Source: Bacteroidaceae bacterium
GTDB taxonomy: Bacteria; Bacteroidota; Bacteroidia; Bacteroidales; Bacteroidaceae
Assembly: GCA_017524545.1 (NCBI GenBank)
Contig: JAFXVN010000072.1
Coordinates: forward strand, 1-64,000
Length of the DNA stretch: 64,000 nt
Direction of reading: 5' to 3'
Part shown: piece after piece, positions 1-64,000 of the stretch
Numbering within the stretch: the first letter of the stretch is position 1
Layout: every line of letters starts with the position of its first letter
The notes under the pieces: model-generated
Seen by the model: the letters and a program-made list of their open reading frames with translations, nothing else
The model's database searches: none
What the model was told of the DNA's origin: nothing
Translations under genes and position numbers: made by a program

Positions 1-537
1 CTCACAGCCAACTACAATACAACATACTGCTTGGAGAACTGTATGCTCCAACCCGCACAGAAGAACGGCTACTCCACAGGTGTCGTGTTCAGAGCAACGG
101 TAGTACCCTATAACAATGTTTATAAGCTCAACGCCGCCAACAATCTGGAGGTTGTCACCGACCCGGCACAATATCCCGATGTGCTGCACTACTACGACTA
201 CAAGTTCTTCGCTTCCCCCGAAGCCCTGCAGGCATACATCCGCAGCACAGGTGCCTCCAGCGAGTTCGAATTCCTCAAATTCGAGAAGACCGATGCCGGC
301 TACCGCTGCTACTATAAGTACTGGATTCGCCACGTGGACAACAGCAGGCCTACGGAAATGGGCGTGATGGAATTCGCCGTCGTGCGCAACAACCTCTATC
401 GCCTGTATGTGACCAATATATCCGGCCTTGGAGATGGTGGCGATGGAACAATCAACGTGGATCCCGATATCCCCGACGAGGGAGAAACCGGCCTTCAGGT
501 TGATTTGAAAGTTATACCTTGGATTGTTAGAGATTAA
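1..537 (+). CDS. Mfa1-like fimbrillin, C-terminal part (5' truncated by window)
   Basis: The reading frame is open from base 1 to the stop at 535-537, so the gene starts outside the window. The visible 178 residues end in a stretch with DPDIPDEGE followed by a last strand VDLKVIPWIVRD. This resembles the C-terminal domain of Mfa1/P13-type major fimbrial subunits of Bacteroidales, where a terminal beta strand (xLxVxIxVLPW) completes or donates to the fimbrial fold. Such subunits are exported as lipoproteins and polymerise on the cell surface after protease trimming; the N-terminal part that would prove this is not visible. The family call rests on the tail motif and general beta-rich composition. 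An anchor or tip subunit is also possible. Confidence 0.6.
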   Translation, partial: LTANYNTTYCLENCMLQPAQKNGYSTGVVFRATVVPYNNVYKLNAANNLEVVTDPAQYPDVLHYYDYKFFASPEALQAYIRSTGASSEFEFLKFEKTDAGYRCYYKYWIRHVDNSRPTEMGVMEFAVVRNNLYRLYVTNISGLGDGGDGTINVDPDIPDEGETGLQVDLKVIPWIVRD

Positions 538-574
538 ATTGACATTGTGCCTTATAGACAACAAATAAACGTTA

Positions 575-582
575 TACCTTTG
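575..582 (+). promoter_or_regulatory. Bacteroidetes -7 promoter element for the YhcG-like gene
   Basis: TAccTTTG matches the Bacteroidetes -7 consensus TAnnTTTG. No well-spaced -33 TTG is obvious. The expected transcription start lies a few bases before 601, which favours the ATG at 601 over the upstream GTG at 547. Confidence 0.5.
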
Positions 583-600
583 CAAAAGAAATATGATGAT

Positions 601-1686
601 ATGGTAAACGAGATAGAGAAAACACCCGCAGCATCGACACAATCCCTGATACAGGATTTGCGTCAAATTGTAGAGCAGGCACGTTGTCGCGTCGCCTCAA
701 CAGCCAATGCAGAACTCACCATGATGTATTGGCATATAGGCGAACGCATCAATCGTGAAGTTCTTGGCAATCAACGCGCCGAGTACGGCAAGCAAATTGT
801 CGCATCAGTGGCGCGACAATTGCAAGAAGACTTTGGAACGAAGGGATTTGAGGAAAGAACTATCCGGAGGATGATGCAATTTGCTCAAAAGTTTCCCGAC
901 TTTCAAATTGTGTCACCACTGGTGTCAAAATTGTCCTGGTCTCATTTTCTGATGGTTATGCCCTTAAAAGACGAACTCCAACGAGAGTTCTATCTTACTA
1001 TGGCAGCATCGGAGAATTGGAGTAAACGAATGCTTCAAAAGGAGATTGACGGGATGCTTTTTGAGCGGACTGCAATTGCCAACAAGCCCGACGAACTCAT
1101 CAAGAAAGAACTTTCAACCCTGCGGGATGACAATGTGCTCTCGCCCGACTTGGTTTTCAAGAGTCCTTACTTCTTGGAGTTCACAGGTCTCACGGGAATG
1201 TACAGCGAGAGAACATTGGAGGACAGTCTGCTTGCACATTTAGAGCAGTTTATCGTCGAGTTGGGCAATGGCTTCACATTTGTTGCGCGGCAGAAGCGGA
1301 TGATTATCGATGGCGAAGACTTCTATCTTGATTTGCTTTTCTATCATCGCCGGCTGCATCGTCTGATTGCCATTGACCTAAAGCTTGGTCGCTTCAAAGC
1401 TCAATACAAAGGTCAGATGGAGCTTTATCTTCGCTGGTTAGAGCAAAACGAGATGGAGCCTGGCGAAGAGTCGCCCTTGGGCTTATTGCTTTGCACAGAG
1501 GGAGGAGAAGAACAGATAGAATTGCTGCAACTCGACAAGGCTGGCATCAAAGTCGCCCAGTACATGACAGAGCTACCGCCTCGTGAAGTGCTGATACGAC
1601 AAATACAGAAATCCTTAGAGGCAGCCAAAGCCCATTTTGATAACGCAGAAGACGGCAACGCCCCAACTCTGCCATTGGAAGAGTGA
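601..1686 (+). CDS. YhcG/DUF1016 family PDDEXK nuclease-like protein
   Basis: The 361-residue product has the two-part layout of the YhcG (DUF1016) family: an N-terminal helical domain (MMYWHIGERI, FEERTIRRMMQFAQKFP, WSHFLMVM) and a C-terminal PDDEXK-type nuclease-like domain with FYLDLLFYHRRL followed by IAIDLKLGRFKAQYKGQME. The conserved Asp and the D-LK pair are the expected metal-site residues. Members occur near restriction and toxin loci and in mobile regions, and their physiological role is not settled. A longer frame begins with GTG at 547, but the promoter-like element at 575-582 lies inside it, so I place the start at the ATG at 601. It probably forms a single-gene unit. Confidence 0.8.
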   Translation: MVNEIEKTPAASTQSLIQDLRQIVEQARCRVASTANAELTMMYWHIGERINREVLGNQRAEYGKQIVASVARQLQEDFGTKGFEERTIRRMMQFAQKFPDFQIVSPLVSKLSWSHFLMVMPLKDELQREFYLTMAASENWSKRMLQKEIDGMLFERTAIANKPDELIKKELSTLRDDNVLSPDLVFKSPYFLEFTGLTGMYSERTLEDSLLAHLEQFIVELGNGFTFVARQKRMIIDGEDFYLDLLFYHRRLHRLIAIDLKLGRFKAQYKGQMELYLRWLEQNEMEPGEESPLGLLLCTEGGEEQIELLQLDKAGIKVAQYMTELPPREVLIRQIQKSLEAAKAHFDNAEDGNAPTLPLEE

Positions 1687-1739
1687 TACAAGAGTACGAA
1701 ACAGCTGAATTTCTATGAATCGTATATGAAACATCTATA

Positions 1740-2915
1740 ATGAAAAGGTTAATCATTTTTCTGGGCCTGGTGATGTCTGTCATTGCCTGCCTTGCTCAAA
1801 CGAAAAGGAACTACGACGTTGCGGCCTACCTCTATCCCGCCTATGCTGCCGACGATCCTCGTCTGCGGCCCTTCTGGCCAACGGGCATGGGCGAATGGGA
1901 GACGGTGATGACCATGCAGCAACGCAATCCCGGACACTACTGGAACCGTCGTCCGCTGTGGGGATACGTCAACGAGGCCGACCCTGCTGTCATGGAAATG
2001 GAGATTGAGCAGGCCACCAGCCACGGCGTGAACGTCTTCATCTTCGATTGGTATTGGTTCGACGAGCGTCCCTTCATGGAGACAACGCTCACCAACGGCT
2101 TCCTGAAAGCCAGCAATTCCGACAAGATGCGGTTCTACCTCATGTGGGCAAACCATAACGTAGAGAACTACTGGGACACGCGCATCGCCCATCTCGGCGA
2201 GAGCAACATCATCTGGCGGGGCGGCGTGAGTCGCGAAGCCTTCGAGAAGATGTGCCGGCGCAACATTGAGCTTTTCTTCCGGCAGCCTAACTACTACAAG
2301 ATAGACGGCAAGCCCGTGTTCATGATATATGAACTCTCGACCTTCATCGAGGGCATCGGAGGCGTTGAGCAGGCACGCGATGCCCTGAAATGGTTTCGGG
2401 GAGAAGTGAAGAAGGCTGGCTTCCCAGACCTCGAGCTGCAGTTCACGATGTGGGCACCGCAGTTCAACTACAGCGGATTCGATGCGGCAAAGACCGACAA
2501 ACCGCGCGACGAGTTCGTCAGGAAGCTTGGCTTCAACAGCATGTCGCACTACCAATTCTGCCACTTCATCAACGTAGATGACGACTATGCCAACATCATC
2601 GAGCAGGCTTACCGGGAATGGGATAAGCTCGAACAGGAGTTCACCATCCCCTATTACCCGCACGTCAGCATCGGATGGGACAACAGTCCGCGCACGGGCA
2701 GGAGTGCCGTCACTCGCAACAATACGCCCGAACGCTTCGAGCAGGCCTTGCGGAAGGCAAAAGCCTACCTCGATGCCAGACCCCATCTCCAGCCGCTCAT
2801 CACCATCAATTCCTGGAACGAATGGACAGAGACCAGCTATCTCCAGCCCGATAATGTGTATGGTTATGGTTACCTCGATGCTGTGAAGAACGTCTTCGTG
2901 GAGGATGGAAAATAA
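1740..2915 (+). CDS. Secreted GH99-like / WbsX-type glycoside hydrolase domain protein
   Basis: The 391-residue protein begins with a signal peptide, MKRLIIFLGLVMSVIAC; the VIAC stretch could be a lipobox, or cleavage could follow AQ. The mature part shows the pattern of the glycosyltransferase WbsX / GH99-like family: NYDVAAYLYPAY, a WGYVNEADPAVMEMEIEQA helix, GVNVFIFDWYWFD, FYLMWANHN, and near the end TINSWNEWTETSYLQP. GH99 enzymes act as endo-alpha-mannosidases, but this subgroup is poorly characterised, so the substrate is unknown. The gene lies just upstream of an FAD oxidoreductase and a GH78 rhamnosidase on the same strand, suggesting a carbohydrate-use cluster. Confidence 0.75.
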   Translation: MKRLIIFLGLVMSVIACLAQTKRNYDVAAYLYPAYAADDPRLRPFWPTGMGEWETVMTMQQRNPGHYWNRRPLWGYVNEADPAVMEMEIEQATSHGVNVFIFDWYWFDERPFMETTLTNGFLKASNSDKMRFYLMWANHNVENYWDTRIAHLGESNIIWRGGVSREAFEKMCRRNIELFFRQPNYYKIDGKPVFMIYELSTFIEGIGGVEQARDALKWFRGEVKKAGFPDLELQFTMWAPQFNYSGFDAAKTDKPRDEFVRKLGFNSMSHYQFCHFINVDDDYANIIEQAYREWDKLEQEFTIPYYPHVSIGWDNSPRTGRSAVTRNNTPERFEQALRKAKAYLDARPHLQPLITINSWNEWTETSYLQPDNVYGYGYLDAVKNVFVEDGK

Positions 2916-3078
2916 TTAAGGTTTGGACGAACTTACCGCCGTCACCCTCCCTTTTCCAGTACCAGCAGTATGATTCGTGGTAGAGAAAAGAAGGATACTG
3001 TTCAATGCCGTTCGCCTCGTTGACCATAAGAGCGTACCTTGTTTAAGAGCAGGCAACGTTGATTTTCCTCTCATTTGC

Positions 3079-3109
3079 TTGCATAGTTCATTATTTAATG
3101 CTACCTTTG
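3079..3109 (+). promoter_or_regulatory. Promoter of the FAD oxidoreductase gene
   Basis: TTG at 3079-3081, a 20-base spacer and TAccTTTG at 3102-3109 fit the Bacteroidetes -33/-7 consensus well. It sits about 54 bases before the ATG at 3163. The rest of the 2916-3162 gap shows nothing recognisable. Confidence 0.7.
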
Positions 3110-3162
3110 CAACGAAAGTACACGGTTTTCGATGTGATTAAGCAAATAAATACTACTAAATA

Positions 3163-6100
3163 ATGATGAAACGACAGGGATTCTTCTGCACATTTCTGCT
3201 TGTGGCGATGTGCTTAACGGTTATTCAAGACGTCCGGGCCGAGGAGGCTCAGGGCACAGTGAAGGATGTTGATATCTGCATCTACGGCAGTACGCCGGCG
3301 GGCATCATGGCGGCTTATACGGCCAAGCTGAAAGGGAAGTCGGTGCTGCTCGTGTCGCCTACGAAGCGCATCGGCGGACTGACGGCTGGCGGACTGGGCT
3401 GGACTGACATCGGCGACAGCACAAGTCATCGCCGCATCATCAAAGGCTTTGCCCGCGAGTTCTATCGCCGCATCGGACAGCACTATGGCATGGCCTCGCC
3501 GACGTTCTACTTTGAGCCTAAGGTGGCGCTTGCCACGTTCCGAGGCTTCCTTGATGAGGTCGGCTTGAAGGACACGACAGACATCTGGTATCAGTGGCGC
3601 ATCGTGAGTGCGGAGAAGGAGAACAATACAATAAAAAGTATAACGCTGGAGAAAGCCCCCTCCCCCAGCCCCTCCCCCGAGGAGGAGGGGAGCCTTCGCA
3701 AAGTCTTCGCTAAAATCTTCATGGATTGCAGCTACGAGGGCGACCTCATGGCACGTGCCGGCATTACATATACCGTCGGACGTGAAGCTGCGTCGAAGTA
3801 CGGCGAACCGGAGAATGGGGTGCAATGCCTCAACAAGCATCAGTTCACAGACGGCGTGGACCCCTACGTCATCCCTGGCGACCCATCGAGCGGTTTGCTT
3901 TGGGGCATCATGCCAGAGCCGATGGGCAAAAAGGGTGACGGCGACAACCACATCCAAGCCTACAACTATCGCCTGACGTTGACAAAAAACAAGCCCTTCC
4001 GACCCATCACAGCCCAAGTGCCCGACAACTACGACCCTTCGAAGTACGAGCTGCTGTTCCGTTGGATGGAGAAGAAAGGATGGAGCGGCTACGGCGACTG
4101 CCTCAAGTGGACATACATGAAGGACTCCTCGGGGCCTAACTCATGGAATGCCTACAAGACGGACAATAACAACAACGGCGCGTTCTCTACCGACATGATT
4201 GGCTACAGCTGGGACTACCCCGAGGCAACCTACGAGCAGCGCGACTCCATCGCCAAGCTCCACGAGGACTACACCAAGGGCCTCCTCTATATCCTATGGA
4301 CAGACGAGCGCGTGCCGAAGAGCATCCGCGACGAGTTCAACCTCTGGGGCTATCCGCTCGACGAATACGAGGACAACGAGAACTTCACGCCGCAGCTCTA
4401 CATCCGCGAGGCACGTCGCATGATTGGCCGCATGGTGATGACCGAGGACTACTGCCTCAAGAACAAGGAAGCCAACGACCCGATTGCATGGGGAGCCTAC
4501 ACGATGGACTCGCACAACTGCGGACGCTATGTCGTGAATGGTCAGGTGAAGAACGAAGGCGACGTGCAGCGCCACCTGACGAAAGGGCCGTACAACATCT
4601 CCTACCGTGCCGTGACGCCCAAGGAGTCGGAGGCAAAGAACGTCATCGTGCCTGTCTGCCTGTCCGCCTCGCATATCGCCTACGGCAGCATCCGCATGGA
4701 GCCTGTCTATATGGTTTTAGGCGAGACGACGGCCCTTGCTGCCATCCAAGCTATCGACGAGCACAACTGCTGTGTGCAGGACGTTGACCCATCCCGTTGC
4801 ATCGAGCAGTTGGAGAATGGCCTCGACATAGAAGACCCCTACCCTACCACCTCCCCCGAGGAGGAGGGGAACTCCGTTTCGGTTGACATCACGAGCCGCG
4901 TCCTGGCGAATCCTTCGTTCGAGGAGAGCTTCACGAAAAACACGCAGCCGCCTACAGGTTGGATAGAATCGCCCGCAGGGATGACCTTGCAGCGCAGCAT
5001 GAACAAGACCGCCAAGAACAAGGACGGACAGCAAGCCTACGTCTGCAAGCCCGCCAGCGGCAAGACCATCAACACGCCCCTGAAGCTGCACCAGCGCATT
5101 CCCGCCGAAAAACTGGGCGCAGGCATCTACAAGGTCAGCTGCCGCATGTGGATAGAAAAGGACTTTTACGGCACAGCCTGCCTCTTTGCAGCCCCCTCCC
5201 CCATCCCCTCCCCCGAGGAGGAGGGGAGTTCCGCGGCAGAAAGCCTCTCCTCCTCGGGGGGAACGGGAAAGGGGGCTGTCGTTCAGTACTGGACAACCGA
5301 GCCTTACTACCGCAACGGCACGTCGGGCTACGACAACCTGACCTATACCGACTACCGCACCACCTTTGCCCGTCACGCTGGCGGCTTCAACTCCTCCACA
5401 GCGCAGAACATGCAAAGGATGGAGGTCTATGTCACCCTTCAAGACGGCGACGACCTCATGCTGGGCATCCGCACGAACAGCGCCAACCAGGGAAGCGACA
5501 AAGCTGGCGCAGGCTATTTCATGGTGGATGACTTCCATGTGGAGAAACTCGGAGAAAAGGTGAAAAGTTTAAAAGGTGAAAAGGTAAATGGTAAATGTGC
5601 TTGGGATGTCTTCTGTGACAGCGTGCTCACCAACTACGACTTCGAGAAAAACCCACAAGGCATCACCTACGACTGGAACCTGAAGACCACTATCAACGAA
5701 GCCGACAACGGTCCCATCTATGGCTGGCAGAGCAGCGCCTGGACGGACAACTACGGCGGTGTCAGCGACGGCACGAACCTCGAATGGAAGTGGGCGGGCT
5801 ATGTGGCAAGTGCAAGTAGCGTCATTCCCAACGACTTCCGGCTCTACCAGACGATACCCGCCGAGAAGCTCACGCCAGGCATCTACGAGGTGAACGCCCG
5901 TCTATGGCAACACGCCTCGAAGCTCGGCATCACGCGCCTCTATGGAAAGGCTGGCGACAAGACAAGTGTGCAGTACTACGGCGTGGAAAGCAAGTACACC
6001 CATTTGACAAATCCACAATTTGACTATTTGACAAATGAGACGGCAACCTTTGCGGGTCTCTCGGCCAACACAACCACCGGTCGCGTCAACGACATGAGCC

Positions 6101-6879
6101 TCGACATTGAGGTGGGCGAAGGCGAAGACCTCGAGATTGGTGTGAAGAGCGGCTATGGCTTGGAGGCCAACAACACAGCAGGAGCCAATCACGGCAAGTT
6201 CTATGTTGACCTCGTCCGCACCTGGAAGGTTAGCGACCTGCCTGTCACCTACGACGAGAACGCCAGCGACAACCTCATCCTCCCGCGCGCGTATAATAAT
6301 AAGGTAATGCTGAACAAGCAGTTCACCAACAACGAGTGGCAGTTCGTCTGCCTGCCCTTCTCGCTCAACGCCGCCGACGTCGAGACCATCTTCGGCAAGG
6401 GGACAAAGGTAGCCCCCTCCCCGCTCCCCCTTTGGGGGAGTGCCACAGAGCCAAGAGATTCTCCTTCTCAAGCACTCCCCCAAAGGGGGAGCGGGGAGGG
6501 GGCTGGTATTGAAGCAGGGCTTCCCTATCGCATCTGTCCGACAGACGTTTTGCCCTCACCCATCATCCTTGAGAACGTACGCATAGAGACCGACACTCCG
6601 CAGACGGTTACATCAGACGGTTACATCATCACCGGCACGTTCCAAAAGACAGGCGACACTCCTGCCTTCTCTGCCATCCAGACCGAAGACCCAGATGGCA
6701 TCAAGGAAATTAAAAATGAACAATTAACAATGAAAAATGATGAAGTCTGGTACGACATCAGCGGCAAGCAAATTGTAAATAATAAATCCTTTCGGGGTAT
6801 CAACATCGTGGGCGGAAAGAAAATCCTAATGCCCAGACAATCCCATTCTGGTGGCTGGCGCCCAACGGTCAATGATTAA
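3163..6879 (+). CDS. Secreted FAD-dependent oxidoreductase with two CBM-like domains and C-terminal tail
   Basis: The 1238-residue protein has a signal peptide (about residues 1-26) and an FAD_oxidored domain starting with a dinucleotide-binding strand (DICIYGSTPAGIMAA, residues 37-51) and KRIGGLTAGGLGWTDIG. Relatives are often mislabelled xanthan lyase; the real substrate is unknown. After the oxidoreductase part come two beta-sandwich, carbohydrate-binding-like modules (around LANPSFEES... and LTNYDFEK..., each with a RLYQTIPAEKL-type strand). The C-terminus has a YDISGKQI...RGINIVGGKK tail typical of Prevotella secreted proteins. It is unusually long because of in-frame inserts: four GC-rich palindromic stretches and several AT-rich repeats, listed separately. 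The rhamnosidase follows 13 bases downstream. Confidence 0.8.
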   Translation: MMKRQGFFCTFLLVAMCLTVIQDVRAEEAQGTVKDVDICIYGSTPAGIMAAYTAKLKGKSVLLVSPTKRIGGLTAGGLGWTDIGDSTSHRRIIKGFAREFYRRIGQHYGMASPTFYFEPKVALATFRGFLDEVGLKDTTDIWYQWRIVSAEKENNTIKSITLEKAPSPSPSPEEEGSLRKVFAKIFMDCSYEGDLMARAGITYTVGREAASKYGEPENGVQCLNKHQFTDGVDPYVIPGDPSSGLLWGIMPEPMGKKGDGDNHIQAYNYRLTLTKNKPFRPITAQVPDNYDPSKYELLFRWMEKKGWSGYGDCLKWTYMKDSSGPNSWNAYKTDNNNNGAFSTDMIGYSWDYPEATYEQRDSIAKLHEDYTKGLLYILWTDERVPKSIRDEFNLWGYPLDEYEDNENFTPQLYIREARRMIGRMVMTEDYCLKNKEANDPIAWGAYTMDSHNCGRYVVNGQVKNEGDVQRHLTKGPYNISYRAVTPKESEAKNVIVPVCLSASHIAYGSIRMEPVYMVLGETTALAAIQAIDEHNCCVQDVDPSRCIEQLENGLDIEDPYPTTSPEEEGNSVSVDITSRVLANPSFEESFTKNTQPPTGWIESPAGMTLQRSMNKTAKNKDGQQAYVCKPASGKTINTPLKLHQRIPAEKLGAGIYKVSCRMWIEKDFYGTACLFAAPSPIPSPEEEGSSAAESLSSSGGTGKGAVVQYWTTEPYYRNGTSGYDNLTYTDYRTTFARHAGGFNSSTAQNMQRMEVYVTLQDGDDLMLGIRTNSANQGSDKAGAGYFMVDDFHVEKLGEKVKSLKGEKVNGKCAWDVFCDSVLTNYDFEKNPQGITYDWNLKTTINEADNGPIYGWQSSAWTDNYGGVSDGTNLEWKWAGYVASASSVIPNDFRLYQTIPAEKLTPGIYEVNARLWQHASKLGITRLYGKAGDKTSVQYYGVESKYTHLTNPQFDYLTNETATFAGLSANTTTGRVNDMSLDIEVGEGEDLEIGVKSGYGLEANNTAGANHGKFYVDLVRTWKVSDLPVTYDENASDNLILPRAYNNKVMLNKQFTNNEWQFVCLPFSLNAADVETIFGKGTKVAPSPLPLWGSATEPRDSPSQALPQRGSGEGAGIEAGLPYRICPTDVLPSPIILENVRIETDTPQTVTSDGYIITGTFQKTGDTPAFSAIQTEDPDGIKEIKNEQLTMKNDEVWYDISGKQIVNNKSFRGINIVGGKKILMPRQSHSGGWRPTVND
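3654..3693. repeat. GC-rich palindromic insert, in frame (copy 1)
   Basis: A C-run block followed by CCCCTCCCCCGAGGAGGAGG forms a hairpin inside the FAD oxidoreductase gene. It encodes a low-complexity APSPSPSPEEEGS stretch. Related copies lie at 4850, 5190, 6411, 7829, 8944, 17383 and 13699. Confidence 0.7.
4850..4876. repeat. GC-rich palindromic insert, in frame (copy 2)
   Basis: Half-length version: CCTCCCCCGAGGAGGAGGGG, encoding TTSPEEEGN between the oxidoreductase domain and the first CBM-like domain. The core is identical to copy 1. Confidence 0.65.
5190..5277. repeat. GC-rich palindromic insert, in frame (copy 3, both arms)
   Basis: Left arm begins AGCCCCCTCCCCCATCCCCT and the right arm ends GGGAAAGGGGGCT; the arms are imperfect inverted repeats about 33 bases long. 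The element is read through in frame as a Pro/Ser/Glu/Gly-rich segment. Confidence 0.75.
5553..5597. repeat. AT-rich in-frame tandem words
   Basis: Repeats of ggtgaaaag / aaaaggt / ggtaaat encode EKVKSLKGEKVNGKC in the FAD oxidoreductase, between two domains. Confidence 0.6.
6002..6039. repeat. AT-rich in-frame words
   Basis: ATTTGACAAAT occurs twice (6002 and near 6025) with a related copy between, encoding HLTNPQFDYLTNE in the second CBM-like region. Confidence 0.5.
6411..6504. repeat. GC-rich palindromic insert, perfect 33-bp inverted repeat in frame (copy 4)
   Basis: Positions 6411-6443 and 6472-6504 are a perfect 33-base inverted repeat, starting AGCCCCCTCCCCGCTCCCCC, with a 28-base centre. 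The whole element is translated in frame inside the FAD oxidoreductase gene without a stop. It is the most complete member of this family in the window. Confidence 0.9.
6706..6789. repeat. AT-rich in-frame repeats in the C-terminal tail
   Basis: Words like aaaaatgaa, caattaaca and gtaaataataaat flank and enter the YDISGKQI tail. The second block (6772-6789) sits at the same tail position as the longer block in the orphan tail at 11569-11600. Confidence 0.6.
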
Positions 6880-6902
6880 TGGTTAGTGGTCAATGGTCAA
6901 AA
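6860..6902. repeat. AT-rich repeat spanning the gene junction
   Basis: GGTCAATGATTAATGG and GGTTAGTGGTCAATGGTC overlap the stop of the FAD oxidoreductase gene and supply the start codon of the rhamnosidase at 6893. Confidence 0.5.
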
Positions 6903-9517
6903 TACTGCTCCTACTCTTCCTCTTCTCTGCTTCGGCATCGGCGCGACTGAAAGCCGTCCGCCCGACCTGCGAGGACATGACCGACCCGATGGCTGTTGGC
7001 TCACGGCAGCCACGGCTTTCGTGGATTGATGTCGCCGACGGGAACGACAGGAACCAGCGACAGACAGCCTATCAGATACAGGTCGCATCTTCAAGGGAAA
7101 GGCTTCTTCGCGGCGAGGCTGACCTATGGGATTCTGAGCGCAGGAAGAGTGCAGAGACGCGATACATCCCCTATCAAGGCCAGCCCCTCGCCAGCAATAC
7201 CGATTGCTATTGGCGCGTCAGGGTTTGGGACAAACATCGCAGGCCTTCCGGCTGGAGCGAGGCGGCTCGCTTCCATACTGCCCTCGCCCCTTCCGACTGG
7301 GTGGCAGAGTGGATTGGCTGCAACGAGGAGGCACCGTTGTTCCGAAAAGACATCGTAATCGACAAGCAAGTCGTGAACGCGCACATCTTCATCTGCGGCT
7401 TGGGCTATTTTGAACTCTACGTCGATGGCAAGAAGGTGGGCGACGATGTGCTGGTCCCCGGACAGACCGACTACTCCCATCGCGCAGGTATCGAGAACAC
7501 GCGGGTTGCCATAGACAATGAGTTCACGGGTTATCGCTGTCTCTATCTGGGCTACGACCTCACATCCCTTCTCTCCGCTCGCGACAGGCACACCTTGGGT
7601 GTCTGGCTTGGGAACGGCTTCTTCAATTCTGGTAACGGCTTTGCCATGCCCTATGGTAAGCCTCGGCTCATCGCCCAGCTGATGCTGACCTTCGCCGACG
7701 GCTCAACCCAAATCATCCCAACCGACACCTCTTGGCTGGCAAAGCGGAGCGGCATTACGCAGAACAGCATTTATGGTGGCGAGGTTTTCGACGCAAGGCT
7801 CCACGACGAGGAATGGTGCAACCAGAAACTCTCCCCATCACGGGGGAGCTGGAGGGGGTCTTCCCTTCGCGAAGCTCCCGACGGCCAGCTCTATCCGCAA
7901 ATGTCGCCTGTCGATAAGGTTTGCGAGGTCTTTGCTCCAAAGCGGATGGAGCGTCTCGATGATAATAGCTGGCGCATTGATTTCGGCGAGGAAATCTCCG
8001 GCTGGGTTCATCTGAAAGACATCCAAGGGGAGGCAGGGCAGCGAGTGGAAATCAAGTATCTCTCTGAATCTCCGAATGGCGAGAACATATATATAATGAA
8101 GGGCGACGGTAGGGAGAGCTACCATCCGCGCTTCACTTGGTTCGTCTTCCGGCAGGTCGAGATAAGCGGACTTGCCGAGCTTCATCCCTCCCAGATTCAG
8201 GCGGAAGCCGTCAACACGGAACTTCGGCAGACGGGTTTCTTCGCCTGTTCCGATACCCTGCTGACAAAGATACACCGCATTTGGCGGCGCACGCTCCTCG
8301 ACAATGCTCACGGCTCCATCATCAGCGACTGTCCGCACCGCGAACGCTCGGCCTATCTGGGCGACGGACAAGTGGCAGCAGAGATGGTGATGCGGACGTT
8401 CGACGCGAGAGCCTTCTATCGGAAGTGGTTTGCCGACATGCGGCTGGCGCAGAATCCGCGCACGGGCTTCGTGCCGTTCGGCGCGCCCTGGCAGCCCGGA
8501 TGCGGCGGCGGAGTACCTTGGAGCGCAGCAATGATACTGATGCCCTACGACTTCTATCAATGCTATGGCGACAGCTCCGTGCTCAGGGAAAACTATCCCG
8601 CGATGCTCCGCCTCATGGACTATTTCGCGGGTTGGGTAAACGAGGACGGCACGATGGAGCAGCACTACGAGCCGCATAACGATATGGCGTATTGGTGCAA
8701 CCTGGGAGAGTGGTGTACGCCAACCGACGAACGTCCGTCGAATGCTCTCGTCCACACCTATTTCTATTGGCTCTGTGCCAAAAGAATGGCCGCGATAGCA
8801 GGGCTGCTGGGCGCGGGGGACGGTGCAGGCCGCTTTGCCGCATTGGAGGAGCGAACCCGTCAGGCTTTCCATCGTCGCTTCTATGATGCCCAGAACAACA
8901 CCTACGGTCCGGCAGGCTCGAATCTCTTTGCGTACCACATGAAGCCCCTCTCCCCCTCATCCCGGGAAGTCTCCCCCCTAAGGGAAGATTTAGAGGGGTC
9001 CCTTCATCACCTCTATACAGGCATCTTCGGCACGAAGCTCTTCTTCGACGTCCTTGCCGAAGCTGGGCTTGCCGAGGAGGCTCTCGAAGCGTTCCAGCAG
9101 CGCGACTTCCCCTCCTTCGGGTATTGGATAGAGCAGGGAGCAACCACGACCTGGGAGCAGTGGGACGGCGGCAACTCCCATTGCCACCCCATGTTTGGCG
9201 GCGGGCTGACGTGGCTCTACACTTGGCTCGCAGGCATAAATTGTCAAATCGATAAATTGTCAAATTGTCAAATCGATAAATTGTCAAATTGTCAAATCAT
9301 CAGGGTTTGCCCTCACCTCTCCGAGAAGGTAACGTGGGTGGAGTGTTCGCAGGAGACTCCGTGTGGCACCGTTCATCTTCGTGCCGAGCGTATGCCCGCT
9401 GGCAGCCTTCGCGTGTCCGTTGACATCCCCGTCGGTCAGAAGGCCGTGATAGCCAGCCCCTCGAACCCCGCCAGCAAGAAGACCGTCGGCTCCGGGCATT
9501 GGGACATCGTTCTTTAG
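6893..9517 (+). CDS. Alpha-L-rhamnosidase, GH78 family
   Basis: The 874-residue secreted protein has a signal peptide (MVKILLLLFLFSASASA) and the usual GH78 order: an N-terminal Fn3-like domain (residues about 20-130), beta-sandwich domains with ELYVDGKKVGDDVLVPGQTDYSHR, an (alpha/alpha)6 catalytic domain and a C-terminal beta-sandwich. The family motif DCPHRERSAYLGD begins at residue 479 with the putative acid Glu484; TWEQW carries the likely base Glu755. It should remove terminal rhamnose from plant or host glycans in the periplasm. Two GC-rich palindromic inserts (7829, 8944) and an 8-residue tandem repeat (9238-9298) interrupt it in frame. It lies 13 bases after the FAD oxidoreductase gene, so probably one operon. 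Confidence 0.88.
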   Translation: MVKILLLLFLFSASASARLKAVRPTCEDMTDPMAVGSRQPRLSWIDVADGNDRNQRQTAYQIQVASSRERLLRGEADLWDSERRKSAETRYIPYQGQPLASNTDCYWRVRVWDKHRRPSGWSEAARFHTALAPSDWVAEWIGCNEEAPLFRKDIVIDKQVVNAHIFICGLGYFELYVDGKKVGDDVLVPGQTDYSHRAGIENTRVAIDNEFTGYRCLYLGYDLTSLLSARDRHTLGVWLGNGFFNSGNGFAMPYGKPRLIAQLMLTFADGSTQIIPTDTSWLAKRSGITQNSIYGGEVFDARLHDEEWCNQKLSPSRGSWRGSSLREAPDGQLYPQMSPVDKVCEVFAPKRMERLDDNSWRIDFGEEISGWVHLKDIQGEAGQRVEIKYLSESPNGENIYIMKGDGRESYHPRFTWFVFRQVEISGLAELHPSQIQAEAVNTELRQTGFFACSDTLLTKIHRIWRRTLLDNAHGSIISDCPHRERSAYLGDGQVAAEMVMRTFDARAFYRKWFADMRLAQNPRTGFVPFGAPWQPGCGGGVPWSAAMILMPYDFYQCYGDSSVLRENYPAMLRLMDYFAGWVNEDGTMEQHYEPHNDMAYWCNLGEWCTPTDERPSNALVHTYFYWLCAKRMAAIAGLLGAGDGAGRFAALEERTRQAFHRRFYDAQNNTYGPAGSNLFAYHMKPLSPSSREVSPLREDLEGSLHHLYTGIFGTKLFFDVLAEAGLAEEALEAFQQRDFPSFGYWIEQGATTTWEQWDGGNSHCHPMFGGGLTWLYTWLAGINCQIDKLSNCQIDKLSNCQIIRVCPHLSEKVTWVECSQETPCGTVHLRAERMPAGSLRVSVDIPVGQKAVIASPSNPASKKTVGSGHWDIVL
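7829..7861. repeat. GC-rich palindromic insert, in frame (copy 5)
   Basis: CTCTCCCCATCACGGGGGAG followed by a G-rich tract, encoding LSPSRGSWRGS in the rhamnosidase gene; followed by a cttcgcgaag hairpin. Confidence 0.6.
8944..9003. repeat. GC-rich palindromic insert, in frame (copy 6)
   Basis: Nested arms CCCCTCTCCCCCT...AGGGAAG...AGAGGGG encode PLSPSSREVSPLREDLEGS, a low-complexity loop in the rhamnosidase catalytic domain. Confidence 0.6.
9238..9298. repeat. 24-bp in-frame tandem repeat in rhamnosidase
   Basis: About 2.5 copies of a 24-base unit made of aaattgtc and aaatcgat words, encoding a KLSNCQID repeat near the C-terminal domain. The words match the AT-rich family found elsewhere in the window. 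Confidence 0.85.
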
Positions 9518-9647
9518 GTGCTTCTTCGCCCCATTGCCAATGTGAACATTAGGTCACATGTCGTTTAATCATGCTAAAGTTACATCCGTTCTGCACGCTT
9601 TTTGCATCTTTAACAGGAGAAACGGACATTATTTCAAAGAAAAGTTG

Positions 9648-9655
9648 TAACTTTG
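9648..9655 (+). promoter_or_regulatory. -7 element of the orphan nucleotidyltransferase
   Basis: TAacTTTG 45 bases before the ATG at 9700. It lies inside the longer open frame that begins at 9571, so the 9700 start is preferred. Confidence 0.5.
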
Positions 9656-9699
9656 CCTCAGATATCAAACAGTATAGAAACCACCAAACAGATGCACGC

Positions 9700-10074
9700 A
9701 TGGCTACTGGAAAGAATAAAGGAAAAATTATTGACCCGATAGACTTCACGCCCGACACTATACAGGGCATCCTCCCACGCGAATTTGCTCTTGAGCTGGT
9801 GCGTCGCTACAAGGCCGTTATTGCTCCACGCTTCGACCCGGCGATGAAGGTCATGATGTTCGGCTCCTACGCCAAGGACTGCCCCCATGAGTGGAGCGAC
9901 ATCGACGTCGCCGTCATCGTGCCTAAAGTTTACCATGAAAAATGGTGGGACACAGCTGTCACCCTCGGGCGTGCCAAAGAAGACATCAGCTGTTACATCG
10001 AGCCTATTCTCCTCGAGAGTGGTGAGGACTCGCCCATCTATCGCGAGGTCATGCGCACTGGCATTGCGGTATAA
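9700..10074 (+). CDS. MNT-type nucleotidyltransferase domain protein
   Basis: The 124-residue protein carries the nucleotidyltransferase signature FGSYAKDCPHEWSDIDVAVI (GS followed by DxD) around residues 46-65. Such minimal nucleotidyltransferases usually act as the AMPylating antitoxin of a HEPN toxin. No HEPN gene is adjacent: the terminator at 10108 follows directly and the upstream gene is a rhamnosidase. It is therefore an orphan, or it acts on a distant partner. The start at 9700 is chosen because a -7 element precedes it. Confidence 0.75.
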   Translation: MATGKNKGKIIDPIDFTPDTIQGILPREFALELVRRYKAVIAPRFDPAMKVMMFGSYAKDCPHEWSDIDVAVIVPKVYHEKWWDTAVTLGRAKEDISCYIEPILLESGEDSPIYREVMRTGIAV

Positions 10075-10107
10075 CATCAAAGCAACATACCGAATAGAAA
10101 AGAAGTT

Positions 10108-10146
10108 AAATCCCGAAACTCACCCCAAAAAGTTTCGGGATTTTTG
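10108..10146 (+). terminator. Rho-independent terminator
   Basis: A 13-bp stem (aaatcccgaaact paired with agtttcgggattt), a 10-base loop and a T run, just after the nucleotidyltransferase gene. Confidence 0.85.
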
Positions 10147-10248
10147 TAATATCTTGCGGAAAGATGCGTCTAATAGAGTAGAGACAAGAGAAGAAACTCA
10201 AAATATATAAATTCAAAATTCAAGGTAATAACTCAAAACTCAAAGACT

Positions 10249-10659
10249 ATGGATTGGATTATGATTCCCCTGAACTGCGCCATCGTGTTTGGCTGCATCT
10301 ACAAAGTTGTCGAGCTGTTCGTCCACAAGCGCGAACGACTGATGCTTATCAGCAAAATCACGGAACTGTCTAACATCGACTTCAAAGGCATCCAGCTTTA
10401 CAACAGCGGCAACAAATACACCGCCCTGCGCATCGGCTGGCTGATGCTGGGTGTTGGATTTGGATTCCTTGTCGGCTTCTTCCTCAACTTTATTACTGCC
10501 GAAGGAAAAATTGATAAATTTTATGACTGGCATTACTACGACCATGTGGGTGGCATCATCTATGTAGCCTGCATCTGTATCTTTGGCGGCATAGGTCTAC
10601 TGATATCCTACTTGGCAGAACGCAAAGCAGAGAAACCCGAAGAGAAGACGGAATTTTAA
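10249..10659 (+). CDS. Small membrane protein (DUF6249-like)
   Basis: 136 residues with three predicted membrane segments: residues about 4-22, 62-84 and 102-123 (IIYVACICIFGGIGLLISYL). The sequence resembles small Bacteroidales membrane proteins (DUF6249-like) found next to ECF sigma factor genes. It ends 3 bases before the sigma gene, so both are probably co-transcribed, and a role in sensing or regulating the sigma factor is an inference from position. No catalytic motif is visible. Confidence 0.65.
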   Translation: MDWIMIPLNCAIVFGCIYKVVELFVHKRERLMLISKITELSNIDFKGIQLYNSGNKYTALRIGWLMLGVGFGFLVGFFLNFITAEGKIDKFYDWHYYDHVGGIIYVACICIFGGIGLLISYLAERKAEKPEEKTEF

Positions 10660-10662
10660 TCG

Positions 10663-11199
10663 ATGCAAGCGGACGAGCAGCAACTGATAGCCCGAATCCT
10701 CGACGGACACGCCGGGGACTTCGGCTATTTCTTGGAGCGGTACAGCCCCGAGGTGTTTGCCATCGTGTCGCGACTCGTGCCGCGACAGGAGGATGCCGAG
10801 GAGCTGGTGCAGGATGCCTTCGTCCGTGCCTACAGCAAGCTTGACACTTTCGTAGGACGCTCCTCGTTCTCCACATGGATTTGCCGCATTGCCTACACAA
10901 CAGCCGTCTCGTGGCTTCGCAAGAAACGCATCAAGTACATCAGCATCGACGACAAGCCCGGACTCTCTGACACCATTATCGACGACGCGCTCAACGATGA
11001 GAGCCGTATCAGCGACCTGCGTCGTGCCATCTTTTTATTGAAGCCGGAAGAGCAAACGCTTCTTGGGCTTTACTATTACGACGACCGCCCTTTGGCCGAC
11101 ATCGCTTTTATCCTCGATGTGGAGGCTGGCACCATTGCCACGCGCCTGCACCGCATCCGCCGCAAACTTTATCTATTGATGAAACATGAAAAGAAATAA
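10663..11199 (+). CDS. ECF RNA polymerase sigma factor
   Basis: 178 residues. Region 2 contains DAEELVQDAFVRAYSKLDTFVGRSSFSTWICRIA; region 4 contains EEQTLLGLYYYDDRPLADIAFILDVEAGTIATRLHRIRRKL, a helix-turn-helix for -35-type element recognition. It directs RNA polymerase to a private set of promoters. It is sandwiched between two small membrane proteins (3-base gap upstream, 14-base overlap downstream), which suggests membrane-linked control, but neither partner shows a recognised anti-sigma domain. Confidence 0.9.
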   Translation: MQADEQQLIARILDGHAGDFGYFLERYSPEVFAIVSRLVPRQEDAEELVQDAFVRAYSKLDTFVGRSSFSTWICRIAYTTAVSWLRKKRIKYISIDDKPGLSDTIIDDALNDESRISDLRRAIFLLKPEEQTLLGLYYYDDRPLADIAFILDVEAGTIATRLHRIRRKLYLLMKHEKK

Positions 11200-11548
11200 C
11201 GCCCTCCGTCAGGCTCTCGCGCCAATGGAGCAGAAAAGCCTGCCCTCGAACTTTGCCTACACCACCCTACGCCGCATCCGCCAAGAGCAGCGAGAGAAGG
11301 AACGGCAACAGCACATCGTCGCCATTGCCGTGGTCGTTGCCGTCTCGCTCCTCGGCATCGGTCTGCTTGTCTATGCTTTCGGTGCGGTGCTCTGGCAATC
11401 GCTGGCCGCTACGCTTCGCCAGCCAGGTGCCCTTTCGTCCGTCCTGCCCACGCTGTTCTGCCTCACCTTCTTCGCCCTGCTAAACCACTGGCTGTCGCGG
11501 CGCTACGGTTCAGGAATAGTAAATAGTAAATTGTCAAATGGTAAATGA
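11186..11548 (+). CDS. Small membrane protein downstream of ECF sigma factor
   Basis: 120 residues with a basic N-terminal helix (about 1-45, with RRIRQEQREKERQQ) and two membrane segments (about 47-70 and 86-103). The start overlaps the sigma factor gene by 14 bases, so translational coupling is likely. The N-terminal cytoplasmic part could bind the sigma factor, but it is not a known anti-sigma domain. The last residues, GIVNSKLSNGK, are encoded by the AT-rich repeat family, and the TGA stop at 11546-11548 is followed in the same frame by a secreted-protein tail (11549-11647), so the present C-terminus may be a recombination product. Confidence 0.6.
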   Translation: MKRNNALRQALAPMEQKSLPSNFAYTTLRRIRQEQREKERQQHIVAIAVVVAVSLLGIGLLVYAFGAVLWQSLAATLRQPGALSSVLPTLFCLTFFALLNHWLSRRYGSGIVNSKLSNGK

Positions 11549-11600
11549 TACGACCTCAGCGGCAAGCAAATTGTAAATAGTAAATCATCAAATAGTAAAT
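11513..11600. repeat. AT-rich tandem words around the orphan tail
   Basis: Repeats of agtaaat, attgtaaat and gtcaaatggtaaat cover the end of the membrane-protein gene and the insert inside the orphan tail. Confidence 0.65.
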
Positions 11601-11647
11601 CCTCTCGGGGTATCTTTGTCCGCAAAGGCAAGAAAGTGAAGTTCTGA
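11549..11647 (+). pseudogene. Orphan C-terminal tail fragment of a secreted protein
   Basis: The frame of the preceding gene continues past its TGA as YDLSGKQIVNSKSSNSKSS then RGIFVRKGKKVKF and a TGA at 11645. This matches the C-terminal tail of the FAD oxidoreductase gene (YDISGKQI...RGINIVGGKK) closely even at the nucleotide level, with a longer AT-rich insert at the same point. It has no start codon of its own. It is most likely the 3' end of a lost or rearranged secreted-protein gene. Confidence 0.7.
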
Positions 11648-11818
11648 GGCTCCCGAAGCTTGTTACAGTCCCTCGTTCCCAATGACGCGAGGGGCGAACG
11701 CGGGTAAAACGACGGAGGACATCAACGGGACAGCGAAAACTACCCTAAATTGACAATTGACAAAATTGACAATTTTTGTCTAAGGAGTAAAGGAGTGTCG
11801 GATTCTCTGATGCCCCGT

Positions 11819-11909
11819 CAAGGAAAAACTCCCCAACTCCCAGACTCCTTAGAATAAAAAATCGCCTTCGTTAGCGCGAATGTCGGATAATTGTCATATC
11901 TTTGCAGCG
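11819..11909. repeat. Direct repeat A1 carrying a promoter
   Basis: About 88 bases nearly identical to 12411-12496; both copies share actcccagactcct, gaataaaa, atcgcctt and aatgtcggat and end in a TAtcTTTG promoter box. Confidence 0.8.
11897..11904 (+). promoter_or_regulatory. -7 element of the antitoxin gene
   Basis: TAtcTTTG, 27 bases before the ATG at 11932; located at the end of repeat A1. Confidence 0.6.
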
Positions 11910-11931
11910 GAAAATGTAAAAAGGTACGATT

Positions 11932-12153
11932 ATGGAAGCAATAACTTTCACTCCGGCACAAGTACAGGTGTTCAACTTGGTCTCCCACATCAAGACCGCC
12001 GTTGGTCTGGAACAGCTGCGGAAGCAGTTGGCGGCGTTCTACGCCAAGCAGATTGACGATGAGATGGACGCACTCTGGGAGAGCGGCCAATTCGACGATA
12101 AGCGCATGAAAGAACTGCGAGGCTCGCATTTCCGTACACCTTATAGTAAATAG
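11932..12153 (+). CDS. Antitoxin-like protein paired with a decayed PIN toxin
   Basis: 73 residues, largely helical, with a C-terminal LRGSHFRTPYSK. Small proteins of this design precede PIN-domain (COG1569-type) toxins in many Bacteroidales genomes. The start codon of the former toxin lies 7 bases downstream (12161). Because the toxin has a large internal deletion, the antitoxin is now an orphan; it may still bind DNA or neutralise a homologous toxin elsewhere. The family assignment rests on size, position and general similarity, not on a named domain. Confidence 0.6.
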   Translation: MEAITFTPAQVQVFNLVSHIKTAVGLEQLRKQLAAFYAKQIDDEMDALWESGQFDDKRMKELRGSHFRTPYSK

Positions 12154-12160
12154 GCGAACG

Positions 12161-12315
12161 ATGAACCCCGTAGTGATTGACACGAACTGCCTGCTGCAGA
12201 TTATCTTGTGTCGGAGGACAGCCACTTCCGAGTGCTCCACGACACGCCTTTCCCACAACTGAACCTCGTCACACTTGACGAGTTCCTCGCCACGAGACTC
12301 GTGCAGGAGCGGTAG
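12161..12315 (+). pseudogene. PIN-domain toxin with internal deletion
   Basis: The first codons read MNPVVIDTNCLLQI, the first beta strand of a PIN domain with its metal-binding Asp. The frame then fails. From about 12196 another frame reads ADYLVSEDSHFRVL and FPQLNLVTLDEFLATRLVQER up to TAG at 12313-12315, which is the last part of a PIN domain (D-x-LVSEDxHF). The middle of the domain, about 80-100 residues, is missing and the two ends are in different frames, so no functional toxin can be made. Confidence 0.8.
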
Positions 12316-12410
12316 TTTCCCCTCCCCTCCGCACAGAAAAATATCCGCCGACACATCCCCACGATGCCCCGGCGTTTGCGTTTGTTTCATGTATCGTCAT
12401 CAGCGCCGAG

Positions 12411-12496
12411 AGGAAAAGCTCCTAAACTCCCAGACTCCTCAGAATAAAAATCGCCTTCCTTAGCGGGAATGTCGGATATTTGTCGTATCTTTGCGA
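12411..12496. repeat. Direct repeat A2 carrying a promoter
   Basis: Second copy of the segment at 11819-11909, about 85 percent identical by eye, placed upstream of the HU-like gene. Confidence 0.8.
12486..12493 (+). promoter_or_regulatory. -7 element of the HU-like gene
   Basis: TAtcTTTG 26 bases before the ATG at 12520, inside repeat A2. Confidence 0.6.
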
Positions 12497-12519
12497 CATA
12501 ATTGTAAAACACAGCAGAT

Positions 12520-13146
12520 ATGCCACGCAAAACAGACGGAGTACTCTTTGAACTACAGCCACGTCCCACTAAGGGCGACGACGGCAGGCCTTTGCTCTAC
12601 GCCCAGCCCGTGATAGAGCGTAAGTATAACCTGGATGATATTGATGACTTTTGTGCCAAATACAGGCATACGAGCAAGGGTGAGATGCAACGGCTCTTCT
12701 ATCTGCTGGAAGAGGTTACCACGATGTGGCTTCGCAAAGGCTGTCGCGTGGAAACGCCCTTCGGCTCCTTCGCTCCCAAGCTGAAGTTGCTTGGAGAACA
12801 CACCGACCCCGACAAGGTGACTGGACGCGACATTATATATAATGGTATAGAGTATATCCCCAGCAAACAGTTTGTGAGTGATGCCGACTGCTCGCACGAC
12901 GGGTTCCGCAAACTGAGGATAAGTGTAGGCAACAGCCAGATGTACGATTCCAAGGCAATGGATGAGGCTCTGCGCCGCAGCACGCGTTATGGTTACATCA
13001 CCATCAGCACCTTCATGCATTATAGCGGCCTGAAGTACAATTCTGCAAAAATCTACCTCGACAGCCTCTGCAGGGGTGAACATCCGCGTCTAAGTCGCCA
13101 CAAAGAAGGCCGCATGTGGCATTACATAGTATTACCCTCTATGTAG
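12520..13146 (+). CDS. HU-like DNA-binding protein with C-terminal extension
   Basis: 208 residues. The first 120 or so match the Bacteroidetes HU-related family (HU_rel type): MPRKTDGVLFELQPRPTKGDDGRPLLYAQPV, then a helical pair with EMQRLFYLLEEVTTMWLRKGCRVETPFGSFAPKL and the arm-strand region. This family binds DNA architecturally. The last 70 residues (AMDEALRRSTRYGYITISTFMHYSGLKYNSAKIYLDSL) look like a winged-helix-type extension. An array of fourteen 22-bp repeats begins 8 bases after the stop codon, which raises the possibility that this protein binds it; that link is only positional. Confidence 0.75.
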   Translation: MPRKTDGVLFELQPRPTKGDDGRPLLYAQPVIERKYNLDDIDDFCAKYRHTSKGEMQRLFYLLEEVTTMWLRKGCRVETPFGSFAPKLKLLGEHTDPDKVTGRDIIYNGIEYIPSKQFVSDADCSHDGFRKLRISVGNSQMYDSKAMDEALRRSTRYGYITISTFMHYSGLKYNSAKIYLDSLCRGEHPRLSRHKEGRMWHYIVLPSM

Positions 13147-13154
13147 AAATTTGG

Positions 13155-13462
13155 TTCTTAGCGTGCGCTGTGACTCATTTTGATGGCCGCAATGGATGTT
13201 CTTAGCAGGCGCTATAATTATTTTTAGCGGGCGCAGGGAATTCAAGAATGCAAGAGAGTCTCCCTGATAACCACGCTCATTCTCCCAATTCAGCAGGCTC
13301 ATTTTCCCTATTGAGCGTGCACATTTTTCATATTGGCCCTGCACTTTTTCTCTATTGGCCGTGCACTCTTTTCATACTCGGCAGGCACTTTCTTCTCATT
13401 GAGCGTGCACTTTCTTCTCATTGAGCATGGACTCTTTGCTCATTGAGCGTGCACTTTTTACA
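13155..13462. repeat. Fourteen tandem 22-bp degenerate repeats
   Basis: Units start at 13155 and recur every 22 bases to 13441 without a phase slip. The later units are most alike, with the form ATTGAGCGTGCACTTT plus a T-rich end (13309, 13397, 13441); earlier ones keep a GCnnGC core such as TTAGCGTGCGC (13155) and TTAGCAGGCGC (13199). There is no constant repeat and variable spacer as in CRISPR. The array lies in the gap after the HU-like gene and looks like a multi-site protein-binding region. Confidence 0.85.
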
Positions 13463-13698
13463 TGATGGATACATACATGTAGTACATCAAGTACGGTCTT
13501 TTTGACTTCTATAGTTACGTACATTTAGTAACGCACACACACCCTGTCAAGAACCAACAAAGGCAAAACGAACGAAATTCAACAGCTTTAAGAATCTTTA
13601 ACGGCAAATCAGTCAACATTCCGCCCTCACGCGCGTTATATATATAAAAGGTAAAAAGCAAAGAACAATGCCCCACCGACAAGACATACAGAAACACT
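13463..13698. other. Non-coding remainder of the gap
   Basis: No gene or clear site. Contains TACATACATGTAGTACAT-like palindromic sequence at about 13466-13490 and a TATATATATA run at 13638. Confidence 0.4.
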
Positions 13699-13730
13699 CA
13701 TCCCTCTCGACCTTGATGGGGAGAGGGATG
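13699..13730. repeat. GC-rich palindrome downstream of PIN gene (copy 8)
   Basis: CATCCCTCTC (13699-13708) pairs with GAGAGGGATG (13721-13730). It belongs to the same GC-rich family as the in-frame inserts but lies 3 bases past the PIN stop, where it could also stop transcription. Confidence 0.5.
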
Positions 13731-13733
13731 GGG

Positions 13734-14153
13734 CTACTTTATCAGTTCGTCCAGTTGCTCGACAAAAGCAGCCGACGAGAAATGCGGAATGTCCGAGAAG
13801 TCGTAATGCCGTCGGTCGTTAGTCACGATATAGTCACAGCCCGCAGTTTTGGCGCACTGGTATTGGAGCATGTCCTCGAAGTCCTTCACGGGCTGGGCAA
13901 TGGCGGCCATCACCTCCTGCTTGCGCAGACCTATAATCTCAACAATGCCTGCCATCTGGTTAAGCGCGTCGTACTTCTCCTTTTGCGTGCGTCCTTTAAT
14001 AATATATGCCATATTTGCGAAGGTGAGCGACGAGGAAAACAGCAAAGCCTCGCCCGAAAAGCCGCAGGCGAAGATTTGCTCCGCGTCGTCGGCACCGGCA
14101 CGGTTGTCGATGTAGTCAATCAGGATGTTGGTGTCAAGGAATATCCGTTTCAT
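13734..14153 (-). CDS. PIN-domain toxin (VapC-like)
   Basis: 139 residues with all expected PIN acidic positions: FLDTNILIDYIDNR (Asp7), the central Glu/Asp region (KDFEDMLQYQCAK) and DYIVTNDRRHYDFSD near the C-terminus. PIN toxins cleave RNA, often tRNA or rRNA, and are held inactive by a cognate antitoxin. Its start overlaps the last bases of the upstream antitoxin gene by 4 (ATGA), so translation is coupled. The module is intact, unlike the deleted PIN gene at 12161. Confidence 0.85.
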   Translation of the reverse strand: MKRIFLDTNILIDYIDNRAGADDAEQIFACGFSGEALLFSSSLTFANMAYIIKGRTQKEKYDALNQMAGIVEIIGLRKQEVMAAIAQPVKDFEDMLQYQCAKTAGCDYIVTNDRRHYDFSDIPHFSSAAFVEQLDELIK

Positions 14154-14386
14154 CGCTCCATGATGTGTGCCAAGTGTTCATCTTTTGCCATCTCCTCCTT
14201 GGTGATGTTTACCATACCGCGTAGCCGCTTGAACTCGGAGGGAACCCGTCTCTTCTGTTGTGGCTCGTCCATTATCTCAGTGATATATGCCACCACCGTC
14301 TGCTTCTGCTCGCGCGTCATGCCGCGAATCAGTCCCATATACGGAGCCATTGGCGTCTCTTTGATTCTCTGTGATGTCGCCGTCAT
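14150..14386 (-). CDS. Antitoxin of the PIN module
   Basis: 78 residues from the ATG at 14386 (MTATSQRIKETPMAPYMGLIRGM), small and charged, upstream of and overlapping the PIN toxin gene by 4 bases. A longer frame reaches 14440 but passes through the -7 promoter element at 14414-14421, so the internal ATG is preferred. No classical DNA-binding motif is evident; assignment is by position and size. Confidence 0.7.
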   Translation of the reverse strand: MTATSQRIKETPMAPYMGLIRGMTREQKQTVVAYITEIMDEPQQKRRVPSEFKRLRGMVNITKEEMAKDEHLAHIMER

Positions 14387-14408
14387 AATCCTGTAGTATT
14401 TAGTTTTA

Positions 14409-14535
14409 TGCCGCAAAGGTACGAAGAAAAGTTGAAACATTAAAAAGTTTAAGAGTTAAAACATCATATTAAAACAAGAAATAATATATAAACATGAAAC
14501 AGGCTATCCTTTCTATCCTTCATGCTTTCGTCAGC
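14409..14535. repeat. Direct repeat B1: promoter plus truncated signal-peptide start
   Basis: About 125 bases closely matching 15213-15338. It carries the minus-strand promoter and, on the plus strand, a start (ATG 14494) reading MKQAILSILHAFVS that matches MKHAILSILLGFVG of the TlpA-like protein; the frame then runs into unrelated sequence, so this copy is a 5' gene remnant. Confidence 0.8.
14414..14421 (-). promoter_or_regulatory. -7 element of the PIN module
   Basis: CAAAGGTA on the plus strand (TAccTTTG on the minus), 28 bases before the antitoxin start; part of a segment duplicated at 15213-15338. Confidence 0.65.
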
Positions 14536-14553
14536 GAAGAGAAGGGACTGATA

Positions 14554-15198
14554 TCATTTCATCTTGCGAAGCTCGGCATCCACGACATAGAGGTCGCCAT
14601 CCCTGTCAACCAACACATTGCGGGGCAACAAGTCCCATACCTCGTAGGTGCCGTTGGTGAAATGCCCTTCTCGGTCAGTCTTTGTGAACCCAAGGGCAGA
14701 CATGTAGGTGTCAATCATCACCTGCGTGGCAGGACGAGCATTCTTGACAAGCCGCTGTCGGAGTATTGGCATAATTGTTCGTCCCTCAAAACCCGTAAAG
14801 CCATAAAGGGAATAAGCCGTATCGGGGAAGATGTTGTTATGCCATACGGTTCGCTCCAACAAGCGAATAATAGAACCGCAATTAAAAAGGTTGTTGACCT
14901 TGTAGATTATGTCATTAGAAACGTATGTGTCATTCTCATTGCCGCAGGGACCAGGCGAGCCTAATTCGGTTACGCCAGGGAATGGAACCCATAGATTGTG
15001 TTCCTTTGCGTATTGTTCCGCAATGCGTTCTTCTGCCTCGCGGCTGCTTACATGGCTTTCGCCATCTCGTAGTTCTGCTTCATATAGTTGGCAGCGTCTT
15101 CGGAACTCATTGGCGACCGCGAGGATTCGACTATCTTCCGAATCTTGCGCTCTGTCGCTTCCTTGTGGAACGGATTGAGGTAGGTCATGACTCATCAT
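14554..15198 (-). CDS. Polyvalent-protein-kinase-like protein
   Basis: 214 residues. The centre (NDIIYKVNNLFNCGSIIRLLERTVWHNNIFPDTAYSLYGFTG) resembles the N-lobe of small kinase-like domains of mobile-element polyvalent proteins, and the C-terminus has VWDLLPRNVLVDRDGDLYVVDAEL, which parallels a catalytic loop (D...N) and a DxE magnesium site. Such proteins are found in conjugative elements and phages and are thought to modify host targets. The gene sits between two copies of a 125-bp direct repeat, which suggests it arrived by recombination. Activity is inferred from motifs only. Confidence 0.55.
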   Translation of the reverse strand: MMSHDLPQSVPQGSDRAQDSEDSRILAVANEFRRRCQLYEAELRDGESHVSSREAEERIAEQYAKEHNLWVPFPGVTELGSPGPCGNENDTYVSNDIIYKVNNLFNCGSIIRLLERTVWHNNIFPDTAYSLYGFTGFEGRTIMPILRQRLVKNARPATQVMIDTYMSALGFTKTDREGHFTNGTYEVWDLLPRNVLVDRDGDLYVVDAELRKMK

Positions 15199-15212
15199 TT
15201 TTACTTGTTTCT

Positions 15213-15338
15213 TGCCGCAAAGGTACGAAGAAAAGTTGAAAAGTTAAAAGGTTTAAGAGTTAAAACATCATATTAGACAAGAAATTATTTATGAACATGA
15301 AACATGCCATCCTTTCCATCCTGCTTGGCTTCGTCGGT
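15213..15338. repeat. Direct repeat B2: divergent promoter plus start of TlpA-like gene
   Basis: Intact copy of the duplicated segment. A -7 element for the kinase-like gene (CAAAGGTA at 15218-15225, minus strand) lies at its left end and the TlpA-like gene starts at its right end. Confidence 0.8.
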
Positions 15339-16970
15339 GTAGCAGGGCAGGCGCAGACTTCGGCATTGGTGCGAGGAAGCATCTTGAACATGCCCAAACA
15401 AGCAGAGGACCAACTTTGCATCTATTACTACAATCCTCTGCAAAACATCTTCCCAAACGAAATACCATTGCAACCCGACAGCCTCGGGCGGTTCGAGGTG
15501 GAAGTGCCATTGACGGACATTTCACTCGTTTTGTTCTGCTATCAGAAGCTTATGTTGTCACCCGGCGAAACATACGATGTGGAGCTGAACGGCGGGATCA
15601 TCAAACTCACATGCAATGACAGCGACACCTCGCTTGCAAACGAAATGCTCAATCATGAACCGCCACAATGTTCGTGGCACTTCGGTGAAATGGATGACAA
15701 GACGGACGCCTACGTGCTGAAAGCAGCAGAGAAGGAGCTACAACGCATGGAGACGGCCATCGATTCCATACAGCAGGCCAATCCTTCCCTCTCGCCCGAA
15801 TGGCGCTACTGTGCAAAATACCGTTCGCAGGCAAGCCTCGCCCACATGGTCGTACAACGACACTTCGACAATCCCGCCGTGCGGCAGAATTCCGACGGCA
15901 GGCTGTGGCAGTGGCTCCACGACCGCTTCATTTGCGACCTGCCGCGTCCATACAGCATCATCGGGGACTACTTGGGCTACATCATCATGTACTACACAGA
16001 GGAACTCGTCGCGCCGCGCACCCGCAACAAGTACAACTTGTCCGGCATAGACACAGCCATCGACATCGCACTTGAGCAACAGGCCGACGGGACAATCAGC
16101 AAAACAGTTGCCTTTGCCGATAGCCTCCGCACACTCCGCACAATGCTACAGGACTACAAGGCACTCGTCAAGAGCAATGCCGCCGACTCCCTACTCGACA
16201 GCCATCCCTTTGAGCGTGCCGGAAAAGAGTTCCTTTCAGACCCATACTTCAAGAACCTTTTTAGGAATGGACTCGTGAGCGAGCGTGAGACGGCTCAGCA
16301 CATCAAGCGCGTTGCCTCCCTCGATATGCCAGAGGAAGTGCGCGACTATGCACGTGCGGCGTTGCTCTATAATGAGGTCGAGCAATACCATGCGCCGCTT
16401 CGTCCTGCCCTGCAAGCACTTCTTGGTGAGGTGAAGGACAATTATCTTCGCAGTCTCGTCATCGAGCAAAGCAACCATTACCGCGACCTCGCCCTGCTGA
16501 AAGAGGCCGACAAAGCAAGCCTAATGCCCAACGAGCCCCTGACTGGTCTCACCGACGGCAAGGAAATCCTCGACAAAATCATTGAGCCTTATCGGGGGCG
16601 TATCGTGTATGTTGACTTCTGGGGCACTTGGTGCGTTCCCTGCAAAAACTACCTCAAGAACAACACGCACCCACTTCATCAGGCACTCAGCGATTTGCCA
16701 GTCACCTATCTCTTCCTTTGCAACGGCAGCGAGACAGAAGCCTGGCGTAGCACAATTGCAGAATACAAGCTCACGGGCGAGCACTTCGTCCACTACAACC
16801 TGCCAGCCGACCAGCAGCAGGCTGTCGAGCAATACCTCGGCATCCACAAGTTCCCCACCTACATCATCTTCGACCAAGACGGCCAGCGCGTCACGACAGA
16901 AGAGAACGAGCCTCGGCCTAACAATCCCGAAGCCGTCCGTAAAAAGATGTTGGAACTGATAGGCAAATAA
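15291..16970 (+). CDS. TlpA-like thioredoxin-fold protein, secreted
   Basis: 559 residues with a signal peptide (MKHAILSILLGFVGVAGQAQ), an N-terminal DUF4369-like beta domain, a long helical middle section and a C-terminal thioredoxin fold. The redox site is WCVPC with Cys448 and Cys451, preceded by IVYVDFWGTWC and followed by the cis-Pro loop FPTYIIFD. It is probably a periplasmic thiol-disulfide reductase of the Bacteroidetes TlpA type. Starts at 15291 and 15297 are both ATG; the duplicated remnant at 14494 aligns with 15297. A 41-codon remnant of a further secreted gene follows. Confidence 0.85.
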   Translation: MNMKHAILSILLGFVGVAGQAQTSALVRGSILNMPKQAEDQLCIYYYNPLQNIFPNEIPLQPDSLGRFEVEVPLTDISLVLFCYQKLMLSPGETYDVELNGGIIKLTCNDSDTSLANEMLNHEPPQCSWHFGEMDDKTDAYVLKAAEKELQRMETAIDSIQQANPSLSPEWRYCAKYRSQASLAHMVVQRHFDNPAVRQNSDGRLWQWLHDRFICDLPRPYSIIGDYLGYIIMYYTEELVAPRTRNKYNLSGIDTAIDIALEQQADGTISKTVAFADSLRTLRTMLQDYKALVKSNAADSLLDSHPFERAGKEFLSDPYFKNLFRNGLVSERETAQHIKRVASLDMPEEVRDYARAALLYNEVEQYHAPLRPALQALLGEVKDNYLRSLVIEQSNHYRDLALLKEADKASLMPNEPLTGLTDGKEILDKIIEPYRGRIVYVDFWGTWCVPCKNYLKNNTHPLHQALSDLPVTYLFLCNGSETEAWRSTIAEYKLTGEHFVHYNLPADQQQAVEQYLGIHKFPTYIIFDQDGQRVTTEENEPRPNNPEAVRKKMLELIGK

Positions 16971-16983
16971 ACTCTAAAATAAA

Positions 16984-17109
16984 ATGAAAAGGAATATCTT
17001 CACCTTTCTGATTGTCTTCATCACTGTGACAGCTTACGGTCAGGCGGACTCGACAAAGACAACAACCTGTTGGTGCTCACTCCTTAAATTTTTTCATTTA
17101 ATTACTTGA
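16984..17109 (+). pseudogene. 41-codon signal-peptide remnant
   Basis: ATG at 16984 opens a convincing signal peptide (MKRNIFTFLIVFITVTAYGQ) and about 20 more residues before TGA at 17107. Signal peptides of this type start the TlpA-like or lipoprotein genes of this region, so this looks like the 5' end of a deleted gene. A real tiny secreted peptide cannot be ruled out. Confidence 0.45.
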
Positions 17110-17140
17110 CATTTCGCGATGTAGTGCGTTATATAGGCAG

Positions 17141-17635
17141 ATGACACAAACAGAGTTCGAACAGACACTGCTTAGGACGCGCGACAAGATGATGCGCGCT
17201 GCCATGAGCTTCTTCCACAACAGGGAAGATGCTGAGGACATAGTGCAGGAAGTCTGTATGAGGATGCTCGAAAGAGGTTGGCAAGACGGCGACAACACCG
17301 AAGCCTTGCTCGTTAAAGCAACAAAGAACCTGTGCGTGAGCGTCTGGAGGAGACAGAAACTCCGGCAACAAACATTGCCGTTCACCCCTCCTTTGGAAGG
17401 GACAGGAGAGGCTGCAGATGCTCTCATCATACAGAAAGAACAGAAAGAAACGATAGAGCAAGCCATCAAACGCTTGACGCCATCCGAGCAAAGGCTCATC
17501 CGCATGAAGGGTGAAGAGCTAAGCCTCGACGAGATAGCAGAGCAGACAGGCTTTTCAAAGCGAACGGCAAGCACGATGCTCTGGCAAGCGAAGAAGCGAT
17601 TGCTTACTTTCCTAAAGATAACAAACCATGATTGA
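17141..17635 (+). CDS. ECF RNA polymerase sigma factor (second)
   Basis: 164 residues. Region 2: NREDAEDIVQEVCMRMLERGW; region 4: LTPSEQRLIRMKGEELSLDEIAEQTGFSKRTASTMLWQAKKRL. Between them lies PFTPPLEGTGEAA, which is encoded by a copy of the GC-rich palindromic family (17383-17412) in the linker. The stop overlaps the start of a membrane protein gene by 8 bases, and that gene overlaps a lipoprotein gene by 14, giving a three-gene operon. Its target promoters are unknown. Confidence 0.88.
   Translation: MTQTEFEQTLLRTRDKMMRAAMSFFHNREDAEDIVQEVCMRMLERGWQDGDNTEALLVKATKNLCVSVWRRQKLRQQTLPFTPPLEGTGEAADALIIQKEQKETIEQAIKRLTPSEQRLIRMKGEELSLDEIAEQTGFSKRTASTMLWQAKKRLLTFLKITNHD
17383..17412. repeat. GC-rich palindromic insert in the sigma factor linker (copy 7)
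   Basis: CCCCTCCTTTGGAAGGGACA plus GGAGAGG; shortened hairpin read in frame between regions 2 and 4 of the ECF sigma factor. Confidence 0.5.
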
Positions 17636-17972
17636 CAAAGAACTTATACACCAAGCAGCCGAGGATATCGACATCTTCGAGGCAGACTTGACTGAAGAAT
17701 ACGACCGCTTGTGCGAGCAAGAACGCAAGCCCTCGCCTGTCATCATTGCCCTCCGCACTGTCTCGACCATTGCAGCAGTTCTGCTGATTGGACTGTTCTT
17801 TTTTGTGAACGCACCCAGTCCTGCTGCACAACTAAACAAGAATGATGCACATCATAACTATATCTCAAACCTCTCTGGCAGCACGTTAAAAGACATCTAT
17901 ACGCGCCCCCAGAGGCAGGACAACCTCATCTCTTACAACCAATTAAGAAAGTTATGTTATGAAAACAAGTAA
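17628..17972 (+). CDS. Single-pass membrane protein, putative sigma regulator
   Basis: 114 residues: an acidic N-terminal cytoplasmic helix (1-40), one membrane segment (about 41-62, VIIALRTVSTIAAVLLIGLFFF) and a polar C-terminal part. This topology and its place directly after an ECF sigma gene fit an anti-sigma or signalling partner. No zinc-binding or other named anti-sigma motif is visible. Confidence 0.55.
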   Translation: MIDKELIHQAAEDIDIFEADLTEEYDRLCEQERKPSPVIIALRTVSTIAAVLLIGLFFFVNAPSPAAQLNKNDAHHNYISNLSGSTLKDIYTRPQRQDNLISYNQLRKLCYENK

Positions 17973-19047
17973 GTCTATTTATCGTTTTACCCTGGTTGGG
18001 GCGACGTTGCTCCTTTTTTCCTGCTATCAGCCAGACGTAGTGATGCACACAACTATTCACGGTGGTTTTGGGAAAAGTTGCACTCGCGAAGTCTCCTATA
18101 GTAATGTAATGTCTAAGCAGGAACGTGATTCTCTTCTTGGCGAACACATCAACGGTTGGTCACAACCTATGCCTGAATGCCTGAACATCAATGCTTTCTG
18201 CAAAAGCGAGACAATAATTGGTGAAGGCGATACTGTGACGACATCGTTCATCTGCCCTTTCTCTTCTATTGAGGAAATGTGCGAACAGACACCATTGCAA
18301 CTTAATGGCACCCGTCTTCGCTCGAATGCCAACCTCAAGAAGCACTTCCGCTTGTTCTACACGGAGTACACTTACACGGAAACCTTCTATTGTGTGGGCG
18401 ACACGTTCCTGCTTGCGGACACGCTCTATGCCGACAAAGCCATCATAAGTTATTGGTTTACAGGAGAGCCGAACCTCGTCAGGGGACTTAGCGGAGCCGA
18501 AGCCTCGCAGAAACTTAGCGAGATAGAACCGCTCATCACGCGTTGGCTGAACGACAATCTGTTCAAGGTGGGCTTCGACTTTATTGTGGCCAACTACGAC
18601 TCCATCCCTAATCCGCCAGTCAGCAAGGAACGTTTTGTCGAGCTTTACGACTCGTTGTCACACTTCCTCATGGCTGATGCAGAGGACATCCTCGACGTGA
18701 AGCCCGAAGACAAGTTCCGTGAGTTCTTCCACTCCGATGCCTATAATCTGTTCTTCGATGGCGAAAGTGCCGAGTCGGAAGAACTGAACAAAGAGTTCGA
18801 GAAGCGCCTCAACATCTTCTGGTTCAACGTTCCCTACTACCTCACAATGCCTGGCAAAGTCATCAGTACAGGCAACGGAACCTTGCAACCAGACGGCACA
18901 ATCTTCTATCCCTTCACTGGCGAAAGGCTCATCCCACAAGACTACACCATCACCGCCACCTCGCGAGTCACCCATATCTGGGCTTACATCCTGACACTCC
19001 TTGTCATCCTCCTCGCCATCGGAAGCTATATATATCGAAAAAGATAG
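17959..19047 (+). CDS. Lipoprotein with C-terminal membrane anchor, unknown function
   Basis: 362 residues. The N-terminus has a lipobox (LLFSC at residues about 19-23) and the C-terminus a membrane segment (ILTLLVILLAIGSYI) followed by YRKR. The middle is a soluble domain with no recognised family. The start overlaps the preceding gene by 14 bases. With both a lipid anchor and a transmembrane tail it should span from one membrane face into the periplasm, perhaps as the sensory part of the ECF operon; this is an inference from context. Confidence 0.6.
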   Translation: MKTSKSIYRFTLVGATLLLFSCYQPDVVMHTTIHGGFGKSCTREVSYSNVMSKQERDSLLGEHINGWSQPMPECLNINAFCKSETIIGEGDTVTTSFICPFSSIEEMCEQTPLQLNGTRLRSNANLKKHFRLFYTEYTYTETFYCVGDTFLLADTLYADKAIISYWFTGEPNLVRGLSGAEASQKLSEIEPLITRWLNDNLFKVGFDFIVANYDSIPNPPVSKERFVELYDSLSHFLMADAEDILDVKPEDKFREFFHSDAYNLFFDGESAESEELNKEFEKRLNIFWFNVPYYLTMPGKVISTGNGTLQPDGTIFYPFTGERLIPQDYTITATSRVTHIWAYILTLLVILLAIGSYIYRKR

Positions 19048-19055
19048 CAAAACGC

Positions 19056-19086
19056 TTGCCTATGTGGAGGAAATGTCGTACCTTTG
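19056..19086 (+). promoter_or_regulatory. Promoter of the HipBA-like operon
   Basis: TTG at 19056-19058, 20-base spacer, TAccTTTG at 19079-19086; about 30 bases before the ATG at 19117. Confidence 0.75.
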
Positions 19087-19116
19087 CACACAGATAACAT
19101 TTAGTTAGTTTCTGTG

Positions 19117-19464
19117 ATGGAAAGTATAGATACAGACAATATGTTGTCTGTTCTTGACAACTTCATGCTTGAGTCGGCAGATGATGTTGCCCTCACGTTG
19201 GCAAAGGACTTTCGGCACAGGCGGATAGAAAAGAACTTGACACGGGAACAGGTGGCAGAGACGGCAAATGTCGCCGTCAGCAACGTCATCAGGTTTGAGC
19301 AGAAAGGCCTTGTTTCGTTGAAGAACCTGATAGCTCTTGCTATGGCTTTGGGTTATACCTCTGAAATAAAGAATCTGTTTGCAATGCCCAAGTATGCCAC
19401 GATGGAGGAGCTGACACAGATACGCAGGAACGCAGGCAAGAAGAAAGCTTATAGGAAGCCATGA
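19117..19464 (+). CDS. hipB: XRE-type regulator, HipB-like antitoxin
   Basis: 115 residues from the ATG at 19117. The middle holds a helix-turn-helix (DFRHRRIEKNLTREQVAETANVAVSNVIRFEQKGLVSLKNLIALAMALGY), as in the Cro/C1/XRE family. It precedes and overlaps the HipA-like kinase gene by 4 bases (ATGA), the normal order of hipBA modules, in which HipB binds both operator DNA and HipA. The C-terminal RRNAGKKKAYRKP tail is basic. Confidence 0.85.
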   Translation: MESIDTDNMLSVLDNFMLESADDVALTLAKDFRHRRIEKNLTREQVAETANVAVSNVIRFEQKGLVSLKNLIALAMALGYTSEIKNLFAMPKYATMEELTQIRRNAGKKKAYRKP

Positions 19465-20588
19465 AACAGATAGACCGTCTCACCGTAAAGTATCACGACA
19501 GGAACATCGGTGCGCTCTCGCTGACTCCTGACGACAAGCTTTGTGCCTTTGAGTATGACAAGGGTTGGCTGGCCGACGGTTTCTGCATCTCGCCTTTGGA
19601 ACTGCCGCTTCGCGAAGGGCTTTTCATCGCCAAGCCACGCCCCTTCTATGGCAACTTCGGCATCTTCGAAGACAGTCTGCCCGACGGTTATGGGCGGTAT
19701 CTGCTTCATAAAACCCTGCTGCGGGAAGGCATCAACGATTCCAATTTGTCATCATTGGACCGATTGAGCATTGTGGGAAGCGGCGGCATGGGAGCACTCA
19801 CCTATCATCCAGAGACGCATATCAAGCCTGAAGACAAGACCATCGATTTGGACATGCTTCAGGAAAAGGCCCTCGAAGTCTTGAAGGAACAGCAGGACAC
19901 TGATGCACGACTGCTCTTATACAACAGCGGCAACAGCGGCGGCGCACGTCCAAAAGCGATTTTCCATGATGACGAAGGCCATTGGCTGGTGAAGTTCCGA
20001 CACACTTACGACCCAAAGGACATCGGGCAGCAGGAGTATCATTATAATGAAGTGGCAAGGAAATGTGGCATCTGTGTGCCTGACTTCAAGCTGATGAACG
20101 GACGTTACTTTGCTTCCCGACGCTTCGATATTGATGCCGATGGCCAGCGCATCCATATGGCGACAGCTGGCGGACTGCTCTGCCTCTCTCTCTCGAATCC
20201 TGTGCTTGACTACAGCAACCTGCTTGCCTTGACGGGCTATCTTACCCAAAACGAGAAGGAAGTGGAAGAGATGTATCGTCGTATGGTATTCAACTACCTG
20301 ACAGAGAACAAGGACGACCATTGCAAGAACTTCAGCTTCTATGTCAAGGAAGAGCGACCAGGACACTATGTCTGGCATCTTGCTCCAGCTTACGACCTGA
20401 CGCTCTGCACAGAAGGCTACAACGGAGAGCACGCCACATCAGTAAACAACACAGGCAACCCGACATTGGCAGATATGATTGCTGTCGGCACCAAAATCAA
20501 GATGAAGAAGCAGCGATGCCTTGAACTTTTCGAAGAGGTTGAGACTAACCTCGGCGACCTTTTGCTGCATCAGATTAAAAAAGGTTAG
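19461..20588 (+). CDS. hipA: HipA-like Ser/Thr kinase toxin
   Basis: 375 residues with the HipA N-terminal domain (DRLTVKYHDRNIGALSL, FEDSLPDGYGRYLL) and the kinase-like C-terminal domain. Key elements are SGNSGGARPKAIF (nucleotide-binding loop), NKDDHCKNFSFY (catalytic Asp and Asn) and LAPAYDLTLC (metal-binding Asp). HipA toxins phosphorylate aminoacyl-tRNA synthetases and cause persistence. The single ORF joins what some Bacteroidales split into HipA N and C parts. It is coupled to the HipB-like gene and convergent with the ATPase gene downstream. Confidence 0.85.
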   Translation: MKQIDRLTVKYHDRNIGALSLTPDDKLCAFEYDKGWLADGFCISPLELPLREGLFIAKPRPFYGNFGIFEDSLPDGYGRYLLHKTLLREGINDSNLSSLDRLSIVGSGGMGALTYHPETHIKPEDKTIDLDMLQEKALEVLKEQQDTDARLLLYNSGNSGGARPKAIFHDDEGHWLVKFRHTYDPKDIGQQEYHYNEVARKCGICVPDFKLMNGRYFASRRFDIDADGQRIHMATAGGLLCLSLSNPVLDYSNLLALTGYLTQNEKEVEEMYRRMVFNYLTENKDDHCKNFSFYVKEERPGHYVWHLAPAYDLTLCTEGYNGEHATSVNNTGNPTLADMIAVGTKIKMKKQRCLELFEEVETNLGDLLLHQIKKG

Positions 20589-20648
20589 TCTTCCCAACTC
20601 AATGTTTTGCAGTTGCGTGCGTATTATGGTTAGATGATACGCCCAGCC

Positions 20649-21782
20649 CTAAACGCTCGGCACGGAGAGGAAGTCCCAGAACGTCTCTCTGTTGATGACT
20701 TGGTAGGTGTAGTTAGGATAACTTTCTGCAAAGACTTTAGGGAGAGTGGACTTCTTCTTTTCGTTCCATTTGAACTCGAAAGCCGTCAGCCTGCCATCCA
20801 TTTCCTCAACGAGGTCAATCTCCTTCCCCTCGTGTGTCCGCCAGAAATAGAGCTGGGCATAACTGCCGTGATAGGCATTCCGCTTCACGCGCTCGCTCAC
20901 CATCAGGTTCTCCCACAAAGCCCCTGCGTCGCTCCTCAGTTCCAATGGCGCGAAATTGGAGAGAACAGCGTTGCGGATGCCGTTGTCGTAGAAATACACC
21001 TTCTTGCCCTTCCTTATCTCGTTGCGCATATTGCGGCTGAAGGAATTGAGCCGGAAGACGACAAAGCACTTCTCCAACAGGTTGATGTAGCTCTCGACGG
21101 TCACTTTGTCGATGCCGATGAGGTTGGACAATTCGTTGTAGGACACCTCGCTGCCCACCTGAAGCGCCAAAGCCCGCACCAGATTTGTAATGACATCGGG
21201 TTTCTTTATGCCACGAAAGGCGAGTAGGTCTTTATACAGGTAGTTGTTTGTGAGGTTTATGAGCGTCTCGCGTGCCACTTCCGGCTCGTTCACGACTTCG
21301 GGGTACAGCCCATAGACAAGGCGGCTTTCCAGTAAACGTCCCTCTTCAAGGCGCGAGGTGGCATCTGCCAGCTCGGTCAGCGAGAAAGGGAACAGGTTGT
21401 AGTGTAACAGACGACCCGTCGCCGGCTCGTTGATTTCGTCTGCCAAGTCCAAGGACGAGGAACCCGTCACAATAACCTGCGTATTGAGCTTCAAGTCACC
21501 AATCATCTTCAGCGTTAGGCCGATGTTCCTCACCCGCTGTGCCTCGTCGATGAAAAAGAAATCGTATGGGGCGACCAGCTGATGCAGCTCCGTAGATGTG
21601 CGGCCTTGCAGCAGGCGCCGCTCGTCCTCGTTGTCGCAATTCAGGCTATGCACATTCTTCTGTCCAGCTGCCATCATTTCGATCAGCGTACTCTTCCCCA
21701 CTTGTCGCGGTCCAAGAATGACGATGATTTTGCCTCGCCGGTAGGCATCGGTCAGTCTCTTCTGAAGCAATCTTTGAATCAT
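20649..21782 (-). CDS. AAA ATPase with DUF4143
   Basis: 377 residues. N-terminal P-loop (IVILGPRQVGKSTLIEMM, Walker A near residue 24), Walker B with DFFFIDEAQRV, sensor-like QVIVTGSSSLDL, then a DUF4143 C-terminal domain including a PDDEXK-like ending (KEIDLVEEMDGRLTAFEFKWN). This family is widespread in bacteria with many copies per genome; function is not established, though links to stress and mobile elements are common. The promoter box is at 21817-21824 and two long palindromes (21841-21900) sit just upstream of it. Confidence 0.85.
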   Translation of the reverse strand: MIQRLLQKRLTDAYRRGKIIVILGPRQVGKSTLIEMMAAGQKNVHSLNCDNEDERRLLQGRTSTELHQLVAPYDFFFIDEAQRVRNIGLTLKMIGDLKLNTQVIVTGSSSLDLADEINEPATGRLLHYNLFPFSLTELADATSRLEEGRLLESRLVYGLYPEVVNEPEVARETLINLTNNYLYKDLLAFRGIKKPDVITNLVRALALQVGSEVSYNELSNLIGIDKVTVESYINLLEKCFVVFRLNSFSRNMRNEIRKGKKVYFYDNGIRNAVLSNFAPLELRSDAGALWENLMVSERVKRNAYHGSYAQLYFWRTHEGKEIDLVEEMDGRLTAFEFKWNEKKKSTLPKVFAESYPNYTYQVINRETFWDFLSVPSV

Positions 21783-21816
21783 AACAGTCCTTCCTTTCTC
21801 TTACCCAATTCTGTGG

Positions 21817-21824
21817 CAAAGGTA
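21817..21824 (-). promoter_or_regulatory. -7 element of the ATPase gene
   Basis: CAAAGGTA on the plus strand, 35 bases upstream of the start codon. Confidence 0.65.
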
Positions 21825-21840
21825 GCCACTTCTATCCAAT

Positions 21841-21900
21841 TCACCAAATTTATAGGGAATTTAGTGATTGTATTCACCAAATTTGGTATAAATTCAGTGA
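21841..21900. promoter_or_regulatory. Two 27-bp palindromic operator-like sites
   Basis: 21841-21867 and 21874-21900 both read TCACcAAATT-N7-AATTnAGTGA and are 33 bases apart (three helical turns). They cover and extend upstream of the -33 region of the ATPase promoter, consistent with cooperative repressor binding. Confidence 0.7.
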
Positions 21901-21941
21901 ATTGGGTAATAATCCTTGCCTTTGATGCGTGATATATTAGC

Positions 21942-21984
21942 GGAAAAGCCCCGATGAGCTGCGACAGCCCGTCGGGGCTTTTCC
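21942..21984 (-). terminator. Terminator after the histidine kinase gene
   Basis: Symmetric 13-bp stem (ggaaaagccccga / tcggggcttttcc) with a 17-base loop; works in both directions. Confidence 0.8.
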
Positions 21985-22028
21985 GTTTACATATTACTAC
22001 AAATAAGTGCTGCTTCCCCGCATATTAC
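21974..22028. repeat. Dispersed repeat C1
   Basis: About 55 bases starting gggcttttccgtttacat and ending cttccccgcatattac, repeated with two or three changes at 26844-26898. Confidence 0.85.
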
Positions 22029-22033
22029 GTCCA

Positions 22034-22906
22034 TCAGTTCTTCTCTATCCTGAATGTGACGTTGTAGCCGCGAACTGGACTCTCTGCAAGGCTGAGCATC
22101 ATGCCCTGCTTCATCAGTATCTGCCGCGAAAGAGACAGCCCTATGCCCGAGCCATTTCGCTTGGTGGTGAAGAAGGGAATAAAGATTTCCTGCTGCATAT
22201 CAAGAGGGATAATATGCCCATCGTTGGAGAAAAAGAGCAAAGAGTGGGCTGGCTGGCTGCTCATTCCGATCTTCTTTGCCTCAGCTTCGATGGCGTTCTT
22301 CACCAAATTGATGAAGACTTGTCGCAGCATGTTCTCGTCTGCCTGAAGCACCATGTCGGCAGGGATGTCGATGTCCCAATGCAAGTTAGGATAGAGCGAG
22401 GCGAGGCTTCTGGCAAACGACAGCATGTTCACCTCTGTCATTTCCGGCTCTTGCAGTTGCGTCAACTTGCGGTAGCTCTCCACGAAGGCAAGCAGCCCCG
22501 TGCTTGTATCGTTGATGGCACGGATGCCTTCCCCGTATGGCGAATCCTTGGTTTCGGGATAGCTCAGATATGCCTGGCTGATACTTTGTATGGGCGTTAT
22601 GGCATTCATGATTTCATGCGTCAATACCCTCGTCAGCTTCTGCCACGATTCCACCTCGCTATGTGCCACAAGTTTCTGTATCTCCTGCCCCATGTCGTTA
22701 AGCGCTTCCTGCAAAGCCTTTTCGCCAAAGAAGAGGCCGTGCGTAGGCAGTCGGAACGAGAAATCCCTGTGTTTGATGGCATCGCGCATAATCTCTGCCC
22801 GCTCCTTAAGCAGACACTGATGCCAATACCAATATACCACAGTAGCTATGGCAGCGACAACAAGAAAGATTACAATAATGGCGGCAGCAAATTCTTCACT
22901 TTTCAT
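22034..22906 (-). CDS. Sensor histidine kinase
   Basis: 290 residues: one N-terminal membrane segment (about 7-28), a HisKA helix with the phosphoacceptor His97 in LTHEIMN, and a HATPase domain (N box NLVKNAIEA, F box PFFTTK, G2 NGSGIGLSLS). There is no obvious sensory domain between the membrane helix and HisKA, so the signal may be sensed at the membrane. The response regulator gene lies upstream and overlaps by 11 bases. The divergently transcribed ABC transporter suggests a cell-envelope stress response system. Confidence 0.85.
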   Translation of the reverse strand: MKSEEFAAAIIVIFLVVAAIATVVYWYWHQCLLKERAEIMRDAIKHRDFSFRLPTHGLFFGEKALQEALNDMGQEIQKLVAHSEVESWQKLTRVLTHEIMNAITPIQSISQAYLSYPETKDSPYGEGIRAINDTSTGLLAFVESYRKLTQLQEPEMTEVNMLSFARSLASLYPNLHWDIDIPADMVLQADENMLRQVFINLVKNAIEAEAKKIGMSSQPAHSLLFFSNDGHIIPLDMQQEIFIPFFTTKRNGSGIGLSLSRQILMKQGMMLSLAESPVRGYNVTFRIEKN

Positions 22907-23420
22907 TTTTCACCTTATTGTATAATGTTTGGCGGCTGATGCCCAGAAGGTCGGCAGCCCGCTTCATGTTGCCGTCGCATTTGTTCAGCACCTTGCGCAC
23001 ATGCTCCGTTTCCAACTGGTCTAAGGGAATTATCTCGCTTGCTTTATCGATAGCATCCTTCAGCACACGGATAAGCTCGTCGTTGTCCCATGGCTTGGTC
23101 ACAAAGTCGGCTGCGCCGTTCTTTAACGCGCGTACCGCTAATTTAACATCGGCGTATGCTGTGACAAGCACAATGGGAATGTCTGGAAACTTGCGATGAA
23201 TGACGGAAAGCCACATCATGCCTTCCTGCCCTGAGTTCACACCAAGAGTGAAGTTCATGTCGAGGAGTATGGCCGAAGGATGCTCCTGAGTAATGGTGGT
23301 CAGCACTTTCTCTGGGGAGGTCTGGGTGACGATGCGCTCGAACGTGCCGCCAAGGCATATCTTCACTGCCGTCAGGATGGCAGGGTTGTCGTCTATGACG
23401 AGGATGGTTCCATGTTTCAT
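22896..23420 (-). CDS. Response regulator with Fis-type DNA-binding domain
   Basis: 174 residues: receiver domain with DD at 10-11, phosphoacceptor Asp54 (LLDMNF) and Lys in FVTKPW, then directly a Fis-like helix-turn-helix (HVRKVLNKCDGNMKRAADLLGISRQTLYNKVKN). It lacks the AAA+ sigma-54 activation domain of NtrC relatives, resembling the PrrA/RegA layout. It most likely controls the divergent ABC transporter; a palindrome at 23503-23542 lies between the two transcription units. Confidence 0.88.
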   Translation of the reverse strand: MKHGTILVIDDNPAILTAVKICLGGTFERIVTQTSPEKVLTTITQEHPSAILLDMNFTLGVNSGQEGMMWLSVIHRKFPDIPIVLVTAYADVKLAVRALKNGAADFVTKPWDNDELIRVLKDAIDKASEIIPLDQLETEHVRKVLNKCDGNMKRAADLLGISRQTLYNKVKNEK

Positions 23421-23424
23421 GGTA

Positions 23425-23432
23425 CAAAGGTA
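23425..23432 (-). promoter_or_regulatory. -7 element of the two-component operon
   Basis: CAAAGGTA only 5 bases upstream of the start codon at 23420, implying a leaderless or near-leaderless transcript. Confidence 0.5.
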
Positions 23433-23502
23433 ACACTTTCATTGAAAATTGTAAGTTGAAAGTTGGAATTATTTCTTTTCGAGGAGGAGAAAAGCCCTAA
23501 AG

Positions 23503-23550
23503 TGTCAAAGAATTGGACACATGTGTGTCTAATCTTTTGACAATCGTCAA
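23503..23550. promoter_or_regulatory. Palindromic operator candidate between two-component and ABC genes
   Basis: An extended dyad centred near 23522 (outer TGTCAAAGA / TCTTTTGACA, inner TTGGACACA / TGTGTGTCTAA) followed by TTGACAATCGTCAA. Placed upstream of the plus-strand promoter at 23592-23599, it is a natural binding site for the response regulator. Confidence 0.55.
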
Positions 23551-23591
23551 TTCTGGACTATGGACGATGAACTATGAACTAATAATTGTCT

Positions 23592-23599
23592 TACCTTTG
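23592..23599 (+). promoter_or_regulatory. -7 element of the ABC transporter operon
   Basis: TAccTTTG, 31 bases before the ATG at 23630. Confidence 0.65.
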
Positions 23600-23629
23600 C
23601 AGCAGAAAACCAATTAAGAACTGTGAATT

Positions 23630-26113
23630 ATGAATTACGAATTGAAAACGCACAACATCAGGGTTGCTTGGCGCAATCTGATGAAGTACAAGACGCAGAA
23701 CATCATTGCGGTGCTCTGCTTGGCTGTAGGGCTTGTGCTGTTTAGCGTGACCTTTATCATTACGCAAAGGATTTGGCAGAACTGGTTGCGCGAAGGCGGC
23801 GACCCGCGCCGTGCCAAGGTGGAACTCTATGCGAAGCAGGACAGCGTGGCCTACATCGAGCCGGACATCATTCAGCGCATTAACAACAGCCACTTGCCGA
23901 GCATCGACTTCATTGATATCAACCACTCTGCAGCAGGGATAAATTCGCCGCTCATCGATCTCAAAGGAAAAAGGCACAATGTCTATCTGGAGTGGCAATG
24001 GATAAGTCCCGAACATCTGAATTACCTAAAGCTCAGGTCGGCCATCACAGGCAAGCGCATCCCTGTTTTGAAGCCTGGCGATGTCATTATGACGAAAGGC
24101 ATGTTGGAACGCACCTTCGGCAAGGGCATGAACCCCATCGGATTCAAGGTCGAGAGAACAGTAAACAGGCAGGACACTATCATGGATGTTGTCGATACGG
24201 GCGACTGGATGCTCAATGAGGACAAGATGCTTGTCGTCACCGACCAGTTGAAGGAGTGCCTTATGCAGGAAGGACAGAAGTCGGCCACATACATGCGCGA
24301 CGTCAACATCATCCTTGCGAAGGGCAAGACGGCAGAGGACTTGCAGAAAGACTTGCAAAAGATTTTGCCCGAATACGAGGTAAGGGCAGAGGGCGATTTT
24401 TCGTTCATAGACGCAAGGGCGCTTGTACTCTTTATGATTGTTGGTAGCAGTGTCTTGCTCATCGGCTTATTTGGGTTCCTAAAGACACAGATTCAGCTCT
24501 TCCGTCTGCGGCAGCGCGAGATGGGCTTGCGGCAGTGCATGGGAGCGCAGCGAAGCCAGCTTTTCGGGCTGATGATGTGGGAAGTGGCGATTGTTTTCTT
24601 CTTCGTCACCCTGCTAACATTGGTGTTAACGGGCATGCTGGCCGATTATGCCGTCCCCATCATGCAGAAGGAAACCAATAACACACTCATTGCCGATATG
24701 CCCCGAACGTATGCCACAGAGCTGTGGATATGCCTCGCGACGTTCCTTGTGACGGCTGGCATCGCAGCCCTTTCTGTCCGCAAAGTCATCACAACGCCCT
24801 TGAGCGAAGTGGTGGGCAAAAGCCACAAAATGGTAAATAGTAAATGGTTAAATGGTAAATCTTTTGGTGGTCGCAACCTGCTCATCGTCTTGCAGATGGT
24901 AGTCTGCCAAGTGTTGCTCTTCCTCATCTTGGGAACTATTGTGTTCTTCGATGCCAACGATGTAATCGAACCCACGCCCTCCTGTGCAGAAGCCTTCCGC
25001 AGCAGCATCGTTACGCAAAGCGAACAATGGGAGTACAATTTCCTTGATACAATACCGCATTTGCAACATATCAAGGGCGTGACGCATGTGTCGGCTGCTT
25101 ACTGCCAGCAGGACTTGAAGGAAGGCGAAGAACCTCTAAACCCCGGAGGCATTTGGAAGGAAAACGACGGTTCACGCCATTGCCGGTACGAAGAATTGCT
25201 GACGGACGAACACCTCTTCGGGTTGCTCGACCTGGAACTCTACTCCTCCGACACCAAGGCGAAGAATACGACCACAGGTCTTGTCCCCGTCTATGCCCCG
25301 GCAGAACGTGCCGACGAGCTGCGCCTCAAGCTTGGCTTGAAGGTAGCTCCAACCGAACGTCGTGTCTTCGAGAAGGGCAAGCCGGCAGAAAAGATTGGCT
25401 ATGTACAGGCAGAGCCGCTGATTTCTCTGTCGTTCCATCGGTCGATGCTCCCTTCCTTTATATATATATGCGAGACAGATTACTTCAAGCTAAAGGACAA
25501 ATACGACTATTTCGAGTTGCATGCGTGGGATGATTTCGAGAACTTTGCGAGAGGCTATGGCATGAGAAACCACATCATCCTCAAGGCAAAGCCTGGCGAA
25601 AGCAAGCTGCTCTGGAAGGAACTGACGAACCTCCATCACGAAAAGGGCAAGTTCGTGTTGGCAAAGGCACCAATCGACAATCTGTACGATGTCTGCTTTA
25701 ACAAGTTGCGTGCAAAAGAGATGATTCTACAAATTATGCTCATCATGGGTGCCATTGCCGTGCTGTGCATCGTGCTGACGCTCTTCTCGTCCGTCTCTTT
25801 GGACACAAGAGGCCGACAGAAGGAAGTCGCCATCCGCAAGGTTAACGGCGCGGATGCAAAGAAGATTCTCTGGCTCTTTGGCAAGCAGTACATCTGCCAG
25901 CTCATCATAAGCAGCATCATAAGCCTGTTCTTCTGCATCGGCCTTGCCTTCATGACATTGGAAGAGCAGTTCAACTTCGAGAACACGATGGAGATCCTCG
26001 CTCCCTACCTATGTACCGTTCTCTTCGTCGCCCTTATCACCCTTCTGACCGTAGGGTACAAGATATACACAGTTTCGCAACTGAATCCGGCAATAATAAT
26101 AAAGAAAGAGTAA
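23630..26113 (+). CDS. ABC transporter permease, FtsX/MacB-like with two FtsX domains
   Basis: 827 residues with an N-terminal membrane helix (IIAVLCLAVGLVLFSVTFII), a periplasmic MacB-like domain, three membrane helices, then a second such half ending in three helices. This is the large fused permease common in Bacteroidetes, where one polypeptide provides both FtsX-type halves. Conserved FtsX features include RQREMGLRQCMGA and RGRQKEVAIRKVNGA. An AT-rich repeat insert (24827-24861) adds a polar stretch SHKMVNSKWLNGKSF in the cytoplasmic loop between halves. The ATPase gene follows after 1 base. Probable role: envelope stress or antimicrobial peptide export. Confidence 0.85.
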   Translation: MNYELKTHNIRVAWRNLMKYKTQNIIAVLCLAVGLVLFSVTFIITQRIWQNWLREGGDPRRAKVELYAKQDSVAYIEPDIIQRINNSHLPSIDFIDINHSAAGINSPLIDLKGKRHNVYLEWQWISPEHLNYLKLRSAITGKRIPVLKPGDVIMTKGMLERTFGKGMNPIGFKVERTVNRQDTIMDVVDTGDWMLNEDKMLVVTDQLKECLMQEGQKSATYMRDVNIILAKGKTAEDLQKDLQKILPEYEVRAEGDFSFIDARALVLFMIVGSSVLLIGLFGFLKTQIQLFRLRQREMGLRQCMGAQRSQLFGLMMWEVAIVFFFVTLLTLVLTGMLADYAVPIMQKETNNTLIADMPRTYATELWICLATFLVTAGIAALSVRKVITTPLSEVVGKSHKMVNSKWLNGKSFGGRNLLIVLQMVVCQVLLFLILGTIVFFDANDVIEPTPSCAEAFRSSIVTQSEQWEYNFLDTIPHLQHIKGVTHVSAAYCQQDLKEGEEPLNPGGIWKENDGSRHCRYEELLTDEHLFGLLDLELYSSDTKAKNTTTGLVPVYAPAERADELRLKLGLKVAPTERRVFEKGKPAEKIGYVQAEPLISLSFHRSMLPSFIYICETDYFKLKDKYDYFELHAWDDFENFARGYGMRNHIILKAKPGESKLLWKELTNLHHEKGKFVLAKAPIDNLYDVCFNKLRAKEMILQIMLIMGAIAVLCIVLTLFSSVSLDTRGRQKEVAIRKVNGADAKKILWLFGKQYICQLIISSIISLFFCIGLAFMTLEEQFNFENTMEILAPYLCTVLFVALITLLTVGYKIYTVSQLNPAIIIKKE
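24827..24861. repeat. AT-rich in-frame repeat in ABC permease
   Basis: Four copies of the word tggtaaat/agtaaat/tggttaaat in tandem, encoding KMVNSKWLNGKS. Confidence 0.75.
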
Positions 26114-26114
26114 T

Positions 26115-26789
26115 ATGATTACGTTAACCAACATTAAGAAAGTCTTCCGTACGGAAGAAATCGACACCTGGGCTTTGCGCGAAGTGAGCCTTGAAGTAAA
26201 AGAAGGAGAGTTCGTCAGCATCATGGGGCCTTCGGGCTGTGGCAAGACAACCCTGTTGAACATCATGGGACTGCTTGACACGCCTACAGAAGGAACCTAC
26301 CTGCTGAACGGCAAGGACGTCGGCCAGCTCCCGGAACGCGAGCGCACGAACATCCGCAAGGGCGTGATAGGCTTCGTGTTCCAAAGCTTTAACCTCATCG
26401 ACGAGCTGAATGTCTATGAGAACGTCGAACTGCCTTTGCTCTACATGGGCGTGACGGCAAAGGAACGCAGGAAGCGCGTGACGGACATCCTCGACCGCAT
26501 GGCGATGTCCCACCGTCGCAAGCATTTCCCCTGCCAACTCTCTGGTGGTCAGCAGCAACGTGTAGCCGTAGCGCGTGCTGTAGTGGCCAATCCCAAGATT
26601 ATCCTTGCCGACGAGCCGACGGGCAACCTCGACTCCAAGAACAGCAAGGAGGTGATGGATCTCCTCTGCCAGTTGCATGAGAAGGGCACCACCGTCGTGA
26701 TGGTTACCCACTCGCAGCATAACGCCAGCTTCGCCGACCGCATCATCAACCTCTACGACGGCCAAATCGTGGAGCAGACAGAACTGTAA
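26115..26789 (+). CDS. ABC transporter ATP-binding protein, LolD/MacB type
   Basis: 224 residues with Walker [10 protein letters not shown] (38-46), Q loop [10 protein letters not shown], signature LSGGQQQR, Walker [13 protein letters not shown] and H loop VTHSQ. The short length and the TGNLD ending are typical of the MacB/LolD/FtsE group that powers FtsX-type permeases. It starts 1 base after the permease stop, so both are translated together, and is followed by a terminator at 26821. Confidence 0.93.
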
Positions 26790-26820
26790 ATAGTTTTTTG
26801 AAGTTAATATAGATACCACA

Positions 26821-26853
26821 AAGCTCCTGCGTCGATAGATGCGGGGGCTTTTC
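26821..26853 (+). terminator. Terminator after the ABC operon
   Basis: AAGCTCCTGC / GCGGGGGCTT stem with a 10-base loop and TTTT. The same loop and left stem recur at 29092-29127. Confidence 0.75.
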
Positions 26854-26898
26854 CGTTTACATATTACTACGAATAAGTGTTGCTTCCCCGCATATTAC
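26844..26898. repeat. Dispersed repeat C2
   Basis: Second copy of the 55-base repeat at 21974-22028; here it is followed by another partial unit (tactacgaataa). Confidence 0.85.
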
Positions 26899-27053
26899 TA
26901 CGAATAAATGTTAAAAGCGGACGAATATCGCAAGTTTCCAATATCTAAACATTGCGAGATTGGGCAAAAGTCCCTTACTTTGCCCTCGGAAACATCCCAA
27001 ACGACGAATCTTCCTATACGACAAAACAACTAATCCCCAAAACGACTAATACA

Positions 27054-27431
27054 ATGAAACGCAAGGACAATACGCTGACCAAGGTCGAGTTCGAAGTGAT
27101 GAACATCCTGTGGGACATCGAGGGCAGTGCCTGTGCCTGGGACATTCTGGAGCACATGGACGAGCCCCGACCTGCCTATACGACGATTGCCACCTACCTG
27201 AAGGTGCTCTTCGAGAAGGGCTATCTCGACTTCCACAAGGTGGACGGGCAGGGGAAGACACACCGCTACGTTCCCCTTGTCTCGCGAGCCGAATACACGC
27301 GCCGCACCATGCAGGAGGTGAAGCGGAACTTCTTCGGCGGCAGCACAGGGCACATGCTCCGCTACTTCGTCAAGGAAGAAAACCTCTCGCCCGAAGAAGT
27401 GAAGGAACTGCTGGAATTAGCTAAGAGTTAA
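27054..27431 (+). CDS. BlaI/MecI/CopY family repressor
   Basis: 125 residues from the ATG at 27054. The winged-helix domain (LTKVEFEVMNILWDIEGSACAWDILEHMDEPRPAYTTIATYLKVLFEKGYL) is that of BlaI/MecI. In classical systems such repressors dimerise on operator dyads and are cleaved after activation of the membrane metalloprotease encoded next door. The gene order (BlaI then BlaR1-like) is kept, with a 77-base gap rich in cttaactctt words. Targets in this organism are unknown. Confidence 0.88.
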   Translation: MKRKDNTLTKVEFEVMNILWDIEGSACAWDILEHMDEPRPAYTTIATYLKVLFEKGYLDFHKVDGQGKTHRYVPLVSRAEYTRRTMQEVKRNFFGGSTGHMLRYFVKEENLSPEEVKELLELAKS

Positions 27432-27508
27432 GAACTCCCTCAACTCATAATTCTTAACTGTAAAAGACTATCTTTCTTAACTCTTAACTCTTAATTCTTA
27501 ACTAAACA

Positions 27509-29077
27509 ATGTTTCTCTATTCCATCAAGTCGGCTGTGGTGCTGGCAATGCTCTACTTGCCATACATGCTGATGCTCAGGCGCGAGAGTTTCTTCCGTTT
27601 CAACCGCATGATGCTGCTTGGCATCCTGCTGCTCTCGCTGGTCCTGCCCCTGTGCAATGTGCCCAGTATGTCGCTCGACCGCCAGCCTGTCGTGCAGGCA
27701 GCTCAGTTGCAGATGCTGGAGCTGGGCATTCCTGTCCGTGTGCTGCCCGAGGTACAAGTGTTGGCAGAGAAGCAAAAGGAAGGCTTTTTCACCTTTTCGC
27801 TCTTTCACCTTTTCACCTTTATATATATAGCGGGTGTCGTGGCGTTGCTCGCGACAAGGCTTTGGCAGATAGGCCGTTTGCAGTTCGGCTTGAAGCGTGG
27901 AGCCATTTGGCACAGCGACGAGCAGGGTGTCCGCATCTACTGCCACTCGGGCGATGTGTCTCCCTTTAGCTGGATGCGGAACATCGTCATAGGCGAGAAG
28001 GACTACGACGAGGCAGGCCGTGAGATTGTCCTGCACGAGATGGGACACATCCGTGGCGGTCATTCGTGGGACGTGGTGCTGCTCACCCTCGTGCAGATGC
28101 TCCAGTGGTGGAATCCGCTGGTCTATGTGCTGGGCATCAGCCTTCGCGACGTCCACGAATACGAGGCCGACGACTACGTCTTGCGTCAGGGCGTGTCGGC
28201 ACAGGGCTATCAGTTATTGCTTATAAGAAAAGCCGTTGGCTCAGGGTCCTACGCTTTCGCCAACAGCTTTAACCATAGTTTAACTAAAAAACGTATCACT
28301 ATGATGAAGAAAATCAAATCAAACCCGTGGATGCGGAGCAAAGCGCTCTATGTCATCCCGGTGGTTGCGCTGGCACTCAGTGCCTTCGCTACGCCTAAGT
28401 TTGTCGCTCCCGTTGAGGACGCAGTCGCAAAACTCGAGGGCAAAGCTTCGGACGAAGAAAGAAAGATTGTTGAGCTAAAAGAGGCTCCAAGAATCATTGT
28501 CGATGGCAAAGAGATGTCTCCTCGGGAAGCTCTAAAGGCTGTGCAGGGCAAAGAGATTAAAAACAGCCTTGCCACCCAGCCTGATGGCTCGACAGAACTC
28601 TCGATAAAGACGACAGAGCCAAAGGTTCCCGTGGCAAAAGCGGACAGCATTTGGGACGTAGTGGCCGAGAACGCTCAGTTCCCTGGCGGCGACGGAGCTT
28701 GCTTCAAGTTCATAGCCGAACATATCCGCTATCCGAAGCTCTGCCAAGAGTTTGGCGTTGAAGGACGTGTTCTCATCAACTTCGTTGTTGAGAAGGATGG
28801 CAGCCTCACCTGTATCAAGAAGCTTCGCGGTGCAGGCAAAATACTTTCAGAGACGGAAGTGACGGCGTACCAAAAGGAGCATCCCGACAGCAAGGAAAAG
28901 CTTGAGGCAGGACAAGACCTGGGCGACCTGCTCTTTGAGGAAGGTGAGCGCGTCTTGAAGGCAATGCCCAACTGGAAACCCGCCAAGGACAAAGACGGCA
29001 ACATCGTCCGCAGCCGCTTCATCCTGCCCATCATGTTCCGGCTCAACAAGCCCCAGGAAGGAAACGGTCAAAAGTGA
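27509..29077 (+). CDS. M56 (BlaR1-like) membrane metallopeptidase fused to TonB C-terminal domain
   Basis: 522 residues. The N-terminal half has several membrane segments and the zinc motif HEMGH (176-180) with EYEADDYVL as the distal Glu site, as in M56/BlaR1 peptidases. The C-terminal half has a TonB-like domain (ADSIWDVVAENAQFPGGDGAC, HIRYP, GVEGRVLINFVVEKDGSL). Such M56-TonB fusions are common in Bacteroidetes, and replace the penicillin sensor of BlaR1. The protein probably senses an envelope signal and cleaves the BlaI-like repressor. One membrane segment (FFTFSLFHLFTFIYIAGV) is encoded by an inverted AT-rich repeat (27785-27822). Confidence 0.82.
   Translation: MFLYSIKSAVVLAMLYLPYMLMLRRESFFRFNRMMLLGILLLSLVLPLCNVPSMSLDRQPVVQAAQLQMLELGIPVRVLPEVQVLAEKQKEGFFTFSLFHLFTFIYIAGVVALLATRLWQIGRLQFGLKRGAIWHSDEQGVRIYCHSGDVSPFSWMRNIVIGEKDYDEAGREIVLHEMGHIRGGHSWDVVLLTLVQMLQWWNPLVYVLGISLRDVHEYEADDYVLRQGVSAQGYQLLLIRKAVGSGSYAFANSFNHSLTKKRITMMKKIKSNPWMRSKALYVIPVVALALSAFATPKFVAPVEDAVAKLEGKASDEERKIVELKEAPRIIVDGKEMSPREALKAVQGKEIKNSLATQPDGSTELSIKTTEPKVPVAKADSIWDVVAENAQFPGGDGACFKFIAEHIRYPKLCQEFGVEGRVLINFVVEKDGSLTCIKKLRGAGKILSETEVTAYQKEHPDSKEKLEAGQDLGDLLFEEGERVLKAMPNWKPAKDKDGNIVRSRFILPIMFRLNKPQEGNGQK
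27785..27822. repeat. AT-rich in-frame repeat, inverted orientation
   Basis: Three copies of the word tttcacctttt (reverse complement of aaaaggtgaaa), coding part of a membrane helix in the M56 protein. Confidence 0.65.
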
Positions 29078-29091
29078 CCGCCTTAGCCACA

Positions 29092-29127
29092 AAGCTCCTG
29101 CGTCGATAGATGCGGGAGCTTTTTTTA
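29092..29127 (+). terminator. Terminator after the M56-TonB gene
   Basis: AAGCTCCTGC / GCGGGAGCTT stem, 10-base loop and a run of seven T; near copy of the hairpin at 26821. Confidence 0.9.
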
Positions 29128-29199
29128 TTGTCGTTTTGGCTTTATGGTAAGGCAAAGTCACAAAACCTCTAAAAAACTGCACAGAAAACCAAGAAAAAC

Positions 29200-29230
29200 T
29201 TGGATTACTGTGCAAGAATTTATAACTTTG
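29200..29230 (+). promoter_or_regulatory. Promoter of the AbiE operon
   Basis: TTG at 29200-29202, 20-base spacer, TAacTTTG at 29223-29230, about 20 bases before the start at 29250. Confidence 0.75.
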
Positions 29231-29249
29231 CACCGAAGTTTTATACCTT

Positions 29250-29882
29250 ATGAAGGAGAATCCCTTAATACGGCTGGGTAATATCCCTGTGCAGACAGAT
29301 ACCATTGCAAGTTTCTTTGACCAACTTTCGTCGCCTCACGAAAAGATACGAATCTTAGAAAAGGACGGGCAGCTGATTCGTTTGAAACGCGGATTGTATG
29401 TAGTGGACGAACGAGTGAGTGGAAAGCCTATCAATATCCGTCTATGTGCGAACCATATCTACGGACCATCATACGTGTCACTTCAATGGGCTTTAAGATG
29501 GTACGGTCTTATTCCAGAGCGTGTGAGTACAATGACCTCCATTACTACTAAGCGAACTCGCATGTTTGAGAACGCTTTGGGGCGATTCACCTACTATCAG
29601 GTCAAACCGGACTATTTCTCTATTGGCATCAGGAGCGTAGAGGAGCATGGCGTGGCTTGTCTTATGGCCTGTCCGGAAAAAACGCTTTGTGATACGATTC
29701 TTTATGATTCCTACTTGCCGCCGCAATCAGCTAAAAGGCTGGAGCAATACTTGGAGGAGGACATCCGTTTCGACACTGATGCCCTGAGAGATTTTGATGT
29801 CAGTATCATAGAGGCCTGCACCCAGACTGGCAGGAAGGAACAGATACTAAACAATCTAATTAAAATAATCAAGAAGAGATGA
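29250..29882 (+). CDS. abiEi: AbiEi-type antitoxin / transcriptional regulator
   Basis: 210 residues. The N-terminal winged helix (EKIRILEKDGQLIRLKRGLYVVDERV) and the following NHIYGPSYVSLQWALRWYGLIPE are typical of the AbiEi family, which represses its own promoter and counteracts the AbiEii nucleotidyltransferase without direct binding (type IV toxin-antitoxin). The stop overlaps the AbiEii start by 4 bases. Together they give abortive infection against some phages. Confidence 0.85.
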   Translation: MKENPLIRLGNIPVQTDTIASFFDQLSSPHEKIRILEKDGQLIRLKRGLYVVDERVSGKPINIRLCANHIYGPSYVSLQWALRWYGLIPERVSTMTSITTKRTRMFENALGRFTYYQVKPDYFSIGIRSVEEHGVACLMACPEKTLCDTILYDSYLPPQSAKRLEQYLEEDIRFDTDALRDFDVSIIEACTQTGRKEQILNNLIKIIKKR

Positions 29883-30700
29883 ATTTATACGATGATATGG
29901 TGGCTGAACATGCCAAGAGGTTAGGCACTGCCACTCCCAATGTTGAGCAGGAAGTTATGCAGCGTATCGCCCTTGCAGGATTGCAACGGGGAGGATTCTT
30001 TGACCATGCAGCTTTCTATGGAGGAACCTGCCTGAGAATCTTCCATGGGCTTCCACGTTTTTCAGAGGACATGGACTTTTCACTGGTGGAAAAGCGAGAC
30101 GACATCCATTTGGAAAACTATTTCCGCGCTATTACTGAAGAGTTCAAGCTTGCGGGGCATGAGGTGGACATTGTAAAGAAAGAGAAAAAGATATTCGGGA
30201 GGGTGGAGTCTGCATTCCTTAAGGAGAACACGGAAGCATACGACATCAAGTTCCAAACAAGGAAGATGGTTAAGGTAAAGATAGAACTTGACACAGACCC
30301 ACCTTTGGCTTTTAAGACAGAACAGAAGATACTCCTGCAACCATATACTTTTATGGTTCGCTGCTTTACTCTGCCCTATCTATATGCCGGCAAGATGCAC
30401 GCTTTGGTCTATCGTGCCTGGCAACGCAGAGTCAAGGGACGCGACTGGTACGATTTCGAGTGGTATGTGCGTCATCAAATACCTTTGGACTATCAGCACT
30501 TGCAAGAGCGGATTCGCGAGTTCAGCGGGAAGGTGGTGGAAAAGGAGGAGTTTATGCAACTGCTTCGTGAGAAACTCTCTGGGACTGACATCGAACTGGT
30601 CAAGCAGGATGTGGTGGATTTTATCGACAACCCCCACGAGACTGACATCTGGTCGAACGACTATTTCCTTCAGTTGGCGGATATGATAGTATTCAAATAA
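29879..30700 (+). CDS. abiEii: AbiEii nucleotidyltransferase toxin
   Basis: 273 residues with the AbiEii signature FYGGTCLRIFHGLPRFSEDMDFSL (GGT...R...SEDxDF) at about residues 45-68, the active-site Asp pair, and the later RVKGRDWYDFEWYV motif. AbiEii transfers nucleotides to tRNA acceptor stems and blocks growth. Translation is coupled to abiEi. The gene is followed after 10 bases by the start of a secreted protein gene, so some readthrough is likely. Confidence 0.87.
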   Translation: MNLYDDMVAEHAKRLGTATPNVEQEVMQRIALAGLQRGGFFDHAAFYGGTCLRIFHGLPRFSEDMDFSLVEKRDDIHLENYFRAITEEFKLAGHEVDIVKKEKKIFGRVESAFLKENTEAYDIKFQTRKMVKVKIELDTDPPLAFKTEQKILLQPYTFMVRCFTLPYLYAGKMHALVYRAWQRRVKGRDWYDFEWYVRHQIPLDYQHLQERIREFSGKVVEKEEFMQLLREKLSGTDIELVKQDVVDFIDNPHETDIWSNDYFLQLADMIVFK

Positions 30701-30710
30701 AGCAACTAAC

Positions 30711-31943
30711 ATGAAACGAATCATCACAATCTTTTTAAGGGAATCTGCAATTCTCGTGTTTGCCCTCGTCGCGGTGACGGCTAATGCCCAGGGCTGGCTC
30801 TCTGTGCAGGCTGTGGGTGTGCTGCCCGGCAACTCCGCTGAAGTGAACCGGCAGAACCTGCAGCAGGCTATCGACAAGATGAGTCCGAAGGGCGGTGTCC
30901 TGTATGTGGAGCCGGCAGAGGGCGGCTATCCCATGCAGGGCGGCATTGTCCTGAAAAGAAACGTCACCCTGCTGGGTGCTCACGGCCCAACGGGACGAGG
31001 CACTGCCCTACCCGACCGCTCTGGGCCTACGGGTTCGCTCTTTGTCATCACCGACCGCGAGCATCCCTTCCTCACCGTAGAGTCCGCCACACAGGTCAGG
31101 GGCATCCAGTTCTACTACCCCGAGCAGGCGTGGCAGGACAGCACCCGCATCATCGCCTATCCCCCGACCATCCGCGCCGCCCAGGACCAGAGGGTGCTGG
31201 GGGTCACATTGAGCTGCCTGTCGTTCTACGGCGAGTACATGGCGATGGACTTCAGGGCGAAGGCTCCGCACTATGTGGAGCAGACGCTCTTCGAGCATTG
31301 CTACGGCTATCCCTTGAGCGGACAGTTCATCGCCATCAACCGCTGCTACGACGTGCCGCGCATCCTGCATTGCCACGTCAACCCCGCCAATATGAGGGAG
31401 TTCAAGAGGGAGTTCAAGTCCAGCGTCATTGATGCTGTGGTGCGCAAGAAGGCATATTCCTACTGGATAGACTATACGGACAATGCCGTGCTCATGGACA
31501 TCTTCACCTTCGGCAACTATGGCGGCATCTATCTGGGCCGCGAGTCGTACGGCCAGCTCACGAACTTCAACTTCGACTGCGTCAGCATCGGCATCCACAA
31601 GCTGGGCAGCAACTGGAAGAACCGAAACTGGCAGATAGCGCAGGGAAGCATCATTGCCAATGTCGGCGAACGCATAGAGGACGTTCACCCCATCCTCATA
31701 GAGGGCATCGGGCACACCTCGCTCTCGAACGTCGAATCTTTCTCGGGTCCCAACCATGTCCTGACGACTCTCGACGCTTCGTGGGACTACATCACCGTTC
31801 GCGACAATGCCACGGTCTTCCTTTCCGGCTGCCGTATGCAAGGCTATAAGGCCGACACACCCATCCACCTTTCCGAAGGCGCCCGCCTGCGTGCCGTCGG
31901 CTGCATCTACAAAGACAATCAGCTGCTGGAGCAGACATATTAA
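30711..31943 (+). CDS. Secreted right-handed beta-helix protein (pectate-lyase-like)
   Basis: 410 residues with a signal peptide (MKRIITIFLRESAILVFALVAVTANAQ). The mature part reads like a right-handed beta-helix with an N-terminal cap: NRQNLQQAIDKMSPKGGVLYVEPAEGGYP, repeated short strand-turn units, and late rungs such as ATVFLSGCRMQG. This fold is used by pectate lyases, polygalacturonases and depolymerases, but catalytic residues cannot be assigned by eye. It follows AbiEii by 10 bases and has no clear promoter of its own. Confidence 0.65.
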   Translation: MKRIITIFLRESAILVFALVAVTANAQGWLSVQAVGVLPGNSAEVNRQNLQQAIDKMSPKGGVLYVEPAEGGYPMQGGIVLKRNVTLLGAHGPTGRGTALPDRSGPTGSLFVITDREHPFLTVESATQVRGIQFYYPEQAWQDSTRIIAYPPTIRAAQDQRVLGVTLSCLSFYGEYMAMDFRAKAPHYVEQTLFEHCYGYPLSGQFIAINRCYDVPRILHCHVNPANMREFKREFKSSVIDAVVRKKAYSYWIDYTDNAVLMDIFTFGNYGGIYLGRESYGQLTNFNFDCVSIGIHKLGSNWKNRNWQIAQGSIIANVGERIEDVHPILIEGIGHTSLSNVESFSGPNHVLTTLDASWDYITVRDNATVFLSGCRMQGYKADTPIHLSEGARLRAVGCIYKDNQLLEQTY

Positions 31944-31994
31944 AACTGGCACGTTGACAGACACTCCGTTTGTTTCGCTCCCACACAACACGGC

Positions 31995-32074
31995 GAAACA
32001 CTTTGTTTCGGCAGCGGAAACACCTTGTTTCACGGGCGAAACAAAGTGTTTCCACACGCGAAACAATCTGGAGA
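31995..32074. repeat. Four palindromic repeats with 21-22 bp period
   Basis: GAAACACTTTGTTTC (31995), GAAACACCTTGTTTC (32017), GAAACAAAGTGTTTC (32038) and a half copy GAAACAATCTG (32060). The first and third are exact reverse complements. They lie between convergent genes in the 170-base gap. Confidence 0.75.
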
Positions 32075-32112
32075 AACCTTTTCCTGATTTCAGAAAAGCG
32101 GGTCGTGCGAAG

Positions 32113-32583
32113 TCAGCATAGCTTCTCCACAACCCGCTCTAAGTAGCTGCGGTCTGTCTGGTCGAAGGTGGCGAGGCGGTCGCTGTCGATGTCAAGGACA
32201 GCAATGATGACGCCTTCCCTAAAGACAGGGACAACGATTTCGCTCCTCGAGGCCGAGGAACAGGCGATATGCCCTGGGAACTTTTCAACGTCGGGCACCA
32301 CCTGCGTCTCTGCCTTCGCCCAAGCCGTGCCGCACACTCCCCTACCCTTCCGAATGCGGGTGCAGGCCATCGGACCTTGGAACGGACCGAGCACCAGCTC
32401 TTCGCCCACGACACGGTAGAAGCCAGTCCACCAGAAACCGAACGTCTCGTGCAGCATCGCCGCCACGTTCGCCATGTTGGCTATGAGGTCGCTTTCGCCC
32501 TCCACCACACTCGCAATCTGTGGCAGCAGAGCCTCGTACCGCTCCCGCTTCGTCTCGCCTGATATAATCAAATGCTCCGACAT
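32113..32583 (-). CDS. GAF-domain free methionine-(R)-sulfoxide reductase
   Basis: 156 residues forming one GAF domain. The three cysteines of fRMsr enzymes are present: MACTRIRKGRGVCGTAWA and HIACSSASRSEIVVPV, with the typical DIDSD near the end. These cytoplasmic enzymes reduce free methionine-R-sulfoxide as part of oxidative damage repair. It is transcribed away from the rep gene region and converges on the beta-helix gene. Confidence 0.88.
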   Translation of the reverse strand: MSEHLIISGETKRERYEALLPQIASVVEGESDLIANMANVAAMLHETFGFWWTGFYRVVGEELVLGPFQGPMACTRIRKGRGVCGTAWAKAETQVVPDVEKFPGHIACSSASRSEIVVPVFREGVIIAVLDIDSDRLATFDQTDRSYLERVVEKLC

Positions 32584-32611
32584 CGTAACTTTTGAATTGG
32601 GCCTCAGGGTC

Positions 32612-34060
32612 TTACATTTCCTGGAAGATGTACGTCAGCTTCTTGTCGGCACCGAAGGCACTGTAGAAATAGCTGATGATTTCGCTGAGGTGCTCTTCCC
32701 ACTGCTCCGAGACGAACTTGTTAGGCACAGAGACAAACACCGTCTTGTCGCGAACCGACCAGAGGCTGGCGCAGGTCATGTACTTATTGTAGAACTCCAG
32801 GCCAAGACGCTCGCGAGCCTTCTCCATCCAGAGGTTCCACTTCTGCAAGTAGATGGGCTGCACATACGGACGCTCCGGCTCTTCGTCCTTCACCTCGACG
32901 GCCTCGGCAAACTCCGGCTGCTTGGGTTTCTGCTGCTCCAAAAGCCAGCGGTACAGCACTTCCGTAACGTATGCATGGACATTGTCGGGCTGCTTCTCCT
33001 CGACGAGCTTGTCGATACGCGCCAGTTCGGGTTTCAGGTCGAGTCCGTCGTATATGAGGTCTTCTAATTTCGTCCATTCCATCGGCTGAAGTCCGTAACG
33101 GGTGATGAGCGTAGCCCTCATTTTGCCGAGATAGCTTTCGTGTTGCTGAGCCTGCCCCATCTTGCCCTCGATGATGGTGAAGCGGATGCTGTCTGGGTCG
33201 CCTCGGCTGATGCCGTGGGGATAAACTGGCTGGTACTCGAAGCAGAACTCCACCTTGCCCTCGTCCGAGAGTTTCCGCATCTCCTTCAATACAGGGTCGA
33301 GCACATCGCGATGGAATGCGCCATATTTGACGTACCTGTTCTCGACGATACGCTTGTGGTCTTTGCTGAAGGTGAGCACGCCGAAGAATTCCTTCAGGTC
33401 GATGTAGTTCACGGTACAGGCACCGATTTTGCGCCAGGCACTCAGGTAGATGTAGAGACGGGGCGTGCGGGGGCTGCGGCAAAGAGAGGTGATGCCTTTC
33501 AGGTGACGGGTGTAGCCCTTGCGAAGGTTCAGAATCTCGCGGGCACTCTCGTCCACCATCGAAATCTTGATGACACCCTTTCTGCGCACGCCTCCCTTGT
33601 AAGCGACTTTCTCGCCAGCGGCATTGATTTCTGCCTTTGGGAACTCTATCTTGTGGAAGACGTTCTGTTTCACATAATACTCTACACGCTCGTATTCATC
33701 GTAGCGCTTGTAGGACATATCCACATGAAGCAGAGCCTCACATGCCGCTTCCAACTCGTCGTACTTCTTTGGACTGATGCCCAGCTCCTTCAATGGAATC
33801 TCAAAGTTGAGCAAGTTGCCAGCCAAATCCTCTGGCTTGAAGAGGAATGTGCTCTCGCCCATGCTGAGCTGTTCGCGGATACGGTCCTGCAACTGTGCTA
33901 TTATGGCAATCATCAGATTGGTCTGCACCAGCGAGAAGTTTCCGCGTATCTGTGTATAGCTTACCGGATTGAGGATGAAGTCCAGGTCTCTGTTGCCTGA
34001 AAACGTCTGTACCAGTTCGTTTTTCGTGCTAACTATTGCCGGCCCTTTTTTCTTCGCCAT
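32612..34060 (-). CDS. Rep_3-type replication initiator with DnaA domain I-like C-terminus
   Basis: 482 residues. Residues about 10-290 form the Rep_3/RepB initiator (two winged-helix domains): NELVQTFSGNRDLDFILNP, SYTQIRGNFSLVQTNLMIAI, TPRLYIYLSAWRK, IDLKEFFGV. Such proteins bind iterons and open the origin of plasmids and secondary chromosomes. The last 85 residues (LWMEKARERLGLEFYNKYM, then TVFVSVPNKFVSEQWEEHL) resemble the N-terminal domain of DnaA, which recruits helicase. Divergent from it, starting 85 bases upstream, is a 24-bp iteron array. Very likely the initiator of this replicon. Confidence 0.85.
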   Translation of the reverse strand: MAKKKGPAIVSTKNELVQTFSGNRDLDFILNPVSYTQIRGNFSLVQTNLMIAIIAQLQDRIREQLSMGESTFLFKPEDLAGNLLNFEIPLKELGISPKKYDELEAACEALLHVDMSYKRYDEYERVEYYVKQNVFHKIEFPKAEINAAGEKVAYKGGVRRKGVIKISMVDESAREILNLRKGYTRHLKGITSLCRSPRTPRLYIYLSAWRKIGACTVNYIDLKEFFGVLTFSKDHKRIVENRYVKYGAFHRDVLDPVLKEMRKLSDEGKVEFCFEYQPVYPHGISRGDPDSIRFTIIEGKMGQAQQHESYLGKMRATLITRYGLQPMEWTKLEDLIYDGLDLKPELARIDKLVEEKQPDNVHAYVTEVLYRWLLEQQKPKQPEFAEAVEVKDEEPERPYVQPIYLQKWNLWMEKARERLGLEFYNKYMTCASLWSVRDKTVFVSVPNKFVSEQWEEHLSEIISYFYSAFGADKKLTYIFQEM

Positions 34061-34145
34061 TTCTGTTCTTTTTTATGTTTTCCGCTGCAAAATTAAACCA
34101 TTTCATCGTAATAAACAAATTATTTGCCGAAAAATGTTCCAACAA

Positions 34146-34392
34146 TTCGCACTTTGTTGCTCTTTATCTTTCGCACGACACTGTTTTATCGCTCTCGCAC
34201 CTCAATCTTCCGCATTTGCCGTACCTCTATTATCCCTTACCCATGCACCTCCATCATCCCATATCGACACACCCTAATTATCCTTCACCAATGCACCACA
34301 ATTATCCCCCTTCAAAGCACCTAAGTTATCCTATCGTCACACTTTAATTCTCCCTTACCGTTGCACCTCGTCCTTTTGCGCCCCAACTACCC
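34146..34392. repeat. 24-bp iteron array (replication origin)
   Basis: A GCACC-type core recurs at 34149, 34173, 34197, 34221, 34245, 34269, 34293, 34317, 34339 and 34363, exactly 24 bases apart except one 22-base step. The better copies read GCACCTCAATTATCC with a C/T-rich end. A degenerate extra copy is at 34378. Strict phasing immediately upstream of the initiator gene is the hallmark of iterons bound by a Rep_3 protein. Confidence 0.88.
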
Positions 34393-34494
34393 TACTCTTC
34401 CCGAAGTCCGCACAAAGTCCTCATGTTCTGTTCACCTTGTCTTCCCCATCCCCGCACTATATCTTCCGATTCTCCGCACCTCATCCCATATTAT

Positions 34495-34615
34495 ACGCTG
34501 ATAATCATTGACTTGCCACAAGCAATAATCTATATATAATAATAATGTGATAAACGATATTCTAAAAAACACCTTATTATTATAATAATTGAATATCTTA
34601 TTTAATTATGCCGTT
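34495..34615. other. AT-rich putative unwinding element
   Basis: Long A/T tracts (tatatataataataatg, ttattattataataattg) between the iteron array and the 22-bp repeats; a plausible melting region of the origin. Confidence 0.5.
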
Positions 34616-34653
34616 CTTTAAGTCCTTCATTTTCAGGCTTTACCTTATGTCTT

Positions 34654-34740
34654 GGTGCGAACATTAAGAACACCTGGTGCGAATAGACGGAACATTTAGT
34701 GCGAACTTCGTTAACTGTTCGTGCGGACTTTAGGTACATT
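34654..34740. repeat. Four 22-bp repeats with GTGCGAAC core
   Basis: GTGCG cores at 34655, 34677, 34699 and 34721, each followed by an A/T-rich half. The core is the reverse complement of the CGCAC found in the iterons and in the TCCGCACC words of 36.9-37.4 kb. Confidence 0.75.
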
Positions 34741-34744
34741 CTAC

Positions 34745-34980
34745 CTTTTTCCCTTCTATCTGAATACCTCCATATACAAATATCTAATCACTCGTATTTC
34801 TCCATATCCAAGTGTCTGTATATCCAAGTTTGCCAGTATTCAGGTCTCTGCATACATGGATATAAGTGTATGTGAGTATTTTTATACGCACATATATTGC
34901 TATCCACACATCTATATATCCCTTGCTATCTGCATACCCACATATTTGCAGATATTTACATATCTTATCCTAATTTCCCC
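34745..34980. repeat. AT-rich ATATCC/GTATTT words upstream of parA
   Basis: Recurrent CATATCCAAGTGTCTG, TATATCCAAGT, GCAGATATTTACATATC and similar words. Related words recur at 35041-35072 and, inverted, at 36022-36080, so parA is flanked by them on both sides. Confidence 0.6.
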
Positions 34981-35073
34981 ATAATTAAGCGATAAACCCA
35001 TTGGTTTTTGTTTCTGTTTCCGTGATTGAAAATATAAAAGTATGTAAATATGCACAAATATCTGCGTATTTGC

Positions 35074-35104
35074 TTGCGGTTTTCATGGAAAAGCTATATC
35101 TTTG
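35074..35104 (+). promoter_or_regulatory. parA promoter
   Basis: TTG at 35074-35076, 20-base spacer, TAtcTTTG at 35097-35104; 33 bases before the ATG at 35138. The upstream GTAAATATGCACAAATATCTG overlaps the expected operator region. Confidence 0.75.
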
Positions 35105-35137
35105 CATCGTCAATATAACAAGAAATAGAATAAGTAT

Positions 35138-36025
35138 ATGTCACAAGTAATTTCTCTTTTACATGATAAAGGTGGCTGTGCAAAGACAACGACCTGTGTC
35201 AATCTCGGTTTTGCGCTTTGGCTTCTTGGCAAAAAAGTCTTGCTCGTAGATACAGATCCGCAGTGCAATTTGACAGATACTGTCGATAAAACCGTGCATT
35301 TGGAAGCTGAAAGCACAATTTATGAATGGCTGCACGACGGTGTGCCTGGAGAGTCTCTTCCCCTTCCAATTTATACGCGATATGATGGGCTTGACTATGT
35401 GCCAGGCAGTCACAGTATGAGCAATATCAATGCAGAACTCCAATTGATGTATAATCGCGAACGTCGTTTGGCAGATTTCCTGAACCTTACCGACCCGGAA
35501 AGCGGCTTGAGAATCCGAGATATGTATGACTATGTCTTCATCGATTGTGCTCCGGGTGGTGAGACTTTGATGAACACTAATGCTTTGGTTGCCAGCGACT
35601 TCGTTATCGTGCCTACTGAGGCCGGTATCTATAGTCTTCAGGGGCTTCCGCGTCTGCTTGACTATATAAATAAGGTGCGCACTCAATTGCGTTGCCCTGT
35701 TTCAATCATGGGTTATCTCCTGGTGCGCTGGAACAAGAATCGCAATCTAAGCCGCGAAGTAAAAGAGTATTATGGTAACATTAAAGAAGTTAAGGCGCCT
35801 CTGTTCCCTGTTAGCATTCGTGAAAGCATAAGGTGTACCGAGTCGGTTGCCAATGAAATGTCTCTTTTTGAGTACGCCAGCAATAGCCCTGTTGCAGATG
35901 ACTACATGAGGGTTGCAGAATTTATGATTGGTCGCAAGGCTCGTCCAAAGAACTGGACACCAGCGCGTTGGGGACAGATTGCGAATGCGGCTTATCAGAC
36001 GTTCATGCGCGAGCGAAGTATGTAA
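35138..36025 (+). CDS. parA: ParA-family partition ATPase
   Basis: 295 residues. Deviant Walker A KGGCAKTTT (residues 11-19), Walker A' VDTDPQCNL and Walker B YVFIDCAPGGE mark the ParA/Soj family. It lacks an N-terminal DNA-binding domain, as in chromosome-like and type Ib systems. ParA binds DNA nonspecifically and moves replicon copies apart with the help of a centromere-binding protein, here most likely the product of the gene at 36127. Divergent from the replication initiator across the origin. Confidence 0.92.
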   Translation: MSQVISLLHDKGGCAKTTTCVNLGFALWLLGKKVLLVDTDPQCNLTDTVDKTVHLEAESTIYEWLHDGVPGESLPLPIYTRYDGLDYVPGSHSMSNINAELQLMYNRERRLADFLNLTDPESGLRIRDMYDYVFIDCAPGGETLMNTNALVASDFVIVPTEAGIYSLQGLPRLLDYINKVRTQLRCPVSIMGYLLVRWNKNRNLSREVKEYYGNIKEVKAPLFPVSIRESIRCTESVANEMSLFEYASNSPVADDYMRVAEFMIGRKARPKNWTPARWGQIANAAYQTFMRERSM

Positions 36026-36126
36026 ATATCTGGATATGCAGACACTTGGCTATTCGGGTGTTTGCGTATCGTCATATTCAAATAGACAAACAAAGAATTA
36101 ACTCACTAAACATTAAGCTAAAAGTA

Positions 36127-36498
36127 ATGGCTATTAAGAAGAAAACCTTGAATATCAGTCGTGTGGCAGAGGAAGCTACGCGCAATTTTGTTGCACCGAA
36201 GCCTTTGGCGACCAACGAGGCTGTTCGCACCCAGATAGTACAGGAAACGCCTGCGCCAAAGCCGATGCGTCGCGTCTGCACCATTCAGAAGGTGGGCGGC
36301 TTCAGTTTCTTCACGACGGAAGACGACCGCAATGCGCTCGACTACATTGCTTTCCGCCAGAAGCTCGAGAAGCAGAACATCGTTCGTGCTGCCCTCCATC
36401 AGTTCCTTCGCCAACACTACAAGGAGGGCCAGGGACTCGACGCAGAATCCCTGCGCATCATCGAGCAGTACGAAGATACAGTCTATCAGTGGGTATAA
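36127..36498 (+). CDS. Small putative centromere-binding partner of ParA (RHH-like)
   Basis: 123 residues from the ATG at 36127. The N-terminal 50 residues are basic and flexible; the C-terminal region (FFTTEDDRNALDYIAFRQKLEKQNIVRAALHQFLRQHY) has the strand-helix-helix spacing of ribbon-helix-helix proteins. Position after parA and size fit the small ParB/ParG-type partner of type Ib partition. A strong terminator follows at 36573, then four palindromic repeats at 36667-36748 that could be its binding sites. Family assignment is by layout, not by clear sequence identity. Confidence 0.6.
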   Translation: MAIKKKTLNISRVAEEATRNFVAPKPLATNEAVRTQIVQETPAPKPMRRVCTIQKVGGFSFFTTEDDRNALDYIAFRQKLEKQNIVRAALHQFLRQHYKEGQGLDAESLRIIEQYEDTVYQWV

Positions 36499-36572
36499 AA
36501 CCCCAGATATGGTGCTGCAAAATCCACAAAAAGAGTGAATATCCCTTGAAATAGGGTAGGGGAAAGAAAAAA

Positions 36573-36620
36573 GGCTCAAAATGTTGTAAATTATTTTCGC
36601 AACATTTTGAGCCTTTTCTC
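36573..36620 (+). terminator. Terminator after the par operon
   Basis: Perfect 14-bp stem GGCTCAAAATGTTG / CAACATTTTGAGCC with a 13-base loop and a T-rich tail. Confidence 0.92.
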
Positions 36621-36666
36621 TTTTACCTTTATGATACTGAAAGGTGCTATTTTTCATTAAACGTGC

Positions 36667-36748
36667 CTCGTTGCCCAACGGAACACGCTTAGTTGGTCAA
36701 TTAGGCCTGTTTAGTTGGGCAACTAAGCATGTTTAGTTAAGCAACTAA
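36667..36748. repeat. Four palindromes at 22-bp period, parS candidate
   Basis: CGTTGCCCAACG (36669), TTAGTTGGTCAATTAG (36689), TTAGTTGGGCAACTAA (36711) and TTAGTTAAGCAACTAA (36733), all with a GTTGnnCAAC-like centre and exactly 22 bases between centres. Placed just after the par operon. Confidence 0.8.
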
Positions 36749-36859
36749 ACTGCGTTTGTTTTTCTTCTGAATATCTGTTTCTTACCAAGTAGGTGCGGAT
36801 GGTTTGCCAAATCAACACGTTTTGTCAACGATTTTTACTTTTCGCGAGCTTTGTCACCA

Positions 36860-37420
36860 AAAAGTTGCACCTTTTTCGCACCTCTTTTCAATCTGGAACG
36901 ACCCATTTTGCGTGCTTTTGAGCTTCAAGGCACGAGAAATCTTCCTAAACTCCGCACCAACCTGCGCGAAATGCCCCGACAAGGTGCGAACTTTGGGAAG
37001 AGACTTCACCAGGCAAGTTTAATTCCCCTTTGAATCGCACGTGTATTGCCCAAAGTCTTGACCTAATCCGGGCAAAAGCTTCCCATAGTTCGCACCAAGA
37101 GCCTTTTCTTAGGGCTTTCACACCTTGAAATGTTCCCTATCTCCGCACTTGTAGCTTAAAATCTTCCCTAAGTCCGCACTTTAATGCCCCATGCCGAGAC
37201 TGTAATCGGTCAATATCTTCCCAAACTCCGCACCGAGGTGCTAAAACCGATAGGGTAGGGGTATAATATCTTCCCAAAGTCCGCACCAAGAGGACACTAC
37301 ATCCTTCATCCACTCCGATTCCGCAGGTCGTCCCGACCTACGGTTACTGAAAGGAGACGGTTTCACCGTCTTGGTGGTTTCTCTACGGATAATCATTATG
37401 AAACAGGTGCGGACTTTGGG
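36860..37420. repeat. Dispersed TTCCCAAAGTCCGCACC words
   Basis: Copies or near copies at 36878, 36940-36958, 36983 (inverted), 37081-37096, 37131-37148, 37161-37178, 37215-37234, 37267-37287 and 37405-37420 (inverted), plus one at 34399-34412 near the iterons. Several neighbours are 53-55 bases apart. Two small hairpins occur at 37324-37369. No gene is visible in this stretch. Confidence 0.65.
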
Positions 37421-37473
37421 AACAAAACGGAGCTAGTAAGAAAGAGTAGATAAGTAACCACGCAAAATTATCT

Positions 37474-37568
37474 CACACAGAAAGCACAGAAATCGCAGAA
37501 AGGCGAAGCGATGCTTCGCAGGGAAGCACAGAGTGCTTCTTTTCCGTGGTTTCCGTGATTTCCGTGTG
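37474..37568. repeat. 95-bp palindromic element
   Basis: Arms 37474-37501 and 37541-37568 (cacacagaaagcacagaaat against atttccgtgtg) are imperfect inverted repeats; the centre has a GCGAAGcgatGCTTCGC hairpin. It resembles small dispersed palindromic elements of Bacteroidales intergenic regions. Confidence 0.6.
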
Positions 37569-37724
37569 AAATTAAAACCCTGTTTCGTGTGATGAAGAAT
37601 ATGTAAAGTAATTGCGAACATTTACTTAACAAGAAAGCATAATAATTTGTGATTGATTTATGGTAATTTGTGTCTTTAACATATTTTTCTTTAAGCTCTG
37701 CAACAGAATGGCAGACCTTTTCCG

Positions 37725-37732
37725 TACCTTTG
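37725..37732 (+). promoter_or_regulatory. -7 element of the WYL gene
   Basis: TAccTTTG 18 bases before the ATG at 37750; it lies inside the longer open frame beginning at 37660, so the later start is used. Confidence 0.6.
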
Positions 37733-37749
37733 CAGAAAAAACAAGCAGT

Positions 37750-38706
37750 ATGAGCAGAGAAAAAGAAAGAGGACCGGGTTTGATGCGGAAATATGTCTGG
37801 GTGCTTGACACCATCCTTCGCCACCACAAAATTACGTTCCGCGAGCTGAACGACCTGTGGGTAGATGGAAACCTGAGCGGCGGAAAGGACCTGCCCAAGC
37901 GGACTTTCGACAACTGGTGCAACGCCATTGAGGACATTTTCGACATAGACATCGAAAACGAGCAGGGCGGCGACTACTGCTATTATATTAAGGATGAAAG
38001 GGAGTTCCGAAGGGACGAGCGGCGCATCTGGCTCTTCAACACCTTCAACGTCATCAATGCCCTTGGCGATTGCCAGCGCATCAAGGACCGCATCCTTCTG
38101 GAATATGTCCCGTCCGGCGAGCAGCATCTTCAGCCAATCATCGAGGCCATGAAGGAGGGCCGCGTGCTCAACATCACCTATCAAAGCTATTGGAACGAAG
38201 AGGAGAACGATTTTGATGTCCAACCCTATTGTGTGAAACTCTTCAAGCAGCGTTGGTATATGGTAGCCCGAAGTACAGACCCTTATTATTATAAGAAAGG
38301 GCCGTTCATCTATTCTCTTGACCGAATCAGGTCTCTTCGCACGAAAGACGAAACCTTCAAGATGCCAGAGGACTGGAGCGCAGAGGAGTTTTTCGAAGGC
38401 TGCTTTGGTATCATCGTCGAACAAAAGGTCAAGGTTCAGCCAGTCAAGCTGAAAGTGTCGGCAGGACAAGCCAACTATATCCGCGACCTCAAGCTTCACG
38501 AGTCGCAGCAAGAAATAGAGCGGAATGAAGAATACAGCATATTCAGGTACCGCTTGCGCCCATCCTTCGACTTCATCCAGGAACTGCTCTGGAACGGCAG
38601 CGACATGGAAGTGCTGGAACCCCTTTGGCTTCGCGACGAGATGGCAAGAATAGTGGAGCAAATGTGGAAGAAGTATAAAATGGTAAATGATAAAATGGTA
38701 AAATGA
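37750..38706 (+). CDS. WYL-domain transcriptional regulator
   Basis: 318 residues. An N-terminal winged-helix region (LMRKYVWVLDTILRHHKITFRELNDLWVDGNLSGGKDLPKRTFDNWCNAIEDIF) is followed by a WYL domain (VLNITYQSYW, QPYCVKLFKQRWYMVARS, YSLDRIRSL) and a WCX-like C-terminal domain. Such regulators bind nucleic-acid-like ligands and often control defence genes. The last residues KMVNDKMVK come from an AT-rich repeat (38677-38705), and the TGA overlaps the next start (ATGA), coupling it to the exonuclease gene. Confidence 0.85.
   Translation: MSREKERGPGLMRKYVWVLDTILRHHKITFRELNDLWVDGNLSGGKDLPKRTFDNWCNAIEDIFDIDIENEQGGDYCYYIKDEREFRRDERRIWLFNTFNVINALGDCQRIKDRILLEYVPSGEQHLQPIIEAMKEGRVLNITYQSYWNEEENDFDVQPYCVKLFKQRWYMVARSTDPYYYKKGPFIYSLDRIRSLRTKDETFKMPEDWSAEEFFEGCFGIIVEQKVKVQPVKLKVSAGQANYIRDLKLHESQQEIERNEEYSIFRYRLRPSFDFIQELLWNGSDMEVLEPLWLRDEMARIVEQMWKKYKMVNDKMVK
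38677..38705. repeat. AT-rich repeat at a gene junction
   Basis: aaaatggtaaat occurs twice, forming the end of the WYL gene and the start codon region of the exonuclease gene. Confidence 0.6.
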
Positions 38707-39194
38707 AAGACTTTGCAGCAATAGATTTTGAGACCGCCAATAACGAGCGCAGCAGTGTTTGTTCCGTTGGTGTCGTCATTGTTCGGGGCGGCGAGATAGT
38801 GGATAGCTTCTACTCCCTCATTCAGCCAGAACCGAACTACTACAACTACTGGTGCCAGCAGGTACACGGCCTTGGTTACGAAGACACAGACAATGCCCCC
38901 ATCTTCCCCGAAGTCTGGGCACAGATTGAGCCGCTCATCGAAGGCCTGCCCCTTGTTGCCCACAACCGACCCTTCGACGAGAGTTGCCTCAAGGCCGTGT
39001 TCCGTGTCTATCGGATGGACTATCCCGACTATGAGTTCCTCGACACCCTTTGCGTCTCCCGTCGCAAGTTCCCCTCCCTGCCGAACCACCAGCTCCAGAC
39101 TGTCGCCCAAGCCTGCGGCTTCTGCATGAAGAACCACCACCACGCCCTCGCCGATGCCGAGGCATGTGCCTGGATAGCAAGGGAGATACTGTAA
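38703..39194 (+). CDS. DnaQ-like 3'-5' exonuclease
   Basis: 163 residues of the DEDDh exonuclease family: AAIDFETAN (Asp and Glu, metal site), LVAHNRPFDESCL, and HHHALADAEACAWIA (His and Asp). Similar stand-alone proteins work in DNA repair or RNA processing. It is translationally coupled to the WYL regulator upstream. Its last 18 bases (39177-39194) recur at 45098-45115 on the far side of the DUF262 island. Confidence 0.88.
   Translation: MKDFAAIDFETANNERSSVCSVGVVIVRGGEIVDSFYSLIQPEPNYYNYWCQQVHGLGYEDTDNAPIFPEVWAQIEPLIEGLPLVAHNRPFDESCLKAVFRVYRMDYPDYEFLDTLCVSRRKFPSLPNHQLQTVAQACGFCMKNHHHALADAEACAWIAREIL
39177..39194. repeat. 18-bp direct repeat, left copy
   Basis: GCAAGGGAGATACTGTAA, the end of the exonuclease gene; 17 of 18 bases match 45098-45115. 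Confidence 0.7.
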
Positions 39195-39650
39195 TATGCA
39201 ATTTATGCATAAAACTCTTTCAACAAGTCGGGATTTCCGACAAGTTCAATAGCCAACCTGTGCAAATAATGCACTTGTTCCATTTGGGAACACGTGATAA
39301 AAGAATAATAGATAAGAATAACGTGCAGAATATATACGATAAAGATAACAACACGCATTTTTTGCGTGTTAATGACGAGGGGAACCCTGGTAAGTGCAAA
39401 ATTTGCACATACCACCCGACATGGCTCAACCTGTAAAGATTTCTTACAAGTTCAAAGGCTAACCAGTGCAAACAAAGCAACAATCAAGAAATACTTGACA
39501 GAACAAAAGAAAGGAACAAACAATCTGTGGTACTCTCAAATTATGCGACTACCACTTATTATAAAGGATAAACAGACAAACAGAAAAGGAAGCAGGATTA
39601 GAAAGATTGAATATGTAGAAGGATGATTTCTTCATTTATAAATAAAATCG
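39195..39650. other. Non-coding gap with several different palindromes
   Basis: Contains dyads of similar build but different sequence: TCGGGATTTCCGA (39228), GTGCAAATAATGCAC (39260), GTTCCATTTGGGAAC (39277), ACACGCATTTTTTGCGTGT (near 39351), GTGCAAAATTTGCAC (39393) and GTAAAGATTTCTTAC (39433). A 37-base segment at 39238 recurs loosely at 39443. Small ORFs here look random. Confidence 0.55.
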
Positions 39651-39658
39651 TATCTTTG
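39651..39658 (+). promoter_or_regulatory. -7 element of the island's first gene
   Basis: TAtcTTTG 22 bases before the ATG at 39680; it lies inside the longer frame from 39623. Confidence 0.6.
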
Positions 39659-39679
39659 CAGAAGGAAATAAACAAAACT

Positions 39680-40285
39680 ATGAACGCACTTGATGAATTT
39701 GACCAAATCATAAAAACTGGCTACAACAGTGAAAAGCTTCGCGATATAAAACCGAAGCTTGATAGTTATCTTTTGTCTTGCCCAGAAGAAGAGAAGGCAA
39801 AATGCCGAAAGACTATTGAACTGGTAGAAAGGCTGATTGCCGAATGTAAAGAAGTGGACAAGCTCCGTCAGCAATACAACTTATTCCACGACTATGTATC
39901 AGGGAATAATAGCAAGTCGGGAGCTGTTGACTTGGAATATATCGAACCTAATGGCAATTCCTATGGTGTATATGTTAAGGTTGACAAATATGTGATTGAG
40001 ATTGTTTTTAAGCCGGTGGAAGAACCCAAGAAGAATGAGATTCGAACCAAGTTCTACATTGATGTTGATGGCATATACAAACCATTCATGATAGGAAAAG
40101 AGTTTGTTCCCGCTGAATATGCCATTATTCAAAATAAGCGCAGGGATTATTATTCCATACCTGTAAAATGGGATAATTGGGGTGATATAGCGATTAAAGC
40201 CATAGAAATAGTTAAGAACGACACTCGGGGATTCCTGCAAATGTGTGAGTCGTCATGCCTTAATAATAAAGATGGCTCACATTAA
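39680..40285 (+). CDS. Hypothetical protein at the start of the DUF262 island
   Basis: 201 residues, not recognised. Residues 1-70 are helical and charged and may form a coiled coil (IKPKLDSYLLSCPEEEKAKCRKTIELVERLIAECKEVDKLRQQYN). Residues 80-185 look beta-rich (VDLEYIEPNGNSYGVYVKVDKYVIEIVFKPVEEPKK). No signal peptide or membrane segment. The gene has its own promoter and precedes the DUF262 pair by 99 bases; its base composition is AT-rich like theirs. It could be an accessory or regulator of the same system. Confidence 0.6.
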   Translation: MNALDEFDQIIKTGYNSEKLRDIKPKLDSYLLSCPEEEKAKCRKTIELVERLIAECKEVDKLRQQYNLFHDYVSGNNSKSGAVDLEYIEPNGNSYGVYVKVDKYVIEIVFKPVEEPKKNEIRTKFYIDVDGIYKPFMIGKEFVPAEYAIIQNKRRDYYSIPVKWDNWGDIAIKAIEIVKNDTRGFLQMCESSCLNNKDGSH

Positions 40286-40327
40286 TACTAATCTTGGAAA
40301 ACTAATGCAAAAGATTCTGTAAAAGTA

Positions 40328-40358
40328 TTGAGATGAAACGAGAAAAGCAGTATCTTTG
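40328..40358 (+). promoter_or_regulatory. Promoter of the DUF262 operon
   Basis: TTG at 40328-40330, 20-base spacer, TAtcTTTG at 40351-40358; 26 bases before the ATG at 40385. Confidence 0.75.
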
Positions 40359-40384
40359 CAAAGGAAAACGTAATATAATTAGGT

Positions 40385-42082
40385 ATGACAACTAAGTTAA
40401 TCACTAAATTAATAGGAGATATTGACGGTGATTTTATTATCCCGGCATATCAGCGTGGATATCGTTGGAACGAAGAAGTTTTAATGTTACTAAATGATCT
40501 CAATGAGATTCCTGATGGAACTGAATATTGTTTGCAGCCGATTGTCGTGAGAGCCTTAGGTAATGAGAAGTTTGAATTGATTGATGGCCAACAACGAATT
40601 ACCACATTGTTTTTGCTGCTTAATTACATTAGAACATTCCGACCGAAAATGAAAATCAAGTTTTCCATTGATTATGAAATTCGGTCTAACAGCAAGGACT
40701 TTTTATCTTCTATTGATTTCGACAACATAGCAAATAATCCACAGAACATAGATGAGTTTTTTATTAATAATGCAGTCCTAATTATACATAATTGGTTTAA
40801 AGGCCAGAAAGATGAAGACAATACAGCATCGCTTTTAGCTAATAAACTAAATAATTGGGTTAAGGTTATCTGGTATGAGGTTGATGATACAGAGAATGCT
40901 GTATCTTTATTCACCCGTTTGAATATTGGTAAAATACCTTTAACAAATGCTGAGCTTGTAAAGGCAGTCTTTTTGAGCAGGAATAATGGCATAGATGAAC
41001 GTCATCAATTAGAAATAGTAACACAGTGGGATACAATAGAGAACGAACTCCATAATGATAAATTTTGGGCTTTTATTACGAACAAACAAGCCGAGTTTTT
41101 TCCCACACGAATCGAATTACTCTTTGATTTAATGGCAAATAAACTTGAAAATGATAGAGAGCGACTAAGAACGCTATTCTATTTTCAAAACCGAATCAAT
41201 GAAGTTCATCAAAAGAATGGGGAGAAAATTGATGTTTGGAAAGAAGTAGTATCATATTTTCAACGTTTAAAGGAGTGGTATAACAACTCACAATTATATC
41301 ATAAGATAGGTTATCTAATTACAGTAGGACAGAAAACATTGCAAGAATTATTTATACAATCTTCTTGTTGTAGTAAAAAAGAATTCATCCTTTACTTGGA
41401 TAAATGGATAGCGGAAAGTATAAAGTTCGAAAAATATGCCGACCTTTCTTATGAGAATCCCTCCGAAAAAGCATGTATTGAAAAATTATTGTTATTATTT
41501 AATGTAATTAGCACATATACAAATGGAGATAAATCCATGTTCTTCCCATTCGCTGAACACAAACATAAGAAAGGTGGATGGTCTTTAGAGCACATTCATG
41601 CTCAACAGTCTGAAGGTTTGAAAACTGCTGATTTATGGAAAGAGTGGCTTAAATTACATGTAAAATCTTTGAAAAATATAGACAAAGAGCGATATCACGA
41701 TTTAATTCATGAAATTGAAGGATCATACGACAGTCTTAATCGCGAGCGTTTTTTAGAGCTTTTCAATCAAGTGATTACTAGTTTGGACTTAGAACAAACT
41801 CCAAATTATATTCATTCTCTAGCTAATATGGCATTATTGGGTCGAGATGACAATTCAGCCCTTAATAATTCCACGTTTGATGTAAAACGCGATAAGATCT
41901 TGGAAATGGATAAGCGAGGAGACTATATCCCTATATGTACTCGTAGAGTATTCTTGAAATATTACACTCATTCAGAACATAATCAATTGCATTTCTGGGG
42001 TCAAGGAGATAGAACTGATTATTTGAATGCAATGAATGAAACGCTAAAACCATATTTGACAATCATAAATAAGACAATTTAG
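40385..42082 (+). CDS. DUF262 + DUF1524 protein (GmrSD-like)
   Basis: 565 residues. The N-terminal DUF262 domain has IPAYQRGYRWNEEVLMLLNDL and the nucleotide-binding motif IDGQQRITTLFLLL (about residues 62-75). The C-terminal DUF1524 region has WSLEHIHAQ, the His-Me nuclease motif of this family. This is the GmrSD/SspE-like layout, in which DUF262 hydrolyses nucleotides and DUF1524 cuts DNA, often modified phage DNA. A second DUF262 protein starts 1 base downstream. Codon use is clearly more AT-rich than flanking genes, indicating transfer. Confidence 0.87.
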   Translation: MTTKLITKLIGDIDGDFIIPAYQRGYRWNEEVLMLLNDLNEIPDGTEYCLQPIVVRALGNEKFELIDGQQRITTLFLLLNYIRTFRPKMKIKFSIDYEIRSNSKDFLSSIDFDNIANNPQNIDEFFINNAVLIIHNWFKGQKDEDNTASLLANKLNNWVKVIWYEVDDTENAVSLFTRLNIGKIPLTNAELVKAVFLSRNNGIDERHQLEIVTQWDTIENELHNDKFWAFITNKQAEFFPTRIELLFDLMANKLENDRERLRTLFYFQNRINEVHQKNGEKIDVWKEVVSYFQRLKEWYNNSQLYHKIGYLITVGQKTLQELFIQSSCCSKKEFILYLDKWIAESIKFEKYADLSYENPSEKACIEKLLLLFNVISTYTNGDKSMFFPFAEHKHKKGGWSLEHIHAQQSEGLKTADLWKEWLKLHVKSLKNIDKERYHDLIHEIEGSYDSLNRERFLELFNQVITSLDLEQTPNYIHSLANMALLGRDDNSALNNSTFDVKRDKILEMDKRGDYIPICTRRVFLKYYTHSEHNQLHFWGQGDRTDYLNAMNETLKPYLTIINKTI

Positions 42083-42083
42083 T

Positions 42084-44261
42084 ATGGGACTTACAGAATA
42101 TACATTTCAAAACTTATTTGGAGAGCACCTAGATCAAAAAGGGAATCTATTTGAGATACATGAAATAGAAATTCCAATTATTCAGCGTGATTATGCGCAA
42201 GGTCGCAATAATAGTAACGTAATGCGTATTCGCACTCGCTTTTTGGATGCACTATACAACGCATTGACAATGCACAAAAAGATGACACTTGATTTTGTGT
42301 ATGGAGAAATCAAAGATAAGAAGTTTATTCCGTTAGATGGCCAGCAGAGATTAACAACGTTATTTCTGCTGTATTGGTACGCAGCTCAAAAAGAGCATAT
42401 AAATGAGCAAGATTCTATTTTTTTAAAACATTTCACTTATTACACACGCCCTAGTTCTCGAGATTTTTGCGAAGAATTGGTTAAGTATTCTCCAACTTTT
42501 GTGGAAACGTTATCCGAAGAGATAAAAAATCAATCATGGTTTCAATATCAATGGTATAACGACCCAACAATTTTGAGTATGTTAGTGATGATTGATGCTA
42601 TTGATGAAAAGTTCAGAGAAGTTGAAGCATTGTGGGACTCTTTAACTGTAAATCCTTGTTTGTCGTTCTATTTTTTACCAATTTCTGAAATGGGGTTAAC
42701 AGATGAATTATACGTTAAGATGAATTCAAGGGGAAAACCTCTTACTCAATTTGAGCATTTCAAAGCAGAGTTTGAGGAATTGATTAAAGAGTATGACGAA
42801 AACTTATCCAAAGAGATAAATCACAAATTTGATATTGAATGGACGGATATGCTTTTCCCTTATCGCGGAGATAACCAAATCATCGACGATGAATTCATGC
42901 GCTATTTTTTCTATATAAGTGACATATTATTTTATCAACAATATCCAAAGTCACCATTGGAGCAGGACGAGTTTGTTTTAGCGAAAACTCTATATGGAAG
43001 CGGATGCCCGAAACAGAAAGAAAACATTGAGTTCTTGGTGAAATCATTTGATTGTTGGTGTAATGTAGATGAAAACTCTATAGATGAATTCTTTAGCAAG
43101 TTCCTTTCAGGTCAGCATTACCAAATTGGAAAGGTTAAAATATACCAGGACAATCTTAACCTTTTTAAGCAATGTTGCGATACATATCGGGAATACGAAG
43201 GTAGAAATCGAAAATTCCCTTTGAATATGACACTTCTACTCTATGCGTTTATTATTTATTTACAAAATAAAAGTTCAGTTACTGAAACTGATTTTAAACG
43301 GAGAATAAGAATTATAAGAAATTTAATCTGGAATTCACAATTTGAAATCCGTGCGGATGGTCAGCGTAATAATATGCCTCAATTGTTGGAAGAAACACGA
43401 GAAGTTGTTCTTCATGGGCGACTATTAGATGAAGTGGGTTATAATAAGAATCAGAAAGAAGAAGAGAAAAAGAAGTTAGAATGGGTTAGTGCAAATCCTA
43501 ATTATGTAGATTCTTTATTCCATTTAGAAGACGATCCTATTCTTTATGGCTGTGTAGCTATAATTGGCCTTGAACATTCACAGAATTTTGATAGATTTAG
43601 GATGTTGTTCAATAGTGTTACAGATAGAAAACTCATCCACAGAGCTTTACTCATATATGATGATTATTCTCAAACAGCATATGGTAATGTACATTATATG
43701 GGGAATAGCAATCTAAGCACATGGAGAGACTTGTTTCATCCAACAAATCAAAGAAATGGCTTTGAACGTACATCAAACGCATTGAATTGTTTATTAGATA
43801 GTTTAACAGACTTCTCTGATAAAGGCTTGAATCAATTGATAGACAGTTATATCGAACAGCAACATCAAAAATTTGATTGGCGATACTATTTCATAAAATA
43901 TAGCGAGACACTATGTGGAAATTGGGGTGTATTATGCTTAAATGAGGCTCCTTATGATTGGTACACTCTTCGACAATCCACCTTCCGCGGATTTAATTGG
44001 CAATCTATAGCCCGAGCAATATATCAGATTGCTCCAAATAAATTTACAATGGGGAACTGGGCTTATATGCAATATGAGCCACTATTCATTGCTAATACGC
44101 AGAAAAAGATAATGGTTAAAAATGATCATTTTGAGATTTCTGAGAATGATTGTATCATACAATCTATTCAGATTCCACAAGATGAAAATGATGGTATAGA
44201 TATTGTCGATCGCGTTGAATACTTTATTAAAGTTTGTGACGAGTTTTTTTTCGTGAAATGA
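42084..44261 (+). CDS. Second DUF262 protein, no visible HNH motif
   Basis: 725 residues. DUF262 motifs are clear: EIPIIQRDYAQGRNN and PLDGQQRLTTLFLLYWYAA (about residues 82-99), then KMNSRGKPLTQFEHFKAEFE, typical of the longer DUF262 subgroup. The C-terminal 350 residues are helical and I see no DUF1524 LEHI motif, so this subunit may sense or regulate rather than cut. It lies 1 base after the first DUF262 gene and overlaps the phospholipase D-like gene by 4 bases, so all three should be made together. Confidence 0.82.
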   Translation: MGLTEYTFQNLFGEHLDQKGNLFEIHEIEIPIIQRDYAQGRNNSNVMRIRTRFLDALYNALTMHKKMTLDFVYGEIKDKKFIPLDGQQRLTTLFLLYWYAAQKEHINEQDSIFLKHFTYYTRPSSRDFCEELVKYSPTFVETLSEEIKNQSWFQYQWYNDPTILSMLVMIDAIDEKFREVEALWDSLTVNPCLSFYFLPISEMGLTDELYVKMNSRGKPLTQFEHFKAEFEELIKEYDENLSKEINHKFDIEWTDMLFPYRGDNQIIDDEFMRYFFYISDILFYQQYPKSPLEQDEFVLAKTLYGSGCPKQKENIEFLVKSFDCWCNVDENSIDEFFSKFLSGQHYQIGKVKIYQDNLNLFKQCCDTYREYEGRNRKFPLNMTLLLYAFIIYLQNKSSVTETDFKRRIRIIRNLIWNSQFEIRADGQRNNMPQLLEETREVVLHGRLLDEVGYNKNQKEEEKKKLEWVSANPNYVDSLFHLEDDPILYGCVAIIGLEHSQNFDRFRMLFNSVTDRKLIHRALLIYDDYSQTAYGNVHYMGNSNLSTWRDLFHPTNQRNGFERTSNALNCLLDSLTDFSDKGLNQLIDSYIEQQHQKFDWRYYFIKYSETLCGNWGVLCLNEAPYDWYTLRQSTFRGFNWQSIARAIYQIAPNKFTMGNWAYMQYEPLFIANTQKKIMVKNDHFEISENDCIIQSIQIPQDENDGIDIVDRVEYFIKVCDEFFFVK

Positions 44262-44770
44262 CCAGCTTCATCTCCAATGCTGACCACTACAAAGAGGTGC
44301 TTTCGCGGGTTCAATCCGTGAAGCAGACTCTTTGGATTGGAACCGCCGACATTAAAGACCTTTACGTTGAGATGGGCAAAGAAAAGAAACCATTTCTGGC
44401 TCTTATTGCCCAGCTCATTCGTAAAGGTGTGGAGGTGCGGCTGATTCATGCAAAGGAGCCAGGGCCAAACTTCAGGGAGGACTTCGACAGGTACCCTGTC
44501 CTGTACGACCGCTTGGAGCGAGTGCTTTGTCCGCGAGTCCACTTCAAGATGCTGGTCTTTGACTGCAAGGAGGTGTATGTGGGTAGCGCGAACCTCACTG
44601 GTGCCGGCATCGGAATGAAGACTGACAACAAGCGAAACTTCGAGGCTGGCATCCTGACCGATGACCCGGAAATCGTGGAGCAGGCCATGAACCAGTTTGA
44701 TGATGTCTGGATAGGGAAACATTGTAAGACCTGCATGCGAAGAGACTTCTGCCTTGACCCAATCGCATAA
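44258..44770 (+). CDS. Phospholipase D-like nuclease with one HKD motif
   Basis: 170 residues with a single HKD motif, HFKMLVFDCKEVYVGSANLTGAG, as in the Nuc/BfiI branch that dimerises to build one active site. The N-terminal part (TLWIGTADIKDLYVE) also fits the fold. The C-terminus has CKTCMRRDFC, which may bind a metal. Its start overlaps the second DUF262 gene (ATGA), and GC content rises within it toward the genome average. A nuclease effector for the DUF262 pair is the simplest reading. Confidence 0.82.
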   Translation: MTSFISNADHYKEVLSRVQSVKQTLWIGTADIKDLYVEMGKEKKPFLALIAQLIRKGVEVRLIHAKEPGPNFREDFDRYPVLYDRLERVLCPRVHFKMLVFDCKEVYVGSANLTGAGIGMKTDNKRNFEAGILTDDPEIVEQAMNQFDDVWIGKHCKTCMRRDFCLDPIA

Positions 44771-44799
44771 ATCTTTTCGATAAAAGTTCACTTTCTTTA

Positions 44800-44833
44800 G
44801 ACCTCTGCCCCTAAACGGCAGAGGTCTTTGTTT
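44800..44833 (+). terminator. Terminator after the DUF262-PLD operon
   Basis: AGACCTCTGCC / GGCAGAGGTCT stem with a 6-base loop, followed by TTTGTTT. Confidence 0.9.
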
Positions 44834-44849
44834 ACTTTGCGCTTGGATT

Positions 44850-44966
44850 CATTTTGTTAAAGAAAGGATATATGGCAACAGTTCCGACAACATCGTGCAG
44901 GAACTCTCTTCTTATTGTGAAAGCGAGAGACTGGAGAAGGGCCAGCCCCGCAAGATAGGATTCTGA
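44850..44966 (+). pseudogene. Possible C-terminal gene remnant
   Basis: One frame reads FVKERIYGNSSDNIVQELSSY then CESERLEKGQPRKIGF and TGA at 44964. The composition looks like real protein but there is no start or upstream coding. Family not recognised. Confidence 0.25.
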
Positions 44967-45011
44967 TTGCAAATAAATTGCAGATGATGTCGGAGATACG
45001 GGAAAAAGTTG

Positions 45012-45019
45012 TAACTTTG
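45012..45019 (+). promoter_or_regulatory. -7 element before the RhuM-like remnant
   Basis: TAacTTTG, 22 bases before the ATG at 45041. Confidence 0.5.
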
Positions 45020-45040
45020 TCTTCGAAAAAGCTTATTAAC

Positions 45041-45115
45041 ATGCAAGAGAACCAGATTGTAATCTATCAGACAGAGGACGGGCAAACACAAACAACAGCA
45101 AGAGAGATACTGTAA
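45041..45115 (+). pseudogene. RhuM-like N-terminal remnant joined to exonuclease 3' end
   Basis: ATG at 45041 starts MQENQIVIYQTEDGQTQ, the usual beginning of RhuM-family proteins, but after 17 codons the frame ends TTAREIL and stop. The last 18 bases equal the end of the exonuclease gene (AREIL stop, 39177-39194). This is a fusion of two gene ends left by recombination. Confidence 0.65.
45098..45115. repeat. 18-bp direct repeat, right copy
   Basis: GCAAGAGAGATACTGTAA; matches 39177-39194 at 17 of 18 bases and marks the right edge of the AT-rich island. Confidence 0.7.
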
Positions 45116-45125
45116 AATTCGAACG

Positions 45126-46307
45126 ATGAAGACAAGAATACTGACATTATTGGTAATACTACTGCCGGCATTTGGCAATCTTTGGGGACGAGTGGTGACG
45201 GGCGACGAGCGGACAGAGCTGTATTTGCCTCTTATCAGCGGAAAACGTGTGGCGTTGTTCAGCAACCAAACGGGGCTTGTGGGGAAAGACCACCGACATG
45301 TGCTGGACCTGCTTGTGGAAAAGGGAGCAAGGGTGACAGCCATCTTCTCGCCCGAACATGGATTCCGGGGACATGCCGATGCTGGAGCAGTGGTAGCGGA
45401 CGAAGTGGATGAGCGGACAGGTATTCCCATCCTTTCACTATACGGACAGAACCGAAAGAAGCATCTTGGAGAGGAAGCTATGCAAATGTTCGACGTGCTG
45501 CTTGTTGACATCCAGGACGTTGGACTGCGCTATTACACATACTATGTGACCATGTGCCACCTGATGGATGCTTGCACGAAATACGGACGAGAGGTCATCA
45601 TTCTGGACCGCCCAAACCCTAACGGGCACTATGTGGACGGGCCAATCCTTGACATGTCGCTGCGCAGCGGAGTAGGCTATCTGCCCATCCCCGTTGTGCA
45701 CGGCATGACGCTGGGCGAACTTGCACGCATGGCTGTCGGAGAAAAGTGGTTGAACGAGGGCAATGAGTGCAGGCTGACGGTAATCCCCTGCCGGAACTAT
45801 ACTCACCAGACGCACTACACCCTGCCCGTAGCCCCGTCGCCCAATCTGCCCAATATGCAGTCCATCTACCTCTACCCTTCCCTCTGCCCGTTCGAGGGTA
45901 CTGTGGTCAGCATGGGACGCGGAACGGACAAGCCCTTCCAACAGTTTGGGCATCCCGGGATGCAGGCGTGCTACAGTTACTCCTTTACGCCCCAGAGTGT
46001 GCCTGGAGCCACACACCCGACGCTGCTTGGGGAGAAGTGCTACGGCAAAGACCTCTCTGCCCTTCCCCACAAAACGATATGGCGGCAGCAGATGAGCTTG
46101 AGCTACGTCATAGAAGCCTACCGGTGCCTAAAGAAAGAGGGCAAGGCCGATGGTTTCTTCACCTCCTTCTTCGACAAGCTGCTGGGTCAGACCTACGTCC
46201 GCGAAATGATTGAAGCGGGATGCAGCGAAGCAGAAATCCGAGCCTGTTGGAAGGACGAGGTGGAAGAGTTCAAACAGAAAAGACAGAAATACTTGTTGTA
46301 CGAATAA
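45126..46307 (+). CDS. namZ: NamZ-like exo-beta-N-acetylmuramidase (DUF1343)
   Basis: 393 residues with a signal peptide (MKTRILTLLVILLPAFGNLWG). The DUF1343/NamZ features are present: RVALFSNQTGLV, IFSPEHGFRG, LLVDIQDVGLRYYTYY, DRPNPNG, VVHGMTLGELA and SLCPFEGTVVSMGRGTDKPFQQFG. Enzymes of this family release MurNAc from the non-reducing ends of peptidoglycan fragments, aiding cell-wall recycling in the periplasm. The stop is followed by a short gap and the GH27 promoter. Confidence 0.88.
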   Translation: MKTRILTLLVILLPAFGNLWGRVVTGDERTELYLPLISGKRVALFSNQTGLVGKDHRHVLDLLVEKGARVTAIFSPEHGFRGHADAGAVVADEVDERTGIPILSLYGQNRKKHLGEEAMQMFDVLLVDIQDVGLRYYTYYVTMCHLMDACTKYGREVIILDRPNPNGHYVDGPILDMSLRSGVGYLPIPVVHGMTLGELARMAVGEKWLNEGNECRLTVIPCRNYTHQTHYTLPVAPSPNLPNMQSIYLYPSLCPFEGTVVSMGRGTDKPFQQFGHPGMQACYSYSFTPQSVPGATHPTLLGEKCYGKDLSALPHKTIWRQQMSLSYVIEAYRCLKKEGKADGFFTSFFDKLLGQTYVREMIEAGCSEAEIRACWKDEVEEFKQKRQKYLLYE

Positions 46308-46375
46308 TTAGGGGGTTTTGTGCTGTGTGCTAGGCTCTTTTTTGCGCTGGAGCGTGAAATAATCCGCTGATTTCT

Positions 46376-46405
46376 TTGCCGTTTCCAGAAATGCATGTAC
46401 CTTTG
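46376..46405 (+). promoter_or_regulatory. Promoter of the GH27 gene
   Basis: TTG at 46376-46378, 19-base spacer, TAccTTTG at 46398-46405. Confidence 0.7.
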
Positions 46406-46441
46406 CTGCAAAGTAAGGCAGCAAAGACCTAAAAACCAGTT

Positions 46442-49114
46442 ATGACAATGAAACGATTCTTATGTGTGGCAGGCATGATGATGTGCTGTGCCGGCGTGAA
46501 TGCACAGGTGGAAACACCAACGATGGGTTGGAGTTCGTGGAACACGTTCTCGGTGAACATCTCGGAAGACATCATCAAGGGACAGGCCGATGCGATGGTC
46601 TCGCAGGGGCTGAAGGATGTGGGCTACCAGTACATCAACATCGACGACGGCTTCCAGTATGGCCGCACGGCGGAGGGTAAGGTGCGCATCCACCCGCAAC
46701 GTTTCCCCCACGGCCTGAAGGTGGTGAGCAACTACATCCACTCCAAGGGCTTGAAGGCGGGCATATACAGCGATGCCGGCGACTGCACCTGTGGCAGCAT
46801 CAGCAACGGCGACACGCGCAACACCAACGTGGGCTTCTACGGCTACGAGCAGGTGGATGCTGACTACTACTTCAACGAGCTGGAGTTCGACTTCATCAAG
46901 GTGGACTACTGCGGTGGCAGGAACCTCAACCTTAACGAGCAGGAGCAATACACCGCCATACACAATGCCATCGTGAACACGGGCAGGGACGTGCGCTACA
47001 ACCTGTGCCGGTGGGCCTATCCGGGCACTTGGTGCCACGACATCTCCACCTCCTGGCGCACCACGGGAGACATCTACGACGGCTGGGCTTCCGTGAAGGG
47101 CATTCTGGACGAGAACCTCTACATGTCGGCCTACTGCTACGACGGCTGCTACAACGACATGGACATGCTGGAGGTGGGACGCTCTATGACGGAGGAGGAG
47201 GACAAAACGCACTTTGGCATGTGGTGCATCATGTCCAGCCCCTTGCTCATCGGCTGCAACATGGCGACCATCAAGGAGCGTCCACTTGCCCTCCTGAAGA
47301 ACACGGAGCTTATCGCCCTGAACCAGGACCCGCTGGGCCTGCAGGCATACGTCGTGCAGCACATCGGCGAGACCTACATCCTGGCGAAGGACATCCTCTC
47401 GCTGCACGGCACGACAAGGGCGGTGGCGCTCTACAACCCCTCGGACAGGGCGGAGGAGATGTGCCTGAGCTTCAGCGAAGTTGACCTTGGTGGCAAGGTG
47501 AAGGTGCGCGACCTCTTCGAGCATGAGGATTTGGGAGAGATGGAAGGGGCCTTGTCGGTCATGGTGCCGCCCCATGCCACACGCATCTACAAGCTGGAAG
47601 CCCAGAGGCGACTGCCCCGCTACATCTACGAGGCGGAGACAGCATTCCTGCACGACTATCAGGAGATTTACAACAACCAGTCCTTAGGGACAGCCATCTA
47701 CGACAGGAGCTCGTCGGCCAGCGGCGGTGCCATGGTCGGATGGCTGGGCGGAAAGAGGAGCAACTCGCTGGAGTGGCGGGATGTCTATGTCGTGGAGGAG
47801 GCCGACTACACGGTTCATTTCTGTGCCGCCGCGAAGGAAAGCCGCCCATTCTCCGTCGTGCTGAACGGCGAAGAGGCAGGCACCGTCAGTGTGCAGACCA
47901 CGGACTGGACGGCCTTCAAGGAGTACGACATGACGCTCCACCTGAAGGCCGGCTCCAACAGCATCCTGCTCTATAATGAAAGCGGATGGATGCCGAACAT
48001 GGACTACATGACCATAGAGAAGGTGGGCGAAAACACCATCCTGAGCCGTCGGCTCGAGGAGACGACGAAGCATCTGGAGACGATGAGCCACAACCCCTTG
48101 CTCACCGACCGCCTGCGTCAGGACATCGAAAAACTTCTGGCAAGGGCAGCACAGGAAGGGCTCTCGGACAGTCAGATAAAGATGCTGCTCACCGAGACGA
48201 AGAACCTACAGAACACCATCAGTCAGATGATGCCCGTCTGCGAGGAATACCAGTTCTGGCGGAACTACGCCGAAAAGAACGTGGCGGCAAGCATGGAATC
48301 GACAGCACTCTCTTCGTTCGTCTCAAAGATTGGCAGGTGCGACGCTTCGCTCTCCAAGGCCAATACCCAGGCTACGGCCAGCAGTGCACTGACCAACCTG
48401 AAATCGGCGGTGACAACGTATCTGAAATCCTCCACCGCCATGCCCCGGGAAGGCGAATACCTCGACATGACGCTCTTCATCGCCAACTACGACTTCTCCA
48501 CCACCGACGGCTGGGAGGGCAAACCCACCTACCGCTCGGGCTGCGGCGAGGAATATAACAAATCGTTCGACCTCTACCAAACTCTCACGGGCATGAGGGC
48601 GGGGGTCTATACCGTCCGTTGCAATGCCCTGTTCCGCACAGGGAGCAACGACGGCGGTGCTGCCTATCGCGCTGGGACAGAGGACATTCAGGCTGTTCTT
48701 TACGTCAATGACGAAACCGTGAAGGTGAAGTCTCTCTATTCCGAGACGTGGCCCGAGGCATCCGAGTACGGCTCTGTGGATAACCGCAACGGCTACCCGC
48801 ACAGTATGCGTGCGGCTGGTATCCGCTTTGCCGAGGGCTGTTACCAGAACGAGCTGGCTTACGAGCTATCGGCAAAGGGGACGCTGCGCTTCGGCCTCAA
48901 ATGTGATGTTTACAGGGGTGACTGCTGGTGCTGCTTCGACAACTTCGAGCTTCGCTACCAGCCTCTGCCCGGTTACTACGACGGGATGAAGGAGACAGGA
49001 CGCTCGGCATCGAACCCGGAGCAGTCTGTCTATGACCTCAGCGGCCGCAAGGTTAATGGCTGGTCGCCAAAGGGTGTCGTCATTCGCGATGGCAGGAAGG
49101 TTGCGGTGAAGTGA
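46442..49114 (+). CDS. GH27 alpha-galactosidase-like enzyme with CBM-like domain and C-terminal tail
   Basis: 890 residues with a signal peptide (MKRFLCVAGMMMCCAGVNAQ; the ATG at 46448 is also possible). The GH27 barrel shows TMGWSSWNTF, NIDDGFQ, FIKVDYCGG with the nucleophile Asp155, and CYNDMDMLEVG with the acid/base Asp241. After the catalytic part come a beta domain, a long helical linker (about 540-670) and a beta-sandwich similar to those of the FAD oxidoreductase. The end YDLSGRKVNGWSPKGVVIRDGRKVAVK is the short tail seen on Prevotella secreted proteins. Its last 35 bases overlap the convergent GH43-like gene. Confidence 0.87.
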   Translation: MTMKRFLCVAGMMMCCAGVNAQVETPTMGWSSWNTFSVNISEDIIKGQADAMVSQGLKDVGYQYINIDDGFQYGRTAEGKVRIHPQRFPHGLKVVSNYIHSKGLKAGIYSDAGDCTCGSISNGDTRNTNVGFYGYEQVDADYYFNELEFDFIKVDYCGGRNLNLNEQEQYTAIHNAIVNTGRDVRYNLCRWAYPGTWCHDISTSWRTTGDIYDGWASVKGILDENLYMSAYCYDGCYNDMDMLEVGRSMTEEEDKTHFGMWCIMSSPLLIGCNMATIKERPLALLKNTELIALNQDPLGLQAYVVQHIGETYILAKDILSLHGTTRAVALYNPSDRAEEMCLSFSEVDLGGKVKVRDLFEHEDLGEMEGALSVMVPPHATRIYKLEAQRRLPRYIYEAETAFLHDYQEIYNNQSLGTAIYDRSSSASGGAMVGWLGGKRSNSLEWRDVYVVEEADYTVHFCAAAKESRPFSVVLNGEEAGTVSVQTTDWTAFKEYDMTLHLKAGSNSILLYNESGWMPNMDYMTIEKVGENTILSRRLEETTKHLETMSHNPLLTDRLRQDIEKLLARAAQEGLSDSQIKMLLTETKNLQNTISQMMPVCEEYQFWRNYAEKNVAASMESTALSSFVSKIGRCDASLSKANTQATASSALTNLKSAVTTYLKSSTAMPREGEYLDMTLFIANYDFSTTDGWEGKPTYRSGCGEEYNKSFDLYQTLTGMRAGVYTVRCNALFRTGSNDGGAAYRAGTEDIQAVLYVNDETVKVKSLYSETWPEASEYGSVDNRNGYPHSMRAAGIRFAEGCYQNELAYELSAKGTLRFGLKCDVYRGDCWCCFDNFELRYQPLPGYYDGMKETGRSASNPEQSVYDLSGRKVNGWSPKGVVIRDGRKVAVK

Positions 49115-50084
49115 ACGCTTTCAGCAGGCGGTTGTACTCTTTCCTTGAAATCTGAATCACAGTGCCGTGGCGGGGGGTGAAGCTCCCCGTCGTCGCGGTG
49201 TTCTGCACGAAGGTGAAGCTTTGCAGGTCGTCGCTGCGGGTGAACTGGTAGTGTCCGCTGCGGTAGCAGTCGTACATCAGGCACCAGCCGCCGCCGATGA
49301 GCGGGAACACGCCGGCTCCCTCCACATCCTCCTTAGTTGTCTCGCAGAAGCCGTCGCGGAGCGTCCAGGTCTTCGGGCTGTGCAGGTCGCGGAAGGTATA
49401 TTGCCGGATGCCCTTGTGACTTCCGTCGGCCTCCGTCTTGAAGAAGAGGTGGAAGATTCCGTCGCCAGTCTGTACGATGTCGGTGTCGATGGCGGGGGCA
49501 TGGAAGTCGAACAGCACTTGCGGCTCGCCCTCCAACTGACTGAAGTCGGCATTGGCATAGCACCAATAGACGCGGTCGTAGGGGATGGAGCCCTCTTCGG
49601 TCAGCAGAGAGAAATAGACCATGTACTTGCCTGCCGCCTCGTCGTAGATGGTCTGCGGCGCCCAGACGCGGGTCACGTCCGCAAAGTGTGTCCCACGGAA
49701 GCGGTCGGGGAAGTGGACGGTGTGGTGCTCCCAGTGAACCAGGTCGCGCGAGCGGAGCAGCACCATGCCTCTGTTGCTGCTCCAGCCGAGGGACGAGCGC
49801 ATGTCGGTGGCCACCATGCGGAACCATCCGTCGCGGCAGCGGAGTATGTGCGGGTCGCGGACACCTCCAGCCCGTGCAATGCTGTCGCTCCCCACAATGG
49901 GCTTCCCATCGTTCAGGGGCGTATAGTTGAACCCGTCGTCGCTGACGGCAAAGCAAATCTGCTCCTGCTCAGGAGCATTGCCTGTGAAGTAGGCAAAGAG
50001 GTACTTCGACATTTTCCGCGCTTCGCAAGGCGTCGCCGCCAGAATCGCAAGCGCCACGATTGTCAGATAACGCATAACGGACAT
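49080..50084 (-). CDS. GH43-like secreted glycosidase
   Basis: 334 residues with a signal peptide (MRYLTIVALAILAATPCEA). A five-bladed propeller of GH43 type is indicated by GGVRDPHILRCRDGWFRMVATDM, DLVHWEHH, VWAPQTIYDEAAGKYMVYFSL, DTDIVQTGDGIFHLFFKTE and EGAGVFPL; the acidic residues in RDPH, APQ/E and EGAG fit the catalytic triad positions. Likely an arabinofuranosidase, xylosidase or relative. It is convergent with the GH27 gene and overlaps it by 35 bases at the 3' end. Confidence 0.8.
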   Translation of the reverse strand: MSVMRYLTIVALAILAATPCEARKMSKYLFAYFTGNAPEQEQICFAVSDDGFNYTPLNDGKPIVGSDSIARAGGVRDPHILRCRDGWFRMVATDMRSSLGWSSNRGMVLLRSRDLVHWEHHTVHFPDRFRGTHFADVTRVWAPQTIYDEAAGKYMVYFSLLTEEGSIPYDRVYWCYANADFSQLEGEPQVLFDFHAPAIDTDIVQTGDGIFHLFFKTEADGSHKGIRQYTFRDLHSPKTWTLRDGFCETTKEDVEGAGVFPLIGGGWCLMYDCYRSGHYQFTRSDDLQSFTFVQNTATTGSFTPRHGTVIQISRKEYNRLLKAFTSPQPSCHRE

Positions 50085-50117
50085 GATGATAAGGAATTGT
50101 GTTAAGGAAGTAAGTGT

Positions 50118-50840
50118 TTATTTCTTTGAGAGCCGCTTGAACTCTTTCTTCGCCTTGGCGAGCTGCTCCATGAAGTCGTCGTTGTTGAGCAGGGCGGGGA
50201 GAACCAGTGCACCGACCATCTGTCCAGCCTTGACATCGCTGTAGTGGTGGTAGCCCACAATCCAGCGGCTCTCACCGAAGTCCAGGCCGCGCTTGTAGAG
50301 CTGGTTCTGCCTTTCGGGGTTGATGGTGGCGAGAACCATCGATACTGCTACGCCTGTTGCGCTGTGCCCCGACACGTAGCTGCCGTTGTTGCGCAGGTGC
50401 TCCTCGGCCTCAGGCACAGCCGTCGGTTCGTTGTAGAGGGCATACGGGCGTGTGCGTTTGTAGAGGTTCTTCGTGCAGCGTGTGGCATAGCTTCCGGCAT
50501 CCTCCTTCATCCTGTTGATGAGCGCATAGATTTCCGGTGTGTTCTCCTTGGAGAGCTTCATGCCGAAAGCCTCGGAGAAGACTTCGAGGATGTTGTCGGT
50601 CGAGGTGTTGGCATCCTTCACGGCCTGCTTGCCGCGCTCCGTCGGGCGGAGCGTCTTGCCGTACTGGTACATGTGGAAGTCTTGCTCGAACAGCAGCGAA
50701 CCGAATGCCGGCGGTGCGCCGATGAACATGGTGTCGAGCGGAGCCTCCTCCTTCGTCAGGTAGTGGTTGGACTGTCCGTAGGCGGCAATAACCGCGAACG
50801 ATAATGCGATGATGCTAATTACTTTTTTCATGGGTTTCAT
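50118..50840 (-). CDS. PAP2-family acid phosphatase, secreted
   Basis: 240 residues from the ATG at 50840, with a signal peptide (MKKVISIIALSFAVIAAYGQ). The three PAP2 motifs are present: KNLYKRTRPY, GSYVSGHSA and SRWIVGYHHYSDV. The gene resembles class A non-specific acid phosphatases of the periplasm. The longer frame to 50921 runs through the promoter box at 50866-50873, so the shorter start is used. Confidence 0.88.
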   Translation of the reverse strand: MKPMKKVISIIALSFAVIAAYGQSNHYLTKEEAPLDTMFIGAPPAFGSLLFEQDFHMYQYGKTLRPTERGKQAVKDANTSTDNILEVFSEAFGMKLSKENTPEIYALINRMKEDAGSYATRCTKNLYKRTRPYALYNEPTAVPEAEEHLRNNGSYVSGHSATGVAVSMVLATINPERQNQLYKRGLDFGESRWIVGYHHYSDVKAGQMVGALVLPALLNNDDFMEQLAKAKKEFKRLSKK

Positions 50841-50865
50841 TCGTTTAAGTGGGTTACTTTGCCTG

Positions 50866-50873
50866 CAAAGGTA
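50866..50873 (-). promoter_or_regulatory. -7 element of the PAP2 gene
   Basis: CAAAGGTA on the plus strand, 26 bases before the start; followed upstream by an AT-rich repeat block (gtgaaaag words, 50879-50912). Confidence 0.65.
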
Positions 50874-50932
50874 CGAAAAAAAGTGAAAAGTGAAAGGTGA
50901 AAAGTGAAAAATTGTTCCCACGCGGCGGTCTA

Positions 50933-51385
50933 TTAAGGCATGAGCGATTCCAGAAGCCGCTCACAGCCTTCGCTGATGTCGCGCCAGGCGGCCTCGAAGT
51001 CTCTGGTGTACCACGGGTCTGCCACATCGCCTCCCCGGTCGGTGTAGTCCAGCAGCTTGTGGATTTTCCCTTCGGGGTCGCCTCCGCAGATGCACGTCAT
51101 GTTGCGGATGTTGTAGCTGTCCATTCCTATCAGCAGGTCGAACTCGTTGTAGTCGCTTCGCGTTATTTGCCGGGCAATCTTTCCCTTGCACGAAATGCCA
51201 TGCTCTGCCAGTTTGCGCCTGGCGGGCAGATAGACCTCGCAGCCAATCTCTTCCGTCGAAGTGGCTGCCGACTCGATGTAGAATTTGTCCCCGAGTCCTG
51301 CCTTCTTCACCATATCCTTCATCACGAACTCAGCCATCGGGCTGCGGCAGATGTTCCCGTGACAGACAAAAAGTATTCGTTTCAT
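50933..51385 (-). CDS. Low-molecular-weight protein tyrosine phosphatase
   Basis: 150 residues. The P-loop CHGNICRSP (Cys8, Arg14) opens the protein and the general acid lies in DPWYTRDF near the end, as in LMW-PTPs. These cytoplasmic enzymes dephosphorylate tyrosine kinases of polysaccharide export or arsenate-like substrates. The start is placed at the ATG at 51385; a TTG at 51394 is less likely. It follows the restriction gene by 11 bases and may be read with it. Confidence 0.88.
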   Translation of the reverse strand: MKRILFVCHGNICRSPMAEFVMKDMVKKAGLGDKFYIESAATSTEEIGCEVYLPARRKLAEHGISCKGKIARQITRSDYNEFDLLIGMDSYNIRNMTCICGGDPEGKIHKLLDYTDRGGDVADPWYTRDFEAAWRDISEGCERLLESLMP

Positions 51386-51396
51386 ATATTTCAATT

Positions 51397-54084
51397 TTAA
51401 CTATTGGACAAGATGTATTGAAATGAAAATGTCCTGTCAACCACATCATGTGGAACGAGGACGTACTTCCATGGCTTCCCTTCGTTGGCTGTTGTGTACC
51501 CAGTCACCACTTTGCAATAGTTCTCCGCAGCCTCTTTCTTTGCCAGTACTTCGTCAGTTGTCATCTCTTTACGCATTTTGGTTTCAATCATGTAGATATA
51601 GGCAGCGGTTTCAACGATGAAGTCTGGCTCATAAAGGTGTGCGCCGCTATCCCAATAAATGCGGAACTGACCAGGGACTGGACGTAACCACCTGATGACG
51701 GAATTATCCGTTTCCAGCACGAAAGCGAAATCCAATTCTGTAGAGCTGTCGAATTTGTATTGCAGATAATAGGACTTCAGAAAGCCTGTAAAGATAATTT
51801 TGGGACCCCAAGACTTCTGGGCTACAGGAATCTTGTAATCTTGTCTGCCGTATGCTGTATCTTCTGTCAAATGCTGTTCGCGCAAACCAGTGAATGGCAA
51901 AACTCTTGAATGTCCTGTCTCGATCTTTTCCAACGTGAAGTGTTGTTCCATTTGCCTGTAAATTGCACTCGCGATGGCTTTTCTGAATTGATGCACCTTG
52001 TTAACAAGGTTTACGTCTTCGCCCGTATCTTTTCCAACGGCTTCCACAGCCTGCCCTGCCAACTTGTACAGCAGTTCGGAGTTCTCGTCGTAGTCAATCT
52101 CGTCAATGTCCATCAATTGCATTACAATCTGTCTGACAGGGTCGCCATAGAAACCGCTCAATTGTGCTTGCAGCGTCTCCACTTCATCGTTTACCAAGCC
52201 GATGCGCAAAATTTCCGCCTTCAGGTCTGGCAACGAGAATCCAGATGTCGTGTCCAGGTCAAAGTCGTGGAAAACGGCCTTTGCAACGGGTTGCTCAATA
52301 ACAACACGTGGAATCTCAATGATGTTATTGACGAAGTCCTCTGTGACAGCTTTCAGCACAGTCTCCACTTGCGCTATCTGTTCTGCGGCTTCCTGTTCTG
52401 CAAACAAAGGATTGGATACCTGTGCTTTTTCTTTTATCAGGTCGATGGTAACTTGTCTTATCTTCTTCAGGTTCTCTGGCTTCTTCAACTCCTCCTTGCT
52501 CTTCACTTGTGTGTTAAGTTTGGGAATGGCTTCCCATACCGCCATTCTTGCATCATAGAGTGATTGAGCCTTGGCCTTTTCATACTGTGTAGTCGCCTTT
52601 TCCTTTTGTTCCTGAAATTTCTGTTGAATAGCTGTCTGTCCCGAAACGACCGTACTTGTATTGGGCTTCAAGTCTTCATCATCCAGTTCCACAAAGCTGA
52701 CCTTGTTGAGCAACGAGTTCGGGTCTTTTGCCCTTTTGACAACCTCTTCAAAGTTTTCATGGGCAATGACGGTCAGCTTATCCACCTCATCATTTCCCGT
52801 CCGTTTGCCACCGTATGGCAAACGCAAGCCTCTCCCTATGGTCTGCTCTACCAGCGTAATGGCATCTGCCGCCCGAAGTGGAACAATGGTATAAAGGTTT
52901 GTCACATCCCACCCTTCTTTCAGCATGTTCACGTGCACGACAATCTCAATCTTGTTGTCTGGCTTTTCGAGTGTCACGAACTGCTGGTCTATTTCATCAT
53001 CCTTTTTCGTAGAACTGTCTATCTGGAGCACCTTGCCTTTATACTTCCCGTCATAAATTTTGTTCTCTATTAAGTCAACAGTATCCTTGGCGTGTTGAAT
53101 GTTCTTGCATACAACCAAGATAAACGGCTTCACCAATGGCACATTGTTTTCCTTGGCATACAACTCCAAATGTAGTTTCGTATGTTCATGCACACTGATA
53201 GCATCTTCCAGCTTCAGCACATCCAACTCTTCGGGCAGTTGGTCTTTCTTTTCAAAGTTCTTGCGTTTGGCTATTGTTGGATTCTTCACATATTTCCCCT
53301 CTGCCAGCGCCTCGGCAAGATTGTATTCAAACACAATGTTCTTGAACGCTTTGCCTTTTTCGTCGTAGGGAGTGGCTGTCATTTCCAAACCGAGGATGGG
53401 GCGAAGCTCGTTAATGGCCTTGCGAGAGGCATCGGCATGGTAACGGTGAGCTTCATCCATCAGTATCACAAGGTTATCAAGCCCAGCAAGGTATTTGAAA
53501 TATGATTGTCCCAAATACTCGCTCAGCCGTTTCATCTTGGGCGTTCCCTTCTTCGACTCCTTGTTGTCTGTGTTGAACTTGGAGATGTTGAACACGTTGA
53601 TTTGTATTTCCTTCTCCCCAAACAATTGGTTAGAGCTTGCCTGTTCATAGTTGTCCCCAGTGATGACGACGGGCTGGTTATGCACAAACTCAGCAATGCC
53701 CTTGAACACATACTTCTCATACGACGGGTCGCCGAAGTCGCGTATCAGCTTCTCATAGAGAGTCAGGTTGGGGGCCAACACAAAGAAATGACGGATGCCC
53801 TTCTTCAAATACAGATAGGCTATGCAAGCGCCCATCAGCCTTGTCTTGCCAATGCCCGTGGCAATGGAGAAGGCAAACGAAGGGAACTCACGTTCAAAGT
53901 CGCGGCACAACGGACACACCTTCTGTGCCTTTTCCAACTCTCCATTGATGAAAGCCTCGTTCTCTTCCTGAGCAGGCTTCTTCAGCGACAGTTCATCCGT
54001 CAGCTTCACCACGACATCCAATGCCCTGCCCAAAGGCTCCCGCAAAGACATCCGTTGCTTGATATTGTTGGCTATTATGTTCAT
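51397..54084 (-). CDS. res: Type III restriction enzyme Res subunit
   Basis: 895 residues. Superfamily 2 helicase motifs are clear: SIATGIGKTRL (Walker A, about residues 73-83), LMDEAHRYH (DEAH box), LEMTATPYDEKG and VEQTIGRGLRLP (motif VI). The C-terminal nuclease region contains YEPDFIVETAAYIYMIETKMR, a PD-ExK-type site. With Mod this enzyme cuts foreign DNA after translocation. It is separated from the other genes of the locus by a 114-base gap where no clear minus-strand promoter is seen. Confidence 0.88.
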   Translation of the reverse strand: MNIIANNIKQRMSLREPLGRALDVVVKLTDELSLKKPAQEENEAFINGELEKAQKVCPLCRDFEREFPSFAFSIATGIGKTRLMGACIAYLYLKKGIRHFFVLAPNLTLYEKLIRDFGDPSYEKYVFKGIAEFVHNQPVVITGDNYEQASSNQLFGEKEIQINVFNISKFNTDNKESKKGTPKMKRLSEYLGQSYFKYLAGLDNLVILMDEAHRYHADASRKAINELRPILGLEMTATPYDEKGKAFKNIVFEYNLAEALAEGKYVKNPTIAKRKNFEKKDQLPEELDVLKLEDAISVHEHTKLHLELYAKENNVPLVKPFILVVCKNIQHAKDTVDLIENKIYDGKYKGKVLQIDSSTKKDDEIDQQFVTLEKPDNKIEIVVHVNMLKEGWDVTNLYTIVPLRAADAITLVEQTIGRGLRLPYGGKRTGNDEVDKLTVIAHENFEEVVKRAKDPNSLLNKVSFVELDDEDLKPNTSTVVSGQTAIQQKFQEQKEKATTQYEKAKAQSLYDARMAVWEAIPKLNTQVKSKEELKKPENLKKIRQVTIDLIKEKAQVSNPLFAEQEAAEQIAQVETVLKAVTEDFVNNIIEIPRVVIEQPVAKAVFHDFDLDTTSGFSLPDLKAEILRIGLVNDEVETLQAQLSGFYGDPVRQIVMQLMDIDEIDYDENSELLYKLAGQAVEAVGKDTGEDVNLVNKVHQFRKAIASAIYRQMEQHFTLEKIETGHSRVLPFTGLREQHLTEDTAYGRQDYKIPVAQKSWGPKIIFTGFLKSYYLQYKFDSSTELDFAFVLETDNSVIRWLRPVPGQFRIYWDSGAHLYEPDFIVETAAYIYMIETKMRKEMTTDEVLAKKEAAENYCKVVTGYTTANEGKPWKYVLVPHDVVDRTFSFQYILSNS

Positions 54085-54198
54085 ACTTGTGTTAAAAAAT
54101 CTTTATTATTGTTACCTTTTTCTTGTTAATACATAAAAAAGCATTAACTTTGCACCATCTCACCAACCATGCGTTGAAAGAGAAACGGGGGCGGTTTT
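54085..54198. other. Gap before res with a plus-strand promoter-like box
   Basis: TAacTTTG at 54144-54151 on the plus strand points away from res and no gene follows it; it could give a short antisense RNA. A GCGGTAAAAAACCGC-like hairpin lies at about 54190-54205. Confidence 0.35.
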
Positions 54199-54696
54199 TT
54201 ACCGCTCCTTGCATTTTATGTACGATTCATACTCTTTCAGGAGTTTCTTTTCTCGGAAGTCATAAGTCACCAAATACGCTGTCCATGGAAGAACATAATT
54301 TTTCTCTTTTCGTAATACGACAAGATAATGTTCTGCTTCATGATAAATAAGGATATTAGTTTTTCCGCTACGAGTATTCTCCCAAACCTTAAGGTATGGA
54401 TGCTCTGATTTTTTTATCATTTCAGCAGGCCATTGGATTCGTTCCAAACGACGCATGTCTGGCTCTCGCTCGTCTTCATTTTCTCCTTCTGAGGTCATGT
54501 GCCAAAAAGTAGCTTCTTTTCCTTTATAAAGAGGGTGTTTCTTTAGTCCTAATCTGATACCACGAAATACAGGACGATGTTCAATAAAGTCATGCTTGAA
54601 CAACTCATATACGGCTTCAAGATAACGAGCAAAATCACCTCCATAATCGGACAGTTCTATTAGCGAAGGTAATTCAAAGTATTCTTTGTCAGCCAT
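54199..54696 (-). CDS. Small protein of the restriction locus, unassigned
   Basis: 165 residues, not firmly recognised. Notable stretches are KHPLYKGKEATFWHMTSEGENEDEREPDMRRLERIQWP and KNILIYHEAEHYLVVLRKEKNYVLPWTAYLVTY. The layout of a small alpha/beta protein with HxT, RR-RI and late TAY motifs recalls RelE/colicin-like nuclease folds of phage-linked proteins, but I cannot prove this. It overlaps the DUF3800 gene by 8 bases, so it belongs to the same transcript. Confidence 0.5.
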   Translation of the reverse strand: MADKEYFELPSLIELSDYGGDFARYLEAVYELFKHDFIEHRPVFRGIRLGLKKHPLYKGKEATFWHMTSEGENEDEREPDMRRLERIQWPAEMIKKSEHPYLKVWENTRSGKTNILIYHEAEHYLVVLRKEKNYVLPWTAYLVTYDFREKKLLKEYESYIKCKER

Positions 54697-55396
54697 TAGC
54701 CCCCCTCCATATAAAGATGTTGAATTTATTTTCCCGATAAAGGGTGCTCGACATCAGAGTGTATCCGCTTCGCTGTTTTATGCGTTCAATAAGAGCCAAC
54801 TTCGCCTTACTTGTTTTCATTCCACGGTGGACGTATGTCAATGCCCCAATTAACAAATCCGCTAAACCGAGAAGTTCCACTTCATGTGAACGAATCTGTT
54901 GTACCCTGTTTATTAGTTCACGGTTGAAATCATAATGGGAATTACATAGGTATTCATGTAGCTTTTCCACCTTTTTCTGTCCACGGGTATCTTTGATGTC
55001 CAAATATATATTGAAACGACAATTAGGTTCAAAAATTGTTTTCAACATTGTAAAATACATCTTGTAATAAAACTCATCATGGGTCTGATGAAAAGTTTTA
55101 TGGTCAAGTTTTCGTTTGTCTGGTATGACTACAACGCGAAAATGTAATTCGCTATTATCAAAGAAATAGTTGACCAAATCAAGGTAATAAGGAAGTTGTG
55201 CAGGTGATACTTTGTTCCACTTTATTTCCGCATTGTGAGCTATTCCATGCTCAGATTTTATCTCGCGGATACGTGCAAAGATTTGTTTCTTTTTCTCTTC
55301 TGCACACCATATTCCACCTATAGCCATGGCGAAGTCCCGATTTCTGCCATTCTCTAAATGGCAGCTTTCATCACAATATATATTGTAGATATTCAT
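54689..55396 (-). CDS. DUF3800 protein (RNase H-like fold)
   Basis: 235 residues. The DUF3800 pattern is clear: YNIYCDESCHLE at the start (catalytic-type Asp-Glu), AEIKWNKV, NIYLDIKDTRG, and ELLGLADLLIGALTYV with the last acidic residue. DUF3800 proteins have an RNase H-like fold and are frequent in defence and mobile regions, and several are parts of phage-resistance systems. Here the gene lies 15 bases after mod. Confidence 0.85.
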   Translation of the reverse strand: MNIYNIYCDESCHLENGRNRDFAMAIGGIWCAEEKKKQIFARIREIKSEHGIAHNAEIKWNKVSPAQLPYYLDLVNYFFDNSELHFRVVVIPDKRKLDHKTFHQTHDEFYYKMYFTMLKTIFEPNCRFNIYLDIKDTRGQKKVEKLHEYLCNSHYDFNRELINRVQQIRSHEVELLGLADLLIGALTYVHRGMKTSKAKLALIERIKQRSGYTLMSSTLYRENKFNIFIWRGANG

Positions 55397-55411
55397 GTTG
55401 ATTAAAAATGA

Positions 55412-57250
55412 TTAAAATAACGTCCCTTGGATTGGTTTCTTTTCTTTTACGGGAGGCTCTTCCTCGGTGGCTTCTTCTTCGATGAAATGATCATCTTCTT
55501 CAAGGTCAAGCTGGGGCATGTCGATGATGTTCAGGGAATAGTCATCTTTGTTGAACTCGCAGCGGCCGAGGAGCATCTGGGGGATTTTCTTGACGGTGAT
55601 GCGAGGATGATGGGTTGTACAGGCATTCTGGAAGGAGGTGCAGCAAATGAGGAGGCTTTCGTCCTCGGTCATTGTCTCGCTGATGGCATCAAGGCTCTCC
55701 ACTGTCAGGAACTGGGTTGTGGTGTAGATATAATCATGCTCAGAGCTTTGGCCTTGTTTCCAGTAGAGCGAAGCATCGGGCTGATAGGTATAACCCTCCT
55801 GTTTTGCCATCGCTGCGGCCAGCATATCGGCATTATAGTCCTTGTTGATGATGAGGTTGCCAAACTTGTCATGTTTTAGCAAGCTTGGAGCCAGCTCGTA
55901 GAACTTAAAGCCACTGCCGCCTTTCCAATTCTGAGCCTTACTGATGCCGCCTTGGTCTGTGCCGTCTGTCACCATTTTCAGACGGGGGTAACAATGGGTA
56001 TAAGCATGGTTGCCCAATTCTATACCTATATATCTTCTTCCCATCTTTTGGGCAACGGCAGCAGTCGTGCCAGAGCCGAGAAAGCTGTCAAGGACAAGGT
56101 CACCTGGATTGGTGCACATTTCCACAACTCGACCAATTAAATATTCTGGCTTTTTCCCTTTTGGAAATTGAACATTTCCTTCTTTAGTTAAGTTGTTCAG
56201 ATGAGATGACAAATTCCAATATGTACCTTGGATATCTTTTTTATATAGAACACCATCTTTTATTTCGCCAATGTCCTTAAGCCACGCAAACAATCTGCAC
56301 TTATCTCCTTTATAAAACTGTTCATACAATAAGCCTTTGTTTCGTCCTGTTTTAGGAATATATTCTATTGAAACGAGGTCGTCATGGATAGAGTTTTTTT
56401 CCTTAAAATCAATGATGCGCGTTCTAATTGATGTCTGAGCATCTTTTGCTTCAAAAATACTTTTACTATATTTATAATAAACATCTTTTTCAGAAAGGTG
56501 CTCATCTTCCATAACTTGTTTTATAGATTTAATAATATATCCAGCTCTTCTATAAATCTTGATTTCGTTTCCATCTCCATCTAAGGCGGAACCTATATAC
56601 TCTTTGTTTCCCTTATTAACAATTACAGAGGTGTAATGCCAACTGATACCATTTTTCCTGCATTGGCATACCACATCATACATCTCTGTATATTCATAAG
56701 CAGCACTAAACATGGGAAGCTTGCTATAGTCTTTTGCATACAATAAGATGTATTCACAATTCTTCTTTAGTCTTTTGTCTTCGCCTCCTCCAGAAGCACC
56801 AGCAGTACTCTTCATATTGACAGAAATCATATTAACGAAATTATTTCTGCCAAAAATTTCGTCACATAAGACTTTAAGATATGCTTGTTCTTCATCATCT
56901 ATTTGTATCCAAATGCAACCATCTTCAGATAGCAAGCGTTGAAGAAAGAGCAAACGTTCTTTCATTAATCCTAACCAGATAGAATGTTCAATACTATCAT
57001 CGTAAAAATCGAAAGCATTTCCCGTATTGTACGGCGGATCAATATAGATACACTTCACCTTTCCTGAATACTCCTGCTCCAGGGCTTTTAGTGCCAATAG
57101 GTTGTCTCCGTGAATGAGCATGTTGCCACTCTCGGTATCACCGTAGCTGTATTTGGGGTCTTCGATAAGGATACGCGGCTCTATGGCTTCTCGTTCCTCA
57201 TCCTTCCCAATCCACGTCAGTTCTAACTTCTGTAATCTATTTTGATTCAT
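55412..57250 (-). CDS. mod: Type III DNA methyltransferase Mod
   Basis: 612 residues, beta-class N6-adenine methyltransferase order: DPPYNTGN (Asp71-Tyr74) before DSFLGSGTTAAVA (SAM-binding, about residue 395). Between them lies the target-recognition domain. The middle part (roughly 56150-57000) is visibly more AT-rich than both ends, suggesting that the recognition domain was exchanged. The start overlaps the membrane protein gene by 4 bases. Works with Res as a type III system. Confidence 0.92.
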   Translation of the reverse strand: MNQNRLQKLELTWIGKDEEREAIEPRILIEDPKYSYGDTESGNMLIHGDNLLALKALEQEYSGKVKCIYIDPPYNTGNAFDFYDDSIEHSIWLGLMKERLLFLQRLLSEDGCIWIQIDDEEQAYLKVLCDEIFGRNNFVNMISVNMKSTAGASGGGEDKRLKKNCEYILLYAKDYSKLPMFSAAYEYTEMYDVVCQCRKNGISWHYTSVIVNKGNKEYIGSALDGDGNEIKIYRRAGYIIKSIKQVMEDEHLSEKDVYYKYSKSIFEAKDAQTSIRTRIIDFKEKNSIHDDLVSIEYIPKTGRNKGLLYEQFYKGDKCRLFAWLKDIGEIKDGVLYKKDIQGTYWNLSSHLNNLTKEGNVQFPKGKKPEYLIGRVVEMCTNPGDLVLDSFLGSGTTAAVAQKMGRRYIGIELGNHAYTHCYPRLKMVTDGTDQGGISKAQNWKGGSGFKFYELAPSLLKHDKFGNLIINKDYNADMLAAAMAKQEGYTYQPDASLYWKQGQSSEHDYIYTTTQFLTVESLDAISETMTEDESLLICCTSFQNACTTHHPRITVKKIPQMLLGRCEFNKDDYSLNIIDMPQLDLEEDDHFIEEEATEEEPPVKEKKPIQGTLF

Positions 57251-58068
57251 ATATTATGACTTAGTTCTTTTTCTATTCTTATTTGTTCTTCACCAATACA
57301 ATTTACGGCAGCTTCTCTGTAGTTGTGGAAAAGTGTAGGAACAGAAGAAATTAATTGGTTGGCGATTGCAAAAACTTGATTGTAGTCTAGTTTGTCTTCA
57401 GGCTTAAGTCCTGCGAGGATATTTTTTAAGTTAATTGATGCGGTACTCGCCACAGATGGATTTTTATCAAAATCTTTTTTTGATACGTCTAAACAATAAT
57501 AAATAGCAATAACCTGTAGATCGTAAACAATAGCGGAATATATATCGTAAATTTCAATCCTTTTATTGTTATATGAAATTAAGTTATTGTTCTGTAATCG
57601 TCTTGGTGGCATCACTATGGCAACCTCTGTGTCCGTTTTTGTCAGGTTTTCAAAAACCTCTTTGATTTTTTGTTGTATCTTTCCTAAATCTTTACTTCGA
57701 ATAAGATCAATGATTTCTTTTAGGTAGTCTGCTTTATATGCATTTATATTGGCTATAGATGCGTTTCGAAAGGCATTTAACCATTGGCATTGTTGCTGAT
57801 ACGTTATGATATTTAGTTCAAATTGCCTATTGTTACTATTCTCTTGATGATTGTCCTTACGCTGGATAAACAAAATCATAAAAGCAATCGCAGAACTAAT
57901 AATAGCACCTGAATAGCATCCCCAAAAAGCCAACCAGCCATTACTCTCCCCCAATACTGGAGCGTTTATTGGAATTAATAATATGTAGTTTAATGCTATT
58001 GGGAATAATACTACTAAAATTAATCCTATAATAATAACCCACTTATATCTTATTGCAAATTCTTTCAT
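57247..58068 (-). CDS. Membrane protein in the restriction locus
   Basis: 273 residues with two N-terminal membrane segments (about 12-33 and 48-68) and a long helical cytoplasmic domain (residues 70-270). No known family was recognised. Its AT-rich base composition and overlaps with mod (4 bases) place it firmly in the operon. A membrane-attached effector or anchor is possible; many defence systems use two-helix membrane proteins to depolarise the cell, but no motif proves this. Confidence 0.6.
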   Translation of the reverse strand: MKEFAIRYKWVIIIGLILVVLFPIALNYILLIPINAPVLGESNGWLAFWGCYSGAIISSAIAFMILFIQRKDNHQENSNNRQFELNIITYQQQCQWLNAFRNASIANINAYKADYLKEIIDLIRSKDLGKIQQKIKEVFENLTKTDTEVAIVMPPRRLQNNNLISYNNKRIEIYDIYSAIVYDLQVIAIYYCLDVSKKDFDKNPSVASTASINLKNILAGLKPEDKLDYNQVFAIANQLISSVPTLFHNYREAAVNCIGEEQIRIEKELSHNI

Positions 58069-58085
58069 TCAATTATACTTGCTTT

Positions 58086-58394
58086 TTATTGTTCTCGATG
58101 ATAAATGACAATGCCTCTTCTGCTAATATGGTCAAGTAATTCTGGACTCTTCAGTTTGTGATAGAGAGAAATGTCAAACATGTATGGAAGTAATAAATCA
58201 TCAATGGCATTCATCATGTCAGTCAAATCATCTGTCGATAAACTCTTCCCTACTAATGTGATATCCACATCAGAGAAGGGCTTATATGTTCCTTTCGCAC
58301 GTGAACCATACAAGATGACTTTCTCTATATGAGGATTCTTTGCAAATGTATTGCAAAGAATAATCCATTGTTCATCCTTTAATCCGTATTTCAT
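58086..58394 (-). CDS. MNT-type nucleotidyltransferase (antitoxin)
   Basis: 102 residues with VILYGSRAKGTYKPFSDVDITLVG, the MNT GS...DxD signature at residues about 26-49. It overlaps the HEPN gene by 4 bases. In type VII toxin-antitoxin systems the MNT protein adds AMP to a tyrosine near the HEPN active site and blocks its RNase activity. Confidence 0.88.
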   Translation of the reverse strand: MKYGLKDEQWIILCNTFAKNPHIEKVILYGSRAKGTYKPFSDVDITLVGKSLSTDDLTDMMNAIDDLLLPYMFDISLYHKLKSPELLDHISRRGIVIYHREQ

Positions 58395-58861
58395 TCTTCT
58401 GGGAATAATTCTTCTGGTTCTAATCCAGATTTCTTTAACATGACTCTTTCATATTTAACGAAAAGAGGATAATAAATGTGAATGATGTTTTCGATGATGG
58501 CCGCAGCCGTGTCTTCGTCATATTGATGTGACGTCAGATTTCGGTCAGCAATAGAGCGCATCCAATTCTCATCGTCTATCAACCCGAACTGTAAAGTTTG
58601 GCGAATGGCGTCTCTGGAACCATTGAGGCCTGTTATTCCTTGATACTCGGCATAGTCTTTCATCACCTTCCATGCCAACTCATGGGTATATTCATAGCGT
58701 TGGATAAGTCCTTCCTCCAGCAGTTCGTCCCGATCTTCATCTTCCTCCATCTTGGAAGAGACAATCACCACGGCTTTGCTTAGCTTTGCCAGAGCTTTCC
58801 TGTAGTTGGCAAAACGCTGTAGCCAGCGAACATCTTGCTCTTCATTCTTCTTTGTATCCAT
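58391..58861 (-). CDS. HEPN-domain protein (HI0074-like)
   Basis: 156 residues, all helical, with the HEPN motif R-x4-H in ADRNLTSHQYDE and the preceding YTHELAWKVMKDYAE typical of nucleotidyltransferase substrate-binding proteins (HI0074 family). With the MNT protein it forms a type VII toxin-antitoxin pair. The pair sits between the SNF2 helicase gene (15-base gap) and the membrane protein gene. Confidence 0.85.
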   Translation of the reverse strand: MDTKKNEEQDVRWLQRFANYRKALAKLSKAVVIVSSKMEEDEDRDELLEEGLIQRYEYTHELAWKVMKDYAEYQGITGLNGSRDAIRQTLQFGLIDDENWMRSIADRNLTSHQYDEDTAAAIIENIIHIYYPLFVKYERVMLKKSGLEPEELFPEE

Positions 58862-58876
58862 AATTATGTTCGTGTA

Positions 58877-61774
58877 TTAAATGATTCTCCATCTTATGTT
58901 AAATAACGTCTCTTCTGTGGCTCGTCTCTGCCGAAGGGCTTGCTCCACTTCGTCGAAAAGTTGGTCTTTGCGGGCATCCACTTCGTCTTGGGCATCAAAC
59001 AGGCAGCGGCGTTTCTCGCTGCGCTGGTGTTCGAGGTCTTTCACGAGACGTTGGGCAGCAATCTTTTCTTCCAAGTCCACCGCCTTACGGGCTTCGGTCT
59101 TTCGGAGTTTGATTTCCACATCGAGGTCGCTTATTTCCCGCTCTAAGCCAATCTTTATGTCGTCTGCCCAAAGATTGATTTTCTCTATCTCCGTTTCAAA
59201 GAAGGTTTGGTTGCGCCGATAGTTCTCACTTTGCGCCTTTTCTTTCTGTTCCCTGATGTCATAGTCAATGATTTCTGCCATTTCTGCACTCATCAGTGCA
59301 GGACTGCCATCTTTGGCCGAAAGGGAAAACATGCGTTCAGCCACATCTGGCGGAACAAGATGGCCCTCGTCTGTATAGCAGGCTATAAGCAAATAGTCTT
59401 CTGCTTCGGACGTTTCGATTGTAAACTGTTCTATGTGCATCCAACCAGACTGTCCTATCAGTCGTTCCAGAAAAGCCACCTTGACTGGTGTGTGTGTATA
59501 GTCGAAAGTAACTTCGTGCGTAGGCAGATTGAGAGAGAGGTGCTGCTTCAAGATGTGTTGTGCCAAGGGGTGTCCCACACGATAGACCTGCGCATGGTCG
59601 GGCACCCAAACATCGCTTTTGCGTTCTCCCTCCTTAGGTACAACCATACAGTAGGTGTTATCTTCGCAGGTGAACGTATGCGTGTCTTCGTCGAAGGTTG
59701 CCTGGCCGTTCAAAGCATATTCCGTCAGTTCCCACAAACGCTTCTCAAAGAGGTTGAGATGATTGAGCGTAGCGGCAAGGTGCATCTTCAGTTTTTCGCC
59801 CACCGATTCGTCGAAGTTTTCCAACAACACGGAACGGGCATGGAGCATCTTGTCGGAAATATCCGTGCGCAGTTCCTCTTGCAATTGGTCGAAAGCACGT
59901 TCTATTTCCTCGGTCGTTCGGCATTCGTTGTAGATTTGCGTGATGCGTTTCTCGAAATCCACGCCGTTGCCGATGCTTCCCAAGACCTCATCGCTGGCAC
60001 CAAAGACACCGCTGAACAGTTGGAACTTCTCGTTCAAAAGTTCATAAACGCGAACATCGGCAGCATTCCTCTTGTTCAGGAAATTGATGACCACCACATC
60101 ATGCTTCTGCCCGTAGCGGTGGCAACGGCCGATGCGCTGTTCTATTCGCTGGGGGTTCCAAGGCATATCATAGTTGACCACAAGAGAACAGAACTGCAGG
60201 TTGATACCTTCTGCTGCGGCTTCGGTGGCAATCATAATGGTGGCTGTGTCGCGGAAGTATTCTACAAGTGCTGCGCGTTTGTCTGCTGTGGCAGAACCTG
60301 TAACCTTACTGCTCCCGCGATGTTTGTCGAGCCATGCCTTGTAGATGGCTGTGGATTGCCTGTCGTTGTTGGAACCATTGAACAGAACGACCTTTCCCTT
60401 GTAGCCATTCTTCTCGAAGAGTTCAAAGAGGAAGTCCTGCGTGCGGCGAGATTCCGTGAAGAGCAAGGCTTTTTTATTGGCTCCCAATCGCTCCAACTCC
60501 TCAAAACCCTTGTTCAGTGCCACGAACAGGTGCTCTGCTTTGCTGTTCTTGCGAATCTTCGCCGCCAATGCCTGAAACTCCCGTAGGTCTGCCATCTCAT
60601 TCTTAATCTTTTCTGCCTCGTATGGGTGCAGCAGTTCTTCTGGTTCTGGTTCCGCAAGCATTGAAGTCGTTTCCTCTTCGTCAGCCTCTGTCCAATAGTC
60701 AATGTTGTCTTCAAGACTGTCATAATCGAAGGACGAAGGTTCAAGCTCCATCTTCACATTCTGCCGCTCCAGCATCTCCTCCAAACGCTCTATAAGGCGG
60801 GTCAACGTACCATAGATGGCGTATGTTGATGAAGCCAATAGCTTGCGAAGAATCATGGTCATCAGTTGTCGCTGACTGTTGGGCAAAGCATAGAGTTTGG
60901 GACGTTGAAGATAAGCCGACACCAATTCATAGAGCTGTTGCTCGTTGTCCGTCGGGTAGTATTCCTCGCAGATGGCTATGCGCTTGGTGTATTGGATATA
61001 TTCCAGAACCTGTCGGCGAAGCGTACGTTTGCAAACAGGCTGCAGACGGTTACGGAGCAAACGGTAATCCTTGTCGGTCAATATCTTGCTGAACTGGCTC
61101 TTGAAGCTTTTCAAGTCGCCAAACACGAACTCATCAATGATGGAAACGAGTCCATAGAGTTCAAGAATGGAGTTCTGCAAAGGTGTGGCTGTCAGCAAGA
61201 TCTTCTTGCGCTGCAACAAGGCTTCCTTGATGGTGTTGGCAATGCGGTTGGTGGGCTTATAGACATTGCGCAGACGATGCGCCTCGTCAATAACCACCAA
61301 GTCCCATGCCGTGTGACGGAGATAAGCGGCCTTGGCACAAGCAAACTGATAAGAACAAATGACAATACCCTGTCGGTCAAACGGGTTCAAGATGCCTGCT
61401 TCTATGTCCTCGTCAAAACTCTTTTTCTCTAAAATGCTGGATGGCAGGAAGAACTTATCCATCATCTCTGCCGACCATTGCTTGCGCAAGTTGGCAGGGC
61501 ATATAATGAGCAAGTGACGTTTCTGTTCTGCCCAATGCTGTGACAGGATGATGCCTGCTTCTATCGTCTTGCCAAGACCCACCTCGTCAGCCAGTATAGC
61601 ACCCTGCGAAAGCGGTGACTTGAAGGCAAAAAGTGCCGCATCAATTTGATGGGGTGTCAAGTCCACCTGGGCATCATGCAGGGATGCAGTAAGCTTGCCC
61701 ACATCATCTGCTGGCAACCGCCGTTTCAGGTAGTGGGCAAAAAACTTGGCATGATAAGGTGTTAAATTCAACAT
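58877..61774 (-). CDS. SNF2-family helicase
   Basis: 965 residues from the ATG at 61774. Motifs of SNF2/RapA-type ATPases: ILADEVGLGKTIEAGIIL (Walker A), LLIICPANLRKQW, LVVIDEAHRLRN (DEAH), LLTATPLQN, FTESRRTQDFLFELF, and PWNPQRIEQRIGRCHRYGQ (motif VI). The C-terminal third has a long coiled coil (ENYRRNQTFFETEIEKINLW onward). Such helicases occur in DISARM-like and other phage-defence loci and in stalled-polymerase rescue. It is first in the minus-strand block and has its own promoter. Confidence 0.87.
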   Translation of the reverse strand: MLNLTPYHAKFFAHYLKRRLPADDVGKLTASLHDAQVDLTPHQIDAALFAFKSPLSQGAILADEVGLGKTIEAGIILSQHWAEQKRHLLIICPANLRKQWSAEMMDKFFLPSSILEKKSFDEDIEAGILNPFDRQGIVICSYQFACAKAAYLRHTAWDLVVIDEAHRLRNVYKPTNRIANTIKEALLQRKKILLTATPLQNSILELYGLVSIIDEFVFGDLKSFKSQFSKILTDKDYRLLRNRLQPVCKRTLRRQVLEYIQYTKRIAICEEYYPTDNEQQLYELVSAYLQRPKLYALPNSQRQLMTMILRKLLASSTYAIYGTLTRLIERLEEMLERQNVKMELEPSSFDYDSLEDNIDYWTEADEEETTSMLAEPEPEELLHPYEAEKIKNEMADLREFQALAAKIRKNSKAEHLFVALNKGFEELERLGANKKALLFTESRRTQDFLFELFEKNGYKGKVVLFNGSNNDRQSTAIYKAWLDKHRGSSKVTGSATADKRAALVEYFRDTATIMIATEAAAEGINLQFCSLVVNYDMPWNPQRIEQRIGRCHRYGQKHDVVVINFLNKRNAADVRVYELLNEKFQLFSGVFGASDEVLGSIGNGVDFEKRITQIYNECRTTEEIERAFDQLQEELRTDISDKMLHARSVLLENFDESVGEKLKMHLAATLNHLNLFEKRLWELTEYALNGQATFDEDTHTFTCEDNTYCMVVPKEGERKSDVWVPDHAQVYRVGHPLAQHILKQHLSLNLPTHEVTFDYTHTPVKVAFLERLIGQSGWMHIEQFTIETSEAEDYLLIACYTDEGHLVPPDVAERMFSLSAKDGSPALMSAEMAEIIDYDIREQKEKAQSENYRRNQTFFETEIEKINLWADDIKIGLEREISDLDVEIKLRKTEARKAVDLEEKIAAQRLVKDLEHQRSEKRRCLFDAQDEVDARKDQLFDEVEQALRQRRATEETLFNIRWRII

Positions 61775-61795
61775 CAGGGCTGTTCTTTGAGGGTA

Positions 61796-61803
61796 CAAAT
61801 ATA
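61796..61803 (-). promoter_or_regulatory. -7 element of the helicase operon
   Basis: CAAATATA on the plus strand (TAtaTTTG on the minus), 22 bases before the ATG at 61774; a TTG-initiated longer frame reaching 61798 would overlap it. Confidence 0.55.
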
Positions 61804-61888
61804 AGAATTATTTGTCAAACATCGCACATTTAAGGCTCATAAATCCATCACTTTTCTCCTTATTATAATAAAGGAAGGGAAAAAGAGG

Positions 61889-61963
61889 CTATTTCCTTTT
61901 CAAAATCCTGCCCATAACTGGCGGCCAGCACTTGCGGGCGAGTTCGTCCCAGTGGCTGATGCC
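61889..61963 (-). pseudogene. 3' remnant of a second C69 dipeptidase gene
   Basis: Minus-strand codons read GISHWDELARKCWPPVMGR and stop, matching TIGRWDELASKYWRQFWSGF at the end of the intact dipeptidase; DNA similarity runs over about 55 bases. Upstream the frame breaks. It shows that a tandem copy was lost, with the helicase block now next to it. Confidence 0.75.
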
Positions 61964-62118
61964 ACATCATGTTGCCTTTGAACCAAACGGCTAAATATAG
62001 TTGTTAGCACTACCCGTTCTGTTGCTCGGAAGAGCAGAAGACCTTTCAGCCTACCTTGCTATATATTCGTTTGTTGCGAGGTGATAGATGGTGTGATAGA
62101 TGCTTGCACTACACGGCC

Positions 62119-62212
62119 TTACACACGAGATGTAACTTCTTTACACGCAAGGTGTAAAATCTTTACATATATAGTGTAAAAGGTTTACACCTGTTGTGTA
62201 ATGGTCGTGTAA
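62119..62212. repeat. 22-bp period palindromes TTACAC-N5-GTGTAA
   Basis: 17-bp palindromes start at 62119, 62141, 62163 and 62185, exactly 22 bases apart, with a half copy GTGTAA at 62207. Arms are TTACAC and GTGTAA with variable centres. Confidence 0.85.
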
Positions 62213-62278
62213 TGCAGGGTTGGATTGAATTTGCAGCAGTCAAGAAATGCCGGAGGCTGTTGGATAGATGATATTTTT

Positions 62279-62317
62279 AATGTTCACCACTTGGTGTAAC
62301 ACCATTTGGTGAACATT
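62279..62317. repeat. Nested palindrome, copy 1
   Basis: 39-bp inverted repeat with arms AATGTTCACCACTTGGTGT and the complement, each arm itself containing a CACC...GGTG dyad. Second copy at 62370-62408. Confidence 0.75.
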
Positions 62318-62369
62318 AACAATAATTAACCAACGAGCTGAATATAAGGTAGAAGGAAGCAATAATAAA

Positions 62370-62408
62370 ATGTTCACCAAGTGGTGTTACACCAAGTGGT
62401 GAACATTT
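62370..62408. repeat. Nested palindrome, copy 2 / possible terminator
   Basis: Arms AATGTTCACCAAGTGGTGT and the complement with only a central TA between. It lies 14 bases after the dipeptidase stop and, on the minus strand, is followed by TTTTATTATT, so it may act as its terminator. Confidence 0.7.
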
Positions 62409-62422
62409 TGTTTTAGTTTGTC

Positions 62423-63994
62423 TTAGAACCCTGACCAGAACTGGCGCCAGTATTTGCTGGCGAGTTCGTCCCAGCGGCCGATGGTGGCATTGAAGAAGTC
62501 GGCGGTGTAGCCGTTGAGGAAGGCGGTTCGCTGCTTCTCATCGGTGTTCCACCAGGTATGTTCTACGAAGGATTGTTCACGCTCTGCTTTGTCGAGGAAG
62601 TATTGTTGTGCCGCCTGTAGGGATTGGCGCGTTTGTCCCCATTTCAGCGAGGAGATGCGGTTGGCTTCGCGGTAGTGCCAGAGGGCGGCATCGTCGCGTT
62701 TGCGGTGCTGACCGCAGACGCCGAGCATCATGGGCAGCTCCGTGTTGCCTGCGAAGACGGGGAAGCGCGGCGACTGGCCGGGGTTGTCGAGTGCTATCCA
62801 AGCCACGCCGCCAATCGCGTCGGGCATCCACGAGCGTAGCTGGATGACAGTGCTGTAGGCGCACCACGACACGCTGACCGTGCGGATGTTTGCCATCGTC
62901 GAGTCGTTCAGCAAGCCGGCATAGCGGCGGATTTCGTCGGGACGCATCCACGGGTTGCTTATCAAGGGCTTGCCTCCTTTGAGCTTCACCCCGTCGCCAT
63001 CCTTCGCGAGTGAGTCGATGCGGCAGGACAGGCTCTGCTCCGTGCCTTCGTAGTAGGAGCCAAGGAGCTTGGAAACCGTCTGGACGGAGAGCTTCTCCTT
63101 CGGTCTCACCGAGAGCGGAAGCTCTTCGAGGTCGTTGGTGAAGCCAGCATCGGGAGCTATCTGCTGCATGATGAAGAGTTCGCGCACGCTGTAGTTCTTC
63201 GGCTCGTCGAAGTAGTTGCCGCCCGAGTAGGCTTTCCAGAAGGAGAACTCACTCTTGCCGTCCCAAAGCTTCAGTTGCTTGGCGACGGAGAAGACGTTGT
63301 CCGAAGCCATGAAGTGGTCGGTATCGGAGAGGTCGAGCCTGCCGATGCGGGAGATGTTGGCACTGACGGCCACCTCGTCGTCCGGGATGCGCTGGGCTGC
63401 CCACACGCCGCCTTTCTGCTTCGGCCCTTCGCCGAACACCTCGAATATCCATACCTCGGTGGGGTCGGCAATGGTGAGGCACTCGCCGCTGTCGCCGTAA
63501 CCATACTCCTTGATGAGGCTGCCCATGAGACGGATGGCTTCGCGTGCCGTCGTGCAGCGTTGCAGAGCGACGCGCTGGAGTTCCTCGATAAGGAAAAGCC
63601 CCTCCTTGTTCCGTAGGGTGTCGCGACCGCTGATGGTCGTCTCGCCCATAGCCAGTTGCTTCTCGTTGAGGCAAGGATAGGCCGTATTGAGGAAGCGGTA
63701 GGTATGGCGTGCCTGCGGGATGGTTCCCTTTTCCTTCACGCCCGTCATGTCCTTCTGGTGCTCCGTGTGCATCAGTCCCTCGTAGATGCTCATGATGGTG
63801 TCGCGGGGGTAGTCCTTGGCAGGCTCGATGCTCATCCAAGTGCGGTACCAGGAGTCGCAGGTGTGGCTCGTCATCACCGAGCCATCGACAGATGCTTTCT
63901 TGCCCACCATGATGCTGGTGCAGGCGTCTCTTTCTGTCTGGGCCGAGCAGAAACATGCCCAGCCCAGCAATGCATAAAGAATAAAATATCTCAT
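62423..63994 (-). CDS. C69-family dipeptidase, secreted
   Basis: 523 residues with a signal peptide (MRYFILYALLGWACFCSAQ). The mature N-terminal Cys in DACTSIMVGKKASVDGSVMTSHTCDS is the Ntn-type nucleophile of peptidase family C69 (PepD-like), and YSGGNYFDEPKNYSVRELF and SVSWCAYSTVIQLRSWMPDAIGG are typical. These enzymes split dipeptides in the periplasm. A 3' remnant of a second copy is at 61889-61963. The upstream region falls outside the window. Confidence 0.87.
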   Translation of the reverse strand: MRYFILYALLGWACFCSAQTERDACTSIMVGKKASVDGSVMTSHTCDSWYRTWMSIEPAKDYPRDTIMSIYEGLMHTEHQKDMTGVKEKGTIPQARHTYRFLNTAYPCLNEKQLAMGETTISGRDTLRNKEGLFLIEELQRVALQRCTTAREAIRLMGSLIKEYGYGDSGECLTIADPTEVWIFEVFGEGPKQKGGVWAAQRIPDDEVAVSANISRIGRLDLSDTDHFMASDNVFSVAKQLKLWDGKSEFSFWKAYSGGNYFDEPKNYSVRELFIMQQIAPDAGFTNDLEELPLSVRPKEKLSVQTVSKLLGSYYEGTEQSLSCRIDSLAKDGDGVKLKGGKPLISNPWMRPDEIRRYAGLLNDSTMANIRTVSVSWCAYSTVIQLRSWMPDAIGGVAWIALDNPGQSPRFPVFAGNTELPMMLGVCGQHRKRDDAALWHYREANRISSLKWGQTRQSLQAAQQYFLDKAEREQSFVEHTWWNTDEKQRTAFLNGYTADFFNATIGRWDELASKYWRQFWSGF

Positions 63995-64000
63995 CGTTTC

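Follow-up and report, generated by a model that had tools for sequence, protein, structure and literature searches.

Two-protein restriction systems of the GmrSD family were first named in 2024–2025 (PMC11411939, PMC12137116). According to the available passages of these reports, GrwAB, described in 2025 from VSP-II of Vibrio cholerae (WASA lineage), is a GmrSD-family (type IV) system that shields E. coli from Tevenvirinae and Queuovirinae; both genes are required, and phage mutants in a DNA-modification gene escape it (PMC12137116). TgvAB, from V. cholerae VPI-2, consists of two DUF262 proteins, one of them with DUF1524, and again both are needed for protection (PMC11411939, available passages). 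Outside DUF262, GrwB differs from TgvA, according to the available passages of PMC12137116. WYL regulators such as BrxR have been reported to adjoin type IV and other defence genes (PMC9122601, available passages). Finally, BrxU, GmrSD, SspE and HEC-06 of PADLOC are described as single-protein DUF262-nuclease enzymes.

The window examined here (the whole stretch of DNA that was analysed, 64,000 nucleotides) carries a pair of DUF262 genes, A and B, within a run of six genes on one strand (Table 1). Gene A matched GmrSD_N (DUF262; 3.1e-30) and GmrSD_C (DUF1524; 1.7e-06), both above the Pfam cut-offs, and gene B matched GmrSD_N (1.5e-21) with GmrSD_C absent. An initial annotation of this DNA had placed four genes here, namely a 201-residue gene, a DUF262–DUF1524 protein, a longer DUF262 protein that seemed to lack the HNH nuclease and a PLD-type nuclease with one HKD motif; all four are present at those positions, and the domain searches agree with the descriptions of the last three. 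A and B are separated by 1 nt, and B overlaps the PLD gene by 4 nt. In the alignments, H403, N481 and N490 of the nuclease were invariant in all 41 A proteins, and the DGQQR motif was found in all 39 B proteins and in 39 of the 41 A proteins, the remaining two having no such stretch in the alignment. The B proteins share R409, N413, E461, K464 and E482, and no His was conserved at the 85% level past residue 300 among the 39 aligned. A profile comparison of B with A gave an alignment confined to B residues 24–263, and against solved structures the B profile matched DUF262 proteins over DUF262 only.

Table 1. Positions of the features of the locus within the window.
Feature	Positions	Strand	Details
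WYL-WCX transcription regulator	37750..38706	+	Pfam WYL 1.1e-13, WCX 2e-12; ORF from 37660
DEDDh-type 3'-5' exonuclease	38703..39194	+	163 aa; Pfam RNase_T 7.1e-22
Left copy of 18-bp direct repeat (exonuclease 3' end)	39177..39194	+	
Promoter-like TATCTTTG box before small gene	39651..39658	+	repeat family D4
Small gene	39680..40285	+	201 aa; 220 aa if first ATG, 39623
Promoter-like TATCTTTG box before gene A	40351..40358	+	repeat family D4
Gene A, GrwA-like, DUF262 + DUF1524/His-Me nuclease	40385..42082	+	565 aa; DGQQR R71; H403, N481, N490
Gene B, GrwB-like, N-terminal DUF262 + long C-terminal part without recognised nuclease	42084..44261	+	725 aa; DGQQR R89
PLD-family nuclease, single HxK(x4)D	44258..44770	+	170 aa; Pfam PLDc_2 4.9e-14; C-terminal CxxCxR[RK]xxC cluster
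Remnant: RhuM-family 5' end in frame into exonuclease 3' end	45041..45115	+	tblastn 1.8e-05 to RhuM N-terminus
Right copy of 18-bp repeat	45098..45115	+	within remnant

The closest counterpart of the pair is GrwAB. In the available passages of its description, the first gene encodes DUF262 plus DUF1524 and the second an N-terminal DUF262 followed by a long unassigned part, in the same order as in the window. Both systems have the QR, DGQQR and FxxxN motifs, with a YxxxN variant in the window's B, and GrwA and A alike have the His-Me residues H..N..N with an N-to-N spacing of nine; the spacing from H to the first N differs, being 90 in GrwA and 78 in A. The window pair thus looks GrwAB-like by architecture and by residue positions. 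TgvAB likewise has two DUF262 proteins with DUF1524 in only one of them, but, in the passages available, its nuclease-less gene comes first, the DUF262–DUF1524 gene second, and it sits inside a type I R-M operon; the order in the window is the reverse. Gene A also resembles HEC-06 (7.9e-26); unlike the single-protein enzymes, however, A is adjoined by a nuclease-less second DUF262 protein at all 39 loci examined. Judged by its domain layout, the two-protein pair is of a known kind, and the suggestion in the initial annotation that such a pairing was undescribed did not hold, since GrwAB shows the identical arrangement of genes and domains and the related TgvAB the reverse gene order. A named system with the same layout therefore exists for the pair, but not for the pair together with the PLD gene; the words WYL, exonuclease, phospholipase and HKD are absent from the text of PMC12137116.

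Relatives of B were found in 29 of 201 family genomes, the window's own included (E up to 1e-10), as well as in 16 plasmid records, two loci of the genome collection and 13 viral contigs; none matched in phage records. Thirty-nine B loci were examined, comprising 29 genome regions, eight of the 16 plasmid records, L034 and the window (loci are designated by L numbers; the genome rows are draws of 201 family and 295 order genomes, many incomplete, and some stretches end at contig edges). An A-like partner lay upstream of B at every one of them, which agrees with the initial annotation in seeing a restriction- or defence-type locus with paired DUF262 proteins. The two genes overlapped or were at most 12 nt apart at 37 of the 39 loci, the exceptions being L041 (100 nt) and L053 (963 nt, with the A frame cut). 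An A-like match also stood beside B on all 13 viral contigs, the weakest being 23% identical, and the pair was further found in L033 and in a ninth plasmid record, pE2-28. This Prevotella sp. E2-28 plasmid has a WYL gene, a 3'-5' exonuclease gene and two DUF262 genes in one run, with no PLD gene directly behind.

On the same strand upstream of the pair, an exonuclease gene was found within 3.5 kb at 10 of the 39 loci and a WYL gene within 4.5 kb at 12, both together at seven (five of the 39 have less than 3 kb of upstream sequence). A PLD gene lay downstream at only four. These two upstream genes, each more frequent beside the pair than the PLD gene, had been left outside the limits first drawn for the locus. 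With WYL absent from 27, the exonuclease from 29 and PLD from 35 of the 39 loci, the pair does not need them. The A protein of the window shares 58% identity with a protein from Chlorobiota, 56% with a Prevotella sp. 10(H) protein and 48% with a protein encoded on a Peptoclostridium plasmid. It is thus nearer to Chlorobiota and Clostridia versions than to that of the congener locus L067, whose A protein is only 32% identical to it, although the exonuclease (85%), PLD (88%) and WYL (62%) proteins are much closer. These data add a large and divergent set of two-protein pairs, along with the conserved polar residues of B given above.

The genes around the pair recur around other cargo. Exonuclease gene, cargo (or none) and PLD gene were found in this order on one strand at 14 loci from nine genera and two families, here called the frame: the window, L050, L067, L070, L107–L114, L132 and L234, the last from another family (f42). 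A WYL gene was detected in 12 of the 14, not in L050 or L113, and L070 has a broken and L132 a truncated PLD gene. GrwAB-like pairs are the cargo of five loci (window, L050, L067, L070 and L234), with a peptidyl-arginine-deiminase-family gene behind the pair in L067, and a different DUF262 pair (DUF262–DUF7834 plus DUF262–DUF1524) is found in L109 and L110. Elsewhere the cargo is a McrB-like AAA protein with McrC (L107), a Mrr-type nuclease with four scanned genes without a Pfam match (L132), PD-(D/E)XK (L112), an AAA ATPase with PD-(D/E)XK (L114) or a gene whose UDG-like match falls slightly short of the Pfam cut-off (L108); family searches covered selected cargo proteins (for L109, the two DUF262 proteins of eight cargo reading frames). 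Two frames are free of cargo, with 68 bp (L111) and 65 bp (L113) in its place, and in L111 the exonuclease gene also has a changed 3' end. In L107, L108 and L132 the exonuclease gene is followed by genes of the RhuM family. Of ten cargo proteins compared with PADLOC, seven matched a model at 1e-5, the exceptions being McrC and the UDG-like and deiminase-family proteins. At all 10 filled loci with an intact PLD gene, the PLD start lay between −4 and +45 nt from the preceding stop, and the G+C content of the cargo was lower than that of both the exonuclease and the PLD gene. No description of this WYL–exonuclease–cargo–PLD frame was found in the open-access literature, as judged by titles and the starts of abstracts. 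The pair is known in kind; the novelty, within the one open-access library searched, lies in the frame and its exchangeable cargo.

The histories of frame and cargo differ. All 12 labelled frame PLDs formed one clade (95/81) in a tree of 49 PLD proteins, which leaves out the broken genes of L070 and L132, and none of 500 shuffles gave as low a number of changes. L241, which falls outside this clade, has an exonuclease gene 5.8 kb upstream of its PLD gene; both lie on one strand, and the genes in between on the other. It did not receive the frame label, and with that label the number of changes rises from one to two. The GrwA tree (41 proteins, without L053, which is cut, and L183, which takes the same place as L060, and with L033, L234 and L256 added) behaved differently: against the 36 other rows its five frame members need five changes, the maximum for five rows. 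All five are forced by well-supported branches, placing the frame GrwA proteins in five separate places; against only the 12 other labelled rows, four changes are needed, three of them forced. One frame-PLD clade together with scattered frame GrwA proteins thus indicates that cargo has changed inside a shared frame. Loci of a single genus allow a closer view. The upstream flank of the filled locus L108 is 98.6–99.7% identical, up to the exonuclease start, to those of L168 and L178, which have the exonuclease gene and no WYL, cargo or PLD gene, and across the exonuclease region identity drops to 86–88%. L108 has in addition ∼980 bp with the WYL gene before the exonuclease and ∼7.1 kb after it. 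The locus has thus undergone turnover in this genus, to which either gain or loss may have led.

In the window, the WYL reading frame most likely starts 18 nt after a TACCTTTG box, the starts of relatives also being considered (Table 1). The protein has both the WYL and the WCX domain, as BrxR-type regulators do, and a regulatory role is predicted; no helix-turn-helix family in Pfam matched it. CapW is reportedly another WYL regulator of defence loci. As with BrxR and CapW, the WYL protein of the window stands beside defence genes; the order with exonuclease and PLD gene is additional here, relative to the passages available for these regulators. The words exonuclease and phospholipase are absent from PMC9122601, and the order WYL–exonuclease–slot–PLD was not seen in the available passages of that report. 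The exonuclease gene starts 4 nt inside the WYL gene, and the nearest solved structures to its product are the DinG exonuclease and PolC-type PolIII. We take its motifs to be those of the DEDDh type, with DFE at 8, AHNRPFD at 86 and HHALADAE at 146. The small gene between exonuclease and pair matched no family above cut-off, and one partial homologue was found in one of 200 other family genomes searched; because 39680 lies 22 nt after a TATCTTTG box, the 201-residue form is likelier than the 220-residue one. The boxes before the WYL gene, the small gene and gene A are of the TAnnTTTG type. Three such boxes point to three sites at which transcription may begin, and A, B and the PLD gene would then form one unit.

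The PLD gene is not confined to such loci. Searched alone, it turned up in 32 of the 201 genomes of the family (E up to 1e-8) and in 30 of the 295 of the order (E up to 1e-12), and both the HxK(x4)D motif and the C-terminal Cys cluster were present in all 48 unbroken PLD proteins, stand-alone copies included. It matches DrmC, NucT and DpdK weakly, all three below the NCBIfam cut-offs (for DrmC of DISARM, 41.5 bits against a cut-off of 133), and the DISARM models in PADLOC gave no match at 0.1 among the five other genes scanned. Those three are likewise single-HKD PLD proteins; the family in the window differs by its invariant Cys cluster. Outside the frame clade, the PLD gene lies mostly among genes without a sign of defence (by eye, few having been scanned), and we therefore rejected the idea of a defence-only family. 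L118 and L254 depart from this pattern, the PLD gene there being preceded by a second DUF262 pair, as judged from the start of the sequence, and by a gene that looks UDG-like.

The locus was initially seen as an AT-rich island, and G+C content agrees: the four 1-kb bins from 40 to 44 kb have 33–34%, compared with 39–51% in six bins to the left (34–40 kb) and 53–61% in six to the right (45–51 kb). G+C is 34% between the stop of the exonuclease gene and the start of the PLD gene, and 56% within the exonuclease gene; since the PLD gene has 51%, the AT-rich block is the cargo without it. The limits set in the initial annotation, 39177–45115, coincide exactly with a sequence that occurs twice, GCAAGnGAGATACTGTAA, which forms the 3' end of the exonuclease gene; that annotation had not mentioned it. 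This 18-bp repeat gave two matches in the 64 kb at up to three mismatches, compared with a mean of 0.15 in 100 shuffles, none of which had two; the pattern was drawn from both copies, which makes this figure flattering. Edge repeats were recognised in two of 57 exonuclease loci, the other being L132, where the exonuclease 3' end is repeated twice. The 19-bp match in the window (E 0.008) is no better than the chance 14–16-mers of other loci, and only its position favours it. Site-specific integration on the 18-bp repeat alone was considered and rejected, given how few exonuclease loci have the repeat and the lack of an integrase in Pfam searches of the six genes scanned at the locus. An empty site was also sought through the downstream DUF1343 gene in seven congeners, in which no blastn match to the window was found left of that gene. 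Separately, an AbiEii-type gene lies at 29.9–30.7 kb in the window.

We consider it quite probable that the locus holds a GrwAB-type modification-dependent (type IV) restriction pair, carried as exchangeable cargo in a WYL–exonuclease–PLD frame. Beneath this reading lie the gene content and common orientation, the tight coupling of PLD to the preceding cargo, the single frame-PLD clade and the separate positions of the frame GrwA proteins. By analogy with GrwAB, the pair would be functional: A and B would form a complex, the DUF262 domains of both binding and hydrolysing NTP and sensing modified phage DNA, which the His-Me nuclease of A would then cut. The WYL protein would control the pair, judging from its position and from published WYL regulators, and cargo would be swapped by recombination at the frame genes. 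The initial annotation had instead proposed an undescribed three-gene system in which the PLD protein is a separate effector of the two DUF262 proteins. The PLD start does overlap the stop of B in the window and lies at −1 nt in L234 and +7 nt in L050, but such a dedicated role is highly improbable: PLD is present at only four of the 39 pair loci, the same PLD clade stands behind McrBC, PD-(D/E)XK and other cargo, and A carries its own intact nuclease residues. It is also unlikely that chance assembled these genes in a variable region, as in ordinary defence islands. Defence genes do cluster, the AbiEii-type gene shares the window and WYL genes near type IV enzymes have already been described (PMC9122601, available passages); we nevertheless disfavour this account, as order and strand are identical across the 14 frame loci and their PLDs belong to one clade.

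Within the preferred reading, exonuclease and PLD may serve to trim DNA after the cut, or may do no more than mark the unchanging borders between which cargo is exchanged. The former would make the frame a functional multi-nuclease operon, in which the slot enzyme cuts first and the two constant nucleases finish degradation under WYL control; this could well be so, though we place it a little below an even chance. It is consistent with (near-)overlapping genes on one strand, with coupling of PLD to each unrelated cargo, with cargo made up mostly of DNA-cutting systems, with at least 23 cases, by a count made by eye across the 201 family genomes, of WYL and exonuclease genes no more than 60 bp apart, and with distant exonucleases (39–42% identical) whose genes end 6–12 nt before GrwA in L042, L054, L057 and L074. 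However, exonuclease and PLD genes often occur alone in ordinary chromosome contexts, cargo is kept with a broken PLD gene (L070, L132) or with none directly downstream (L256), and two frames have no cargo at all. The alternative, that both are bystanders offering homologous edges for cargo exchange with no role in defence, is a real possibility, likewise somewhat short of evenly balanced. The exonuclease 3' end repeated at the right edge of the window and in L132, and the drop in identity at the exonuclease of L108, whose WYL gene and ∼7 kb are lacking in L168 and L178, argue for it; the rarity of the repeats, the chance-like quality of the match in the window and the PLD catalytic motifs kept in every unbroken copy argue against. 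A more far-reaching reading, a WYL-controlled chassis operon with two accessory nucleases (DEDDh 3'-5' and Cys-cluster PLD) and a swappable slot of mostly DNA-cutting systems, perhaps recombining at the exonuclease 3' end, with the chassis nucleases completing degradation, is tentative, and we find it rather more doubtful than probable.

The frame hints at how bacteria exchange restriction enzymes against modified phage DNA with a regulator and two nucleases held constant, and it provides a rule for finding more cargo, namely to inspect the interval from the exonuclease to the PLD gene. The exonuclease itself occurs in 128 of the 201 genomes of the family (E up to 1e-30); among 40 further exonuclease loci, 38 were without WYL and PLD was detected in none, within the stretches examined, some of them short. 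Of the WYL–exonuclease loci, L271, L272 and L274 appear free of cargo, and the gene that follows in L277 gives a Metallophos match. We take the gene at this position in L276 and L277 to be SbcD-like.

The frame of WYL regulator, DEDDh exonuclease, exchangeable cargo and PLD-family nuclease is immediately adjoined by what, on its gene and repeat content, reads as a replication module of plasmid or chromid type, comprising a Rep_3-type initiator gene, a ParA gene and iteron-like copies (table). Twelve copies of the iteron-like TTCCCNAANTCCGCACC surround the two genes; the whole window holds 13 at ≤3 mismatches versus 1.55 expected, with the pattern itself derived from those copies.

Replication module beside the frame (window coordinates)
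Feature	Position	Strand
Rep_3-type initiator gene	32612-34060	minus
ParA gene	35138-36025	
Module as a whole	32612-37422	

At the other end of the frame, the motif CxxCxR[RK]xxC was present at the C-terminus of all 48 PLD proteins compared (window 44258-44770 and 47 relatives), where the cysteines perhaps form a metal site. The small gene located between the exonuclease and the GrwAB-like pair (window 39623-40285) is, judged by its homologues, a near-orphan: a single match, partial and at 50% identity, was obtained from the 200 other family genomes searched.

WYL and exonuclease genes were also found together in other settings. The window's own genome carries another such locus (L045; contig C58, 6970-10751). 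Its exonuclease is 97% identical, and behind it lie a gene of the RhuM family and another that matches UDG weakly. In L276 and L277 the WYL-exonuclease pair is followed by genes that we take to be SbcD-like and then SbcC-like (the former with a Metallophos match in L277), possibly an additional cargo type. Two loci lie on viral contigs. L255 (5977-12284) encodes, in a single run, a WYL regulator 68% identical to that of the window, an unassigned gene, an exonuclease, one more gene, McrB-like and McrC. L258 (4334-10119) has four genes in common with the WYL-exonuclease-GrwAB-like arrangement but in a different order, GrwA-like and GrwB-like preceding the exonuclease (41%) and WYL (27%).

Within the frame locus L132, positions 6528-13480 contain two exonuclease 3′-end remnants (32 bp at 100% and 31 bp at 94%), and PLD is likewise represented there by two fragments. 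This looks like a tandem of two cargo units, as if units were accumulating behind the exonuclease.

The window also harbors a two-gene unit (29250-30700) whose second gene encodes an AbiEii-type nucleotidyltransferase (4.7e-33); the first, which had no Pfam match, would be AbiEi judging by its position.
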